Assembly (NCBI GenBank): GCA_033065855.1
Contig: JAVXUO010003135.1
Location: forward strand, 124,001 to 188,000
Direction of reading: 5' to 3'
Source: Escallonia rubra
Taxonomy: Eukaryota; Streptophyta; Magnoliopsida; Escalloniales; Escalloniaceae
DNA: 64,000 nt
Shown: positions 1 through 64,000 of the stretch, one piece after another
Position numbering within the stretch: position 1 is the stretch's first letter
How the letters are laid out: the number at the start of each line of letters is the position of its first letter
Notes under the pieces: generated by a model
What the model saw: the letters and a program-made list of their open reading frames with translations, nothing else
Databases searched by the model: none
What the model was told of the DNA's origin: nothing
Program-made: the position numbers and the translations under genes

Positions 1-1064
1 CGGGCCGGCCCTAATTGGTGAACAGTGTGGCCCTGATCCATAGGACCAAGGGCTAGGGCCAGGCCATGAAAATTTCCAAAAAAACCCGGCCCGATCCAGC
101 CCTAAAAAGGCCCGGGTTAGGCCTGGCCTCGGCCCCGTTTCTGACCCTATTCTGGCCCGGCCTTTTGACCCTAAACCATTTTAAGTCACTTTTTTTTTCT
201 TTCCCCTTATTTCTCACGCCTCACTCACACACACACACACACACACACTCTCTCTCTACCTCTCTACCTCATATTTTTTTTCTTTTAATTTAACTTTTTG
301 GACATGCACATTTCTTTTCAGCTCATGATGATGGTTTTTACTTCTTTATCAAATTTTACTTGCAATCCTCTTTTGTACTAGTTTTATGAAACCATGAAGA
401 GAATATATATCTTTGTTTGTCTGGGAACTAGAAACAATACAATTTAGCCAATAGAAATTAAGAACATAACTCCAGAAAGTACGACAACGTTCATAGTAGA
501 AGTGGTCTAATGATGCATGATTCTAATGAGATACCTAATACTACGTAAAATGCAAAGCTAGAGGTATGTTTGAGTGATATTTTTAGAGATATCATTGGAA
601 AAAGTTTTGTAGCCTTGTCGGTATCCATTATTGAGTTTAAATAACAAAAAACAATGGTATGAAATGAAGTGGAATTGTCAAGAGAAAATACAAAATGTTT
701 GATAAGAGAAAGTATGAGCATCGGATTAAATGAAAGTGCTTAACTAATCAACTGCTAATCATTCTTGTTTTCCCAAAATTACAAGCAACCGGTCTCAAGC
801 TCGCATAAAAGGAAGAGTGTCTTATCAAAAAATTTATTTCATGTGTTAATATTTTTGTAACATAAAATAAGAATATATATATATAAAAAAAAAGGCCCGG
901 GGCCGGCCCTAAAATTAAGGCCTTGGGCTTGGGCTTGGATTTCCCAACTTTGGGCCCAGCCCTGACCCGATTTCTCAGGCCCAAAGCTCTATTTAGCCCG
1001 ACCGGTTTTCTGGCCCTGTGGGCCCGGGTTAGGCCAGCCCAAGCCCGACCTTTTCACACCTCTA
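1..1064. mobile_element. hAT-type element, right end and interior (left end outside window)
   Basis: Both ends of this segment are rich in GGCCCGG/CCGGGCC blocks (about 1-180 and 890-1050), the subterminal composition common in plant hAT elements. The right edge reads ttttcacacctcta at 1051-1064, a good hAT terminal repeat (taGAGGTGtgaaaa in reverse). The left terminus lies before base 1, so no target duplication can be shown. No transposase reading frame was recognised; a (CA)n run lies near 225-250. Family assignment rests on termini and composition only. Confidence 0.5.
225..258. repeat. (CA)n/(CT)n microsatellite
   Basis: A run of CA dinucleotides passes into CT dinucleotides inside the hAT segment. 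Simple sequence only. Confidence 0.9.
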
Positions 1065-1278
1065 ACTCTGTGACCGGAACTTTGACATCACTTTATAAGA
1101 ATTTTTCAAGAATTGATAAGTCTTGTCCTTACGGTCCTATTCTTAAAAGGGTCAAAAATTGTAGTGCCTTGTGGACACATGCATTTGCCTGGTTGTTTCC
1201 TGCGTCTCTCCCACTGTCAGGCCCCGTCACCAAATACTTTACGACTTTTCCCCAGCCGCAAAACCATGCAAAGACTTA

Positions 1279-1817
1279 GGGCCAGTTTGACAAAAAAATT
1301 TTGCTCTTTTTTTTCAGTTTTAAAAACTGAAAAAAAGGAGCGTTTGGTACCCATTTTTTTTTCAATTTTAAAAACCAGTTTTTAAACTGAAGAGTAAAAA
1401 AAAAAAACTTCAAAAACTGGTTTTTTTTTTTCACTTTTGGTTTTTTTTCTTAGACCACCACCACCACCCTCCCACCTCAGGCGACCACCGTCGGCCGCCG
1501 GCGACCACCGTCGGCCGCCGGCGACCACCGTCGACCACCGCCGGAGACTGCCGGCAGCCACCTCCGGCCGCCGGCCACCACCGTCGGCGACTGCCGGCAG
1601 CCACCTCCGGCCGCCGGCCACCACCACCGCCGCCGCTACACCCCACCACCACCACCGCAAACCACCAAAAAAAAAAGTCAAAATAGGTTACCAAACACCA
1701 AAAAAATAAAAACTAAAAAAAAAGGGATTATTAAACACCCACTTGTTTTTATAAATAAAAAAAATTAAGCTGCTCTTTAAAAACTGAAAACAAAAAAAAA
1801 ATTTGTCAAACGAACCC
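1279..1817. mobile_element. PIF/Harbinger (Tourist)-like MITE
   Basis: A 539-bp element begins gggccagtttgacaaa and ends in the inverse of gggttcgtttgacaaa. It is flanked on both sides by TTA (1276-1278 and 1818-1820), the 3-bp target duplication typical of PIF/Harbinger elements. Inside are A/T-rich subterminal stretches with repeated aaaactgaaaa motifs and a central GC-rich minisatellite. There is no transposase, so it is non-autonomous. Confidence 0.8.
1470..1655. repeat. GC-rich minisatellite inside the MITE
   Basis: Repeats of a roughly 20-45 bp motif built on gcgaccaccgtcggccgccg and ccggcagccacctccgg. All six frames stay open across much of it because of base composition, so the Pro/Arg-rich or Gly/Trp-rich readings are not taken as genes. 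The source could be captured host DNA or local slippage. Confidence 0.85.
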
Positions 1818-1820
1818 TTA

Positions 1821-4370
1821 ATGGCTGGGACTTCAAAAAGTCCGAAAAATCATCATATATATGTTTATATGTTGTATATCGGGCGTTTAACTAAAAGCCA
1901 CCGTGTGGTCACCATATTTTATTAGTTGTTAGTTTTTGTTTTAAGTATGTCATTTGACTACATTGCACTATATCTGGGATATAAATGTGTTTAAAACTAG
2001 TATTTCTACAAAATGCTACAAGTGTTTCCATAGTGTATTTTGAAATTTTGGTTTCCTTAATCCGTAATTCAAGAAATGATTGCCAATGCATTTTTCTTTT
2101 CAATGTAAATTACATGTTGAAGGAGAGACCCCCTGGTTATGTTCTTTTAACTACGACATAATTTTGGCCTTTTTCTTTTTGTATTTGTCATATTCTCTCG
2201 TCTACATATGTACTATTGCTTGACTCGAATGTGAGAGTCGACGTAGACAAACTGAGACCTATCTCTAAATATATATACTGCTCTCTAATTTAGATGGCGT
2301 GTTAACCCATAAAGGGTTTCACTAAATTAGGTCGAACATGAAATAGAGCCCATACCATGCTACACATACAAAGCCCATACAACGATTAGTGCAATGTCAC
2401 GCATTAAGGTTCACCTATCTTAATGGTCCAACAAGATCACAACCATTAATTAGAGCTCTCGTTAATCAGGTTTCTTATAATCTTCAAATATAAGTTACTT
2501 TGAGCCGATAAAATAACTTCTTACAGCTTAGACCAGTAAACCATTATTATTACTTAATTATTATTATTATTACAACTATTGTTGTGAGGCAAGAGTGAAG
2601 TGAGGTAGGCAAGCTCACCTCGAAAACCTTTTAAGTGTACGGGTAGCCAGCTGGGAGCAACCTATCATTTGGTACGATGATTAGGCCCAACTTCAAACTC
2701 CTAGACACATGCAAGCCCAAATACCCTTTGGTCCAGTCCGCAATGCCCTGATGGCGGCCCATCAATAAAGGGGTCGAGCAAATAAGGTACATACATACAC
2801 TATAGTCATGTATCTCTTTTTGGTCGAATTTATACTTGTGTATCTCACTAAACAATAAATACACATCGAAGACAACGTAAAACCATCTTCATCTTACCGC
2901 TTCTCTAGAAATATTTCTTTTGTTTGGTTTAAATGCTGCTCTGTCTCATGTATGGAATGTGAGCACTCATGCAAACTGACACCCGGAGAACTTTCATATA
3001 ATATTTCAAAAAATTCTTAATCAAGAGAATTATAATCTCAAAATATTATTTCTCCTAAACTTTATTAACAAAGTATTCGTTCTTATTCCTAGAATAGTCA
3101 TCATGGAAGTAGATATGGTAGATAGCAGATGATCAATATACATTGCATTACATGTTTGGATCACAATTACAAGGATCATTCTTCTCGGTTGGCCGTAGTT
3201 TTTCAATTCTTCTTAAATTATTAAGCATGATAATATTATTGAGCTCATTCTCTAACAGCTTAAGTTTTTAGAGCAGATGATAACTTAACATGATATCAGA
3301 GCTTTGACAAGGTCTTGGGTTCAATTCTGATTATTTAAGCTTTAGAACAGATGGTAACTTAACATAAATAGACACACTTCAAGATTTTCAACTTTTTATC
3401 ACCCTTTTTTTACGCACATATATGTTACTAATAAGCTAGCACCCACACACACAGAGGCCCACATTCTTAATCATTTGAAATTCCTTCACCATGTCACCAA
3501 ACACAGTTCTGCTACCATTTCATGCTTATAACTAAAATGCAGAGACAGACACACCACAAACACACGCCCTCATGCACAAAGAATATTCACTGAAATGATC
3601 TTGATTCTCTTTTAGAAACTTAACTCTCTAACTGCAACCTCCTTTTGTCATGCGAAGAGGTATTCTATGTGCAAAGGTCAAAGTCTACATGGATTGAATT
3701 GGGTGATTAGAATATTAAAATTTTTCGTGCTTCACTGCTACATAGAGACACAACCATATCTATGTCTTAAGGATGCTAATTGGAACCAGGTCATAGCTGA
3801 AACGGATATTTCTTCAAGAAAAAGAACAAAAGATGCAGTACGTCTTCCCATGTGTTTGCCACTTTGTTATGCCTAGACCTCAATCTTAAAGTTTCCCGCT
3901 GTGCACCAGCACCAAATTTATATTCACTTTGCAAAGTTTCAAGTAACAGAATTCGGGTTATAGCGTTACTGCTCCTACATAAAATTATTTTCTCACTAAT
4001 TGGGAATGTTGTTCAAAAGGTTTGTTTGGCTTTCGCAAAGTTCGGGTGACAAAATATGTGCATTTCATGGGTTGTTTAATCTATCTCACAATTTCACCCA
4101 AACTCATGCTATTTGTGTTAATTTTAGTATGTCTTCTGTTATCTTTTTTTCTAGTTTAATGGTTCTGTTAATCTCTCTCTATATATAGCAGGAAACGATT
4201 ACTTGGATCGAGCTGAGTATCAAGGAATCAAAGAAGAAAGGATAATTACTTTGTTATGGATGGTTATTTGATATTTACGCCCTTTTGCTTTGGAAGGATA
4301 AAAAAGTATAGCTTCTTTTCTATCTAGAGAATATTAAAGAAAGGTAGAGTGGATAAAAATGACGAGGTTG
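1821..4370. other. Gene-free AT-rich stretch
   Basis: No supported gene. An (ATT)n run lies near 2540-2575 and an LTR/PBS-like relic near 3240-3420. The remaining open frames are short, unrelated to known families and not supported by splice or codon signals. Confidence 0.6.
3240..3420 (+). mobile_element. Short LTR-element relic (PBS-like)
   Basis: An imperfect direct repeat (agagcagatgataacttaac, then a diverged copy about 70 bp later) surrounds atatcagagc, which resembles the initiator-Met-tRNA primer-binding region of copia-type or TRIM elements. It is fragmentary and old, with no coding part. The assignment is tentative. Confidence 0.3.
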
Positions 4371-4645
4371 TAATAGGCGGCAACTTTATTGTTGTCATTG
4401 CTAGAAAAAAGACTTATTCGTTGTGACAAAATAAATCTCATTACAAATTACAATTGTGAAAACCTTTAAGTCGTCATAAATGACAACTTGTGACGAGTAG
4501 TCTTGTCACCAAATTTCAGCTCAATGTATGTAAACAAAGTTATTTAGTGACAGTAGAGCTTGTAGTGGCAAGATCTTGGAATATATAGTGACAAATATGT
4601 TGCCACTAGAGTACAACAATATGTGACGACTTGGTGGTGTTTTTT
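4370..4645. mobile_element. Possible CACTA-like subterminal repeat remnant
   Basis: Short motifs of the form gtgacga, gtcgtca, ttgtcac and agtgaca recur on both strands over about 270 bp, as in CACTA subterminal regions. No clean CACTA terminus or target duplication was found, so this is only a suggestion. Confidence 0.25.
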
Positions 4646-4744
4646 TTTAAAATGTACTGATTGCCATATATTTGTTCCTGACATGAACAGTAATGTAAGT
4701 AATTAAACTCTCAAGAACAATTTTGAATATAAGAACCCGAAGCA

Positions 4745-4890
4745 ACCCAAAGGAGTTGGTGAAGTTGGCAAGGAGTCTCGAGGAGTGACCTCGAAGTTCC
4801 GAATTCGATTCCTCCCCCCTCCCCCCGGATTATATATATGAAATGCAGTTATAATATTTCCCAATTGAGAAATTTCAAAAAAAAAAAAAA
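4745..4890 (+). mobile_element. tRNA-derived SINE with poly(A) tail
   Basis: A 146-bp insertion ends in about 15-16 A and is flanked by perfect 14-bp direct repeats aagaacccgaagca (4731-4744 and 4891-4904). Near its start tggtgaagttgg fits a pol III A box, and about 40 bp later ttcgattcc fits a B box. Poly(A), target duplication and A/B boxes together define a plant tRNA-derived SINE on the plus strand. The intact duplication suggests a recent insertion. Confidence 0.85.
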
Positions 4891-5459
4891 AAGAACCCGA
4901 AGCATGTGCTGACATTTGCTTTAACGGTAGCTAGCTAGTAACCGTCAAAACTAAAACATACATTAGGGTAAGAAACAGGAGAAACAGTGGCTTCCAACAT
5001 ACTACCAAGTTTCATCGGGACTGGAGCCAAATGCAAGATTCCCCACCAATCGAAGAGCATGTAAAAGACCAACCAAAAGAAAAAGAAGAGCATGTAAAAG
5101 AAAGATAACGGAAGTACTATAAAAAGGGTTTTGCCAACAAGTGCTCTAAGGGTATTCTTTAAGAAACAGTCCTACTTTTTACCTTGGAATTGTGTTTTTT
5201 TGATGAAAATATAAACAAAATGCCTTTAGGTAATTGTGTAACTATAATGCAGTCAGGTAACGTACCTCAACTCTTCTTGATTGATAAAATTACCCCGTGT
5301 AGAAGTGAATAAAAAGGTAAAGGATACGAAAAAAAAGTTGTTAGACACGGCCAGAATTATCACTTTGTAAGTAGTCAAAAGAGTTTTTTAGTGCTTTCTT
5401 TTTTAGAAGCCTTAGTACTGTCCTCCAGAAACCAAAAGAAATAGAATATTAATGACTTA

Positions 5460-5830
5460 ACCTATCTTCTGCTCTGGTCCACCCACGAACTATACAGCCG
5501 TTGATGAAGGGAAGTACAAAGATTGACTGAATAATACGGAGAAATCGATACACAATCTTATCCCTCCTCTCCTTTCGGGGCCTATATATTGGAGGAAGGG
5601 GGAATAGCTTCTTGTTGTCAAAAAGAACGCTAATACCCTTAAAACCCCAGATACAACCCCATCACCATACTCTTCTTATGGCCAGCGTAATCCCTCTTTC
5701 CCTCCTCCTTTTGCATGTCTTTCTGTGCATTTCAGTAGGTGAGCACCAACAAACACTAACATTTCCAAAATTGCAAGAACTGTGTCATGTTATGATTTCC
5801 TTTTTCATTGTAACTTCCTTTTCCTTGGAG
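5460..5830 (+). promoter_or_regulatory. Upstream duplicate of TLP1 promoter, exon 1 and part of intron 1
   Basis: This segment matches 6190-6495 at about 667 bp spacing. It contains a TATA-like tatatat at 5583-5589 and an alternative first exon at 5678-5738, from ATG to a GT donor at 5739. That exon encodes MASVIPLSLLLLHVFLCISV, a signal peptide almost identical to the downstream one, and ends in the same phase. The intron side is shared too (gtgtcatgttatgatttcc), but the acceptor equivalent is missing. It could act as an alternative promoter and first exon splicing to 6496, or be a silent relic. Confidence 0.75.
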
Positions 5831-6288
5831 TAAACTATGCCAATGATTACTCAACTATGGCCTATTTTTCATTATGGTCACTAAACTTTAATTTGTGTCG
5901 ATATATGTTCAATTCAAAGTAGGGGCAAAACCATCACTCCCCACCTAATCTCTCCTTTTTCTTTCTCTCTCTATCTTTCTTCTCTCTGTCTCTCCCTCCC
6001 TCTCACACAAGCCGAAAAAAAAGCTAGGTAAAGGCCGGAAAAAGGTGCAGTGTGATTGTGTAGCGTGGCTGTGTGGGGGGAGGCATCCAACATTCTCAGT
6101 AAGTGGAATAAAGATAAAGAGAGTACGTACTATAAAAAGATTTTTCGCTACTTGTCGCCCAATAAAACAAAAGTAGAAAGGGAATATCACGTTGTCCTGT
6201 GGTTCAACGCCGAGTTACAACTGTTGATGAAGGGAAGTGGAAAGATCTGAGTGAATCTCGGTCCGACTACTTTCCCTTTCCTTTGGCC

Positions 6289-6296
6289 ATATATAC
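6289..6296 (+). promoter_or_regulatory. TATA box of TLP1
   Basis: atatatac lies about 50 bp before the ATG at 6345, at the place matching the TATA-like sequence of the upstream duplicate. Confidence 0.55.
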
Positions 6297-6344
6297 GAGG
6301 CATACCCCCCAAGACCCAACAACGCCATCACCATACTCTTCTTT

Positions 6345-7974
6345 ATGGCCGGCGTTATCCCTCTTTCCCTCCTCGTTTTGAATGTCTTCCTGTGCTTTTC
6401 AGCCGGTGAGCTCCAACAAACCCCCAATTCCTGAATTGCATCCACTGTGTCATGTTATGATTTCCTTTTTCATTTTATCCTCCTGTGTTTTGCAGGCGTG
6501 CATTCTAAAACATTGAAGCTAGCCAACGAGTGCGGCCACACTGTCTGGGCGGCGACAGTCTCAGACGACGGGACGCTACCGCTCTTCACCGACGCTTTAG
6601 CCCTTCTACCCGGCAAGTCAACCACCATCTCTCTCCCCGCCTCCTGGTCTGGCTGCATCTGGGGCCGCACCTTCTGTACCTACGACGCCATTGGCAGGTT
6701 TACTTGCGCAACAGGCGATTGTGACTCGAGCTCGCCGGAATGCGCGTGTGCGAGCGCCCAACCTCCGGTGACCATGGCCGAGTTCAAACTCAGCAGCCCT
6801 GGTTATTTGGACTTTTACGTCGTGAGTGCGTGGCGTGGTTACAATCTGGGGTTGTTGGTGGTCCCTCTCGGTGGTAGCGGAGGCGATTGTATGGCCACCG
6901 GGTGCGTCAAGGATGTTGAAGGCTTCTGCAATTCTGAACCGAGTGGCGGGTGCAGCCCATGCTTCGGGTACAGCGGCACCAACTACTGCTGCAGCGGAGC
7001 GTACACCAGGCCAGATACGTGCAAGCCGAGTCCCTACTCGCAGTATTTCAAAAGCAAGTGTCCATGGGCTTATAGGTACGCGAATGATGACGGAAAGAGT
7101 ACGAGGAAGTTCGATTGTGCCTCTTCTCACTATGTCATCACCTTTTGTCCACATCCTTCCACCGGGTATATCTCTCTTATCAATATTTTACCCTTACCTG
7201 CAAGAACGTGCAACTTGTCTAAACTAAACTTTGTGCCTTGTGTATGTTCAACTCAATTATATGTCCAAATAGTCCATGCATTTATATAAACCAGCCTCGA
7301 TCCCTTGTGTTCTGGTTGCTTTGGAGTTGATAACCAAGGCACCAGGTCAACGGTTCAAGGGCTGGTAGAGAGAGGGCCATGAATTGATTGTGTGTCTATT
7401 TGATGGAAGAAGTGTCCGTCATTGTTGGAGTGACGCACCCACACCCATTTTTTTTGGCATTCCGAAAGCAAAGTCCGTATTACCGGAGAGAGTACACTTT
7501 TACTTTATTATGGTGCAAGGGAGGACTTTATGTATATCCTTGTCACGCTTTCTCTGGTTTGAATAACCCATGTGTCAATGTATGGGCACGGGTCAAGTTA
7601 GAAATACTAGTGGTCTTTATTATATTTTATTTTTTCACTTTAACCATTGCAATGAGACAATGACGGACTTGAAAAGTTACAATTAACTCACATCATATAA
7701 CGAATAAGGGATTACTCATTGTCAATCTGTAATTGCATGTTCTAATACTTCGTTAGTTGTTTACTTGTAATGCAGCCAGGAATCTTCCACAGGAGCCGTA
7801 TCTGGGCCATTTGGGGTGAAAATAAAAAAGGTGATCGTTATTGTACTTGTGGTGCTTACCGCAGTCATAGCAGTTTTGCTAGTCATCTATAAAATTTTAG
7901 ACCCTGGTCTGGTGGTTAGTATTGTTTCTGCGGTATATACCGCACTTGGCCTATTAATGTTCGTCTTCTTGTGA
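6345..7974 (+). CDS. Thaumatin-like protein with C-terminal membrane hairpin (TLP1)
   Basis: Three exons, 6345-6405, 6496-7165 and 7776-7974, with GT-AG introns of 90 and 610 bp, give 309 aa. Residues 1-21 are a signal peptide; about 26-243 form a thaumatin (PR-5) domain. The family signature region reads GRFTCATGDCDSSSPEC, followed by a CC pair and the ITFCP end. Eighteen cysteines are present against the usual 16; the extras are in SGCIWGRT and ECAC. The acidic-cleft segment reads DFYVVSAWRGYN where the family has DFYDVSLVDGYN, so two Asp are lost. The last exon adds a Lys-rich linker (about 244-262) and two hydrophobic helices (263-282 and 289-309) around KILDPG. PR-5 proteins are secreted or vacuolar defence proteins; membrane anchoring is inferred. 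Start chosen as the ATG with TATA box, signal peptide and matching phase; an alternative exon 1 lies at 5678. Apparently intact. Confidence 0.88.
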
Positions 7975-8261
7975 GCATTCTTGGGTGAATCCATTCAACT
8001 TGTCCACACCCCAACACCAACCCCATCCCAGGCCCCCTCCATTTTTCTTGTCATTCCATATGTATGTGCCTAATTTCTTGATCAGATGTGTAATCTGTAC
8101 TGAATTTGTTCACTGTATCACTTATAAATGGATCACTTCGAGATTTATTGTTACTTAACCAGTTAACCAGAGTGATGGATTTCAATTTACTCTTCGAAAT
8201 CAAATTTTTTATTTTTTTTATTTTGATATTAGTCACCAAGGCTTCAAAGTGGCAACTTTAC
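7975..8261 (+). other. TLP1 3' flank
   Basis: The sequence just after the stop (gcattcttgggtgaatccattca) resembles the 3' flank of the other TLP copies (gaattcttgattggattcgttc), supporting it as 3' UTR. No clear poly(A) signal was fixed and no other gene was seen. Confidence 0.5.
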
Positions 8262-10897
8262 CTTTTAAGCTTCGGTTAGGTTACCCTGCAGGGCCACTCT
8301 ATGACTGAGACTTTTTGAAATCTTGACATATTCTATGGGAATGCTCAGGTGTGTATAAAGTACTGTCAATATCGGACCTAGCTATTCTTAAAAGAGTCGA
8401 CAATTGAAGTGCCAATGATAAGGATAAAGCCAAGAATATAAATTTCCCAATCAAAGAACCAAGATGGAAAAAGCTATTTGGTCAAATTTGTCAACAGCGA
8501 TTAAAGTTCAGGAAAGTTTTGCTTGAGAAAAAAGTAAGTAAGAAAGTTAATAGCAAAGTAGTTACACAAATTAAGCCTTCCATCCAGCAAGTCTAGTACT
8601 CACCTTTTGCACGATATGGTTATAAACATTACAGGAAAGTTTTTTTTATGGAGAAGGGGATACCAAGTTAGCTTTCAGTTGTATTGACTCAAAGCAACCA
8701 CCTCAAGGAAGTTTCTACGAAACTTTAAATCAGGACGAAACTTCACGACGATGAAGACAAAAAAGAAAGAGAGACCGAAAAGAGAAACGCCTTAAAATCA
8801 GGGTAACATCTGTTTGTTCATATCACGTGACCACACCATGCATGACCTACCTGACTTGGCAAACGGTCAGCACTGTAGAGATTCTTTCCTCCACCCAACC
8901 ATTTATATTATATTAATAATATAATATGAATGTTGTTTTATCTGTGTCAGGTATTGATAGGTTCTGGTGCTCTAACGAAAAGAGAAAGAGGAAAGTAACG
9001 GGGTCGTACAAAATTTTGTTTTCGCGTGACACCGAATGCTTTGAACATTTGCATTGTATCTTGTACCAGCTGATTATGCTATTTGTTGCTATTTAAAAGC
9101 AAAAAACACCACCAAACTTTTCCACGCGTCTTGGTGGGGGGCAGCCACAGACTGTTGGCGTGCGAGTACTTGTCTGTGGATCCCAAATGCCCTTCTTAAG
9201 TAAGAAGACTTTCCTCTTAGGTACAAAAAACCAGGATTCCAGCAGTGGATTCCGACAAAACCAGGCCCACCTACATGCAACAAAGTTGAGTCATGTGCCA
9301 CCTAAATTTTTATCTAATATATAGAGCCGCAGATCCGAGAGAAAGATCAATGCAATAGGATATCCCCACCTTTTAGCGTTACGAACTCCAATACAAACAA
9401 CTTTAAGTTCATGGACACAGAAAACTGCGCTTTGCCCTCTCTGGCACATGCACCAAGACAGTCCAAATACCCTAAAGGCCAAAAAACACGATTCTATGCA
9501 TGATTTTAGAAAACATCATACTTTGTTGGGGATTGTCTGGAATTCAAGTTTGAATTCTTTACTAAAATAAGTTGGGAATTGTTAAAGTATTTCCCAAAAA
9601 AAAAAAAAAAATTCCTTTTGAGTAGTAAAAGAATCATTTTAATAAACATGAATATCATTTATATGCTTCCATGTCACATGAAAAGAGTTCAGTTGTCCCA
9701 TATTCATATTTTTGGAGACACTTGTCCCATGCCATATTTTCACATTCATATATACTTGAGTGTTATACTCGTACGTTCAAGGACAAGGGCGGGAGATATG
9801 AGTTGTATTTTTTCAAGTTGGATAAGGGACTATTGCACCATGCTTATACTATAAAATATATACGGAGCCTTTAGGTTACCCATTTAAGTGATGGGTTTCA
9901 TGATTTAAGCACCATTATCACCACCCTTATTTTCGGCATTCATTTTCAACGGTTATATTTTTATTACCAAATTTTCTTACCCAAAAAAAGATTTGCAATT
10001 AACAATGTGTAACCTTGTGCAATGGTTATATTTGTATTTAATCTTAGCCTCCAACTCACATATAAAAGGAGACTTTTATTACCATTTTAATCCAAAATTT
10101 TTCTTTCAAGTTAAGATAAGCTTTATACCTCATGTCACTATTGGTAGGGTATCAGGGCTTAAGAGTCCACACCTCGCCCATGTTGCAATCACTAATTTAT
10201 GGTGTATGAATTAGTTGTGTTTGTCTACATTTTTTTATTATTTACAACAAAAGATTTGGTGATTATACATTACTCTTGTTGTTTATTAACGCAAAAATGA
10301 TATTTATTACTAAGTCCTTGCAAATGTATGCTACTGTATTAGATTTCATTCTACTAATTAAGTTTGACAGAAGAATTAAATGCAAACGTTGAAAAGTACT
10401 GGCATTCAAAAAAAAGTAGCTTAGGTGATTTCATTTTTTATTGTTATCAATTACGAAGTATTATTATTTTTATATATATGTAAGTTTTTGTTTCAGATGG
10501 AGAAGATAATTTTTCCCTTATTTCAAAGACCATGAGAATGAAAGCGATAAAAGCGTTGTTCCTATCGGCATGTAGACATCTCGTGGGAAGGAAGATGGTG
10601 GGGGCATGTCAACGTGAAAGCTTTTTTCTTTGACTCCAGCACCTAGGGAAAAAGTTGGCCCTGAATTACCACAACCACACTCGCACGCACGCGCCCACGG
10701 CATTGGGTCGTTAAGGAATAAGATACTGGGATTGTGACTTGTGTGAGAAAGGAGGAAATAGTGGTGGTTGGTTCTGTTTCATTGTTCATCATGGAATTAC
10801 TAGAACTGCTGGGCTCCACAATCAGCCGGGCCCTTTGTTTGAAAACTTGTACCGTCCGGCTACACATACTTTACTCATTTGTACGCATTATAATGAA
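8262..10897. repeat. Tandem unit 1 of a 2.6-kb duplication
   Basis: This unit begins taagcttcggtt and matches 11,740-14,400 as a direct repeat broken by indels. Paired blocks are 8700-8870 with 12,550-12,700, 9120-9580 with 13,435-13,840, and 9780-10,275 with 13,845-14,340. From 9754 on it also forms the outer part of the inverted duplication. No gene was recognised; open frames here (for example 9089-9301 minus) differ in length between copies and look non-coding. Confidence 0.75.
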
Positions 10898-11216
10898 CGA
10901 GTCACGGTGACACACGCGATGCGTGTGCAAGAATAAAATTAATAGAACAAATTTTGTTAAAATGTAAATTTGTAAAACTAAACATATTTTTATGGGTAGT
11001 TAGTTAGCAATTAAGATCTTTATTTTGTTTAATTTTTATAATTTTATTTGAAATGCCACTTGTCATCACTATAAGTAGGTAGTTATGTAACATCCAAAAA
11101 AGGTGTTTTACGATTTTACCCTCATTTTGGACACGTGTCAGCATCAGAGTCACTCTCAATGTAACAGCAAAAGGGTATGACATCAAAAAATGTGTTCTCA
11201 TTATATATAGTATAGA
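10898..11216 (-). mobile_element. Non-autonomous Helitron
   Basis: Read on the minus strand, the 319-bp element starts TCTATACTATATATAATGAG and ends with a hairpin (cacacgc-atc-gcgtgtg) followed by tcaccgtgactcg. That is the 5' TC and 3' hairpin plus CTRR-type layout of plant Helitrons, with a CTCG end instead of CTAG. Comparison with the right arm (junction 62,874/62,875) shows clean insertion between A and T without target duplication, exactly the Helitron rule. There is no Rep/helicase coding, so it was moved in trans. Confidence 0.85.
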
Positions 11217-11335
11217 TTAATTAATTATTCCTGGTAACAACTTAAAATGGGGTTAGGGTTTCCCGCCGTGGCAGCTTTACGAACTTCGAGTACAACTAAA
11301 AAAGAAAAAAAAAAGGGATCGTGGACACGAAGGGG
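11217..11335 (+). repeat. Partial copy of the TLP upstream region
   Basis: Matches the DNA upstream of TLP2 and TLP3 (ggttagggtttcccgccgtgg and the stretch after it) but breaks off at 11,335, before the TATA box and ATG. It contains the unoccupied LINE target at 11,265-11,280. It looks like a truncated promoter left by the tandem duplication. Confidence 0.75.
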
Positions 11336-12309
11336 TACTTTATATGTGGATTTATATATACAAAACTGAAAGCGGTTTAATTTGATGTTGTATGTACAAA
11401 CTAACGAGAGAATCTCCTTTTTTGTGCAAGAAGTTAACTAGAAATGTGGAGACAAAAAGTATTCACTTTCTCTTAAAATGCAGTTATATTTGTAGAAGAG
11501 ATTTGATAAAAAAAAATAAAAACCTAGTAAGGATTGGTCATTTCTATAAGGAATTATAGCACACCGAATTTATTTTCCAAATCTCTCCTAGAACTTAGTA
11601 AATTCATCTTATCAACAAGAAATTTTGTGCAATGTATTTTCGAATCCTCTAAGAAACTTTCAGTTTAATTATCTCATCCAAATACATTATTACGAGTTGA
11701 TAAACTGCCTAATCCCTTTTTTTTTGGATAAACTTTACACCTAAGCTTCGGTTGCTTGCAAGGCCACTCTATGACCGGGACTTTTAGGAATCTTGACATC
11801 ATTGATGGGACTTTTAGAATGTGTTTAAATGAAAGATTTCTAAAAATTTGTTTGTTTTCAAATTTATGAAATTAAAAATTTAATGTTTGGACAATTTTAT
11901 AGAAACAAGTACTTTATATGTGGATTTACATATACAAAACTGAACTCGGTTTAATTTGATGTTGTATGTACAAACTAACGAGAGAATCTCCTTTTTTTGT
12001 GCAAGAAGTTAACTAGAAATGTGGAGACAAAAAATATTCACTTTCCCTTAAAATGCAGTTACATCTGTAGAAGAGATTTGATAAAAAAAAAAACTAGTAG
12101 GGACCGGTCATTTCTATAAGGAATCATAGCACACTGAATTTATTTTCCAAATCTCTCCTAGAACATAGTAAATTCATCTTATCAACAAGAGATTTTGTGC
12201 AATGTATTTTTGAATCCTCTAAGATACTTTCAGTTTAATTATCTCATCCAAATACATTCTTACGAGTTGATAAACACTGCCTAATCCCTTTATTTTTTAT
12301 TTTTGGATA
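11336..12309. repeat. Two direct copies of a 0.4-kb segment
   Basis: 11,336-11,732 and 11,910-12,309 are close direct repeats, starting tactttatatgtggattta and ending gcctaatcccttt. Between them lies the start of tandem unit 2. Neither copy is present in the right arm of the inverted duplication. Confidence 0.85.
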
Positions 12310-14400
12310 ATATGATGCTGATTTAATCTTAAAAAGGTCCAGAATTGTAAGTCCGCAATTAAGTATCGGGTCATTTCGACAAAGTAGATATGAAATTTTG
12401 ACCCTCAAAATTTTTGAAGACAAGGTAATAATCGCTTTCAATTGTATTGAGAGTGTGTTGATAGTAATATAATATTGATCCGTAAAATTAGAAAAATGTA
12501 GGCAAGTTTACTCACGAGACTAGTTTAACAAAGTGGGGGCTTTAAATGTAATTCAAAGCAACCACTTCAAGGAAGTTTCCACGGCGATGAACTTTTAAGG
12601 AAGACAAAAAAGAAAGAGAGACCGAAAAGGGTAACGCCTTAAAATCAGGGTAACGTCCGTTTGTCCATATCACGTGACTCTGCCACGGCACCTCATGAAC
12701 ATTTTTCGGTACGAGCTCTATCGTGCTAATATGTTAAAGAGGAAAAGACTGCCACTTCCTTTGGCCGTTGGACTAGGGAACAGGTGAATGGGGGGTTGTC
12801 AGTTGTGATACTCTCTCATAGGCCCCGTCAGCACTTGGTACAGCCCCGCCACAAATTAACCAAGATTCCACAGCCGTGTGCATTATTCAAAGCCACGCCA
12901 TGCATGACCTACCTAACTTGGCAAAAGGTTAAAACTGTAGTGATTCCTTCCTCCACCCAACATCGCCATTTATATTGTATATTATATTATATAATATAAA
13001 TGTTATTTTATCTGTGTCAGGTTTCTAGCGGCTCTGGTGCTCCTAAGAAAAGAGAAAGAGGAAAGTAAAGGAGTCGTACTTCACAAAATTTTGTTTTCAT
13101 GTTTAATGATGATGAATTTTTTTTTTTTTCTGTATTTTAAATTTTTTTCAATTTTTTTTTTTGGATAAAAAAATTCAAACAGTAGTCATAAAACTGAAAA
13201 CATACTTTGGGTGTTTTCACCTTTTTCTACTGATTGTATTTTCTGACACAGAAAATAATTAACAATTTAGTATGAATTAACAGAGAATAATTAAGAGAGA
13301 ATAATTTGGTATTCTCTATGTCAGAGAATACCAATCTTGTCAGAAAATACCAATCTTCTCTTCACTGTTCACATTTCTGTGACATGCATGCCGCCTAGCT
13401 GTCTCTCTCCCCCTCCATTTTTCCAATGAATAACAGGGAAGGCGTGCGAGTACTTGTTGATCCCAAATGCCCTTTTTAAGTAATAAGACTTTCTTCCTAG
13501 GTACAAAACCAGGATTCCAGCAGTGGATTCCGACGAAACCAGGCCCACCTACATGCAACAAAGTTGAGTTACAGTATATAGAGGTCGCAGATCCGAGAGA
13601 AAGATCAATGGGATTGGGTTCCCCCACCTTTTAGCGTTGCGAACTCCACTGCAACTTTAAGTTCATGGACACAGAAAACTGCGCTTTGGCACATGCACCA
13701 CGACAGTCCAAATACCCTAAAGGCCAAAAAACACAATTCTATGCATGATTTTAGAAAACATCATACTTTGTTGGGGATTGTCTGGAATTCAAGTTTGAAT
13801 TCTTTACTAAAATAAGTTGGGAATTGTCTTTCAAGAAGGAAAGGACAAGGGCGGGAGATATGAGTTGTTATTTTTTCAAGTTGGATAAGGGACTATTGCA
13901 CCATGTTTATACTATAAAATATATCTGGAGCCTTTAGGTTACCCATTTAAGTGATGGGTTTCATGATTTAAGTACCATTATCACCACCCTTATTTTCGGC
14001 ATTCATTTTCAACGGTTATATTTTTTATTACCAAATTTTTTTACCCAAAAAAAGATTTGCAATTAACAATTTGTAACCTTGTGCAATGGTTATATTTGTA
14101 TTTAATCTTAGCCTCCAACTCACGTATAAAAAGAGGCTTTTATTACCATTTTAATCCAAAAATTTTCTTTCAAGTTAAGATAAGCTTTATACCTCATGTC
14201 GTTATTGGCAGGGTATAAGCGCTTAAGAGTCCACGCCTCGCCCATGTTGCAATCACTAATTTATGGTGTATGTGTTAGTTGTGTTTGTCTACATTTTTTA
14301 TTATTTACAACAAAAGATTTGGTGATTATACATTACTCTCGTTTGAAAACTTGTACCGTCCGGCTACACATACTTTACACATTTGTACGCATTATAATGA
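11740..14400. repeat. Tandem unit 2 of the 2.6-kb duplication
   Basis: Direct repeat of 8262-10,897. Relative to unit 1 it lacks about 560 bp (the counterpart of roughly 10,276-10,838) and contains the second 0.4-kb repeat copy. It leads straight into the TLP2 upstream region, the arrangement the right arm shows in single copy. No genes recognised. Confidence 0.72.
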
Positions 14401-14461
14401 ATTAATTATTCCTGGTAACAACTTAAAATGGAGTTAGGGTTTCCCGCCGTGGTAGCTTTAC

Positions 14462-16239
14462 TTTTTTTTTTTTTGGTTAAAGGTCCTTTGTATTCATTTA
14501 AGCTCAATCATATACAAGAAAGACATATTTCAGCTATACATTTGCTGTGTGCTCTATTTTACAATATGAACATTATACTAAAGGTAGTCTTGGCATATCT
14601 AAACCCCATGCTTGGCAGATTTCCCTGTTTTGCTCTGTTGCATGACTTTGTTTCCAGCTAAGGGTTCTATAATATATCCACTGCTTGATCATTTGCATGA
14701 ATCCCTTCTCTGTAGCTTTTTTCTCACTGAAAATTCTTGCATTCCTCTCTTGCCAAATCCCATATATTACCACAGCAATTATGAGTTTACACATTCTGGC
14801 TTTGAAGCTTTTCCCCCTGAAATGTACCATTGAGTATTGACTGAACTGCTGCCATGATATTAGTGGTATCTTCATGTTCATTTTCTCAAAAGCCTCTTTC
14901 CATATATTCTGTGCATAAGAGCATTGCACAAAAAGGTGGTCTTCAGTTTCAGAATAGTTGCTGCACAGGACACACTGATCATCTTGGATAATATTCCATG
15001 TCTTTAACTTTGTCTTAGTTCTCAAACCCCTTTTATATAATAGCCAAAGGATCACAGCACATCTTGGAATGTGCCCTTTGAACCAAATCAACTTGCTCCA
15101 GGGAGCCCTTGGGCCTTTTGATCTAAGTCCCTCCCATGCTGATTTGATGGTAAACTCACCATTGGGATTGAGTCTCCATGTTACCTCATCATGATTCCCA
15201 TTAGCAGGGGCTGGTCTTGTGGCCAAGATTTTGTTCAAGCTTTTGAGTTCCTCTGATCTGTTATGTAACAAATTCCATTGATTGCCTTCTATGATCTCAC
15301 TGACTTTGGCATTGATTCCCAGGCCTGAGTCATATATGATCCTCTGCCCATATTGCTGAATTATTGGTATCTCTAGGATCCAATTGTCTAACTACAACCA
15401 AGTTGAATTCCCACTTCCCACTTTATAATATATGAATTGGCTGCATTTTCCTCTGAGCTTTAAAAGTTTGCACCAAGTCCATGACAAGGATACTGGTGGC
15501 TTGAAGGTCCATAGATGTCTCTGTTTGATGATGAAAATGTGGCACCATTTCACCCATAGGGAATCCTTTTTGTGAGCTAGATCCCAAAGGTGTTTGCAAA
15601 TAACAGCCTTATTCCACTCCTCTACTCTTTTTAAGCCTAAACCTCCTTCATTTTTTGGAAGGCATAAGTTTTTCCAGGCTACTTTAGCTCCATTGCATTT
15701 AGCATCCTTGCCATGCCAAACAAAAGCTCTAATTTTTCCTTTAATCAACTTGATAATGCTTTTTGGTAGTATGAAGATGGAACACCAATAAACAAACATA
15801 CTACTCAAAACTGAAATTGCCACTTGTAATCTGCCAGCATAAGAGAGAGTTTTAGTTGCCCAGCATGAGATCTTCTTTGTCAACTTCTCTACAAGCATTT
15901 TGCAATCCTGGATTTGTAGCTTAGTTGATATTAAAGGCACTCCAAGATATGTAACAAGCAACTTTCCAATTGGTATACCAACTAGATCTGCCATGCTTCT
16001 TGCATTATCTTCATCCACACCAGCAAAAAAAATAGCACTTTTGTTTAGGTTGGGGGCTAGGCCAGATAGTTGCTCAAACTCCTCCAAAGCTGACTTGATA
16101 ATTCTGATGGTACATGGCTTAGCATGAGCTAGGAGAAAAAGATCATCTGCAAAACTCAAATGGTGTAACTGAAGCTCTTTGCATTTAAAGTGGTATGCAA
16201 GGTCCCTGTTTGCTGCATAATTTTGCATAATTCCAGAGA
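14462..16239 (-). mobile_element. 5'-truncated L1-type LINE
   Basis: A 1,778-bp insertion with a 13-T run at its left edge (poly(A) on the minus strand) is flanked by 16-bp repeats gccgtgg[t/c]agctttac (14,446-14,461 and 16,240-16,255). The empty site is preserved at 11,265-11,280 and at 62,811-62,826. Minus-strand coding from 16,239 to 14,573 gives the C-terminal half of ORF2: reverse transcriptase from just before the FADD catalytic box, through the thumb region, then a zf-RVT domain (CVLCSN...ETEDHLFVQC). There is no RNase H domain. The frame is open throughout except one TAG at 15,392-15,394 that likely replaces Trp, so the insertion is young. Confidence 0.93.
14573..16239 (-). pseudogene. 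LINE ORF2 fragment (RT C-terminal part and zf-RVT)
   Basis: About 555 codons of one reading frame. It has the FADDLFLL catalytic box near the N-terminus, the YLGVPL motif, then a GGLGLKRVEEWN block and a C-terminal zf-RVT zinc knuckle ending in a YGIWQERNARIF block. It belongs to the plant L1/LINE reverse transcriptase family, needed for target-primed reverse transcription. The endonuclease and N-terminal RT are lost by 5' truncation, and one in-frame stop interrupts the rest. Confidence 0.88.
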
Positions 16240-16351
16240 GCCGTGGCAGCTTTACGAACTTCAACTACAACTAAAAAAGAAAACAAAAAACAAAAAAGGG
16301 ATCATGGACAGGAAGGGGTAGGTTAGGGAAAGTGCGGCCTCTGGCACCTCC

Positions 16352-16358
16352 ATAAAAG
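16352..16358 (+). promoter_or_regulatory. TATA box of TLP2
   Basis: ataaaag about 95 bp before the ATG; the right-arm copy has ataaaac at the equivalent place (62,715-62,721, minus). Confidence 0.5.
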
Positions 16359-16448
16359 GCCCCCAAGGCATGCTCCTCAACCTCAAGTCTGAAATCAACT
16401 GAACCTCTCAGCTCCCAATCCCATACGACCAATTTCCAATTAATTGGA

Positions 16449-17633
16449 ATGGCGGAAACACTCTCTCTTGCCCTAGGCTTCCTCCTCCTAAATGCTGCCA
16501 TTCTTCCCTTTTCAGCAGGTGAACTACATGTAGCCAGCTAGCAGCATTTCACCCGCGTAAAAAGTTGCAGCAGCATTCCCTTTTTATTTTTTACGGAGTA
16601 GTTTTTATTACATGCATCTTTTCTATCTTTCTGCAGGAGGTGCATACTCAACCAGATTGAAGCTGGCAAACGAGTGCGCCTACACCATTTGGCCAGGCGT
16701 AGTTTCAGGCCGCGGGGAATCGCCCGTCTCCACCCTCGCCACCAGTTTTACGCTTGAACCGGGCGAGTCAGCTTCCATTTTCATCCCTGTCGGCCCATGG
16801 TCAGGTCAGCTCTCTGGGCTCGAACCCACTGTTCCTACGACTACACCGGTCGATTCACCTGCCTAACCGGCGATTGCGGCACGGGGTCCACAGAATGCGC
16901 CTCCGCGCAGACCGTGCCCCCGGTGACCGTAGCCGAGTTCAACATCAGTGGCAACGGCGGACTGGACTTGTACGTCGTGAGCTCCTTGCTTGGTTACAAT
17001 CTGGGGATCTTGGTGGTGCCTCACGCCAGCAGCGGAGGCGATTGCATGGCCTCCGGGTGCGTCAACGATGTCGAAGGCGGCTGCAAGTCTGAAACGAGTG
17101 GCGCGTGCAATAGCACGTGCTTCGCGTTTGGTGACCCTAAGTATTGCTGTAGTGGGGCGCACACGCGGTGCAAGTCGAGTCCTTACTCTCAGTATTTCAA
17201 GAGTAGGTGCCCCTACGTATTTGATTATTACATGTACGCTGGTACAAGGAATAATACTGGGCGCTTTGCCTGTATCTCTGCTGACTACGCCATCACATTT
17301 TGTCCACATCCGTCGAGGTAATTTTCCTCTTTTTTGTTTCTGTCATTATAAAAGGAATACCGGGTAAATCAGTAATCATCTGCTAAATTTATCTCTTATA
17401 ATATGTTTTAATAGATTTTTAATTGTTGGCAATGCAGCTTGAAATCTTCCACTAAAGCCGTATCTCGCCCATCTGGGGCTACGAGAACTAAAAGAGTCAT
17501 CGTTATAGTAGCGGTGGTTATTGTGACTGTTATAACTATTTTACTGATCGTTTTCAACATTTTGGACCCTGTTCTAGCGATTTCTATTGCTTCAGCAGCT
17601 TATACAGCTCTTGCCCTATTATATGCCTTATAA
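16449..17633 (+). pseudogene. Frameshifted thaumatin-like gene with membrane tail (pseudo-TLP2)
   Basis: This is the left-arm twin of TLP3, with the same exon layout: 16,449-16,518, 16,637-17,317 and 17,438-17,633, introns 118 and 120 bp. Exon 2 carries an extra CT in agctctctggg near 16,811-16,815, so the frame ends at 16,866 after about 100 residues. A 9-bp deletion near 17,165 removes three residues before a conserved Cys. Apart from these, the thaumatin signature (GRFTCLTGDCGTGSTEC, fully matching the PROSITE-type pattern) and the two-helix tail (TKRVIVIVAV..., NILDP, ...YTALALLYAL) are preserved. Splice sites remain consensus. A sequencing error at the CT repeat is the main alternative explanation. 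Its promoter lies just beyond the LINE insertion. Confidence 0.85.
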
Positions 17634-18050
17634 GAATTCTTGATTGGATTCGTTCAGGCAATCTTGTATACGTGTTTACGTTTTTCGTTCTTTATTTTTT
17701 TGCACGGAGGCATCCTTTGACAAGTCATCCTCGGCTTTTGCTGTTCACAAGGCCCTTGATTGTGTAATAGAGTTAGAAAATGTGAAGATAGTCTTACTCT
17801 TACTCTCTAATCAAGGCCTTCTTATTATTAGTTTTTGAATATCAAATTACTCATCTTGAAAAAGTGATGTTTTCTTCATATACATTTCGTTATCCCAATT
17901 GTCTATGGTGATTGTCTATGGTTTCCGAACAAAAACTTGAGTTTATTTGGCTTTACTAGTTTTTTCTTTGTTTCTTTGAATTTTTTTCACTTCACTTTCT
18001 TAGGATTGAGTTATTACTTGCAACTTTTGATTTGTACTCATTATTTTTAC

Positions 18051-18200
18051 TAGAGGTGGTAATGACAACCCAACATGATTTACTCGCTCAAATCCGTCTA
18101 CTTAATATTTATCCAAACCCGTCCATTAAATAATTGAGTTTAAATGGCCAATAATATGTGACCAATAATCCACGAGCTTAAATGGTTGCCCCTCAATTGA
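18051..18200. mobile_element. hAT-like terminus shared by both arms
   Basis: tagaggtggtaatgacaaccc followed by CAACCC/AACCCG-like motifs looks like a hAT end. The right-arm counterpart around 60,900-61,022 reads tagagttggcaatgacaaccc in reverse. The other terminus was not located. Presence in both arms means insertion before the inverted duplication. Confidence 0.35.
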
Positions 18201-19010
18201 TACAAAGTAGTATAGTCTGACTTTTTCTAAAAACTCAAACTTAAAATTTTACTCAACCACACTCGACAACAAGTGACCATGCTGCCGCCACCTCCCTCAA
18301 TCACCTGCTTGACCTTACCACCTGATTTCGTTGTCGTCACATCACCCATCGCTATTGCCACTATCGCTACCTATCGTCGTCTCAACCACCAATTGATCTT
18401 TTGTTTTTCATCAATTGCTATCTTGTGGGTGATCTTCAAACCTTGATTTGCACTGTTGAGTTTTGAGTTTTGAGTTTTGATGGCATAACGCCAACACAGT
18501 TGAAAACACATTACCTCTTTTTTCAGCTATAAAGAACTCATACTCATTCAAGCAATATAAATATTCCGTTTGTTTTACTGGGAATTGATGTGTTTATTGC
18601 ATAAACCATATTTGGTGCAAGAAAATTCTGTAATAAATGGAATATGTTTGTTTTGTCAATTAACTCTTCATGGAATCTCAAATTTCTTTTCACTTAGTTC
18701 AAAATTTGGGTTTCTTTGACCTACTCGCCATTTTCTCCTATATCGGATGAAGAACACCATAATCAACTTTTAATAAAAATATTTCAAAATCAGCTCTAAA
18801 ATTCAGGCACATACACAGGCACACGGATAAAGCCACTCATTATACAATACGTTGTCCTGAAATGAAATATCAGCCTATGGCAAGCCAAAAGGTACATTTT
18901 AATATTTTATGAAGGAGCTAGTAATAAAAACTCTCCCTACAAAAAATATCCTCTCTCTCTCCCCCCTTCCTTGCTTTTTCTTTCTCCCTTCCTGATGTAC
19001 TCCGTAATAA

Positions 19011-19011
19011 G

Positions 19012-19054
<43 letters not shown>
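19011..19054. repeat. (CT)n microsatellite
   Basis: About 21 CT dinucleotides, inside a repeated ccttgctttctctttctcc context. The right-arm counterpart near 60,048 is far shorter, so the locus has changed length since the duplication. Confidence 0.9.
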
Positions 19055-19055
<1 letters not shown>

Positions 19056-20054
19056 CCCTTCCTTGCTTTCTCTTTCTCCCTTCCTGATGTACTCCGTAAT
19101 AAGCTTCTTATAATGCCCATCCTCAGCCATATTTTGCTACGTCCAATCAAGTAGATCTACATGTGATAAATTTTTGGCGAAATTTAAGGTTTTTGGTGAA
19201 TTTCAGTTCTGGCCGAATATTCAATATTTGGATGATCGAGTGTTAACCTATGGTTCCTCGACTCATCTTGCGTTAATACACTTGTTGCATCGTCGGTTTA
19301 CAACCTTTTTTCGGTGACGCTTATCCGCTGAAATTTTATGATCATCGTTTTATTTGAACAGATCTAGTGTTCGTGGTCGCCTTGAGTCTCTGTTTCCATC
19401 GTCGAATTCCGGCCATTTTCTAACGATGGCCTTTTCACTCCTTTTCTTTGATTTTTTTTTTATTTTTTATGTTAGACCTATCAATTAGTGTGATCAAGAT
19501 GTGTCGTCATTTCTGTGCCCTGTTTCTAGACGACAGTCTACACTTGAAATTTCACGATTGTCATTTTCTTATATTAGATCCAAAGTCCAGTGTTAATGAC
19601 AAATTGCCAGTTTGGTCATCAGATTCCGGCCATTTTTTGACAACAACATTTTCACTTAAATTTACCGAGCATCATTTATTTCTAGTTTTTTTCTCCCTCC
19701 GGCGCGTGAGTATAGTTTGCAACTTATAAAAAGAAGGGCTAATTACACCTATGTCCCTGAGGTTTGGGGGTAATTACACTCGAGGACACAAAGTTTTAAA
19801 ATGTAACACTTATGTCCGTTGACAAACGTAATACAAAAAAACTTAACGGTTCTGACAAAAAGACCAAGTTGCACCTAAATAAAAGTTGAAACTCCTGATA
19901 TGCCCTTGGTCTTCTTCTTCAACCTTACACATACAAACACACACCAATCGCACGCCTGAGGGGAGATGGGGGTGAGGGGACAGTCTGAGAACTGTCGACG
20001 CCGGAGCCGAAGGCCGGAATCACCAGACGAAAGATCTGTCGCTGCCATTTAAGC

Positions 20055-20265
20055 GTCTTCTACCGCTGCTTCTCCGCCGCCTCCTTTGCCTGCAAAGCCA
20101 TCGACAAGCGCCTCCTCACTGACTCCATCGACAAGCTCCTCCACCTCCTCTCCGGCCATCCCAACATCATCTAGCTTTTCCACCTCTAGGAGGACAACGA
20201 CGCCTTCCTCCTCGTCACTGACCGTCATAACCAGTTGGTGGCACCGACAACGCTTCCTCGAACCA
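20055..20265 (+). pseudogene. Captured PEPC-kinase-like fragment
   Basis: Plus-strand reading from 20,058 gives FYRCFSAASFACKAIDKRLL, then TDSIDK, LLHLLSGHPNII, LFHL and EDNDAFLLVTD. This matches the N-lobe of plant phosphoenolpyruvate carboxylase kinases (PPCK), related to CDPKs: the ACKAIDK lysine of subdomain II, the SGHPNI segment and the ED-acid loop. Two in-frame TAGs and a short internal deletion before LLHLLS show it is not functional. It lies wholly within the Pack-MULE, so it was captured from elsewhere. Exact kinase subfamily inferred from motif recall. Confidence 0.7.
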
Positions 20266-20317
20266 CCCCAAGTGTAGACGATGAACACCGACAAGATGGC
20301 CTCTCTCAAATCTGCCG

Positions 20318-20395
20318 GCGTGGGGCCAAGGGAGGGGGATGTCGGCGTGGGGCAAGGGAGACGGATGTCGACGTGGGGCAAAGGAGGCGGCTACC
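20318..20395. repeat. Three copies of a 25-30 bp GC-rich repeat
   Basis: gtcg[g/a]cgtggggcaa[g/a]ggag occurs three times in tandem inside the Pack-MULE, just after the kinase fragment. Confidence 0.75.
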
Positions 20396-22848
20396 AGCGC
20401 GTGGAGATTGTTTGTCAGATTTGACCAAAAGTTTAATTTACAGATTGAGATTTAGGTTTTTGAAGCCCTAATTTGCATATTGAGAACCCTTTCTGATGCA
20501 GATTGAGAAATTTGATGAAATCAAGATAGAGAACCAATTAATTTTATGGTTTTACCTTGATCTTTAATTAAGGCTTGATATCTTAATATAAATTTTTAAA
20601 AAAAAATATACAGTACATACAGTACAAGGGGTAGTATTGTCATTTTTAAAATACGTATCGATGACATCATAAAAAAAGTACACTTTTTGGACGGAACCCT
20701 GACGGATGGATACGAGTGATACATTTGAAACACTTTTGGTCACGAAATGTTACATTTTGAAACTTTGTGTCCCTAACTGTAATTACACTCTATCCTCAAG
20801 GATATAGGTGTAATTAGCCCTCAAAAGAAAGTGTCTGGTTTTGAGTGATGGCTTATAGCCCTGCAAGGATACAATTTGATAAAATGGTTAAAACGAAACT
20901 CACTTACATCAGTATCCCAGTTATCTTACTAACCGGAGTAGAGATTAGGGAAAGGTTTAAAGAAACACTTTGGAACTTGCACATTGCACCTTACTTCCTC
21001 AACAAGTCTGAGCCACCACCGCTAATTGGAGTGACCACCTCCCCCCACCAGAACCCATCGCCAAACTAACGTCGCCGCCGTCCCCCATCACTGAACCCAC
21101 GCCGCCACCGTCACCCATCACCAGATCTACGCCGCCCTGCTCTACCGAACCGGACACCACCAAGCCAACATCAACTGCAAATGTCAGATCGGTGACTGGA
21201 TTGATGGAGAGGAGGGGAATAGTGTTTAGAGATAGGATCGATGCTTTAGAGAGGAAAAAATTAAACGAGGTTTTATTAAGAGATTGTGACGAGGGGGGAG
21301 CAGACGAAAAACCATGGAAAGCTGTGGTTGGTGAAGTGGTTGTCCATGTGCGCAACCCTGCATTATTATTGGGCTAATTCATGGCGAGGCTGTGAACTGA
21401 TGGGTTAAAGTTACAAATTTGCTCATGAAAAAGCTAGTATCACTGCAAGAATTTCAAAATTTCCCCATTTAATTAGTAAAATGGAACACAAATTAAAATT
21501 ACTAAGGTGAATTGCTTCGGAATTAAAACAGTTAAGTTGTGGGCATTCATCCTCAAAGAATTGATTGTCTAATAACGTATAAAAAGCTACTCTGATACTC
21601 TTCTTTAATGGACATGAAAAATTACGCAAATTTTTTGAAATCTTTCATTTTTATTATAAAGATATTTTGATCTTTCATATTCGCTTGTTATTTTGTTGTT
21701 TTTTTAATGGGAAACGATGTCTGAACTTTACTTTTTCACTTAAGTTATCTTTAGTATCGTTATATAACTACTTTCATGACAAACCGAGACATCTGATAAA
21801 TACAGTAAAACATGTTAGACAGCAAGACCCGACTCGTTAGGATCCTCTTTTTATTTTTATTTTTTATAAACTATGTGTTTAACGCTACACCTTTAACTAC
21901 ATAATTAAATTGCTTCATTAAAAACTAACCGAAAGCTTGACCGAAAGGATGTAGGGACTCGGAGAGATGCAGGTAAAGACCCGGTGTTTCCCGGATGCAA
22001 GAACGAACCAGAAAGTATTGGCACCACTGGCGATGCAAGAAAACTACGAGGTACGACTCTTCATAATAGCGTTGTTGATGACACATTTCCACAATCTTCA
22101 TTACTCCCGGCTTGTTTTAGTGCTGACACATCTTAACCAAATTATTAGAGGAAAAAAAATGCGTCAGTTTGAATCAATCGTATTACTTGTTGGTCTATTG
22201 ATTTTATTCTTCACAAGTTGTTCCTTTTAGTTCACTCTTTTTCGGTGGAAATACAAACAAATATGTGTATCAGAGAAATTCAAGTGGCCTCATTCAATTC
22301 TAGTACACCATTTGAACATAATTGAGTCATCTTGAATCAGGGCATTTCTGAAAGATTGTCATGGTATCTCAAGAACGAGGGTTAAGATCATGAACTTTGT
22401 TTTTGTGGGAATCAAAGAATTGACCATTCCATGTGGATGGTGACTATTTAACTTAAGTTCCATGCGAATTGTTATTGGATTAATTGAAACTAATGGACAC
22501 CTTAACTAGCCCTTACCGAAATTGGAAACAGCAAGCAATTTGATACCTTTTCTGGAAAAAAAAAAAAAAAGAGATAAAACGAAGTAGGAAGAAACCTGTG
22601 GACATTGGTGATGCCTGCAGCTCTACATCAGTTGATTGCTATTTTGAGAAAAAGCATCTAAGTTCGCAAGAGCTCGTAAATTGTCATTGTTATTCCCCTT
22701 AAAAATCAACGCTCTAATACTGAAGCCCTTTCTTCCTAAGTCCATTTCTCTTTGACAAAATCATTCCATGTCAACCTTCATTCACTTACCACCTCGTTGA
22801 CCAAACATAACTTTGAGATAAGCATATGTACTATCCTCCAGCTCGGTT

Positions 22849-23628
22849 TTAATTTTGGCATGGCATGATCCTTCGAGTTATGACCCAATTCAAAACCTCG
22901 AAATGATCACTCCAATATCTTTCAGGAGTTAGTTTCCTATTTGGGCTTCCATCACTGTCGAACTTCTCTTTGAAAATTCTGGACCCTATCCATGACCGAC
23001 GGTCCCAAATGACCCATGTCTCTTCTTCCACCTGAGGGGGCGATTGAAGCACCAAACTATACTCATGGACTTTTAGAATAATCATACAATTCCGGCCCTA
23101 AACCTTCATGCATGCATGCCTGTTCTTCGGCCTTCTCAAGGAATTTAATTTCTTTGCTGCTCAAAAAATCCCGATCTAGTTCAGTTTGTAACCAACTTTC
23201 AAGCACGACATAACCAATCGACATAAGCATCTGACAACAAAGGAAGATCGGGAGCTGTGCCATTAAGGTCCACTCCGACTTTTGATAGAACGATGTTGGT
23301 AAGGATGGATCCCCCACCCCTAAGAAATAGTCTGGATCATGGTAGGTGTAAGCTCTTGCATGATGAAGAAATTGCTATAAGATAAGGGGACCATTTGTTC
23401 ATACCGAACTCGCGAAGAATCGGGCAAGTGATATAGAAAGATGAAAATTGCATACTGACCGTGATATATGGGGGTCTGCAAGATGGGTCCGTGAGTTTTC
23501 CACCAATTGCAATTCCAACAGATGTCTTTAGACTCATTGGCACAGAAAAATCGTGTCCACGCATAAATTCCTAAGCGACTCTCAAATAACAAGGGGCAAG
23601 ATCTGAATAAGTCGGAATGATATCTCAC
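22849..23628 (-). pseudogene. Unrecognised degenerate coding relic
   Basis: Three adjoining minus-strand frames read like protein rather than random DNA: MRYHSDLFRSCPLLFESRLG at the 5' side, then WTLMAQLPIFLCCQM, ending ERYWSDHFEVLNWVI. They are separated by stops or frame changes, so at most this is a decayed gene or part of a transposon. I do not recognise the family and no function is proposed. Confidence 0.35.
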
Positions 23629-23707
23629 CCCACTTGGCTCAGCTATAGGCTCATATAAATCAGCAAGGGGCTACCTTTATAGCCAGCAAGGGGCTACCTT
23701 TAAATTT

Positions 23708-25505
23708 CACTACAAAAAAAGAAGTGATATGTCGCGACGCCCTAGGTTGACGGCCACCGGAAAGCACGGCAATCTCACATCTACAACCCCACTGCCAGTA
23801 ATGGTAAGGTGCCTGACGGTAAGACAAAACTCAACCATTGGCATATTCTTTATTATACTCATCCTGTTTGCCCGAGAAAAATTCCATAATTGAGGAGAGA
23901 AGGATGCGGTTACCTAGAATAAAACATTTCACACGTTCCACAGTGACCTCAAGAAGGCGCACAAGTGACGTGTCATATTTTGTCTTGACTAACTGGAACA
24001 CCAATGGGTAACTCGGTAAGAAGATCCATTAAAGCTAAGAACTCTTCATATGTATGGAAAAGCTCATCAAGAGGGTGCATAGACTCATGATGATATTCAT
24101 TCGGAAGCAACTGTTTGAAAGAATTAGCAAATGACCAGAAATGAATCTCAACAAAAGCTTTTAGGTCTTCTCCATTTATGATGATTAGGATCTAATTGTG
24201 AAAGCCGCACTCTAAGAGTTGGTATTTATAAAGGATGTGGCTTAAATGGTCTAAGGTTTTAAAACTAGAGTTTAGTTTGGTCAACCAGACGGTTTTGTTC
24301 AAAGAATAACCATACGGTAAAGCTTTGAAAAAAAGGCTCCTTTGACTAACCGCCTGGTAGTCCTTGGAGTTAAACCGACGAGTAATGAATTGCAAAAAAT
24401 TTACACTCTGGGCAACCGGCTGGTTCTCTATTTTGCTAAAATTTTTTGACGAAATCATGTTTGTTCTTTGGTAAATCTTTCTACGTGTTCTCAAGCAATC
24501 CCTCAGATATTTTCCTGTACTTTTTTTTTTTTTGTGTGTGTGCATGTACCTATATAAGAAAGAAAACAAAGGTAAAACTTTAAATCAATAGTATACGTAT
24601 AGTTCAAATATTACAAATCTAAGTTCTTAAAGTGCCCTAGGATAGAAAGTTCTTTATGGTTTTGGTGAGACTTGAACCCTGCATTAGCAAGTTCAAGAGA
24701 CTCTTGTTCAACTAGTTGAGTTAAGCTTATTTCTTTCATTTGTTATTACTTTATTCAACGTCCAATTATATAAAATTGCATAAACAAGGTCAATAACCAT
24801 TTTAAAGAGCAAAACTAGATTACTTAAATGTTTTACTCTTTTGTTCCTCGAAAACGTTGGACATATGCTATAAAATATAAATATGCTTTTGGCCTTTACG
24901 ACAACATCGGCAGAATATCTCTGCGTTCATGCTGGGAAGTCACTACCAATTGGACTTTTGCACCGGGATCCTCGAAAAGGAAAGGCATGCCCTGTTCTTG
25001 GGAGGGGAAGGTGTAACTTGTTAGGTGAAGTGTCCGAGTCAGGAAAAATCACCAACTTAGATCGAGAACATGAAAGCTTAAATACCACATGTCGTTAGCA
25101 ATCTGAATTTGCATTTGATTAAACATTACTAGTTATTGATATTTTTCAGTTTACTCGTAAACTTTTGTTCGCCGGAAGAGTTCCTGTTACAAGTAACAAA
25201 TTTCTCAAAACAGTTCTTGAGACTAGAGAGATCTCGTTTGCCGGCATAACCACCAGACCTTTCTATCCTTCTTTTCCTCTCTTGCAACTCATCACCTTTG
25301 TTCACCAATTAGATTGCCTTCAAGGTCCACCAAAATATCTGTTTGCAGATGATTTTGTTCAAAACAATGGAACCAAACACATTGTGGCTTGGTTCCACTG
25401 GTTTCATACAGCGGTCGCAGAAAGTGGTCGTTATTCTATGATTTAGCCACCCCGTTTTGCTTGTGGTCATTAATGCAGTCTCTATACACCTAATTTCTTG
25501 TAGTG
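23708..25505. mobile_element. Candidate CACTA element bounded by CACTACAA termini
   Basis: cactacaaaaaaagaa at 23,708 faces the reverse of cactacaagaaattagg ending at 25,505, the expected EnSpm/CACTA terminal motif. The expected 3-bp target duplications do not match (ttt and tga), and no transposase or clear subterminal repeats were seen. These may be ends of two different elements. Confidence 0.3.
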
Positions 25506-27158
25506 TGACACCACTTTTGGTGAGAAAGCCAAACTTCCAAGAACCCCAAAAGTGCACCTTGGCAGCCAAAATGTTGGGGATCTTCGGAGATTGCATCGAT
25601 AACTAGTTCAAATTCTAATGAAGATGCAAAAATCAAACTCAAGGAACTTCAAAGACATCTAGATGACGCAAAAGATAAAAACAAGACCTTATGATGGCCC
25701 TGGTATATTACTCAAAGGTAGAACTCAGGTGCACGGGGAAGTATGACCGCTACAGATCGATCACTTCTTCTTACAACCATACCTCATCAACAAATGTTAG
25801 ATTGTCTTATTTTCAATTGATGCCACCTCATTTTTATTACGGATATCTTTCTTATTCATTTTGTCTGTATTAGCCTGATCCACTGCATTAGATAATGCCT
25901 CCCAAAAACTAGTTAGCCAAAAACATATCTATATAAAATCATGGCATACTCTTATAAGGTCAGCCTCGTAGTATCCAGATCTCACATGAAATCCCAGGTA
26001 GGATATCAACATGATTCCTCTTCAAGTATGTGACACTACACCCACTTAAACGTTTGCATTTGACTAACTCATCTATCCGTTTATATATTTTTCTGTACCA
26101 CCTCGCGTTTGCCAGGTTGCTTCCTGCCTAAAAGAGATTCTAGAAGTAAATTGCGAAAAAGCACAATGGCCAACGAGGCGAAAGTAAGATTGTGGAAAAA
26201 CTATGCATGACCAACGTCGCAAAAGTTGAATGGCGGGATCTTGGCCGTTGACATCGTAAACTTCAAAAATGGTTAATATTTCAAGTATGCCTCGTTAGCT
26301 CACATTCCATATTTTTACATGTGCTATTTATAAGTCCAGAAACACTATATGTTAATTCAAATTCGTTCTGCTAAGTTTGGCATATGAATATTGTTGTAAA
26401 GTAGAAGTATTCTAGCAAGATATTATAGGTGTATTGTAAGATTGGTTTTGTTAAATCTAAACAAGTCAATTAGTGCTTTTCAAAAACGATAAGAGTGGAA
26501 GGGAAAAAATGATGGTTAATGCAGTTTTCTATTCGGTGCAAAATTACACCTTGAAGTCTCATAGGAGGTAAGATATTTGGGCAGGATGTAGTAAAGGAGA
26601 TTGGACATGTGATGATATATAGGGGAAAGTAGAAGAAGAAAGCTTCTTCTCTGCCTCCATCCACCACCACATCACTAATTAACGCACAACGCCATCACAC
26701 CACCCTGCTAAAATCCAACTGCAACAGCCCAACCGTCATTCATAGCGTGGACATGAACAACAACCCAACCAGCAACTAAAGAAATTCTTGGGATTATCTT
26801 GTGACTTGGATGAATGCAAATCACAATGAATCTATTTTACCAATAGTTTTGGTAGATATATCCAATGGAATACAAAGGTTTGAAGATTATGTAAAAGGTT
26901 ATCGTGGTTCTGATTATCCACCTCTAATTCCAGAAAAGGTTCAAGGTATAATTGAAGGATGCTGATAGTTCGTGTTTGAAATTAGATGGATGAAGAAACA
27001 AGTTTAGTTCTTTCTTTCAACCAAAGTCATGGAGAGAGAATCACAAGGTTGGCGATTTAGTATCAGATGAAGATCCTCTTTTTGCAAAAAAGTGGTTGGG
27101 TCTTTTAAAAAGTGTGACCAACTCTCTGTTTCTAATGAATATGAAGTTGATATGATTG

Positions 27159-28248
27159 TTTCGAACAAAGAGTCTCTCTCCTCTCTGAGAGAGGCGGAAA
27201 AAGAGCAACCCCTTCCGCCCCCTCCGTCCAACCTTCCCTCTCCTCCTCATCCCTTGTCTGTTTCCGCCGCCGGCGTTCCCGGCATGTGGTGATGTGATAA
27301 TCAATTGGTTGTTTTTATTAGGGTTTGCGCGAGATTCAGGTGGTAAGGGTGTTGGGTGTTTCGTCTCGGCTAGCGGTCCAATTTGAAGATCCGTTGCACA
27401 TCTGGTGCCAGAGATAGGTTGAGGGTTTGCGGTGGGTTGTGATTTGGATGATTTTGCCGTTCATATGTCGCGTTGCCACGAGTTGATGAAGGCAGGCGAG
27501 TCTAGGTCTAGGTCCTTTATTTTTGGGTTTATTTTCCCCCTTCCCCCTAGATCTAGAAAGATGTGTTGGTTGTGTTGTTGTGGTGTGCGTCTGTGTTTTC
27601 CGTTTGATTAAGCTTGGTTTGGCCTTTACAGAGTAGCGGTGGTGCAGCTTTGCGGCGAGTTTGTTATTGATTGTAGCAGGTTGTGTGAGATCGCGGTTTG
27701 CCTTTGGTGAGGGTGGTATTTCTGCTATGTCAAGGAGGTCGCTACCGTCAGTCTTTAGCTCTGGTATCTTGTTGGGTTGGAAGGGTTTCCGTTTGGTTTT
27801 AGTTGATGTTTCTTGGGATCGATCGGGGCAGCGTGTTGTTCAGAGACGGTGGTTTCCCAGCACCGGAGTGAGTCACGGAGTTCGAGGACACGTGGCACTA
27901 GCAGAGACAAGTGTTTGGCACTGGCATTGTGGCTCGCAGTTTGTCGGAATCTTTTAATCGGTTTGTCTTTTTTTGTTATTATCTAGTTCTTTTTCATTAT
28001 TATATGTTCTAAGTTACGCAGTTAGTCTTTATCTATTATTTAGCTGCTTTTATTATTCTGCTTTTGTGCACATCCCAAAAAAAATATTGTAGTTACGGTT
28101 GTAGTAGGGTTTATTTTATGGCAATGTCTGTCGAATGGGGATGTCATCCGACTGTCTTTTAATTGTCTTTTTGGCATGTTTTGTAAATCCTACTTGTTAA
28201 TCTTGGTATATATTTTTACTCTTCACTCAAAAAAAAAAAAAAAAAAAG
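27159..28248 (+). mobile_element. Poly(A) retroposon with 16-bp target duplication, no ORF
   Basis: 1,090 bp flanked by perfect 16-bp repeats gaagttgatatgattg (27,143-27,158 and 28,249-28,264) and ending in about 19 A. The 3' region (cttggtatatatttttactc before the tail) resembles plant L1-LINE 3' UTRs. The 5' side has a CT-rich, GC-rich leader. No endonuclease, RT or other known domain was found. It is either an internally deleted LINE or a non-autonomous retroposon moved by LINE machinery; a processed non-coding transcript is also possible. Confidence 0.8.
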
Positions 28249-28264
28249 GAAGTTGATATGATTG

Positions 28265-29612
28265 ATCATACTGAACAGTATAGTATTATACCAACAATGG
28301 AGGAGTGTATGATTTTATGGATGCACACCAAGTACAAGCATTAGAATTGATTGAGAATCAAGCTTTTGTGCCAAAAGTGGCAAAAACTTTTGTGAAAAAT
28401 ATATCCATCTGCACGATTGAGGATAACTTGAGCAAGATGTTTGAGAATCAACCTACAATGGAACGTTGCAAAACTCATTGTATCATCGTCATCATCATCA
28501 ATATCAATCAAAAATCATTTTCATTTTCATTTTCTTGCCAAAGCCTAGTAGATTGATTTTGTTTTTACGTTTAGGAGTAGGTTAGTTATTCAAAAGTCTT
28601 TTTAAAAGTTAGATGTTTTCATTTTACATTTGGCACACTTTCTACATTTTCACTTTTCAAACGCTTTAGGGTTAGGGGAATTCATTAGAGAAAGACAGAA
28701 AAGAACCTACATTTGGAATCGATGTAGCCTTTACTTATCATTCGATTGTAGGTTTGCATTTCGACGTAAATAGAAACCAGTGGCACGCGCATTACCACTT
28801 GCTTTGCTTTTACTGACCTCAACAATTTCTATAGCGAGGCGTACGCATCGCCTGGTATGTGCAAGCCACCCACAACCAAGCACCACCATCACTCGAGAAG
28901 CTTGGAGGAGATAATGTGTTATATATTCCAGCTAACCCAGCTAAATCTTCAACCCATAGCCACATTGGCACAGATTGAATTAAATCTAAGACTTAACGGT
29001 GAAGAATGATACTTTTGATAGTTGGCTCAAATTGTCTAGGGGTGGCGTTTTGGATGGTGGTTGTTAAGGGGTAACTTTATACGTGACAACATGTGACTTC
29101 TGATAGCTGACCACGTTGCCTCTCTCAAAAAAGGCTAGTTAAATAAGTACTTATAAGTTGATCGGATAAAGTCTTATTGATAAGACTATATTCCTACATC
29201 GGAAAAATAATAATGATTACTTCAATATAAAAGTCTTCTTCGCCGGTGAGTTTTGAGTTGGATATTTTCAAATGGCTCAAGAGACAATATTCAAAAATTA
29301 AATATACGACACCCAATTTATATTATCGACGTGTTTTTCTCACTCAAACGAAGTTCATCCACACGAGAGGGCGTGTCTCAAAAAAAGTCTGGTCACGTGT
29401 AAATGAACATGATGACACTATAATCCTATGTGAGAAATATAACACTCAGTCCATCCCAATATTATTGATCAACTTTAACTTGCACAACGTTTCAGGTGTT
29501 TAGTCATTTTGCTCAATCTCATGGTCGGTACCCTTTTGTGCATATTTATTTCTCACGTTGTTCTTCTCTATGTCACGTGATTGCTTTGTTTTCTTTTTTT
29601 CTTTTTCGGGAA
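28265..29612. other. Gene-free stretch
   Basis: The DNA interrupted by the retroposon continues here (LIENQAFVPKVAKTFVKN reading near 28,345), but no family was recognised and the frame ends at 28,556. Nothing else is supported. Confidence 0.5.
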
Positions 29613-29997
29613 TCACTTCCTCTCTCTTGACCTTCTTCTGGTTCCGTAGAGAACAGACTTCTTGACTGGAGGGCGGTGCAATGGCGCTCGCAATTTGTTA
29701 CCAACGGGTGGTCGTATGGCGTTGCCTAGCGCCGACGCTGGTGGCGGTGGAGCTGTTGGTTTATTTATTTTTTTTGATTTTTCACTGAGATGTTGTTTGC
29801 TCCGGCAACTGGACTGCGGTGGCCGGCGGCTTATGGTGCCCGCCACGGTCTTCCAGTAACTTTGCGTGGTCGGTGGCTCCGGTGGCGTGTGCGTGGCCGG
29901 CTGTGAATTTGTTCCTTGCTTACCAGCGCAGTAAAAGCCCTTGCAAGAAATAAAAGTACGTGACTGAAAAAATAACATTTGAAGCAATAAAACATTT
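29613..29997 (-). mobile_element. Fragment of the same LTR family, abutting the full copy
   Basis: Matches internal parts of the neighbouring LTR element (a ggcgctcgcaat[t/c]tgttacca block also at 33,250, and a ttgcaagaaataaaagtacg block also at 31,495). It appears to be a shortened second copy joined directly to the LTR that starts at 29,998. Fossil; broken. Confidence 0.6.
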
Positions 29998-30385
29998 TGT
30001 CCCGCGTACGTTGCGGAACCCGAGCCTGAACCGATGACCTGCAAGACAGAAAACGAGTGACCGTCGGGTGGGGTTCCCGGCGGAGAACTCTCCGATGCTT
30101 AAGTCAGAGCGCAGCTACATGATAATAACTCTGAAAAAGCATGTATGTGTCTAGTTGTGTAGTCGTCCCTTTTACCTGGGGGGTAGACCCCATTATATAA
30201 TGGTAGGAAGAAGAGCCATAGTAGGACTTGAATGTGAACAAATCCAATTAGGATTGTATTAGGATTCTAGATAATCACGTGTCTATCTCTGATGATAGAG
30301 TCTTGATAAGATAATCCCCAATGTCCTAGTATGACTGAGAGTGCCGGTATTCCCCAATTATTAGGAGTATATTTGAGATATATCA
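29998..30385 (-). repeat. 3' LTR of the LARD-like element
   Basis: 388-bp terminal direct repeat, TG...CA, next to the polypurine tract on its inner side. Confidence 0.85.
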
Positions 30386-31019
30386 TAAGCCCCCCACTTC
30401 CTTAGCCAAAATGTTTGGCTGAGGAAGTTTATACTTGGTGTCTTAAGACACACGTTAGATTTGTAAGGGATTCTCCATCCGCTTGTAGGGGTAATAATAT
30501 TTCTCTACTCCATGTACTCGGACCTAAGCTCTTGGGAGCTTAAGCCTTGGAACTTTGCCCGAGTAGGATGCTAGAACTCTAGCTCTTGAGAGCTAGGTCT
30601 TTCGAATGTCGCCTAAGTAGGCTATTCGGAATCATCTTTGGGAAGATGAATAATGGGATCTCGGGATCCATTAAAGGCTGTGCCCCACGTTAGCCTCTCT
30701 AGAGAGAGGACACAGAGCTGTGCATGCAAGTTGTTGCATGTGCTAAGTGTTTGAATGTCCCCTTGAGGGGTCACCTCTCCTGTGGAGGGTGTTTGTTTTG
30801 TGCAAGTGTGTGTTCTTTAGCTTGAGCTGACCACATCATGCTTGCGTTTTACTTTGACGCGAACCTTTATCGTCAGCTAAGGGCTGGCAAAGAAGCCTCG
30901 CACTCACGCTCGGCCAGGTTTCGAATTAACAAAACAGGGTAGGGCGACGAACTCCCACGTGGTTTTGCCGTTTCTCGGGCTAGAACTAAAGCTAGACCGT
31001 GTCAGATAACACTTGTGTG

Positions 31020-31290
31020 CTATCATGTCATCCTTGAGGGTGTTCGTCCCTTGAGGGACCGCCCTAGAGGGCTAGTGGAACGTATAGTTCTGATAAGTGC
31101 CCTTGAGGGGGAATGGAACATGGAGCTCATGTAAAATACCCTCGGAGGGTTGACGGAACTTAGAGTTCTCGTACGCGCCCTTGACGGGGAATGTAGCTCA
31201 TGTAAATGCCCTGGGGGCTGGACGGAACTTAGAGTTCTCATCATACGTGCCCTCGGGGGCAGATAGAGCGCAAAGTGCTCTGATTCACTA
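31020..31290. repeat. Minisatellite in the LTR element interior
   Basis: About four copies of a 60-70 bp unit combining a gcccttgaggggg-like block with a ggaacttagagttct-like block. It adds to the reiterated, non-coding character of the element interior. Confidence 0.75.
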
Positions 31291-34200
31291 GTTGCATTAG
31301 TAGCATGCACTGGTGTGAATGTTTAACCGTTGATAGTCGGTCACTGTATGACCGGATACATAATGTCGAGGCGGCATGATACTGCAGCAAAAATCCTAGG
31401 CGTGATCTTTAAGTCACCGGGTGCTGTGAATTTGTTCCTTGCTTGTGAGGTGGTTTTTGCGTCATTGTTGATACTTACGAGCGCAGTATAAACCCTTGCA
31501 AGAAATAAAAGTACGTGACTGAAAAAAACAGCCTTTGAAGCAATAAAGCATATAAAAATGCAACTATGTTTTTTAACACATAATGAATGGCGATGTTCAA
31601 ACACTACGGCCCCCCCTTAGGGTTTTGTCGGTTAGCCGATAGGGGGTGTGCTGCACTACGTGTCGCATGTGAGCTTAATATGTCATAGCAATCGGATGCC
31701 CCGACTTGTGACATGCTTGCACTAATTGGCGCAATTAGGTAATGCTAGACCACAATAAAACGTAAGTCTAGCTAATAGAAGCGCAGTGGAAGTAGCTTTC
31801 GGAAGGCTTGTTAGCGCTAAAAATCGTTCACTTAATTGTTTAGCAACAACTATGCAATAAAATACACGCCGTTTTTAAAGAATGTGCGGCATATATTAAA
31901 TAAATAAGACCTTATGGGTCTTAAGTCTAAATACGCATTTTCCTTAGGTTAAAAGCTAAATAGTTTTAACAAATGTGATTTATGTTAAATAAATATATAA
32001 CGTGGATCCAAAATGCAAATATGCATGTGCTGAATGAAAAAGACCCTATAGGTCTATATATAAATATGCATACTTGGGGTGAATATAGAATTCTCTAAAA
32101 GGAGAGAATGCACCTTCTGAATTGGTCTGTCCTTTTTGTCTTGACCGAACAGAGCTAATGCCTGAAGATAAATCTGACCACCATAGGGAGGCGGCAACGT
32201 CACAGCGAGACGACGACGGTAAATCCGGCAGCTATTGCCAGCGGCGTCGTCTGCGGCTTTACTAACGCACAGCAGGATGTGGTGCCAGGGAGTCGCTCGG
32301 CAATTGGCGCCGTCACCGTTTGCTTGCTGTGGGCAGGCGCGACGCTGGGGGAGCTCGCTGCTCAGATGGCGACAACCGGACTAGTGAGGCGAACCGGGCG
32401 ACAGTGCTCCTCGGCAAATTGCAGCGGCAGACGGGTCGGTGATGGAAGCACTGTCGGCCGCAATTTGTGCCTCGACGGCATAGTTGCGCGGCGGACGGTG
32501 TCGATGGCGTAGATCTAACGGTGCTTGTTGCAAAATAAGGATCTGGGCCAAGGTGGCGGCGCTGCCATCGGTTGGTGGTCCTGCCCGGATGGATTAACGG
32601 CGCGAGGTCGGAGGTCTTTGACGGCGCAACATCGGAGATGGGCTGATTGGTTTCATTGTCGATGATGCACGGAGTGTTGCTGTGGCAGCAACATGCGGTC
32701 GTGGGGTTTGTTGGTTTGCTCCGGTAGCTTTGTGACGGCCGGAGATGGTAACGTCTAGACCTTGTTTGTGTTTGTGTAGGGACGGGCCTGCCATGTAGGC
32801 ACTGCTGACGGTGGCGCCGTTACTGATTATGGTGTTGACCATTGCGATGGTGATGGCATCGCCTTGCTGCTGGTCACGGTGATGTTGGGTTCTGAAAAAC
32901 CACAGAATCGCTGTTTTACAGGGCCACGCTCCTTCGACTTCTCTCAATCGAAAGTGAGGTGGCGTGATTGGGAGGCGGTGACGCGCTGGTGGCGCTCTTG
33001 TGACGCTGCTAGCCGTGATCTCAGCCGGCAATCTTGACGGAGTGGTGCTGGCGCTTGTGGTCGCGGTGACAGAGCTGTTCCCATGTCGCGGTAGCGCAGA
33101 TCTAAGGGGAATGAGGAGCCGGTGGCTGCTTGCCGCTATGGTGATGGCACCTGCGGCTCACGGCGGATACGGTGGCCACTGATTATGGTGGATGATGGCG
33201 GCATTTTCTTGGGGCTGTGGCGGCACAGATCTTGACCGGAGGACAGCAATGGCGCTCGCAATCTGTTACCACTGGTGGTCGTATGGCGTTGTTCGGCGCT
33301 GGAGCTAGCTTCCTTGGAAGACAGCAACTGGGCGGTGCTAACGAGGGCGACACTGCCCGTTTTGGTGCCGTATATGTTGATGGAAAGGGGACACCTTTTG
33401 CGGCGGTCTTGAGGTAGCAGTTATATGGTGCCGGCGTTGACGATGGCTCGTCGTATTGGCGTAAGAGGTCATGGTGGCGCCGTGTCTTCCTCTTCTCTTT
33501 TATTTTTTTTCGGTTATTGTGAAATTGCTCCGACAATGGCTGTTGAAGGACTTAGCACCGTGGCGGTGGCCCTCAAAACAACCTCAGCGGGAGGCGTTGT
33601 CGGCGCGTCGTGGATGGGTTTGATTTCGGCCCAATGCCACGCGAAGGATGTTGACGAAGAGGGGCGACAGTCGCTTGGAGGGGTCGCCACTGCCCATCAC
33701 GGTATACGGCGCAGTGAGGCCGCGACGGTGCGCCACCGGTGTCCAGCGGCGATGATCTCTCCTCTTATATATTTTTTTCTTTTTTGTTGATATGCTTGTG
33801 CTCTAGCCACTTGCAGCGACGGCGGTGGTTTGGTGGTGGACGGTGCGACGTTGGTGGTTTGCGCTTATTGCCGCCGTGGTTGAACTCCACGGTGGACACC
33901 TGATGAGAATCGAGAACTTGCGGTGGTTGGCCGAGGGCTATTTTCCCTTTTGTGCAATGATTTTGACAGTTGCCGGTTGACCGGCGCTGGGTTGTTTGGT
34001 TGTCAGCGCTACTCCGGTGGCCTTGCGTCGGCTGTGTAGCCGAATGTGGTGGCTGTGGTTGTGGCGGCGCGAGTCAGATTGTGGTGCCGCTGCGGCTTCC
34101 TGATCTCTTTTTCTCTTTCCTTTTCGCAGTTATTGTTCTTCGGCGGCTTCGTGGAGGCAGAAGGTGGTTGCTAGTGCCTGCAACTCCGTTGACGATGACT

Positions 34201-34461
34201 CTGTCTTTATTGGCCAGGTGTGGCAGTCTGCCCCCTTGCTGGCTTGTTGTGGAATTTGTTAGACCGATTACCGAAAATATTGACGTTGCCGTAGTAAATT
34301 CATTGACAGTGTTGGTGCCGTCGGTAGTTCTTTCATATGGCTGCCGGCGGCAGATGTGATCTATTATCAGAAAATTGCGATGCGATGATGCGGGCTCTTG
34401 AGGTCAATCGGCTAGGCTGGCGGGTCCCACGGATGGCGCCAAAATGTTGCTGCTTAAAATA

Positions 34462-34847
34462 TGTCCCGCGTACGTTGCGGAACCCGAGCCTGGACCGATG
34501 ACCTGCAAGACAGAAAACGAGTGACCGTCGGATGGGGTTCCCGGCGGAGAACTCTCCGATGCTTAAGTCAGAGCGCAGCTACATGATAATAACTCTGAAA
34601 AAGCATGTATGTGTCTAGTTGTGTAGTCGTCCCTTTACCTGGGGGTAGACCCCTTTATATAATGGTCGGAAGAAGAGCCATAGTAGGACTTGAATGTGAA
34701 CAAATCCAATTAGGATTGTATTAGGATTCTAGAGAATCAAGTGTCTATCTCTGATGATAGAGTCTTGATAAGATAATCCACAATGTCCTAGTATGACTGA
34801 GAGTGCCGGTATTCCCCAATTATTAGGAGTATATTTGAGATATATCA
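34462..34847 (-). repeat. 5' LTR of the LARD-like element
   Basis: 386-bp terminal direct repeat, TG...CA; the primer-binding-like sequence lies just inside it at about 34,423-34,441. Confidence 0.85.
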
Positions 34848-35624
34848 GGCTGCTTCGCCTATCTTTCTATTATTGCCGGTTCTCGGGGAGAACGAGCCCA
34901 AGCCTACGGTCTTTCTTATTCACGAAGACCCATGTCCATTCATTCTTATAATTGAACATAAACTAAACAATATCGGCCAGTGTGTCAATTCATGCACCCA
35001 AAAGAATCAAAAGTATACAGATGTCGAATGAAGAGAACTTGAATGAGAATGAGAAGCATCAGACGTGACCCGTTCTTTAACCATACAAAAAAGTAAGTAA
35101 ATAAATAAAGCGAAAGGAACAAAGGAGGAGGCGTCCACATCAGCTAAACTCAAGGGTAAAATCGGAAGAGTATGATAATTGTGACTACAAATGGAGACTC
35201 CGCAATATTTTTTGGACCAAAGTAGTAATAAGTACTTTAACATATACAAGTCATCCATCTTCCCTCTTTAATAATTTTATTTTAAGTTAAATATTTTCAT
35301 ATTTAAAAGGACAATCTCATACCATGTGATTTTATTCATAATTAATAGTCTTTTCTTTCAACAGTTATGCATGACAATCAAATATATTACTCCGTCGTAT
35401 TATTAGATAGGATAAAAATATCCCTCATCTACCCCTAGAATAAACCTTGTGGGGCAAGGGAGGGGGGGAGGGGGCAAGATATCATCACTGGGTGCCAATC
35501 CCCACGAAAAAGGCAAAACACTTGACCGCCAAAGCAATCCTAGTATTTTCGATATCAATATTGGGGGTGACTCCGTCGTCATCTACTCCTAGGGGAAAAC
35601 AAACCAAAAGACTGCAACCTTTTT

Positions 35625-35655
<31 letters not shown>

Positions 35656-36414
35656 GTGGGGTGGGGGGCGCTCACATGTTCCTTTAAGTTAGGGGGACCT
35701 GGCAAAAGTTGCCGACTTCTCCTCCGGGTATATTCAGAAGTAGATTGCGTTCAGAATGGATGTCCCAATCATTTCGGGGATTGATTATTGGCCATCAGAT
35801 TAGAGGCTAGACAGGAGCAAAAGGCTTTTGAAAGAAGCAACTTCCTTATTTTGCGGCAGTCCCATTGGGATTGAATCACTAACTTTTATAAGGCAGTTTG
35901 TCCTTTAGGTGGGTGAATCAAATACGATACTCGAAAGGAGGGGCGTTCACCGAGGCCGCAAAGTTCTTCAGTTCCGCGTTAAATATTCTAAAGTTTCTTC
36001 TCTGCCTCAACTCCAGCAGCTCATAATTAAAAAAATAAAAAAAAAGGTAACTAGCCCTAAAGCAGCTCATGACAAATCTTGTCCTGCGTACATGTGTTCT
36101 CCAAAGGGATTTGGATCCCCTGTTGTAGCAGGGATCCAAATCCGTGAAAGAGTTGCAGTCAGTCTAAGCAGACCATAAAATGGCATCTATTGTCTCTAGC
36201 TCCAAATCTCTGACCCTCACCCTCCTACTGAGAATATATATCAAGAGAAATCGAATGAACCAAAAACGTTGGAAATCAAAGTGATAGAAGAACGTCTTAG
36301 TTATATGTCCACCAACTTGCTGTCCTCTGTTTAATATGTTTCATATCTTTCAACTACAGAAAGAGACTTGTTAGGATGTCTCAACGCATTTTCTATTGTT
36401 GCTATTGCTACAGG
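34848..36414. other. Gene-free stretch before the orphan TLP exon
   Basis: No gene supported. An (ATT)n/(TTTA)n run lies at about 35,622-35,655. No thaumatin-domain exon precedes the orphan exon downstream. Confidence 0.55.
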
Positions 36415-36592
36415 AGCCGGAACGCCGCCATCTTCAGAATGGAATGCCAAAAAGGTCATCATTATCGTACTGGTGGTTGTTACAATGGTCATAGCCATTT
36501 TTACTAACCGTCTCGAAGATCATAGGCCCCGGGCTGGCCGTTGGTACCATTTCAACTTTATATACCGTTCCTGCCTATTGTTTGCCCTCTAG
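36415..36592 (+). pseudogene. Orphan last exon of a thaumatin-like gene (membrane tail only)
   Basis: After an acceptor-like ttgctacag at 36,406-36,414, the exon reads SSEWNAKKVIIIVLVVVTMV, clearly related to the tails of TLP1-3. One extra T near 36,507 shifts the frame; the other frame continues KIIGPGLAVGTISTLYTV, matching the NILDP turn and second helix of the family. The flank after it (gaattctcaatgggattcattcagg) matches the TLP 3' flank. No signal-peptide or thaumatin exon is nearby, so this is a remnant of an older TLP duplicate, not a gene. Confidence 0.82.
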
Positions 36593-36705
36593 GAATTCTC
36601 AATGGGATTCATTCAGGTAATCTTACTCTTGGATGTATCATGTATGTATCACCCGCTAGGAATTCTTAATTGGATTCATTTAGGCAGTCTTGCGTATATG
36701 TACTT
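36593..36705 (+). repeat. TLP-type 3' flank in two tandem copies
   Basis: gaattct[c/t]aatgggattcatt-type sequence occurs just after the orphan exon and again about 60 bp later. Both match the DNA after the TLP2/TLP3 stop codons. Confidence 0.7.
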
Positions 36706-36932
36706 AAATTTCTTTACACCAAGTGCCTACTGTTCTCAATTTCAAACCACAATTTGACTTCACTAGTATTACTTTGCTTCATCAAGTTTTTTCCACTGAC
36801 TTTTTCATGATAAATCTAATGCTTGCAGCTAAATCTAGTTAAAGAGATTGTTTTCGCTTAATAAAACTTTCTGTCTTTGACCTCGTCACTATACAGAGAC
36901 AAACCGCGCGGGGCAGGGGCGGGGGGGTGGGT

Positions 36933-36961
36933 GGGAGAGAGAGAGAGAGAGAGAGAGAGAG
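36933..36961. repeat. (GA)n microsatellite
   Basis: About 14 GA dinucleotides after a G-rich run. Confidence 0.9.
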
Positions 36962-37114
36962 GATCATTGTCGTGCATGTTTCTGTAATAAAATTTCGGCC
37001 TGTGAGGCAAGTCAAAAGGATAATATAGCTACGCTTATGATAAAAGAAAAAGGGTACTGCAAGCCAACCCTAGAGAATTTAATATGCTGTCAATTCCTTC
37101 TAATGCTCTCAACA

Positions 37115-40100
37115 TCACCTATCATCCCGGTAGGGGCCCTCACTTTCTTGATCCTTTAGGAAGCCTAGAAAAGCAAGAAAGCCAAAAAAGAAGAATCCAC
37201 CTGTCCAGCCACCACCACCACCTCCTCCACCGCCACCTCCATCTCCATCATCACGAGGTGGCAATCCAGTCCCGCCATCATCAAGATCCGGTGACTTTTC
37301 CTTCCCTATAATCCAGTCATCGTCGTCAGGAAAAATGCAAGACAATTTCCAATACATGCCGTCAATAAGAAATCGCATATATAAATATCTACAAGATAAC
37401 TTGCAAGGAAAAACAGCTTGTAACGCCTAGGTCTACCAGCCGCACCAAATGCAGTACAGGTTACAGGGACCTGGGGGGATCCACCAGTTCAGTGTGTCAC
37501 ATGAGCATATTTAAGGTGCAAAAGGATGTTGGGTGTTGGTTTTTGTGTGCCGTAATGCTGAACTACCACCAAAAGAGTGACCCAATTAAGACGGACCATC
37601 ATATAGACAAGTCCGAGACAAAAGCATATATCACTAAATGAAGTACGTAGTTGTATGTCAACTAGTAAAAGCTAAAACCCAAAAAGTTTTGCCCTCAACG
37701 TTTTCCCTCTTTCAGCAGTTTTCGTCTTTCTTTCCTGTCCTCTCTCAACTTTGACAATCACCCCCACCACCAACCAAAAAAAAAAGCAAAACAGAACAAG
37801 GGCCAGCCAATGGTGACCCCCACCTCGTTTCCCCCTTCATCACATCAATTTGGAAGCCAGAACTAAGAATCTCGGTCACACAAATAGATCATCTAACCCT
37901 TTCCAATAACTATAAAATGGATTGGGGGGTCATTCCCTTGACTGGCACCAATGAGAATCTTACACGATCATCTCAGCATGGGTGATGGGACTTGCCCATA
38001 CGCAATTCTGATTGGTCAATAAAACTTGCGAATCGCCCTCACACAAGTAAATAATCAAACATGTCAACCACAAACCCACATCCAAGCATCACTTTATAAG
38101 ACATCTCTCTCATTGAAAATCAATTGTGCTGGTGAACGAATTAGCCTACTGTAATCTAATCAGATGCGCCTAATGCCGGGTTTAAACATGGCGATGGCGT
38201 GAATCTGGTAGTGCGGAAGTCGGCTCCAGGAGAAGTTTGGGGAGAGGAAGCAGATGGTGATAGTGGTGAGGGGTGATCATTGGAGGGGGAAACGAGGTGG
38301 GGTGAGGAAGGAACGAGTGATGGCGAGGAGAGTCGTTCACACTGCTGCAGGCTAGCGATGGGGAGGTAGAAAGAGGTTATCTGGCGGATGTCAATGAAAG
38401 AGGAGAAAGACGACAAGAAGAATGCGAAAAGTGATGGAAGGGCAAAAATATATGGTGTTTAGTACCCACCGTGAAACAGCATCCATGATCAATGGCATGA
38501 CGTCATAATCAATTTACCTTACATCTTGCATCAACAGTTACCTAAAACAAAATAAAGCGAACTGGCAACAACACTTGTTTAACAACATAGCCAAAAGTTC
38601 AAGCCACCAAAGGTGAAAAGGGTCAGTTACACCAATAATCCCTATACAATTAACCCGTTTCTTTATTAGTCCAGATCTACGAATTGCTTCAGATTGGTCC
38701 TTAAACCTATCAACTTTTAACACCATGAATCCTTCCGTCCAAATAAATCAGGCTGGAGAAATTAAATTTCCCTTTGTGCTTCTCACATCTGCAATTTAAG
38801 CCTGTAATTCTTGCCAGGCACACTGTCATCATCATCGCTCCACTGCTGCTCAATCCAAATCCAGAATCCCCTATTCCATCTTTTCTTCCTCTTTGGATCA
38901 AGTCTCCAACTCAGATTGTATTTAATCCAAACCTTAGGTTTATCGACCTCTCTCTGCCAAAGAAATCTTGGAAATTACAGATGAGATGACAGACTTTAAA
39001 TGGCATCGGCCCAGATTTCCAACTTTCCTTGCAGAAAATCAATAACTTACCATTAGATGTCATTCTGTTTGCATAATTAATGTGGATATTTTTGTATGTT
39101 CATCCATGTGAACCAAATGAGAATAATGGGATGTTATATAGTTAACTAGTTCACTTTAATGACTTCCATGTTTTCCCAAGGATGAAGCCAATGGTGCGCG
39201 TTTTTCTCAATTACAATTACCTTTCTGAAGAGCCATGGCTGGTTTCTAACTTCCCATGATATGATTAACATTTTTTCTGTCATTCTTTGCCATTGCATTC
39301 ATCAAATCTGAACTAGGGGTAATGATCCTGGGAAGAGGGAGATGATTGGTGTGAAGGAGGTGGCCAGGCATGTTTGGCTTAAGTTTGAAAATGTCTGGTT
39401 GGAGAGTAAGAGTGTTTTGTTTCCTCAACTAAAAGGAGTTTGGATCAAAGCCATTAATTATGGTTCCTCCAGAACTTCGTATGATAACGGAAATGCCAAC
39501 CAATGTACAAGGACTTGTGAGAACCCCTATGATCTAAAGGCTGCAACTTGTGATATCTCCTGATTCCACAAGAGCTTCAAATCCAGCCAAAATAACCGCC
39601 GACTGGCGCAAAACTTTCCATCCTCGGACAACCACCGAAAACCAATCATCAATGCCTCTAATGTCATTCCATCGAGGTCCTCAAGAGATGGCCGCCCAAA
39701 CCCACCCCCCCCCCCCCCCACCCCTTTTCCCACACACGTGTACCCACGCACCAAACACCCCACCCTACACTCCCAAAACGAAAACTTAAAACAGGCAACC
39801 AATATTTCTCTAGCTCAAATACATCATCGTGTCTTCATTTCTATAGATACAAACATATACTGAGTTATAATGCACTAAAGAAATTAGGATTTTGGAGGTT
39901 TCTGGCCAACGGTTGGAGACAGGGAAATGAAGATATAGCTTCGAATATGAGAGAAAACATTCTTCGTGGATAATAAAAAATTAAGGTGCATAGTCCACAC
40001 CTGCTAGTTTCCATTGAGCTCTTCAGGCAAATTATATGTTCAGCAACAACTATGCATCTTGAAGTTTGCAAATAAGTCTCGCCTCCAAAAGACGCACTCA

Positions 40101-43100
40101 GCAAACCACCCCCAACCTCAAAATAAAACCAAATTCCTTCCCTCTGAACTCGGGAAAAAAGGAAACAAAGAGAAGTAGGAATCCTTCTAGTTCTTCCCCC
40201 ATTTCCTTCAATTCTATTAATTTAAGATTTCCAGTTGCAAGTAATGGACTACAAGATTGTACAAACTGAGAGATCATAGCTCCAATGCAGGACAGGGTTT
40301 CTAGAATGAAAGATAATGAGGAAGACAAAATATTTAATTAGGTAAGGAGCAGAAAATTCTGGAAGTTACTAACCAATACACTACAACTAGCAAAACATAC
40401 GCAATTTCACATATTAATGACAACAGTAAAACGGAATATCATGAATAGGAGCAAAATATGCAATTTCACAGAGTAATAATAACAGTAAAACCGACTACCT
40501 TGAATAGGAGCAACAGTAATTGTTGACGACTGCCGTGTTACAGTTTGGGTTTGCTCTGCACCACATCTTGCATTCTGCAAACGAAACAGAGCCAGATCAA
40601 GATGATAATACTTGAACACACATCTTTCTTGAGCTCTCAGTTGCACTTACAAAGGCAATTAGCACGAGATAGAAATCAGTGCAGTTACAATTTTTCTCTT
40701 TTCTTTTAATTTTCCACAACAACTACAGGGAATAGTATGCTGTGCCACTATGCGGCCAATAAAGTTGAACTGTTCACCCCTGTCATGCGGGGGGGAAGGG
40801 CAAGTTTCAGACCACTGGGCATGATGCTGGGGAAGGGAGTCGAACCCCTTCCTAGGAATACGTATTTCCATGTACTAACTACAGTTCCTAACATATCTTA
40901 ACTTTAGAGTCTCAATCAGTATTCTAAAATCATCATACTGGAGATTGTCACTTAACAAAACCCTAAGCCAGTCCATGCTTGGCAATGTCGAAGTTGGCCA
41001 TGTCAACCCTCTGTAAAAAGACAACAAATTAAGACAAGTACGCTCATGACCTGACAGGTAAAGGTTTAAACTCATGCTTCTGACACCAATAATCAACAAA
41101 GAACTAACAACATAACATAAACATCGGTTCTAGCATGCTACATGCACAGAGGGAGTAGATCCTATTTTATATACAAGATGATGATAAACACCGGTTCTAG
41201 CATGCTACATGCAGAGAGGGCGTAAATCCTATTTTATTACAAGATGATGATAGTATCATTGCATTCTCACTGTCTATAATCACCGTTCCAATTTACCTAG
41301 AATAAAACTCAATCCCCATTTTCAAAAAAAAAAAATTGGTCTGACAAAAAGAGATGCCTCTCTCACATTTTCCCGGTTGAGGAAGTAAAGCAAATGCTAG
41401 TCACATGAAAAGCAATTAAGCTTACCAGAGAAGCAGCACATGTTACAGAAGAAGACTTCATTCGAATATTACACGAGATAGCTCGTCTGAACGGTTGAAA
41501 CTGTGTACAAAGCGGCCTGAGCCCCAATGGACCATTTATCATGTGTTTGATTTGTGCCCTACACTGACCCGGGGTTTTCACTGTGATGACAATAACAAAT
41601 ATAAATCAATATAAAGTCGATTCCTTGATAATTTTTCCCAACAAAAACCCAAAAGATGAAAGCTTAAGAAAGCAGATGCATCAAGTATGCTGAAGAAGCA
41701 ACATTTCATGCACCTACAATCCAGACCAGAGGAACCCAATCTTTAATACCATTTGTGCAAAAGAATAAGATTGCATAACTAGTGGCACGTTAAAAGTAAA
41801 ATACTACAAATAAATAACACGAAATAGTTCCATCGTAGTAATATCCAGGGCATGAGTAGATCAAAATCATGGGACAAAAAATTCAAAGAACCACCACGAA
41901 CAACTGCAAACAGAAACAAGCAAAACCCTTGCAACTAGTAACATTCATTTGGTGCGTGTCGATGAACTAAGTGACCAATAGTCAAGAGGTCTCGGACTTG
42001 ACCAAAAAGCCAACACCAATTCTGATCAGACAAACCTAAACGAGCATAATTCCATCTTAAGATTTTTCTTCAAATAAGTAGCAGACACCTTGGCTACACA
42101 AAAGTTGGGTCAAGCGCTATTCCTCACTTGACTTTTGCCTGAAACTAACATGTTAGTTGTCGCAAAACTTGTGCCCTTGGTTCACCAACGCTGAACAGTT
42201 TGGCTGTCACAACTGTTATGCCCTTAGCAAACACACTGGGTTCATAGGATTTTTTTCTTGATAAGTAAAATGCATTGTAATGAAAGGCGCCAAAGGGGGT
42301 GCATCCCTGTACAAAAAGTAACTAGCTATCTATATAAGATTGAGTTCTTCAGCTTCTCCAGTGACAACTCCTCTTACCCGAACACTCTTGTTCCTTACAA
42401 GCCACAGTAACCAAAAGATGCACAGGGGTTATATTCCAAAGGTTTGCCTTCCTTCTAACCCTTTTAAAAACGGACCAACTCTGACATAAGTCCAAAACTG
42501 TCCTAGGCATGACCCAGGAGATACCAAAAAGAGCCAATACCATGTCCCAAAAAGCCTTAGCCATCGAACAAAGAATCAACAGATGGTCGAGACTGTCCAT
42601 TCTATTTTCATATAAAAACCAATTCACGTAAATTCTTATGTGCTTCCTCAAATTATGCCTGTTAATGCTAGATTTAGTGCCGCTTCCCAAGAAAAGAAGC
42701 CAACTTTAAAGGAGCTAACGTTAGCCAAATGGCCTTCCAAGGAAAAGAGTGGACTCCGTAGAATAGAACAAGGTGTAGAAGAACTCAACTAAAAACAGCC
42801 CCGTAGTGCTCCCAGTCCAAATCGCCTTATCTGCGCTCCTGCCATCACATTTGATGGAGTAAAGTTCCGGAAAGAGATCTCCCAGTGCATTTACTTCCCA
42901 GTCCTGAATATTCCTTCAGAAGATAGGATTCCATTATGCACCTCCACTGCCCAAGTGCAACTCCTCGGTGAAATACGCCTATTCAGACACAGCAATTTAT
43001 GAAGTTCTGGATACGAGTTGCACAATTCCTCCTCACCACACCAGACATCATGCTAGAACCGAATTTTAGTACCATTCCTACCTCAAAACCAGTAAACTTT

Positions 43101-45388
43101 CTGAAAGACACCAACACTTTACTGATGCCAACCCAAAGACCGACATTGTAACAGTCGCCAACTTCTCTTGGCCACGAGTAACTTTCTCCCAACCCAAATT
43201 GTGCCCACCAGCAGCCTCCTCCACAAAGCCCTTTCCTCCACCCTAAATCTCGACGACCATTTAGCAAGCATTGACGTGTTACAAAGGCGTAACTCTTTGA
43301 TGCCCAACCCCATTTTTCCTCGGAGTACACATGCGCTTCCAGTTACTAGGCGGAACAACTTCTCCTTCCCTGAGCCTTCCCGTAGAAATGTTATTTCGGC
43401 CTCGAGAAGGAAGGTTATTTGTCACTAACCATTTGTCCAGGGCCGACATATTGGCTGTGACACTTCTTTTGCCCTTAGCAATACCCTACAAAGTTGGGTC
43501 TGAATTAGGCAAAAGCTGTGTGATAATTACAGTTTTTTGATAATTACAGTTTTTTCCCAGAGGCAAAACCTTTGTAGATGTAAGGCATCTGCTAAGGGCG
43601 TAAAGGTTGTGACACCCAACATGTCAGTCCAACACAAAGGTTTGTAACAATTGGGTTTCTGCTTGAGACCTCAGCTGAGGACATCTTGCCCAACTTTCTA
43701 AAAACTAGAGGTTACATATGTGCGCCTTTTGTTTCATATGGACCATGCTTTTGTGTCAAAAGAGATACATAGATACATAGATGTGTGCGTTTGTGTGTGG
43801 GGAGGGAGGGAGAGGGAGAGGGAAAGAGAGAGGGAGAGGGAGAGGGGGGAGAGAGAGAGGGGGGGGAGAGAGAGAGAGAGAGAGAGAGAGAGCTCTTATG
43901 TGGTTAGAATCAGAAAAGCTGATATAATGGTGCAACCAAAAATATTAATATCCAGTAAGCTCTTCAAAGCGAAACATCATCAGGTGGAAATCCTAGACCC
44001 TCATTACTTTAAACTGTTTGGGTTAAAGAACAGGGCTGCCTGCTCCTTGTTCAGTATTTTAGATTTTGTTGGTTGACATCAAGTCACTACCTCCTTTTTC
44101 TTTTCGTCTTTTCCTCCAGGTGTCACGCTACTACTCTTTTAGCTATCGTTGATTTTTGAGAGAGTTTTGTCTTTGAGCTATAGCGCTGTGTAACGGGGTA
44201 AAGCCCTACACATTTTAATGTTTGGACTCCTTGATTCAATCTGGTTTCTTCGTTTGTATAAGGGGGTCTTGTGATTTGATAAGGGGACACTCCAAGGTCC
44301 CCTTTTTTATTCCTTTTCGTCCCTCGTGTACTCCAAATGCACATGGATATAAGTAAGAGTGTAAGACACATTTCCTTGTACTTAATACTGTATATAATGC
44401 CTTCATTTCCTCCATCAAAATTTCTCCGCTGTTGGGTTCGTTTGACAAACATAAGATTTTGATTCATGTGTACATCACGTGGATAGCTGTGACGCATGCG
44501 GTATAACATCTGGATGCACGACCAAATTTTGCAGGTGCAGTACATCATATTCCATTTGTCTATGTAGCCATGCTAAAGTGAAAATTGGTTGTCAAATTTA
44601 AGTATAACAATATCCTTGTTACCAAGTACCTAATGAAGAGAACTTCCTCGGTGAATTCCGTTAACCTGTCCATAGTCTTACATATCTTGCACCAACACGT
44701 CCTTACTATGTATGTGAATGTAAATGTCAAATATATGTCCAAGGTCAGGGCAAATATTTCATATGTGCTATAGCATCCATGCTAACAAGCAAAAGACAAG
44801 AGTAATTCCTCGCCAAAATTCTGAACTCTTATACGATGACACACATCTTGCACCCACACATGTGAGAACCGGGCCAGTGAGAGCGTTTGCACAATAGACT
44901 GAAGATCCAATGCAGCATATCTTTTTTTAGTTTATCATAGTTTACGTGAATGATGACTTTCTAGCTAAGGGTCCAATATGTATCGTGATCCCCAACCTAA
45001 TAAAGACATTTTGTTCAGCAAATTCCTACACAGGGCTGATCTACATCGACATTCTGGTGGACAGTTACCTACGTGGAATTTGAAAAAATAACAAAAAAAA
45101 AGGAAACTCTACTAACTATTTCAATTTTTCACTTTAAGAAACAGGATATAAAAAGTTTTTAGATAAGCATTGACCAACTTGTTCTTACATAATTTTACAT
45201 GACATCTCCATCCTGGCTCCTTTTCTATTCCTAAATGACATAAAATATAACCATGTTACATATGCTCTTTCTACCAATAATATAAGATGCTAGGAATACA
45301 TGTCTGCATACCTAATGGCAATGTAGCCGGGCTTGCAATAGCACTTGTAGTCAATGACGTCATCTTGATTAGAATATAAAGAAGTCAC
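37115..45388 (-). CDS. Small chloroplast-targeted protein, YELLOW LEAF 1 (YL1)-like
   Basis: Four coding-region exons on the minus strand: 45,388-45,312 (ATG at 45,363), 41,580-41,426, 40,574-40,499 and 37,305-37,115. All junctions are GT-AG and phases agree, giving 474 nt and 157 aa. The N-terminus (MTSLTTSAIASPATLPL, basic/Ser-rich, no acids for about 75 residues) is a good plastid transit peptide. The mature part has SSTITVAPIQGKEKSPDLDD, GLPPRDDGD, a run of eleven Gly, then the hydrophobic WTGGFFFFGFLAFLGFLK and an acidic-basic end (ESEGPYRDDR). This C-terminal pattern is what I recall for YL1, a chloroplast protein linked to ATP-synthase assembly; that name is from memory and less sure than the gene model. 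Introns of 3.7 and 3.2 kb hold transposon debris. A 5' UTR exon lies upstream. Confidence 0.75.
39703..39722. repeat. Poly(C) run in YL1-like intron
   Basis: A C-rich run of about 19 bases, embedded in a CCCACC context. Confidence 0.85.
40398..40515. repeat. 59-bp tandem duplication spanning an exon-intron border
   Basis: gcaatttcaca...acagtaaaac...gaataggagcaa occurs twice in tandem. The right copy includes the 3' end of coding exon 4 and its GT donor at 40,498; the left copy, inside the intron, has lost the donor (caaggtagt became catgatatt). Confidence 0.8.
41118..41252. repeat. 67-bp tandem duplication in YL1-like intron
   Basis: aaaca[t/c]cggttctagcatgc...tacaagatgatgat is present twice head to tail, about 90% alike. 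Confidence 0.85.
42105..43700. mobile_element. Inverted-repeat element surrounding a LINE fragment
   Basis: Outer arms at about 42,105-42,250 and 43,555-43,700 are diverged inverted repeats. Both start agttggg(t)caag at the outside and share a tgtcacaac...gcccttagca block about 100 bp inside. Another copy of that block in the other orientation lies at 43,451-43,482. This suggests a non-autonomous DNA transposon with subterminal repeats that contains, or was invaded by, a LINE. No target duplication could be fixed. Confidence 0.4.
42250..43430 (-). mobile_element. Degenerate L1-type LINE 3' fragment
   Basis: Minus-strand readings in shifting frames give an RT thumb-like block (KMGLGIKELRLCNTSMLAKW), then LWRRLL, then a zf-RVT-like end (DSLDHLLILCSMAKAFWD). 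The 3' end has the usual LINE tail (tttacttatcaagaaaaaaa in reverse at 42,250-42,270). It is 5' truncated and carries several stops and frameshifts. It lies in the 3.7-kb intron of the YL1-like gene. Confidence 0.75.
43800..43893. repeat. (GA)n/(GGGA)n purine microsatellite
   Basis: About 90 bp of almost pure purine on the plus strand. Confidence 0.9.
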
Positions 45389-45913
45389 CTGAAAAAAAAA
45401 AAGTTGGAATCACAGCCATAACCATGATATAAAGCTGGAAACAAGTCAATCCACTAAGGATAAATAACACACGAATTTCATAGGACATACTTTCCGCCGA
45501 GTCTTTAACTTAATGCTCATTTCTTACAATAGCATAGTCACAGAGAAATAACCTTTCTAGTTACTTAAGCAATCTATCATCAGCAAAGTAAGTACTCTAT
45601 AATTAGTAATTACACGAAGCTAATACGAGTGCCTATTTATGCTCAACACAGCGCAGAACCACCAGAAGCGAGCCATTTCTGTAATTTTGTACTTACCGAC
45701 CGAGCGTATTCAATAAACCTAACTTCTTTACTTGGTTTTCAACAGGACTGTTCTTCAAATTACCCAAGGAAACGAATCGATAAAAGGAAACAAAAGCTAA
45801 TAAACATTCAAAAAACTGTAACAAGAATAGCTCGGAAATCTGCAGAAATGGTGCTGATAAAGTAAAGAATTTGATTGAATATTTCGCAGAGGAGGAAAAA
45901 TAACAAGTTGTAC

Positions 45914-46070
45914 CTCAAATTGGATGTGTTGATTCAATTCGGAGCTTCGTTTGACGAGTAACGATTACAGTTCGGCAAGATGGGAGAAGATGAGCTCAGT
46001 ACGACGACGATGACGACGGAGGTTTCAGGGATAGAGAGAGGGGGACGGAGATTTGGTATGCATTTCTACA
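45914..46070 (-). other. 5' UTR exon of the YL1-like gene
   Basis: On the minus strand a pyrimidine-rich leader (ccccctctctctatccc) ends in tttgag followed by a gtacaactt donor at 45,913. The next acceptor is at 45,389. It contains no in-frame start joined to the coding exons. The transcription start is approximate. Confidence 0.55.
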
Positions 46071-46504
46071 GCGTGCTTCGCGCGTGACTCCTTATAGCTA
46101 TATTTCTTAACCGCCATTACTCTTGTTTACTACTTTACTCGCTCTATTTATCTAGGTATATTAGCTACCATTGACATATGGGATGGATGTGCAAAAATGA
46201 AGTTAGCATTATGATCATTTTATAATATCAAGCTTGATTTTTAAATTTTATTTTCACTATATTTTTATTGAATTTTAAGTATAAAAATCAAACATGTTCT
46301 TGTATTTGATTATTTACTTTTTTTTTGTGTCACTTTTCAAACAATTTTTTTAAAATGTTAAGTGTCGTAATTTTACAGAGATTGTTATGTAACATGAAAA
46401 AGGGTGTTATAATATAAATACTAAGTTATTTTTGGATGCTGAAGGGAAGACCATATTTGTGTGGTCTTAAAAAGACGTTTAATGCTAATATATCTCCTTG
46501 TGTG

Positions 46505-47464
46505 TAGGGATGGCAATTTGATCCGCAACCGGTGGATATCCGCCCCACCCCAATCCTATAGGAGCGGGTTTTCTTGACTTTGACCGGGTTACGGGGCGGG
46601 TATGGTATATAAAATTTAAACCCGCAGCGGGTACGGGTCGGGTTTGGTATTTAGGCTAATCGCCCCGCGCCCCGCCCCGCTATCTTATATATAATTAGTT
46701 TTTATACTAACCCTAGATCTAGGCGATCTCGACCATCCATCTTATAGTATATATAATGGATAAAGCCTCTCTCTTTCTCTTGCCTCTCTATTCTGCCACC
46801 CCTTCTCTCAAACTCTCACTTCTCTCTCTGTTTTCTCAACGCCGCCCATCTTCTCTCAAACTCTCACTTCTCTCTCCGTTCTCTCTGCGACTCCGCTGCA
46901 TCTTCTCCACCGCTGGTTGTCGCTCACGGAGAATCTGAGATCGATGCGAAGGCCACCGCATCTTCTTCGACTCCACCGCCGGTCGTCGCTCACCGAGAAT
47001 CTGAGATCGATCCGAAGGCCACTGATCTTCTGCGACTCCACCGCCGGCCACACAATCTGAGATCGATCCGAAGGCCACCGCATCTTCTTCGACTCCACCG
47101 CCGGCCACACAATCTGAGATCGATTCGAAGACCACTGCATCTTCTTCGATTTTGGAAAAACCAACCAACTGTGTGTAGTTTAGACATTAATATATTCTTT
47201 AGGATTTTCAGACATTAGTCTAATGTATGTAGTTTATTTTTTGTGATAAAGTTTTTGTAATATATGTTCAAAAAATGTGATATTTTTGCCAAACTAAGCA
47301 GAACGGTTCGGAGCGGGGCGGGTACGGGTCTCCTAAATTCACATAGGATCGGTTATGGTATTCTATATATAGAACCCGGTGGCGGGGCGGGGCAACGTTT
47401 CATAACTAGCGGGGCGGGTTTGGATTTTATCATATCTATCCGACCCGCCCTATTGCCATCCCTA
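46505..47464. mobile_element. Non-autonomous hAT element
   Basis: 960 bp with 13-bp perfect terminal inverted repeats tagggatggcaat and attgccatcccta, flanked by perfect 8-bp duplications cttgtgtg (46,497-46,504 and 47,465-47,472). The subterminal regions are rich in CGGGTACGGG and CCCCGCCCCG. No transposase was found. It sits about 430 bp upstream of the YL1-like leader exon and may add regulatory sequence there. Confidence 0.93.
46915..47150. repeat. Four 60-68 bp tandem repeats inside the hAT
   Basis: Each unit contains aatctgagatcgat[g/c/t]cgaag[g/a]ccac followed by catcttctt-cgactccaccg. The open frames across them are repeats of the same peptide and are not taken as a gene. Confidence 0.88.
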
Positions 47465-47472
47465 CTTGTGTG

Positions 47473-49339
47473 TCAAAAAATCACTTGTATTTTCCTTTTT
47501 GGCATAAGCGTAATTTGCATGCAGACTACTCGTGGTTTGGGAAGCTACAAAAAGACTCCATTCTTTGAAAATGGGCCCCAATTGTGCTTATTATGTGGCA
47601 TCGGTTAAATATTATAGTACTCTGTAGAATAAACGAAATGTCTTATTTATCCTTACAAATGTGTGTTCCACGGTCCTCCCACCATCATCCTTGTCGTTCC
47701 AAAGCCCTATAGATTTTTTTTTTATCCCATGGCACCACATTTAGCATGGCAACAAGAAATCAAGGATTTGCAATAATCCAACTGGGCATTGGAAAAATCG
47801 AACCAAATGAAGTGGTTGACAGAGTTGGATTGTTAGTGGACATGAGTGGTGATAGTTGGACGGGGTTTTGTTTGTGGTGGGCATGTTGTGGTGGTGTTAG
47901 ACAGGGCTCTGGGATGTGGCTTCAGCTAGTGATGTCGGTGAATGGAGATGGCAACACGTGGAGTCTAGGGGGTGGCAAACACATGTGTTGGTGTTGGATG
48001 GGGCTGGGTTTGGTGAGGATGGCAGGCAGGTAGGGTTAGGTTTGGTTGGAGGGAAAAAAAAGTTGGGACACGAGTAGGAGAGACAAATAAAGATAAGGTA
48101 TTATAGTCATTTCCATATATTAGTTTGTCCAAAAGGCACTGTGTGAATACCACGTCTTGTCAATCTCGGCAATTTTTTTTACAGTTGCAACAGTTCTGGC
48201 ACCGCAAAGGGCTATTCTCAAAGAATTATGTGCCTTTTTGCAACACATCCATACTATGAAGGACCTGCATGCAAATTACCCTTGCAATAATGGTGGTTGA
48301 TTTATGACATTGGACTTAACAAATAGTTTTCACATTGCCAAATTAATAAAAGTTATGTGGTCACCTTTTATGCTATGTGTGCTTGAATATTTTTTAAGTA
48401 GACTTGTCAAGTTACATAATGATTTTCACATAGGCATTTTCTTTAGATGCAAAAATCTTTAGTAGTCTCGGAATATAACACTTATTAGAAAAAAATTGCT
48501 TCAAAAACCGTTTATTCGTTACTCAATCAAAATCATTGTTGGCGGTGCAGAGCTCAACCCCGACTCCCTAACCCCGCCCTCACCAACTTGCCCATCTCTC
48601 TAGCTAGGGTTTGTCCCTCGCCCTTCCCCCTAGCTCAGTGCACAATAGTGTTTAGTCTTGTTGGTGGTGGCCTATTTATGGTGTGATGTAGTAGGTTGTC
48701 ATGGTCATATGTAGTGGCGTGTATAGAACTAGTGGCCTTGGTTTGTTGTTGGTTGGGGTGGGTTGGCAAATGGTGGTGCTCCGAGGATTGAGTGGTGTTG
48801 CGGTTGGGGTTGTGGTGTAGGTAAGTGGTGCTTGTTTGGCAGATTGGGTGGGATGATGGTATCGTGACTACGCGCTCTGCCACGTGGTTTAGCCTCGACT
48901 CGGTGGTGATGTAATAGGTGGTCACGGTCTCATGTGGTGGCGAGTATGGGTGGAGGGGTCGTTGTTTAATTTGTTGTTGATGGGGTGGGTGGGCATGTGA
49001 TGGTGATGCGGGGATTGAGTGATCTTGGGGTTGTGGTGTAAGTTGGTGGCATTGGTTTGGTAGATTTGGGTGGGACGATGCTATGGTGAGTAAGCGCTAT
49101 GACGCGTTTAGCCGATAGTGCTGAACAAGTTCTTTGGGATGTTTAGCAAGTCACATGAGCACTTCGATTTGGGATTTTATTTGTTTCCGTGATGTTTTTA
49201 TGTTACTTTTGACTTTGATCCTTACCCTTTTTTTAATAGGACTTTGGTTCTTATGTTCTAGTCCCGAGGGGCAATGAGCATTTACTGTCTCTATCACGTT
49301 ATTTTGTGTTGAACTGCAATGGACTTTAATTGTTGGGCC
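47473..49339. other. Gene-free stretch between two hAT elements
   Basis: No gene recognised. 48,660-48,893 and 48,900-49,113 are diverged direct repeats of about 215-235 bp, GT-rich, each ending cgcgctctgccacgtggtttagcc-like. Confidence 0.6.
48660..49113. repeat. Two diverged GT-rich tandem repeats
   Basis: The units share ggtggtgatgta-ataggt-gtca, then ggattgagtg-t, then ggttgtggtgta-gt and tttagcc at matching spacing. They are old and non-coding. Confidence 0.7.
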
Positions 49340-52145
49340 TAGGGCTAGAAAAATATGACTCAACCCATACTACCTAATCCAACCCACTTGTTTTTTACTT
49401 CTTCGGGGTCAACCCAAGCCAACCCGTCGTAGGAGTGACTCGACCCGCGGGTCAGACTTGAGTTGCTGCAGATCATGGTGGGTTAGGTCGCTCGACCCGT
49501 GGATCCAAATAGGTCGCTATATAAACAAAAGAAAATACCCTAGCTGTAATCAACACTGACCATCGCAAGTCGCAACCCAACAACTCCTCTCCAGCGTCGT
49601 ACCCAACAGCTCCTCTATTTGCTGTCGCAACACAATAGATCTGAGCGACAACCATCACCATCTCCGGCACCGTACCCGACAACTCCTCTCTTCACCGTCG
49701 CAACCCAACAGATCTGAGCGACAACGATCACCATCTTCGGTGCCATACACGACAGCTCATCTCTTCAACGTCGCAACCCAACAGATCTGAGGGGCATTCT
49801 CCGTCGCCAATAACTCCTCTCTTCGTCGCCAAAATTTAGCACGCCAGTGAATTAGGGTTTCAGTTTTGAGTATCATCTTCCAGTTCTGACATTTGTACAA
49901 CTGCCAAGAACAACTGACGCCAACATTATTTCTCGCAGTCTCTCTTTGGGTACGTACAATTCTGATTCATATGATATGGTCTTTACCCAGTTCTTGCCCT
50001 TACTGTCACTAACACACCAATACACATATTGACTGAAGGATACTTATTTTTAGTCCATTTTAGTGTCCATTGCGTACTGACAAATACTATGTATGTTTTG
50101 GCGTGGGGGCATTTTGATGATAATTAATTCATGATTGAAACAAAAAAGCTAGGAAAAAAAAAAGATCCCCAATTACCCAGTATTGAAGTTGTAAGATTTG
50201 TTTCAAGTCAATCTAGTTTGAGACATTCTCAATTACCAATCGTACTGAATTGATCGAGACATTTTCATTTTTGGACTCCCTAGTACTGTAGCTAACTTGC
50301 CTCCACTACCAAGTAAAATGAATCAACCAATATATCAAGGCTAGGATAGCAACAAATCGGCAATATGCAGTCCCCTTACTGATTTTCACTCAAACAGACA
50401 GCCAAATGATTTTATCCAAAATCAACACATGGTGAAGGATATTTGGCTAGCCATTGTACAGATATACAAGAAGTGATTCATCTTTTTTGTCACTTGCAGA
50501 GTTTTGTCAGAGTCTTAGCTATTTTTCTTAAAGCCATTGGCACACATTTAGATCTAAATGACACATTGAATTGAGATATTCTCGCTCTGGTTTATGCTTT
50601 ATACATCTTTCTTTGAGTGAAGTCAGAATGCTTTATACATTTTTCTTTGAGTGAAGTAACTGATACCTATAAAACGGAAGTTGTTTGCCCTCTCTACACC
50701 CATAAAAATACAGGAGGGCTAGTCTAATACACAATAAATGGCAGATTACACAATAAAAACAGTTGTTTGATGGGAGAAGTTGCAACAACTTAAGCATACA
50801 ACTTCTGAAAGCAATGCTACTTTCAGAAGGGTGTTGTACCAAGGGAGGATTTACAAGAGGGGAACAATGGACTGAAGGTACTAATAGTGGCAGTGATTGG
50901 TGGTTTGGCTGCTTTCTTTTGTGCTGGAGCAAGAAAGGGAAAGAGACAGAGAGGAGACAGGGATTGATTTGGTTTGGGTTAGTTGTTGATATGTTTAACT
51001 GTTAAATGCATATATGACCAGAAGTATTAGCAACATTATAGAGACATAGGACAAGAAGTTGCTTTATGATAAATGACAGTCTTGTGTAAGCCGGTGAATT
51101 TGCTTTATGACTCCATGTTGTCCTAGATTTTCATCTTCTATCAAGGTCAGTAAGGTGCAAGATATGTTGCATTTCTGAAAGGTTTTCAGATTTTGAACAA
51201 GGCATCATGCACTTTATTGCTAAGCTATTTCTTGCTTTAAATATGGCTGAGTATAGAATCTTTTCATACTTGAGTGTGACTTGCTTGGGATGGAGATAAA
51301 CTAGAGTTATTACGTGAAGACTTTGAGCTAGCTTTTGCATGGAAAAATCTTTCCATATCCATTGTCCATGTATCTTCTTTTTTTTTTCCTTCAAAGATAT
51401 ACTTTCACACTGTTGCATCTGTTCTGAATCATTAAATCAAATCATGCTTGGGCTGTATCTCTAATTATTTAGCATATAGCTTATGGTGCTACTCATTTTT
51501 GCCGGATGATAACAGTTATTGCAATTGAGGATGTGAGAAGGGAGGTGAAAATACAGCAAGTCTCGACTGGATATAACAAACCATGATGCATTTGAAGACA
51601 GTGATAATGTTTAAATAGTAATGGAGTAGCTTCAAGATTGCTTTCAATGTACTGCTACTTTTCTGAGAATGCTGAACTTTAAAGTGAAAAGGCCGAGTCC
51701 CCTTTTGTAAATTTCAAGGAAAAGAGGGTCAAAGATGAGTGATGAGTTGTGAATTTTCTTGGCTAAGGTCTTTCTCAAGACTTGTGTTGGTTGAAAATCT
51801 AAGCTACTAAAACTTCTTCGTCCTTGTTTTTGTTCACAAGACAACAGTACTAGTAGACTTTTACTTTACAATAAATGTTTAATAGTTTTTTCAATTTTTA
51901 ATATGATGAGTATGAAAAATATATCCTCAGTGATTACAATAAATGTTGGGGAAAAAATGTAAGAATAAAAGTAGCAAAAAAAAAAACAAAAGATTTAACG
52001 GGACGGGTCGTACAGACTAACCCGTTCTTGACACAAACTGCATCAACCCAAGCCTGTTTGGGTCCGATTTGGGTTGGACCCGTTTTTGACCCAACCCATC
52101 TTTTACCCACAGTTATTTGATCCAACCCGACCATTGCCACCCCTA
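49340..52145. mobile_element. 2.8-kb hAT element, non-autonomous
   Basis: The left end tagggctagaaaa and the right end attgccacccctag, both followed inward by AACCC/CAACCCG-rich subterminal DNA, fit a hAT element. Flanking 8-mers are similar but shifted (gttgggcc and gtgggccg), so the target duplication is imperfect. No hAT dimerisation domain or transposase was seen. 49,558-49,800 has three copies of a roughly 80-bp unit built on gtcgcaacccaacagatctgag. A short tandem duplication lies at 50,592-50,660. Confidence 0.6.
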
Positions 52146-52681
52146 GTGGGCCGGAAGACGTGGCGGACTTTAATTGTTGAGGCCGGAAGTTGGTCTTTTG
52201 ATTTATGATCCCACGGAATGTGTTTTAATTATACTAACCAAAAAAAAAAAAGCAACAAGCCCATCCCAACGTTCAACAAGTTAGTCCAAGGTTGGGAAAA
52301 CTATTACACTTCTAACAAAAAAAGTTCATAAATTCCGAACGTAGCTAATCAGGAACTAGAAAAAAGAGCTGCCATAACATCAAGCATTGCCTTTGTCATA
52401 AACCTCAGTAGGAAAATATATGCACCACTTGATGGCGACGATCCATAGACTAAGAGAGCTGCATCAGCAGAACCGCATGGCAGATCTGTATTGGGTAACT
52501 GCAAACTTCAAAACAGAAAGACGAACTTCGCCTAATGATAGAATTATCTTCTTCGATTCTGAGACTTAAAACGCCCTCAAACAAAGTAGAATTGCACCAT
52601 GGAAGCTATAGGTCCTCAAAAATAGGAAATTCTTCTCCTTCTTCCTCCTGTGTGCCTCCGCGCCCACAACCCCGACCAGTG

Positions 52682-53959
52682 ATGCAAGCTGGTCTCCCCA
52701 CGACAGAGCACGATGCTCTACACGGAAATCAACCACTTTCTCCTGATCTCATGGATGTAAATCAAATTCAACGACCTTCCTCACCTGAAGAAGAATTAGA
52801 AAGAAAGAACAGCAAGAAACCCAAAAGCAGCCACACAACTGTGATGGAAGTTGCGAATGTATTTCCCTCGGATGCCAGAAATTCATTCAAAGATCCTGTT
52901 ACAAATGGTGGAATCCCAATCATTCCCAAATCGTACAAGGATTCGGTCTCAGCCCCTAAATCAAATGCTGTCTATTTTGATAATGAAATTGAGGAAATCA
53001 CTTCTAATGAAGAATAGGAAGAAAATGAAAACATTGACCTTGTGAAGGAAGACGAAAATATGACAGAAGGAAAGGATGCTGATCCTATGCTTCCAAGAAT
53101 AAGGTTATCCTCGAATCTAATTAGGAAGATCAGGAAGCCTTGGAAATCAAGCCTCATCATCAAATTGATTGGGAAAACCATAGGTTTCCGAGCTGTAACC
53201 ACAAGACTCGGAAACTTGTGGAGCTTACAAGGCGATTTTGATCTGGTGGACTTAGATGATGGATTCTTCCTCATCAAATTCCATTTTCCAGAAGACTATA
53301 ATCACGTGACCAATGGCGGCCCATGGATAATTCTAAATCATTATCTTACTATCCGAAAGTGGGAACCAGATTTCAAACCTTCTGAAGCCAAGGAAATCAA
53401 GACGGCCATTTGGCTCCGCCTACCGAAACTTTCTATTGAATATTACGAAGAAAAAGTCCTGCGCAAAATCGCTATCAACTTTGGCAAACCTATCAAAATC
53501 AACATGAACACAGCCACATCTACCAGAGGCAGATATGCTAGGATTTGTGTTGAAATGGATCTCTCAAAGCCTTTAATTCCTGCATATATGCTACGTGATC
53601 GCAAATATCGCGTTCAATATGAATACCTAAACAACTTTTGTTTTCTATGTGGCAGGATCGATCTTCGGAAAGAAATCTGCAGTGATCGGACTTTGTTGCC
53701 ACCGGAGCAGATCCAGCAACTCCCCGGAGAAGGCAACGGTAACATCTCTAACTCAACGTTCTCTGAGCACAGCAATGGTGTCAGAACAGAACAGGAGAGC
53801 TCCTCCATACCTGGTTACTCCTGCCCTTCTTCCTTAGAAGAGGACACCTATGGGCCATGGATGATAGCGAGGCGTAGAGGGCACAGGCCCATCAGAGGTG
53901 TGATCCAAAAGATAACCCAGCCTTCAAACAGATTTGACAAACTCCGGGATACCCTTTAA
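52682..53959 (+). pseudogene. LINE ORF1 (DUF4283 and CCHC-like knuckle)
   Basis: Start at 52,682 (MQAGLPTTEHDALHG) because the upstream part of the open frame lies outside the element. The frame runs to 53,959 with one TAG at 53,015-53,017. The DUF4283 region includes LGNLWSLQGDFDLVDLDDGF and GGPWIILNHYLTIRKWEP. The zinc knuckle reads CFLCGRIDLRKEIC, where the usual GH is DL, so the zinc-binding His is gone. It is the nucleic-acid-binding ORF1 protein of plant LINEs. A further piece in another frame runs 54,106-54,609. Confidence 0.85.
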
Positions 53960-55562
53960 GAAGAGGCCGAACCAAAACCACAACAAAAAATAAAGACCCC
54001 TAGAGCATGGGCCAGGCCCAAGAGAAAACCAGCCCAATCACATGAAAAACCAACCAAAAAGCAGATACCCTAGAGGCGGGCAATAAGGCCCAACAAGATA
54101 CAGAAATGTCAGATTCCCATGTAAGCCATATCCCATTCAGTAGAGAAGCCACCCAGTCCACTCCAGGTCAACCCATTGAAGGCAGATTCCGGAAGGATGA
54201 TTCTGCCACTCACCCCTACTCACCCTCTACGGACATCAATGAGGACACCGATGTCATTCTCCCTGAAATTGTCTACCCAACCCAAAATATCTTATTGAAA
54301 CCACCGCCAACACCAGCCGCCACCCTTCCTCTCGCTCCCTCAGTAACCCAATCCCTAGTATCCCCACCGCGAACCCCCCGGTTCAACCACACCCCGTTCG
54401 GCCTCCAAACCCATCTAACAATGGACGACGCACCAATTTGTATTCACCACCTGATCCAGTTCATGATTAACTTCAAAATACCCCCATATACACCGGAACT
54501 CCGCATAGCACGGGTATTATGGAAGAACGAAGAAGTCCGAATGAAGATCGAATGCAATCAAATTTTTGATGCTATTCTGCTCACAAGGATTTTAGCTAGG
54601 GCTTTGTAGGTCACATTGAGCAAGCTTATGGGTCTGAATTGGGTGATGAGGGTGGGGATAACAGTTTTAAGGATAAGGGTGATGAAAGTTCTATTGTTTG
54701 TACTGGGCATTTTTTCCTTGAAAAAATAGTTTTTAATGAAATAGCATCAAAAAAGTTGTGCCACACCTTAAACAAAGCATCAAGTGGAATATCATCAATG
54801 GTAAAAAAGTTAGCTTTTGAAAAGATTGGTGGTGTGGAGAAAACACCCTGAATACTAGCCTTAATAGAAATGAAAATAGCAATTGCCTGGTTCAGGATTT
54901 CATTATAAATAAGGCCTGGAATATCTCTATTCTGAAGGAAATGGTTAATGAGAATATATTAACTAATATAAGCAGGATCCACATCCCTCAATATAGCCCT
55001 GATGAAGAAGACCAACCTATTTGGTACCCCAACCCTCATGGCAAATTCACCATAGCCAGTGCTTACAAAATGCTTACCCATGATGAGGATAGTCTCTCTG
55101 TCAATAGTGAAAATTAGAACTGGCTATGGAAGCTCAACCTCCCCCCTAAAATCATCATCTTTCTATGGCTTACCATACAAAACAGACTTCCCACCAATGA
55201 GCTAAGAGCCACCAGAAATATCATCAACTCCAGCTTATGCCAAAGGTACAAAACTTCTGTTGAGTTTGCCATCCATGCTGTTAGAGACTGTCCTAAAGCT
55301 CAAACCTATGGAAAAAACCTCTTTGGTCATAATAACCTTAATCAGGTCAGTAACCCCAACACCCTCAACTGGTTGAAGAACAACATCATTGGGAAAAACA
55401 AATATGTGTTTGCTGGTATTTCCTGGACTCATATGTTTATTGCCACAATCTGGCAAACATGGAAAGATAGAAACAAAGAGTGCATTGAGGAGGGACTCAC
55501 CATCCGTAATGACATCTCTTGGAAATATACGTTGGACTTTGCAAATGACTTAATGAAAGCAT

Positions 55563-56020
55563 TTGCCAAACCAACAGTCAGGAAATAACCCAGACCCATT
55601 TACTGGCTCCCCCCCTACAGGTACTTGCAAGATCAATACTGATGGAAGCAGGAAAGACGGAGACAAAGGCGGATTTGCTGGCCTAATCCGAGATGAAAAA
55701 GGCAACTGGATTGAAGGATACATGGGATATCTACCAAGCAACACAGCTCTGGAGGTGGAACTATTTGGTCTACTCAAAGGACTACAGCTCATCAAAGCCA
55801 GAAACATAAAGGAGGCCATCTTGGAGACAGACTCAGATCAAGCTAAAAATCTCATCATCAATTAACAAAATGTCTGGCACCCGTTATCCAGCCTAATTCT
55901 AGACTGCCGCGTTCTCCTACATGACACTTAATCTTCACTTGTTCACGTGCAAAGAGAAGGCAACAGATGTGCCGATTTCCTGGCAAAATGGGGGCCTTCT
56001 AAGATAAATCTTATATGCTT
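55563..56020 (+). pseudogene. LINE RNase H domain
   Basis: Type RVT_3 RNase H with the catalytic-type acids visible: Asp in TDGS, Glu in ALEVELFGL, Asp in ETDSDQ and Asp in NRCADFLAKWG. It is interrupted by a stop at 55,863-55,865. Found at the C-terminus of some plant L1 ORF2 proteins, where it removes RNA from the hybrid. Confidence 0.8.
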
Positions 56021-56153
56021 CTAGAGCAACCCCCTGAAGAAATGTATTATCTGCTACGACATGATGCGGAAGGTTTAGGATAATGACGATTGTAATTTGA
56101 ACTCTGTTATTTTATTTCCTTTGCACCAAAAAAAAAACCATGGAAGTTATAGG

Positions 56154-56818
56154 ATGGAAAACAAGAACACAAATCGAGGTTAAACATCCCTCGTGCCATA
56201 TAGATTAGACGATTGTACGATTGTAGGAAGTAGTAACACCTGATATTGCCATATCATATCGCATAAAATTTTCTGCAATGCTTGTACACTAACCGATAAA
56301 TCAAACAAGACTGGTAGAACCACGGTGCTATGTAAATGGTTATACAAAAGTGATTCCTGGAAACTATGTCCAAGGCTAAAGTGCCCGGAAACTGTCTGCT
56401 TTATCAAGTCTGGCGGTACCCGAGCTTGACGACTCCCCCATCACATCAGGAGAAGCAGCTGCCTGTGATGACTCCCGCTTTATAGAAGTCGGGATCCCTG
56501 AAATCGCCTGTATAAAAGTATCTTCACCCATCACTTGCATTGAAAACAAAAAACTTCGTGGTCAGCATAGCTTGTTTGGCTCCTTGCCCAGTGCTTTGGA
56601 ACAACAAGAGTCATTTTTACTTTGCATTGATCAGACAGAGATATTACCTTCATCAAGTGCAACCTCAAGTCGCAGGGGCGAACTTGATTTCCAATGCACG
56701 CACCACAAATTTCGAGTAATGAAACAAAACATCAGCAGAAGCTTGCTTCTTTTCCTCGATATGCATTTGACATACCAGTCTTCACAATCGAAAATAACGA
56801 CAGTGACGATTAGGACGA
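56154..56818. other. Gene-free stretch before the right arm
   Basis: No gene or repeat recognised; the inverted-duplication homology starts at 56,819. Confidence 0.5.
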
Positions 56819-57664
56819 CTTGTGAACTTAGATGCTTTTCTCAAAATAACAATCAACTGATGTAGAGCCGTTCGGCATCAACATCGTCTACAGGTTTCTC
56901 CCTACTTCGTTTTATCTCGTTATTTCCAGAAGAACCGAATTTTTTAAAGATTATACATATCCTTTATATGCTGTGCACAACATTGAGCTTGAAAAGGTGG
57001 CAAGTGCCTACTGTTCCCAATTCAGAACTTCTGTAAGGGCTAGTTAAGGTGTCCATTAATTTCAATTAATCCAATCACAATTCACATGGAACTTAAATTA
57101 AAGAAATCACTATCTACATGGAATGGTCAATTCTTGATTACTTCAAATGACAAAGTTCATGATCTTAACCCTCGTTTTTGAGATACTAAGACAAACTTTC
57201 AGAAATGCCCTGATTCAAGATGACACAATTATGTTCAAATGCTGTACTAGAATTGAATGAGGCCACTTGAATTTCTCTGATACACATATCTGTTTGTGTA
57301 CATATCTGACGTTTTTTTTCTAATAATTTAGTTCAGATATGTCAGCACTAAAACAAGCCGGGAATAATGAAGTTGGATTGTGGAAAAGTGCCATCAACAA
57401 TGCTAGATATGAAGAGTCGTACCTCGTAGTCTTCTCGCATCGTCGGTGGTGTCAATACTTTATGATTTGTTCTCGCACCCGGAAAACACCGGGTCTCTAC
57501 ATGCATCTCGATCTCCAAGTCCTTACATCCTTTAATTCGATCAAGCTTTTGGTTCGTTTTTAATGAAGAAATTTAATTAAGTGTAGCTAAACAATGTTCA
57601 ACTACACTTAATTAAATATTAATTAAACACTTAATTTTTTAAATTTAAAAAAAAAAAAAAAAAG

Positions 57665-57830
57665 AGGAACCTTACGGGTCGGGTCTTGCTTCCTAACCCG
57701 TTTTGACTCGACCCGTGCCAACCCAAGCCTGGTTGAGTCAGATTTGGGTTAGACCTGACCCAACCCGTTTTTGACTCGCATTTTCTCAACCCAACCCCAA
57801 CCTAACCCGACCTATCCTCGCATTCCCTTT
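57665..57830. mobile_element. hAT-type terminal fragment
   Basis: Dense AACCCG/CAACCC motifs (taacccgttttgactcgacccg) typical of hAT subterminal DNA. The left arm keeps only a trace (gcaagacccgactcgttagg at about 21,822), so part was lost there or expanded here. Confidence 0.45.
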
Positions 57831-58240
57831 TTAATATGTGGAGTAAAAACTAAGAGACATGAGCAAGATGGTAAAAAATTAATATATTATATAACGATAC
57901 AAAATAGTTTAAGTGAAAAAGTAAAATTCAGATATAGTTTCTCATTGAAAAACAACAAGATCACAAGCGAATATGAAAGATTAAAAAAATTATATAAGAA
58001 AAATAAAAGATTTTCAAAAAATTTGCGTAATTTTTCATGTCCATTAAAGAAGAGTATTAGAGTAGCTTTTTACATGTTACAGAGTATTAGCTTTTTATAT
58101 GTTACGGAGTATTAGACGACCAATTCTTTGAGGGTGAATGCGCGCAACTTAACTGTTTTAATTCCGATGCAATTCACCTTAGTAAATTTAATTTGTGTTC
58201 CATTTTACTAATTAAGAGGGAAATTTTTGAATTTCCTGCA

Positions 58241-58717
58241 TCAACAAGTGAAGATAGAATGGTTACTCTCGTGGAAACCATAATACTTCAAATCTAAAAG
58301 TTCTGAAGTAATTAAACAATCGTGTAACTCCTGATAGTAGTGAGGCCATTTATTGTTACTCCCTAACTTCTCACTCGGACTCTGGATAGCATTAAAGTAT
58401 GTCCCCATTTCTGTGATATCCCGAAAATACCAGAAATTAATCTAACCGTCAACAAAAGCCATGCTAATCTACAACCGTTACTTTAGCGCGGCCCCTCGGG
58501 ACAAAGCGGACTATAATGTGGTTTGCCCGAATTGCTTCGATTACGCTTGCGAGTGGGGGGAGATGTCCAGCCTAGCTCCGGGGTTGTAGCAATTGGCCAC
58601 TGGTCGAAGTCGGGTTGGCCATAGCGTCTACTGGTGGTCCATTATTGACTGTGGATCTGGTTGCGTCAAAGGTAGCTCAGCGGCATGGCGGCAGCGGTTG
58701 GGTTTAAGGCCGTCGCA
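58241..58717. other. 477-bp segment present only in the right arm
   Basis: Relative to the left arm (single gca at about 21,448) this DNA is inserted between two gca triplets. It has no terminal inverted repeats, poly(A) or recognised coding content. It could equally be a left-arm deletion using the gca microhomology. Confidence 0.6.
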
Positions 58718-58813
58718 GTGATACTAGCTTTTTCATGAGCAAATTTGTAACTTCAACCCACTAGTTCGCAGCCTCACCATGAATTAGCCCAATAACAATG
58801 CAGGGTTGCGCAT

Positions 58814-59173
58814 ATGGACAACCTCTTCACCAACCACAACTTTCCCTGTTTTTTCTTCTGCTCCCCTCGTCACTGTCTCTCTTCTCTCTTAATAAAACCT
58901 TGTTTTTTCCTCTCTAAAGCATCAATCCTATCTCTAAACACTATTCCCCTCCTCTCCATCAATCCAGCCACCGATCTGACATTTGCAGTTGATGGTGGCT
59001 TGGTGGTGTCCGGTTCGGTAAAGAAGGGCGGCGTGGATTTGGTGATGGGTGACGGTGGCGGCGTGGGTTCAGTGACGGGGGACGGCGGCGACGTTAGTTT
59101 GGCGTTGGGTTCTGGTGGGGGGAGGTGGCCAAGGTGGTCACTCCAATTAGCGGTGGTGGCTCAGACCTGTTGA
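58814..59173 (+). other. Open frame kept in both arms (low support)
   Basis: A 119-codon frame, PATDLTFAVDGGLVVSGSVK then Gly/Val/Asp-rich repeats, is also open at 20,999-21,355 minus in the left arm with a different N-terminus. No domain was recognised. GC-rich repeats alone could keep it open. Confidence 0.2.
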
Positions 59174-61426
59174 GGAAGTAAGGTGCAATGTGCAAGTTCC
59201 AAAGTGTTTATTTAAACCTTTCCCTAATCTCTTCTCCGGTTAGTAAGATAACTGGGATACTGACGTAAATGAGTTTCGTTTCAACCATTTTACCAAATTG
59301 TATCCTTGCAGGGCTATAAGGCATCACTCAAAACCAGACACTTTCTTTTTATAAGTTGCAAACTATACTCACGCGCCTGAGGGAGAAAAAAAAAAAGGAA
59401 AAAAAAGACACCTCCTTGAGTACTAGAAATAAATGATGATCGGTACATTTAAGTGAAAATGTTGTCGTCAAAAAATGGCCGGAATCTGATAACCAAACTG
59501 GCAATTTGTCATTAACACTGGACTTTGGATCTAATATAAGAAATCGACAATCGTGAAATTTCAAGTGTAGACTGTCGTCTAGAAACGGGGCATAAAAATG
59601 GCGACACATCGTGATCGCACTAATTGATATGTCTAACATAAAAAACAAATCAAAGAAAAGGAGTGAAAAGGCCATTGTTAGTAAATCGCCGGAATTTGAT
59701 GATGGAAACAGAGACTTAATGCGACCACGAACACTAGATTTGTTCAAATAAAACGATGATCATAAAATTTCAGCGGATAAGCGTCACCGGAAAAAGGTTG
59801 TAAACAGACGATGCAACAAGTGTATTAACGCAAGATGACTCGAGGAACCACAGGTTAACACTCAATCGGCCAAATGTTGAATATTCGGCGAGAACTGAAA
59901 TTCAACAAAAACCTTAAACTTCGCCAAAAATTTATCACATGTAGATCTACTTGATTGGACAGATCAAAATATGGCTGAGGATGGGCATTATAAGAAGCTT
60001 ATTACGGAGTACATCAGGAAGGGAGAAAGAGAAAGCAAGGAAGGGGGGAGAGAGAGAGCGAGAAGCTTACTACGGAGTACATCAGGAAGGGAGAAAGAAA
60101 AAGCAAGGGGGGAGAGAGAGAGGATATTTGTTGTAGGGAGAGTTTTTATTACTAGCTCCTTCATAAAATATAAAAATGTACCTTTTGGCTTGCCATAGGC
60201 TGATATTTCATTTCAGGACAACGTATTGTATAATGAGTGCCTCTATCCGTGTGCCTGTGTATGTGTCTGAATTTTAGAGCTGATTTTGAAGTTAACAATG
60301 TATATTTTTATTAAAAGTTGATTATGGTGTTCTTCATCAGATATAGGAGAAAATGGCAAGGAGGTCAAAGAAACCCAAATTTTGAATTAAGTGAAAATAA
60401 ATTTGAGATTCCATAAAGAGTTAATTGACAAAACAAACATATTCCATTTATTACAGAATTTTCTTGCACCAAATATGGTTTATGCACCAAACACATCAAT
60501 TCCTAGTAAAACAAACGGAATATTTATATTGCTTGAATGAGTTCTCTATAACTAAAAAAAGAGGTAATGTATTTTCAACTGTGTTGGCGTTATGCCATCA
60601 AAACTCAAAACTCAATAGTGCAAATCAAGGTTTGAAGATCACCCGGAAGATAGTAATTGATGACAAACAAAAGATCAATTGGTGGTTGAGACGACAATAG
60701 GTAGCAATAGTGGCAATAGCGATGGGTGATGGGACGACAGCGAAAGCAGGTGGTAAGGTCAAGACAGGTGATTGAGGGAGGCGGCGGCAGCGTGGTCATG
60801 TGTTGTCGAGTGTGGTTGAGTAAAATTTTAAGTTTGAGTTTTAAGAAAAAGTCAGACTATAATACTTTGTATCGATTGAGGGGCAGCCATTTAAGCTCGT
60901 GGATTATTGGTCACATATTATTGGCCCATTTAAACTCAATTATTTAATGAACGGGTTTGGATAAATTTTAAGTAGACGAATTTGAGCGAGTAAATCATGT
61001 TGGGTTGTCATTGCCAACTCTAGTAAAAATAATGAGTACAAATCAAAAGTTGCAAGTAATAACTCAATCGTAAGAAAGTGAAGTGAAAAAAATTCAATGA
61101 AACAAAGAGAAAACTAGTACAGCCAAATAAACTCAAGTTTTTGTTCGGAAACCATAGACAATCGGGATAACGAAATGTATATGAAGAAAACATCAATTAT
61201 TCAAGATGATTACATTGATATTCAAAAACTAATAATAAGAAGGCCTTGATTAGAGAGTAAGAGTAAGACTATCTTCACATTTTCTAACTCTATTACACAA
61301 TCGAGGGCCTTGTGAACAGCAAAAGCCGAGGATGACTTGTCAAAGGATGCCTCGGTGCAAAAAAAAAAGGAACAAAAAACGTAAACACGTATGCAAGATT
61401 GCCTGAATGAATCCAATCAAGAATTC

Positions 61427-62625
61427 TTATAAGGCATATAATAGGGCAAGAGCAGTATAAGCTGCTGAAGCAATAGAAATCGCCAGAACAGGGCCCAAAA
61501 TGTTGAAGACGATCAGTAAAGTGGTTATAACCGTCGTAACAACCACCGCTACAATAACGATGACTCTTTTAGTTCTCGTCGCCACAGATGGGCGTGATAC
61601 GGCTTTAGTGGAAGATTTCAAGCTGCATTGCCAACAATTAAAAATCTATCAAAACATATTATAAGAGATAAATTTAGCAGATGATTACTGATTTACCCTG
61701 TATTCCTTTTATAATGACAGAAACTAAAAAGAGGAAAATTACCTCGAAGGATGTGGACAAAATGTGATGGCGTAGTCAGCAGAGATACAGGCAAAGCGCC
61801 TAGTATTATTCCTTGTATCAGCGTACATGTAATAATCAAATACGTAGGGGCACCTACTCTTGAAATAAAGCGAGTAAGGACTCGACTTGCACGTCTTAGG
61901 CCGGGTGTGCGCCCCACTACAGCAATACTTAGGGTCACCGAACGCGAAGCACGTGCTATTGCACGCGCCACTCGTTTCAGACTTGCAGCCGCCTTCGACA
62001 TCGTTGACGCACCCGGAGGCCATGCAATCGCCTCCGCTGCCGGCTTGAGGCACCACCAAGATCCCCAGATTGTAACCAAGCAAGGAGCTCACGACGTACA
62101 AGTCCAGTCCGCCGTTGCCACTGATGTTGAACTCGGCTACGGTCACCGGGGGCACGGTCTGCGCGGAGGCGCATTCTGTGGACCCCGTGCCGCAATCGCC
62201 GGTTAGGCAGGTGAATCGACCGGTGTAGTCGTAGGAACAGTGGGTGCGAGCCCAGAGCTGACCTGACCATGGGCCGACAGGGATGAAAATGGAAGCTGAC
62301 TCGCCCGGTTCAAGCGTAAAACTGGTGGCGGGGGTGGAGACGGGAGATTCCCCGCGGCCTGAAACTACGCCTGGCCAAATGGTGTAGCCGCACTCGTTTG
62401 CCAGCTTCAATCTGGTTGAGTATGCACCTCCTGCAGAAAGACAGAAAAGATGCATGTATTAAAAACTACTCGGTAAAAAATAAAAAGGGAATGATGCTGC
62501 TACTTTTTACGCGTGTGCATGGGGGTGGGTGAAATACTTTTTACATGTAGTTCACCTGCTGAAAAGGGTAGAATGGCAGCATTTACGAGGAGGAGGCCTA
62601 GGGCAAGAGAGAGTGTTTCCGCCAT
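61427..62625 (-). CDS. Thaumatin-like protein with C-terminal membrane hairpin (TLP3)
   Basis: Minus-strand exons 62,625-62,556, 62,430-61,743 and 61,622-61,427 with GT-AG introns of 125 and 120 bp give 317 aa, intact. Residues 1-23 are a signal peptide (MAETLSLALGLLLVNAAILP). The thaumatin domain (about 25-252) has exactly 16 cysteines, the full family signature GRFTCLTGDCGTGSTEC, the YCC pair and ITFCP. The cleft segment is DLYVVSSLLGYN and the WGRT motif is WART, so several acidic-cleft residues differ from antifungal PR-5 proteins. The last exon gives a Ser/Lys/Arg-rich linker (253-272), helix VIVIVAVVVTTVITTLLIVF (273-292), turn NILGP and a second helix to the C-terminus at 317. A secreted-domain, membrane-anchored receptor- or wall-associated role is inferred. 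The start is supported by the TATA box and conservation with TLP2. Confidence 0.92.
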
Positions 62626-62714
62626 TCCAATTAATTGGAAATTGGTCGTATGGGATTGGGAGCTGAGAGGTTCAGTTGATTTCAGACTTGAGGAGAGGAG
62701 CATGCTTTGGGGGC

Positions 62715-62721
62715 GTTTTAT
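62715..62721 (-). promoter_or_regulatory. TATA box of TLP3
   Basis: ataaaac on the minus strand about 90 bp before the ATG, at the same place as ataaaag of TLP2. Confidence 0.5.
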
Positions 62722-64000
62722 GGAGGTGCCAGAGGCCGCACTTTCCCTAACCTACCCCTTCGTGTCCATGATCCCTTTTTTTTTTCCTTTTTTAGTTGTA
62801 CTTGAAGTTCGTAAAGCTGCCACGGCGGGAAACCCTAACTCCATTTTAAGTTGTTACCAGGAATAATTAATTAATTCATTATAATGCGTACAAATGTGTA
62901 AAGTATGTGTAGCCGGACGGTACAAGTTTTCAAACAAAGGGCCCGGCTGATTGTGGGGCCCAGCAGTTCTAGTAATTCCATGATGAACAATGAAACAGAA
63001 CCAACTACCACTATTTCCTCCTTTCTCACAAGTCACAATCCCAGTGTATCTTATTCCTTAACGGCCCAATGCCGTGGGCGCGTGCGTGTGAGTGAGTGTG
63101 GGTGTGGTAATTTAGGGCCAACTTTTTCCCTAGGCGCTGGAATCAAAGAAAGAAGCTTTCTTGTACGTTTCACGTTGACATGCCCCCACCATCTTCCTTC
63201 CCACGAGATGTCAACATGCCGATAGGAACAATGCATTTGCCATCGCTTTCATTCTCATGGTCTTTGAAATAAGGGAAAAATTATCTTCTCCATCTGAAAC
63301 AAAAACTTTCATATATATAAAAAAATAATACTCCGTAATTAATAACAATAAAAAATGAAATCACCTAAGCTACTTTTTTTTAATGCTAGTACTTTTCTGT
63401 GAAACTTAATTAGTAGAGTGAAATCTAATATAGTAGCATACATTTGCAAGGACTTAGTAATAAATATCATTTTTGCGTTAATAAATAACAAGAGTAATGT
63501 ATAATCACCAAATCTTTTGTTGTAAATAATAAAAAATGTAGACAAACACAACTAATTCATACACCATAAATTAGTGATTGCAACATGGGCGAGGTGTGGA
63601 CTCTTAAGCGCTGATACCCTGCCAATAGCGACATGAGGTATAAAGCTTATCTTAACTTGAAAGAAAATTTTTGGATAAAAATGGTAATAAAAGCCTCTTT
63701 TTATACGTGAGTTGGAGGCTAAGATTAAATACAAATATTACCATTGCACAAGGTTACAAATTGTTAATTGTATGCCGAAAAAAATATAACCGTTGAAAAT
63801 GAATGCCGAAAATAAGGGTGGTGATAATGGTACTTAAATCATGAAACCCATCACTTAAACGGGTAACCTAAAGGCTCCGTATATATTTTATAGTATAAAC
63901 ATGGTGCAATAGTCCCTTATCCAACTTGAAAAAATACCAACTCATATCTCCCGCCCTTGTCCTTTCCTCCTTGAAGAACGTACGAGTATAACACTCAAGT

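Follow-up and report, generated by a model that had tools for sequence, protein, structure and literature searches.

A candidate family of membrane-anchored thaumatin-domain (PR-5) proteins in Escallonia rubra with a two-segment C-terminal tail and an altered acidic cleft

The window, by which we mean the whole 64-kb stretch of DNA analysed here, contains three loci (TLP1, TLP2 and TLP3) at which a thaumatin domain is followed by an exon for a hydrophobic tail (Table 1). The spliced models of TLP1 (309 residues) and TLP3 (317 residues) consist of three exons each, with GT/AG read at their junctions and phase 2 for intron 2 of both, and the boundaries of TLP3 are exact, its ATG lying at 62625 and its stop codon ending at 61427. 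Both proteins match PF00314 from end to end (profile positions 1–209 of 209; cut-off 27.4 bits, scores in Table 1) and contain 18 (TLP1) and 16 (TLP3) cysteines. The original prediction described all three loci as a normal PR-5 domain spliced to the tail exon, which holds for the intact models of TLP1 and TLP3 but fails for TLP2, where two bases inserted relative to TLP3 (16810–16811) break the frame of the spliced protein in exon 2. TLP2 and TLP3 lie inside a large inverted repeat and are 96.4% identical over 1292 aligned bases; as a frameshifted, inverted copy of TLP3, TLP2 was rejected as independent support. TLP2 also lacks 9 bases near 17167, and its tail exon is intact nonetheless. The inverted duplication (window 9805–22454 and 57096–63975) has many arms that are 88–98% complementary, and it spans TLP2, TLP3 and their flanks. 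Fragments of non-LTR retrotransposons are found at window 14573–16264 (minus strand) and 53018–55865 (plus strand), with the domains zf-RVT (4.8e-24 and 7.7e-12), DUF4283 (1.7e-28) and RVT_3 (1.2e-11), and with RVT_1 below its cut-off only.

Table 1. Positions of the thaumatin-domain genes and of the parts of their tails in the window.
Feature	Position	Strand	Evidence or remark
TLP3 exon 1, start codon and signal-peptide-like hydrophobic stretch	62556..62625	-	spliced model, GT/AG junctions
TLP3 exon 2, thaumatin domain (PF00314, protein residues 35–249)	61743..62430	-	185.2 bits
TLP3 intron 2, 120 nt, phase 2; donor AG/GTAA gives an in-frame TAA	61623..61742	-	
TLP3 exon 3	61427..61622	-	spliced model
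TLP3 exon 3, basic linker, 19 residues, K-R at its end	61565..61621	-	
TLP3 tail segment 1 (VIVIVAVVVTTVITTLLIVF)	61505..61564	-	hydrophobicity retained family-wide
TLP3 turn NILGPV	61487..61504	-	6-residue turn in 35/35 distinct tails
TLP3 tail segment 2, up to the C-terminus (LAISIASAAYTALALLYAL)	61430..61486	-	omega 0.5 for segment 2
TLP3 stop codon	61427..61429	-	
TLP1 exon 1	6345..6405	+	spliced model
TLP1 exon 2, thaumatin domain	6496..7165	+	180.2 bits
TLP1 exon 3	7776..7974	+	spliced model
TLP1 exon 3, linker	7777..7830	+	counted from translation
TLP1 tail segment 1	7831..7890	+	counted from translation
TLP1 turn KILDPG	7891..7908	+	counted from translation
TLP1 tail segment 2	7909..7971	+	counted from translation
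TLP1 stop codon	7972..7974	+	counted from translation
TLP2, frameshifted inverted copy of TLP3	16449..17633	+	
TLP2, intact tail exon	17438..17633	+	

In TLP1 and TLP3, exon 3 encodes a basic linker, a very hydrophobic segment of 20 residues (segment 1), a polar turn of six residues and a last segment that runs to the stop codon (segment 2), which follows KILDPG with 21 residues in TLP1 and NILGPV with 19 in TLP3. We searched the genome that contains the window (566,129,122 bases in 3222 contigs) with both tails. At E up to 10, the TLP3 and TLP1 queries gave 50 and 54 matches, of which 43 and 47, respectively, had an E of 1e-4 or less, and this recurrence across the genome is far beyond chance. 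Pooled, the searches identified 56 distinct places, a count that includes broken and likely haplotype copies (near-identical pairs on contigs C1899 and C2157) and thus exceeds the number of real genes; 50 of them score E 1e-3 or better with one or both queries and six are weak in both. For 44 of the 56 tails, a thaumatin-domain match lies upstream on the same strand at a distance of at most 7 kb, and 12 have none. Three of the 44 paired tails are more than 5 kb from their domain, one of these being a weak tail match. The genome contains at least 108 matches to PF00314, counted at the level of exons. None of the 33 matches above 200 bits has a tail within 12 kb, and the highest-scoring tailed domain reaches 189.9 bits.

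The DNA was examined at 41 of the 56 tail places, which yielded 38 open tails with 55 residues or more and 28 intact models of exon 2 plus exon 3, or 25 after near-identical models were merged. Our model search required a phase-2 donor soon after the FCP motif and, ahead of the tail, an AG in frame, with a preference for consensus sites. The shared phase of intron 2 is therefore partly assumed, as the search itself demanded phase-2 junctions, and the finding is the presence of good sites in each intact model (a GTAA donor in 25 of 28 and a TGCAG acceptor in all 28). Between FCP or LCP and the junction there are three whole residues in 12 models, four in 3 and six in 13. Most of the 28 tailed members (17) have 16 cysteines, the number expected of the PR-5 family; 15, 17 and 18 cysteines are found in three members each, and 14 in two. 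The cysteine of the GGCxSE motif, present in many other members, is missing in eight of the 28 models (on contigs C901, C1115, C55 and C524; e.g., L015, L086, L090 and L075), and in this subclade at least one disulfide seems to be altered. In L069 and L079 (C1899:209462–215247 and C2157:202464–207480), which are apparent haplotype copies, intron 2 measures 3040 and 2271 nt, whereas that of TLP3 has 120 nt, a difference that points to an insertion.

The anatomy of the tail was determined from 35 distinct tails, with segment borders taken from TLP1 on the alignment. Segment 1 has 20 residues (19 in one tail), the turn has six in all 35, and segment 2, with 18–21 residues, forms the end of the protein. 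The first residue of the turn is K, R, N, E or D; its last three places include P, G, S, N or D in every tail, and 26 of the 35 turns contain P. Segment 1 is the more hydrophobic of the two (mean Kyte–Doolittle value 3.39 versus 2.07), and segment 2 is marginally hydrophobic, with a summed Hessa-type score of about 0. No charged residue occurs in the last 10 positions of any of the 35 tails. Lysine and arginine are concentrated ahead of segment 1, with a mean of 3.0 among the last eight residues of the linker versus 0.86 within the turn. The single invariant column of the tail holds the second lysine of K-x-K, and segment 2 has an almost invariant TAL-x-LL. Scanned against Pfam with an E limit of 10, the 35 tails had no strong match, the best among the best 25 of 50 families being TMEM9 (E 0.0034), and the TLP3 tail matched four Pfam families, none of which reached its cut-off. 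A tblastn search with the tail in collections of prokaryote and virus contigs found no relative.

The tailed genes also differ from typical thaumatin-like proteins (TLPs) in the acidic cleft. At the site of the typical DFYDVSLVDG, the alignment places LDLYVVSSLLGYN in exon 2 of TLP3. Aligned to untailed paralogues, none of the 28 intact tailed members keeps either aspartate of YDVSLVDG, the first being replaced by V (16), G (11) or S (1) and the second by R (21), L (4), H (2) or S (1). Among the other residues that we take to form the REDDD cleft, an assignment that agrees with the alignment to PDB 3zs3, the glutamate is present in 13 of 28 members, the arginine in 27 and the late aspartate in 25. 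The same two aspartate changes appear in TLP3 when it is aligned with 3zs3. The untailed domains that were read first have both aspartates in nine of nine cases, although this choice (the eight best PF00314 matches and the domain on contig C79) favours typical residues. Five further domains with no detected tail vary: L094 and L095 have both aspartates, L096 and L097 the second only, and L098, which belongs to the tailed clade (see below), neither. Across the 13 untailed relatives, made up of the first nine and L094 to L097, both aspartates were read in 11 and the second in all 13. L096 (contig C393) and L097 (C1600) are untailed thaumatin loci in which the first cleft aspartate has changed. 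Judged by these alignments and by the pattern search below, loss of the cleft motif is uniform in the tailed family, yet it is not unique to it.

The degenerate pattern [FY]DVSxVDG has 23 exact matches in the genome, all 23 within thaumatin-domain matches, and of the 33 untailed matches above 200 bits, 19 carry it exactly. We found neither exact nor one-mismatch occurrences among the 44 tailed loci. A control pattern gave 39 matches against 68 one-mismatch occurrences of the motif, so most of the one-mismatch occurrences elsewhere are due to chance.

To place the tailed genes among their relatives, we built a tree of 42 domains, some of them fragments, comprising the 28 tailed members, L098 and 13 of about 60 untailed matches. 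The tailed members formed one group together with the degenerate locus L098, at which no tail was detected (split support 100), and among the domains examined their sister was L003 (C1900:181690; split support 99). L003 retains the acidic cleft. It shares the place and phase of intron 2 with the tailed genes: its phase-2 donor follows FCP and four residues, and its acceptor, TTGGTACTGCAG/CC, is close to theirs. The third exon of L003 ends in SGSGKSSRFHALLAAVMVVVAVGLWFI and, judged by eye, resembles a signal for a glycosylphosphatidylinositol (GPI) anchor. The original prediction had overlooked this GPI-like exon of the nearest relative examined, as it had the cleft change and the size of the family. 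L003 thus resembles the GPI-type or C-terminally extended TLPs of poplar clades 3 and 4, whose third exon likewise follows a phase-2 intron placed a few residues beyond the last cysteine and whose C-terminus is hydrophobic. These differ from the tailed family in having a single short hydrophobic end after a stretch of small residues and, in L003, in keeping the cleft.

As L003 is the nearest relative examined and the intron ahead of its GPI-like third exon matches in phase, the two-segment anchor would have replaced a GPI-type tail. Homology at the level of letters between the two exons is not convincing: when the linker and segment 1 were aligned to exon 3 of L003, the score was reached by 41 of 200 shuffles for the median gene and by one of 200 for the best gene. 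Used as a genome query, the GPI-like tail of L003 matched only L003 itself. A derivation of segment 2 by read-through into an L003-type 3' flank was tried and rejected, the alignment being no better than shuffles (median 119 of 200, best gene 13 of 200; 25 genes).

The same relative raises the question of whether the tail is itself an unusual GPI-attachment signal that is removed in the endoplasmic reticulum. The hydrophobic stretch does end the protein with nothing after it, as such a signal would. However, a GPI signal would have a single stretch of 15–20 hydrophobic residues behind a cleavage site and a spacer, while here the hydrophobic part spans about 45 residues in two blocks and K-x-K-[RKI] adjoins it. 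Were the turn the site of attachment, segment 1 would lie upstream and proline would mostly come next, given the composition of the turn, and proline directly after a GPI attachment site is disfavoured. Judged by eye, the tail does not resemble a GPI signal, and we consider this explanation very unlikely. A cleaved or sorting propeptide of the vacuolar type, which would leave a soluble mature protein, is an even poorer candidate. Passages of PMC13298582 discuss C-terminal vacuolar propeptides for some TLPs, and in the sole predicted-vacuolar case given there with a propeptide, the propeptide is short, at 18 residues, against about 45 residues of membrane-type composition here.

The evolution of the tail sequence was studied in two ways. 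Pooled pairwise dN/dS (Nei–Gojobori; 378 pairs of 28 genes, which are not independent) was 0.39 in exon 2, rising to 0.53 in the tail from K-x-K onward and to 0.90 in the linker, and TLP1 versus TLP3 gave 0.34, 0.42 and 0.77, respectively. In a codon model (25 sequences, fixed tree, coarse omega grid), omega was 0.5 for exon 2 (p 6e-30 versus 1), 0.5 for segment 2 (p 0.0017) and 0.8 for the tail core as a whole (p 0.03). The linker and segment 1 showed no departure from omega 1 in this model, which draws the base composition from the segment itself and is thus blind to constraint that demands hydrophobicity only. We also simulated neutral change along the tree in 300 runs and counted charged residues, the input being open tails found by similarity only, a bias that favours the result. 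Segment 1 contains one charged residue in 500, compared with a simulated mean of 24 and a minimum of 2 at scale 1; at half scale, six of 300 runs matched this low number. Segment 2 contains five in 481, a number reached in three of the 300 runs at scale 1 and in 53 at half scale, so the test is weaker for segment 2 than for segment 1. Segment 1 thus appears mainly to keep its hydrophobicity, and segment 2 also to retain particular residues. The earlier proposal of selection on the tail is upheld for the hydrophobicity of both segments and for the sequence of segment 2, but it does not extend to dN/dS in the linker and segment 1, which evolve at near-neutral omega in the codon model.

The tail probably anchors the protein in a membrane, as its composition and conservation suggest, and we hold this with good confidence. 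The anchored TLP subclass that the original prediction envisaged is now well supported by a conserved exon in a large clade, by the retained hydrophobicity and by the constraint on segment 2. In line with its further statement that the protein ends with no cytosolic tail, the first in-frame stop lies directly behind segment 2 in TLP1, in TLP3 and in the 28 intact models. The two helices in a hairpin are a different matter: TLP1 and TLP3 do have two hydrophobic segments around a short turn, and the lengths of segments and turn suit a hairpin, but AlphaFold2, run on the 35-row tail alignment, predicted one helix of 51 residues (residues 13–63; mean pLDDT 74.6, pTM 0.39). With its low pTM, this single helix does not settle the choice between a hairpin and a single span. 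AlphaFold2 on exon 2 gave no usable model (mean pLDDT 33.5).

We lean slightly towards a two-span hairpin over one span with a peripheral segment. Besides the single AlphaFold2 helix, the marginal hydrophobicity of segment 2 and the charge flanks, which are reversed for a lumenal N-flank, speak against the hairpin. A lumenal thaumatin domain would put the basic flank of segment 1 on the lumenal side, which would contradict the positive-inside rule. The hairpin may insert despite these charges, segment 1 alone may span the membrane, or the tail may have another role. Rather unlikely, in our estimation, is a single-pass anchor in which segment 2 rests on the cytosolic side, dips into it or is packed against a partner. 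Such an anchor would fit the much greater hydrophobicity of segment 1 and the absence of a hairpin from the AlphaFold2 model; it accords less well with a segment 2 that is 18–21 residues long, lacks charge in its last 10 positions and is the more sequence-constrained part.

With moderate confidence, we interpret the tailed genes as a lineage-expanded, cleft-altered and membrane-anchored subfamily of three-exon (clade 3-like) PR-5 proteins. A signal peptide would route the thaumatin domain through the secretory pathway, while the tail would stay in the membrane, with segment 1 spanning it and segment 2 returning. The domain would then be displayed on the apoplastic (or lumenal) face. Passages of a genome-wide study tie the acidic cleft to antifungal or glucan-lytic properties (PMC3048497), and because the cleft linked to these activities is altered here, we propose that the domain serves as a binding module fixed at the membrane, either receptor-like or a decoy. 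A receptor or decoy role is a guess, and a tentative one. Signalling, if any, would proceed via a membrane partner that touches the conserved small-residue face of segment 2 (SA-[IV]-YTAL-[GA]-LL). A more specific and more doubtful conjecture is that of a PR-5 family whose GPI exon gave way to a basic helical anchor of two segments, itself bearing a conserved interface, and whose cleft was dismantled, making its members kinase-less apoplastic sensors or decoys that signal via membrane partners. In a bolder variant, the cationic and hydrophobic tail would itself be membrane-active and aimed at a foreign membrane.

Membrane-linked thaumatin domains are known from the PR5K receptors, or TLP-kinases, in which a secreted thaumatin domain is likewise followed by a membrane segment. 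The sections of PMC3048497 on poplar describe TLP-kinases as a branch of the three-exon clade 3 with one transmembrane segment after the domain, which would fit a tail left over from such a receptor after loss of its kinase. Two kinase motifs were sought in the window, and neither was found anywhere in its 64 kb. Unlike the TLP-kinases, the tailed family has two hydrophobic segments and no cytosolic domain, the second segment being followed by the first in-frame stop in all 28 intact models. TLP-kinases are also said to retain the acidic-cleft residues (PMC3048497), whereas both aspartates are gone throughout the intact tailed members. Judged by the motif scan of the window, the intact models and the cleft, a kinase remnant is highly improbable. 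The original prediction that the tail fits neither PR5K nor a GPI-type anchor thus stands as regards PR5K, and its GPI part rests on the two blocks, the basic flank and a judgement by eye.

Anchoring of TLPs that lack a kinase is not new as such. Proteins with a thaumatin domain, at least one predicted transmembrane helix and no kinase have already been counted as receptor-like proteins ('RLPs') in legumes and other plants, with 7 to 28 per species in what seems to be the RLP table of PMC7333395. An RLP in this broad sense would have a signal peptide, an ectodomain and a transmembrane anchor but no kinase; TLP1 and TLP3 have a hydrophobic N-terminus and a tail that may serve as signal peptide and anchor, and no kinase motif occurs in the window. 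The RLP count differs in that one predicted helix suffices, with or without a signal peptide, and a two-segment tail or a loss of the cleft does not appear in the relevant passages (PMC7333395). FuTLP17 of Filipendula ulmaria likewise has two predicted transmembrane segments and an altered or incomplete REDDD motif. It has 254 residues and is not listed among the C-terminally extended proteins in the corresponding parts of PMC13298582, so it probably does not carry this tail. Among the open-licence papers listed by our searches, against which novelty was judged, we found no description of such a two-segment TLP tail, and one elsewhere is quite possible. On the sequence evidence, the two-segment tail is a real, conserved and sizeable feature of this PR-5 family.

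PR-5 proteins are usually described as soluble antifungals whose acidic cleft matters, with a small number of kinase receptors among them. A large family that couples a change of the cleft to a special membrane tail would be a third fate of the PR-5 fold, and it would allow the need for the cleft in receptor-type TLPs to be asked directly. We surmise that automatic annotation may truncate such genes at exon 2 or label the tail as an ordinary transmembrane helix.

Truncation after exon 2 might also occur in the cell. If intron 2 were retained, translation would stop right behind the thaumatin domain in most members, and splicing could switch between a soluble and an anchored form. In 25 of the 28 intact models, the stop codon begins one base past the end of the exon. 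GTAA is a common donor, and an immediate stop follows automatically from a phase-2 intron with this donor and hence is no evidence of regulation; moreover, the stop lies 121 bases past the exon end in TLP1 and 37 bases past it in the two near copies of TLP1. We regard a splicing switch as unlikely. At the other end of TLP1, a second, similar first exon was found upstream (window 5653–5753 versus 6319–6420), in which an ATG at 5678 reads MASVIPLSLLLLHVFLCISVG and is followed by a donor of the same phase. TLP1 may thus have two alternative signal-peptide exons.
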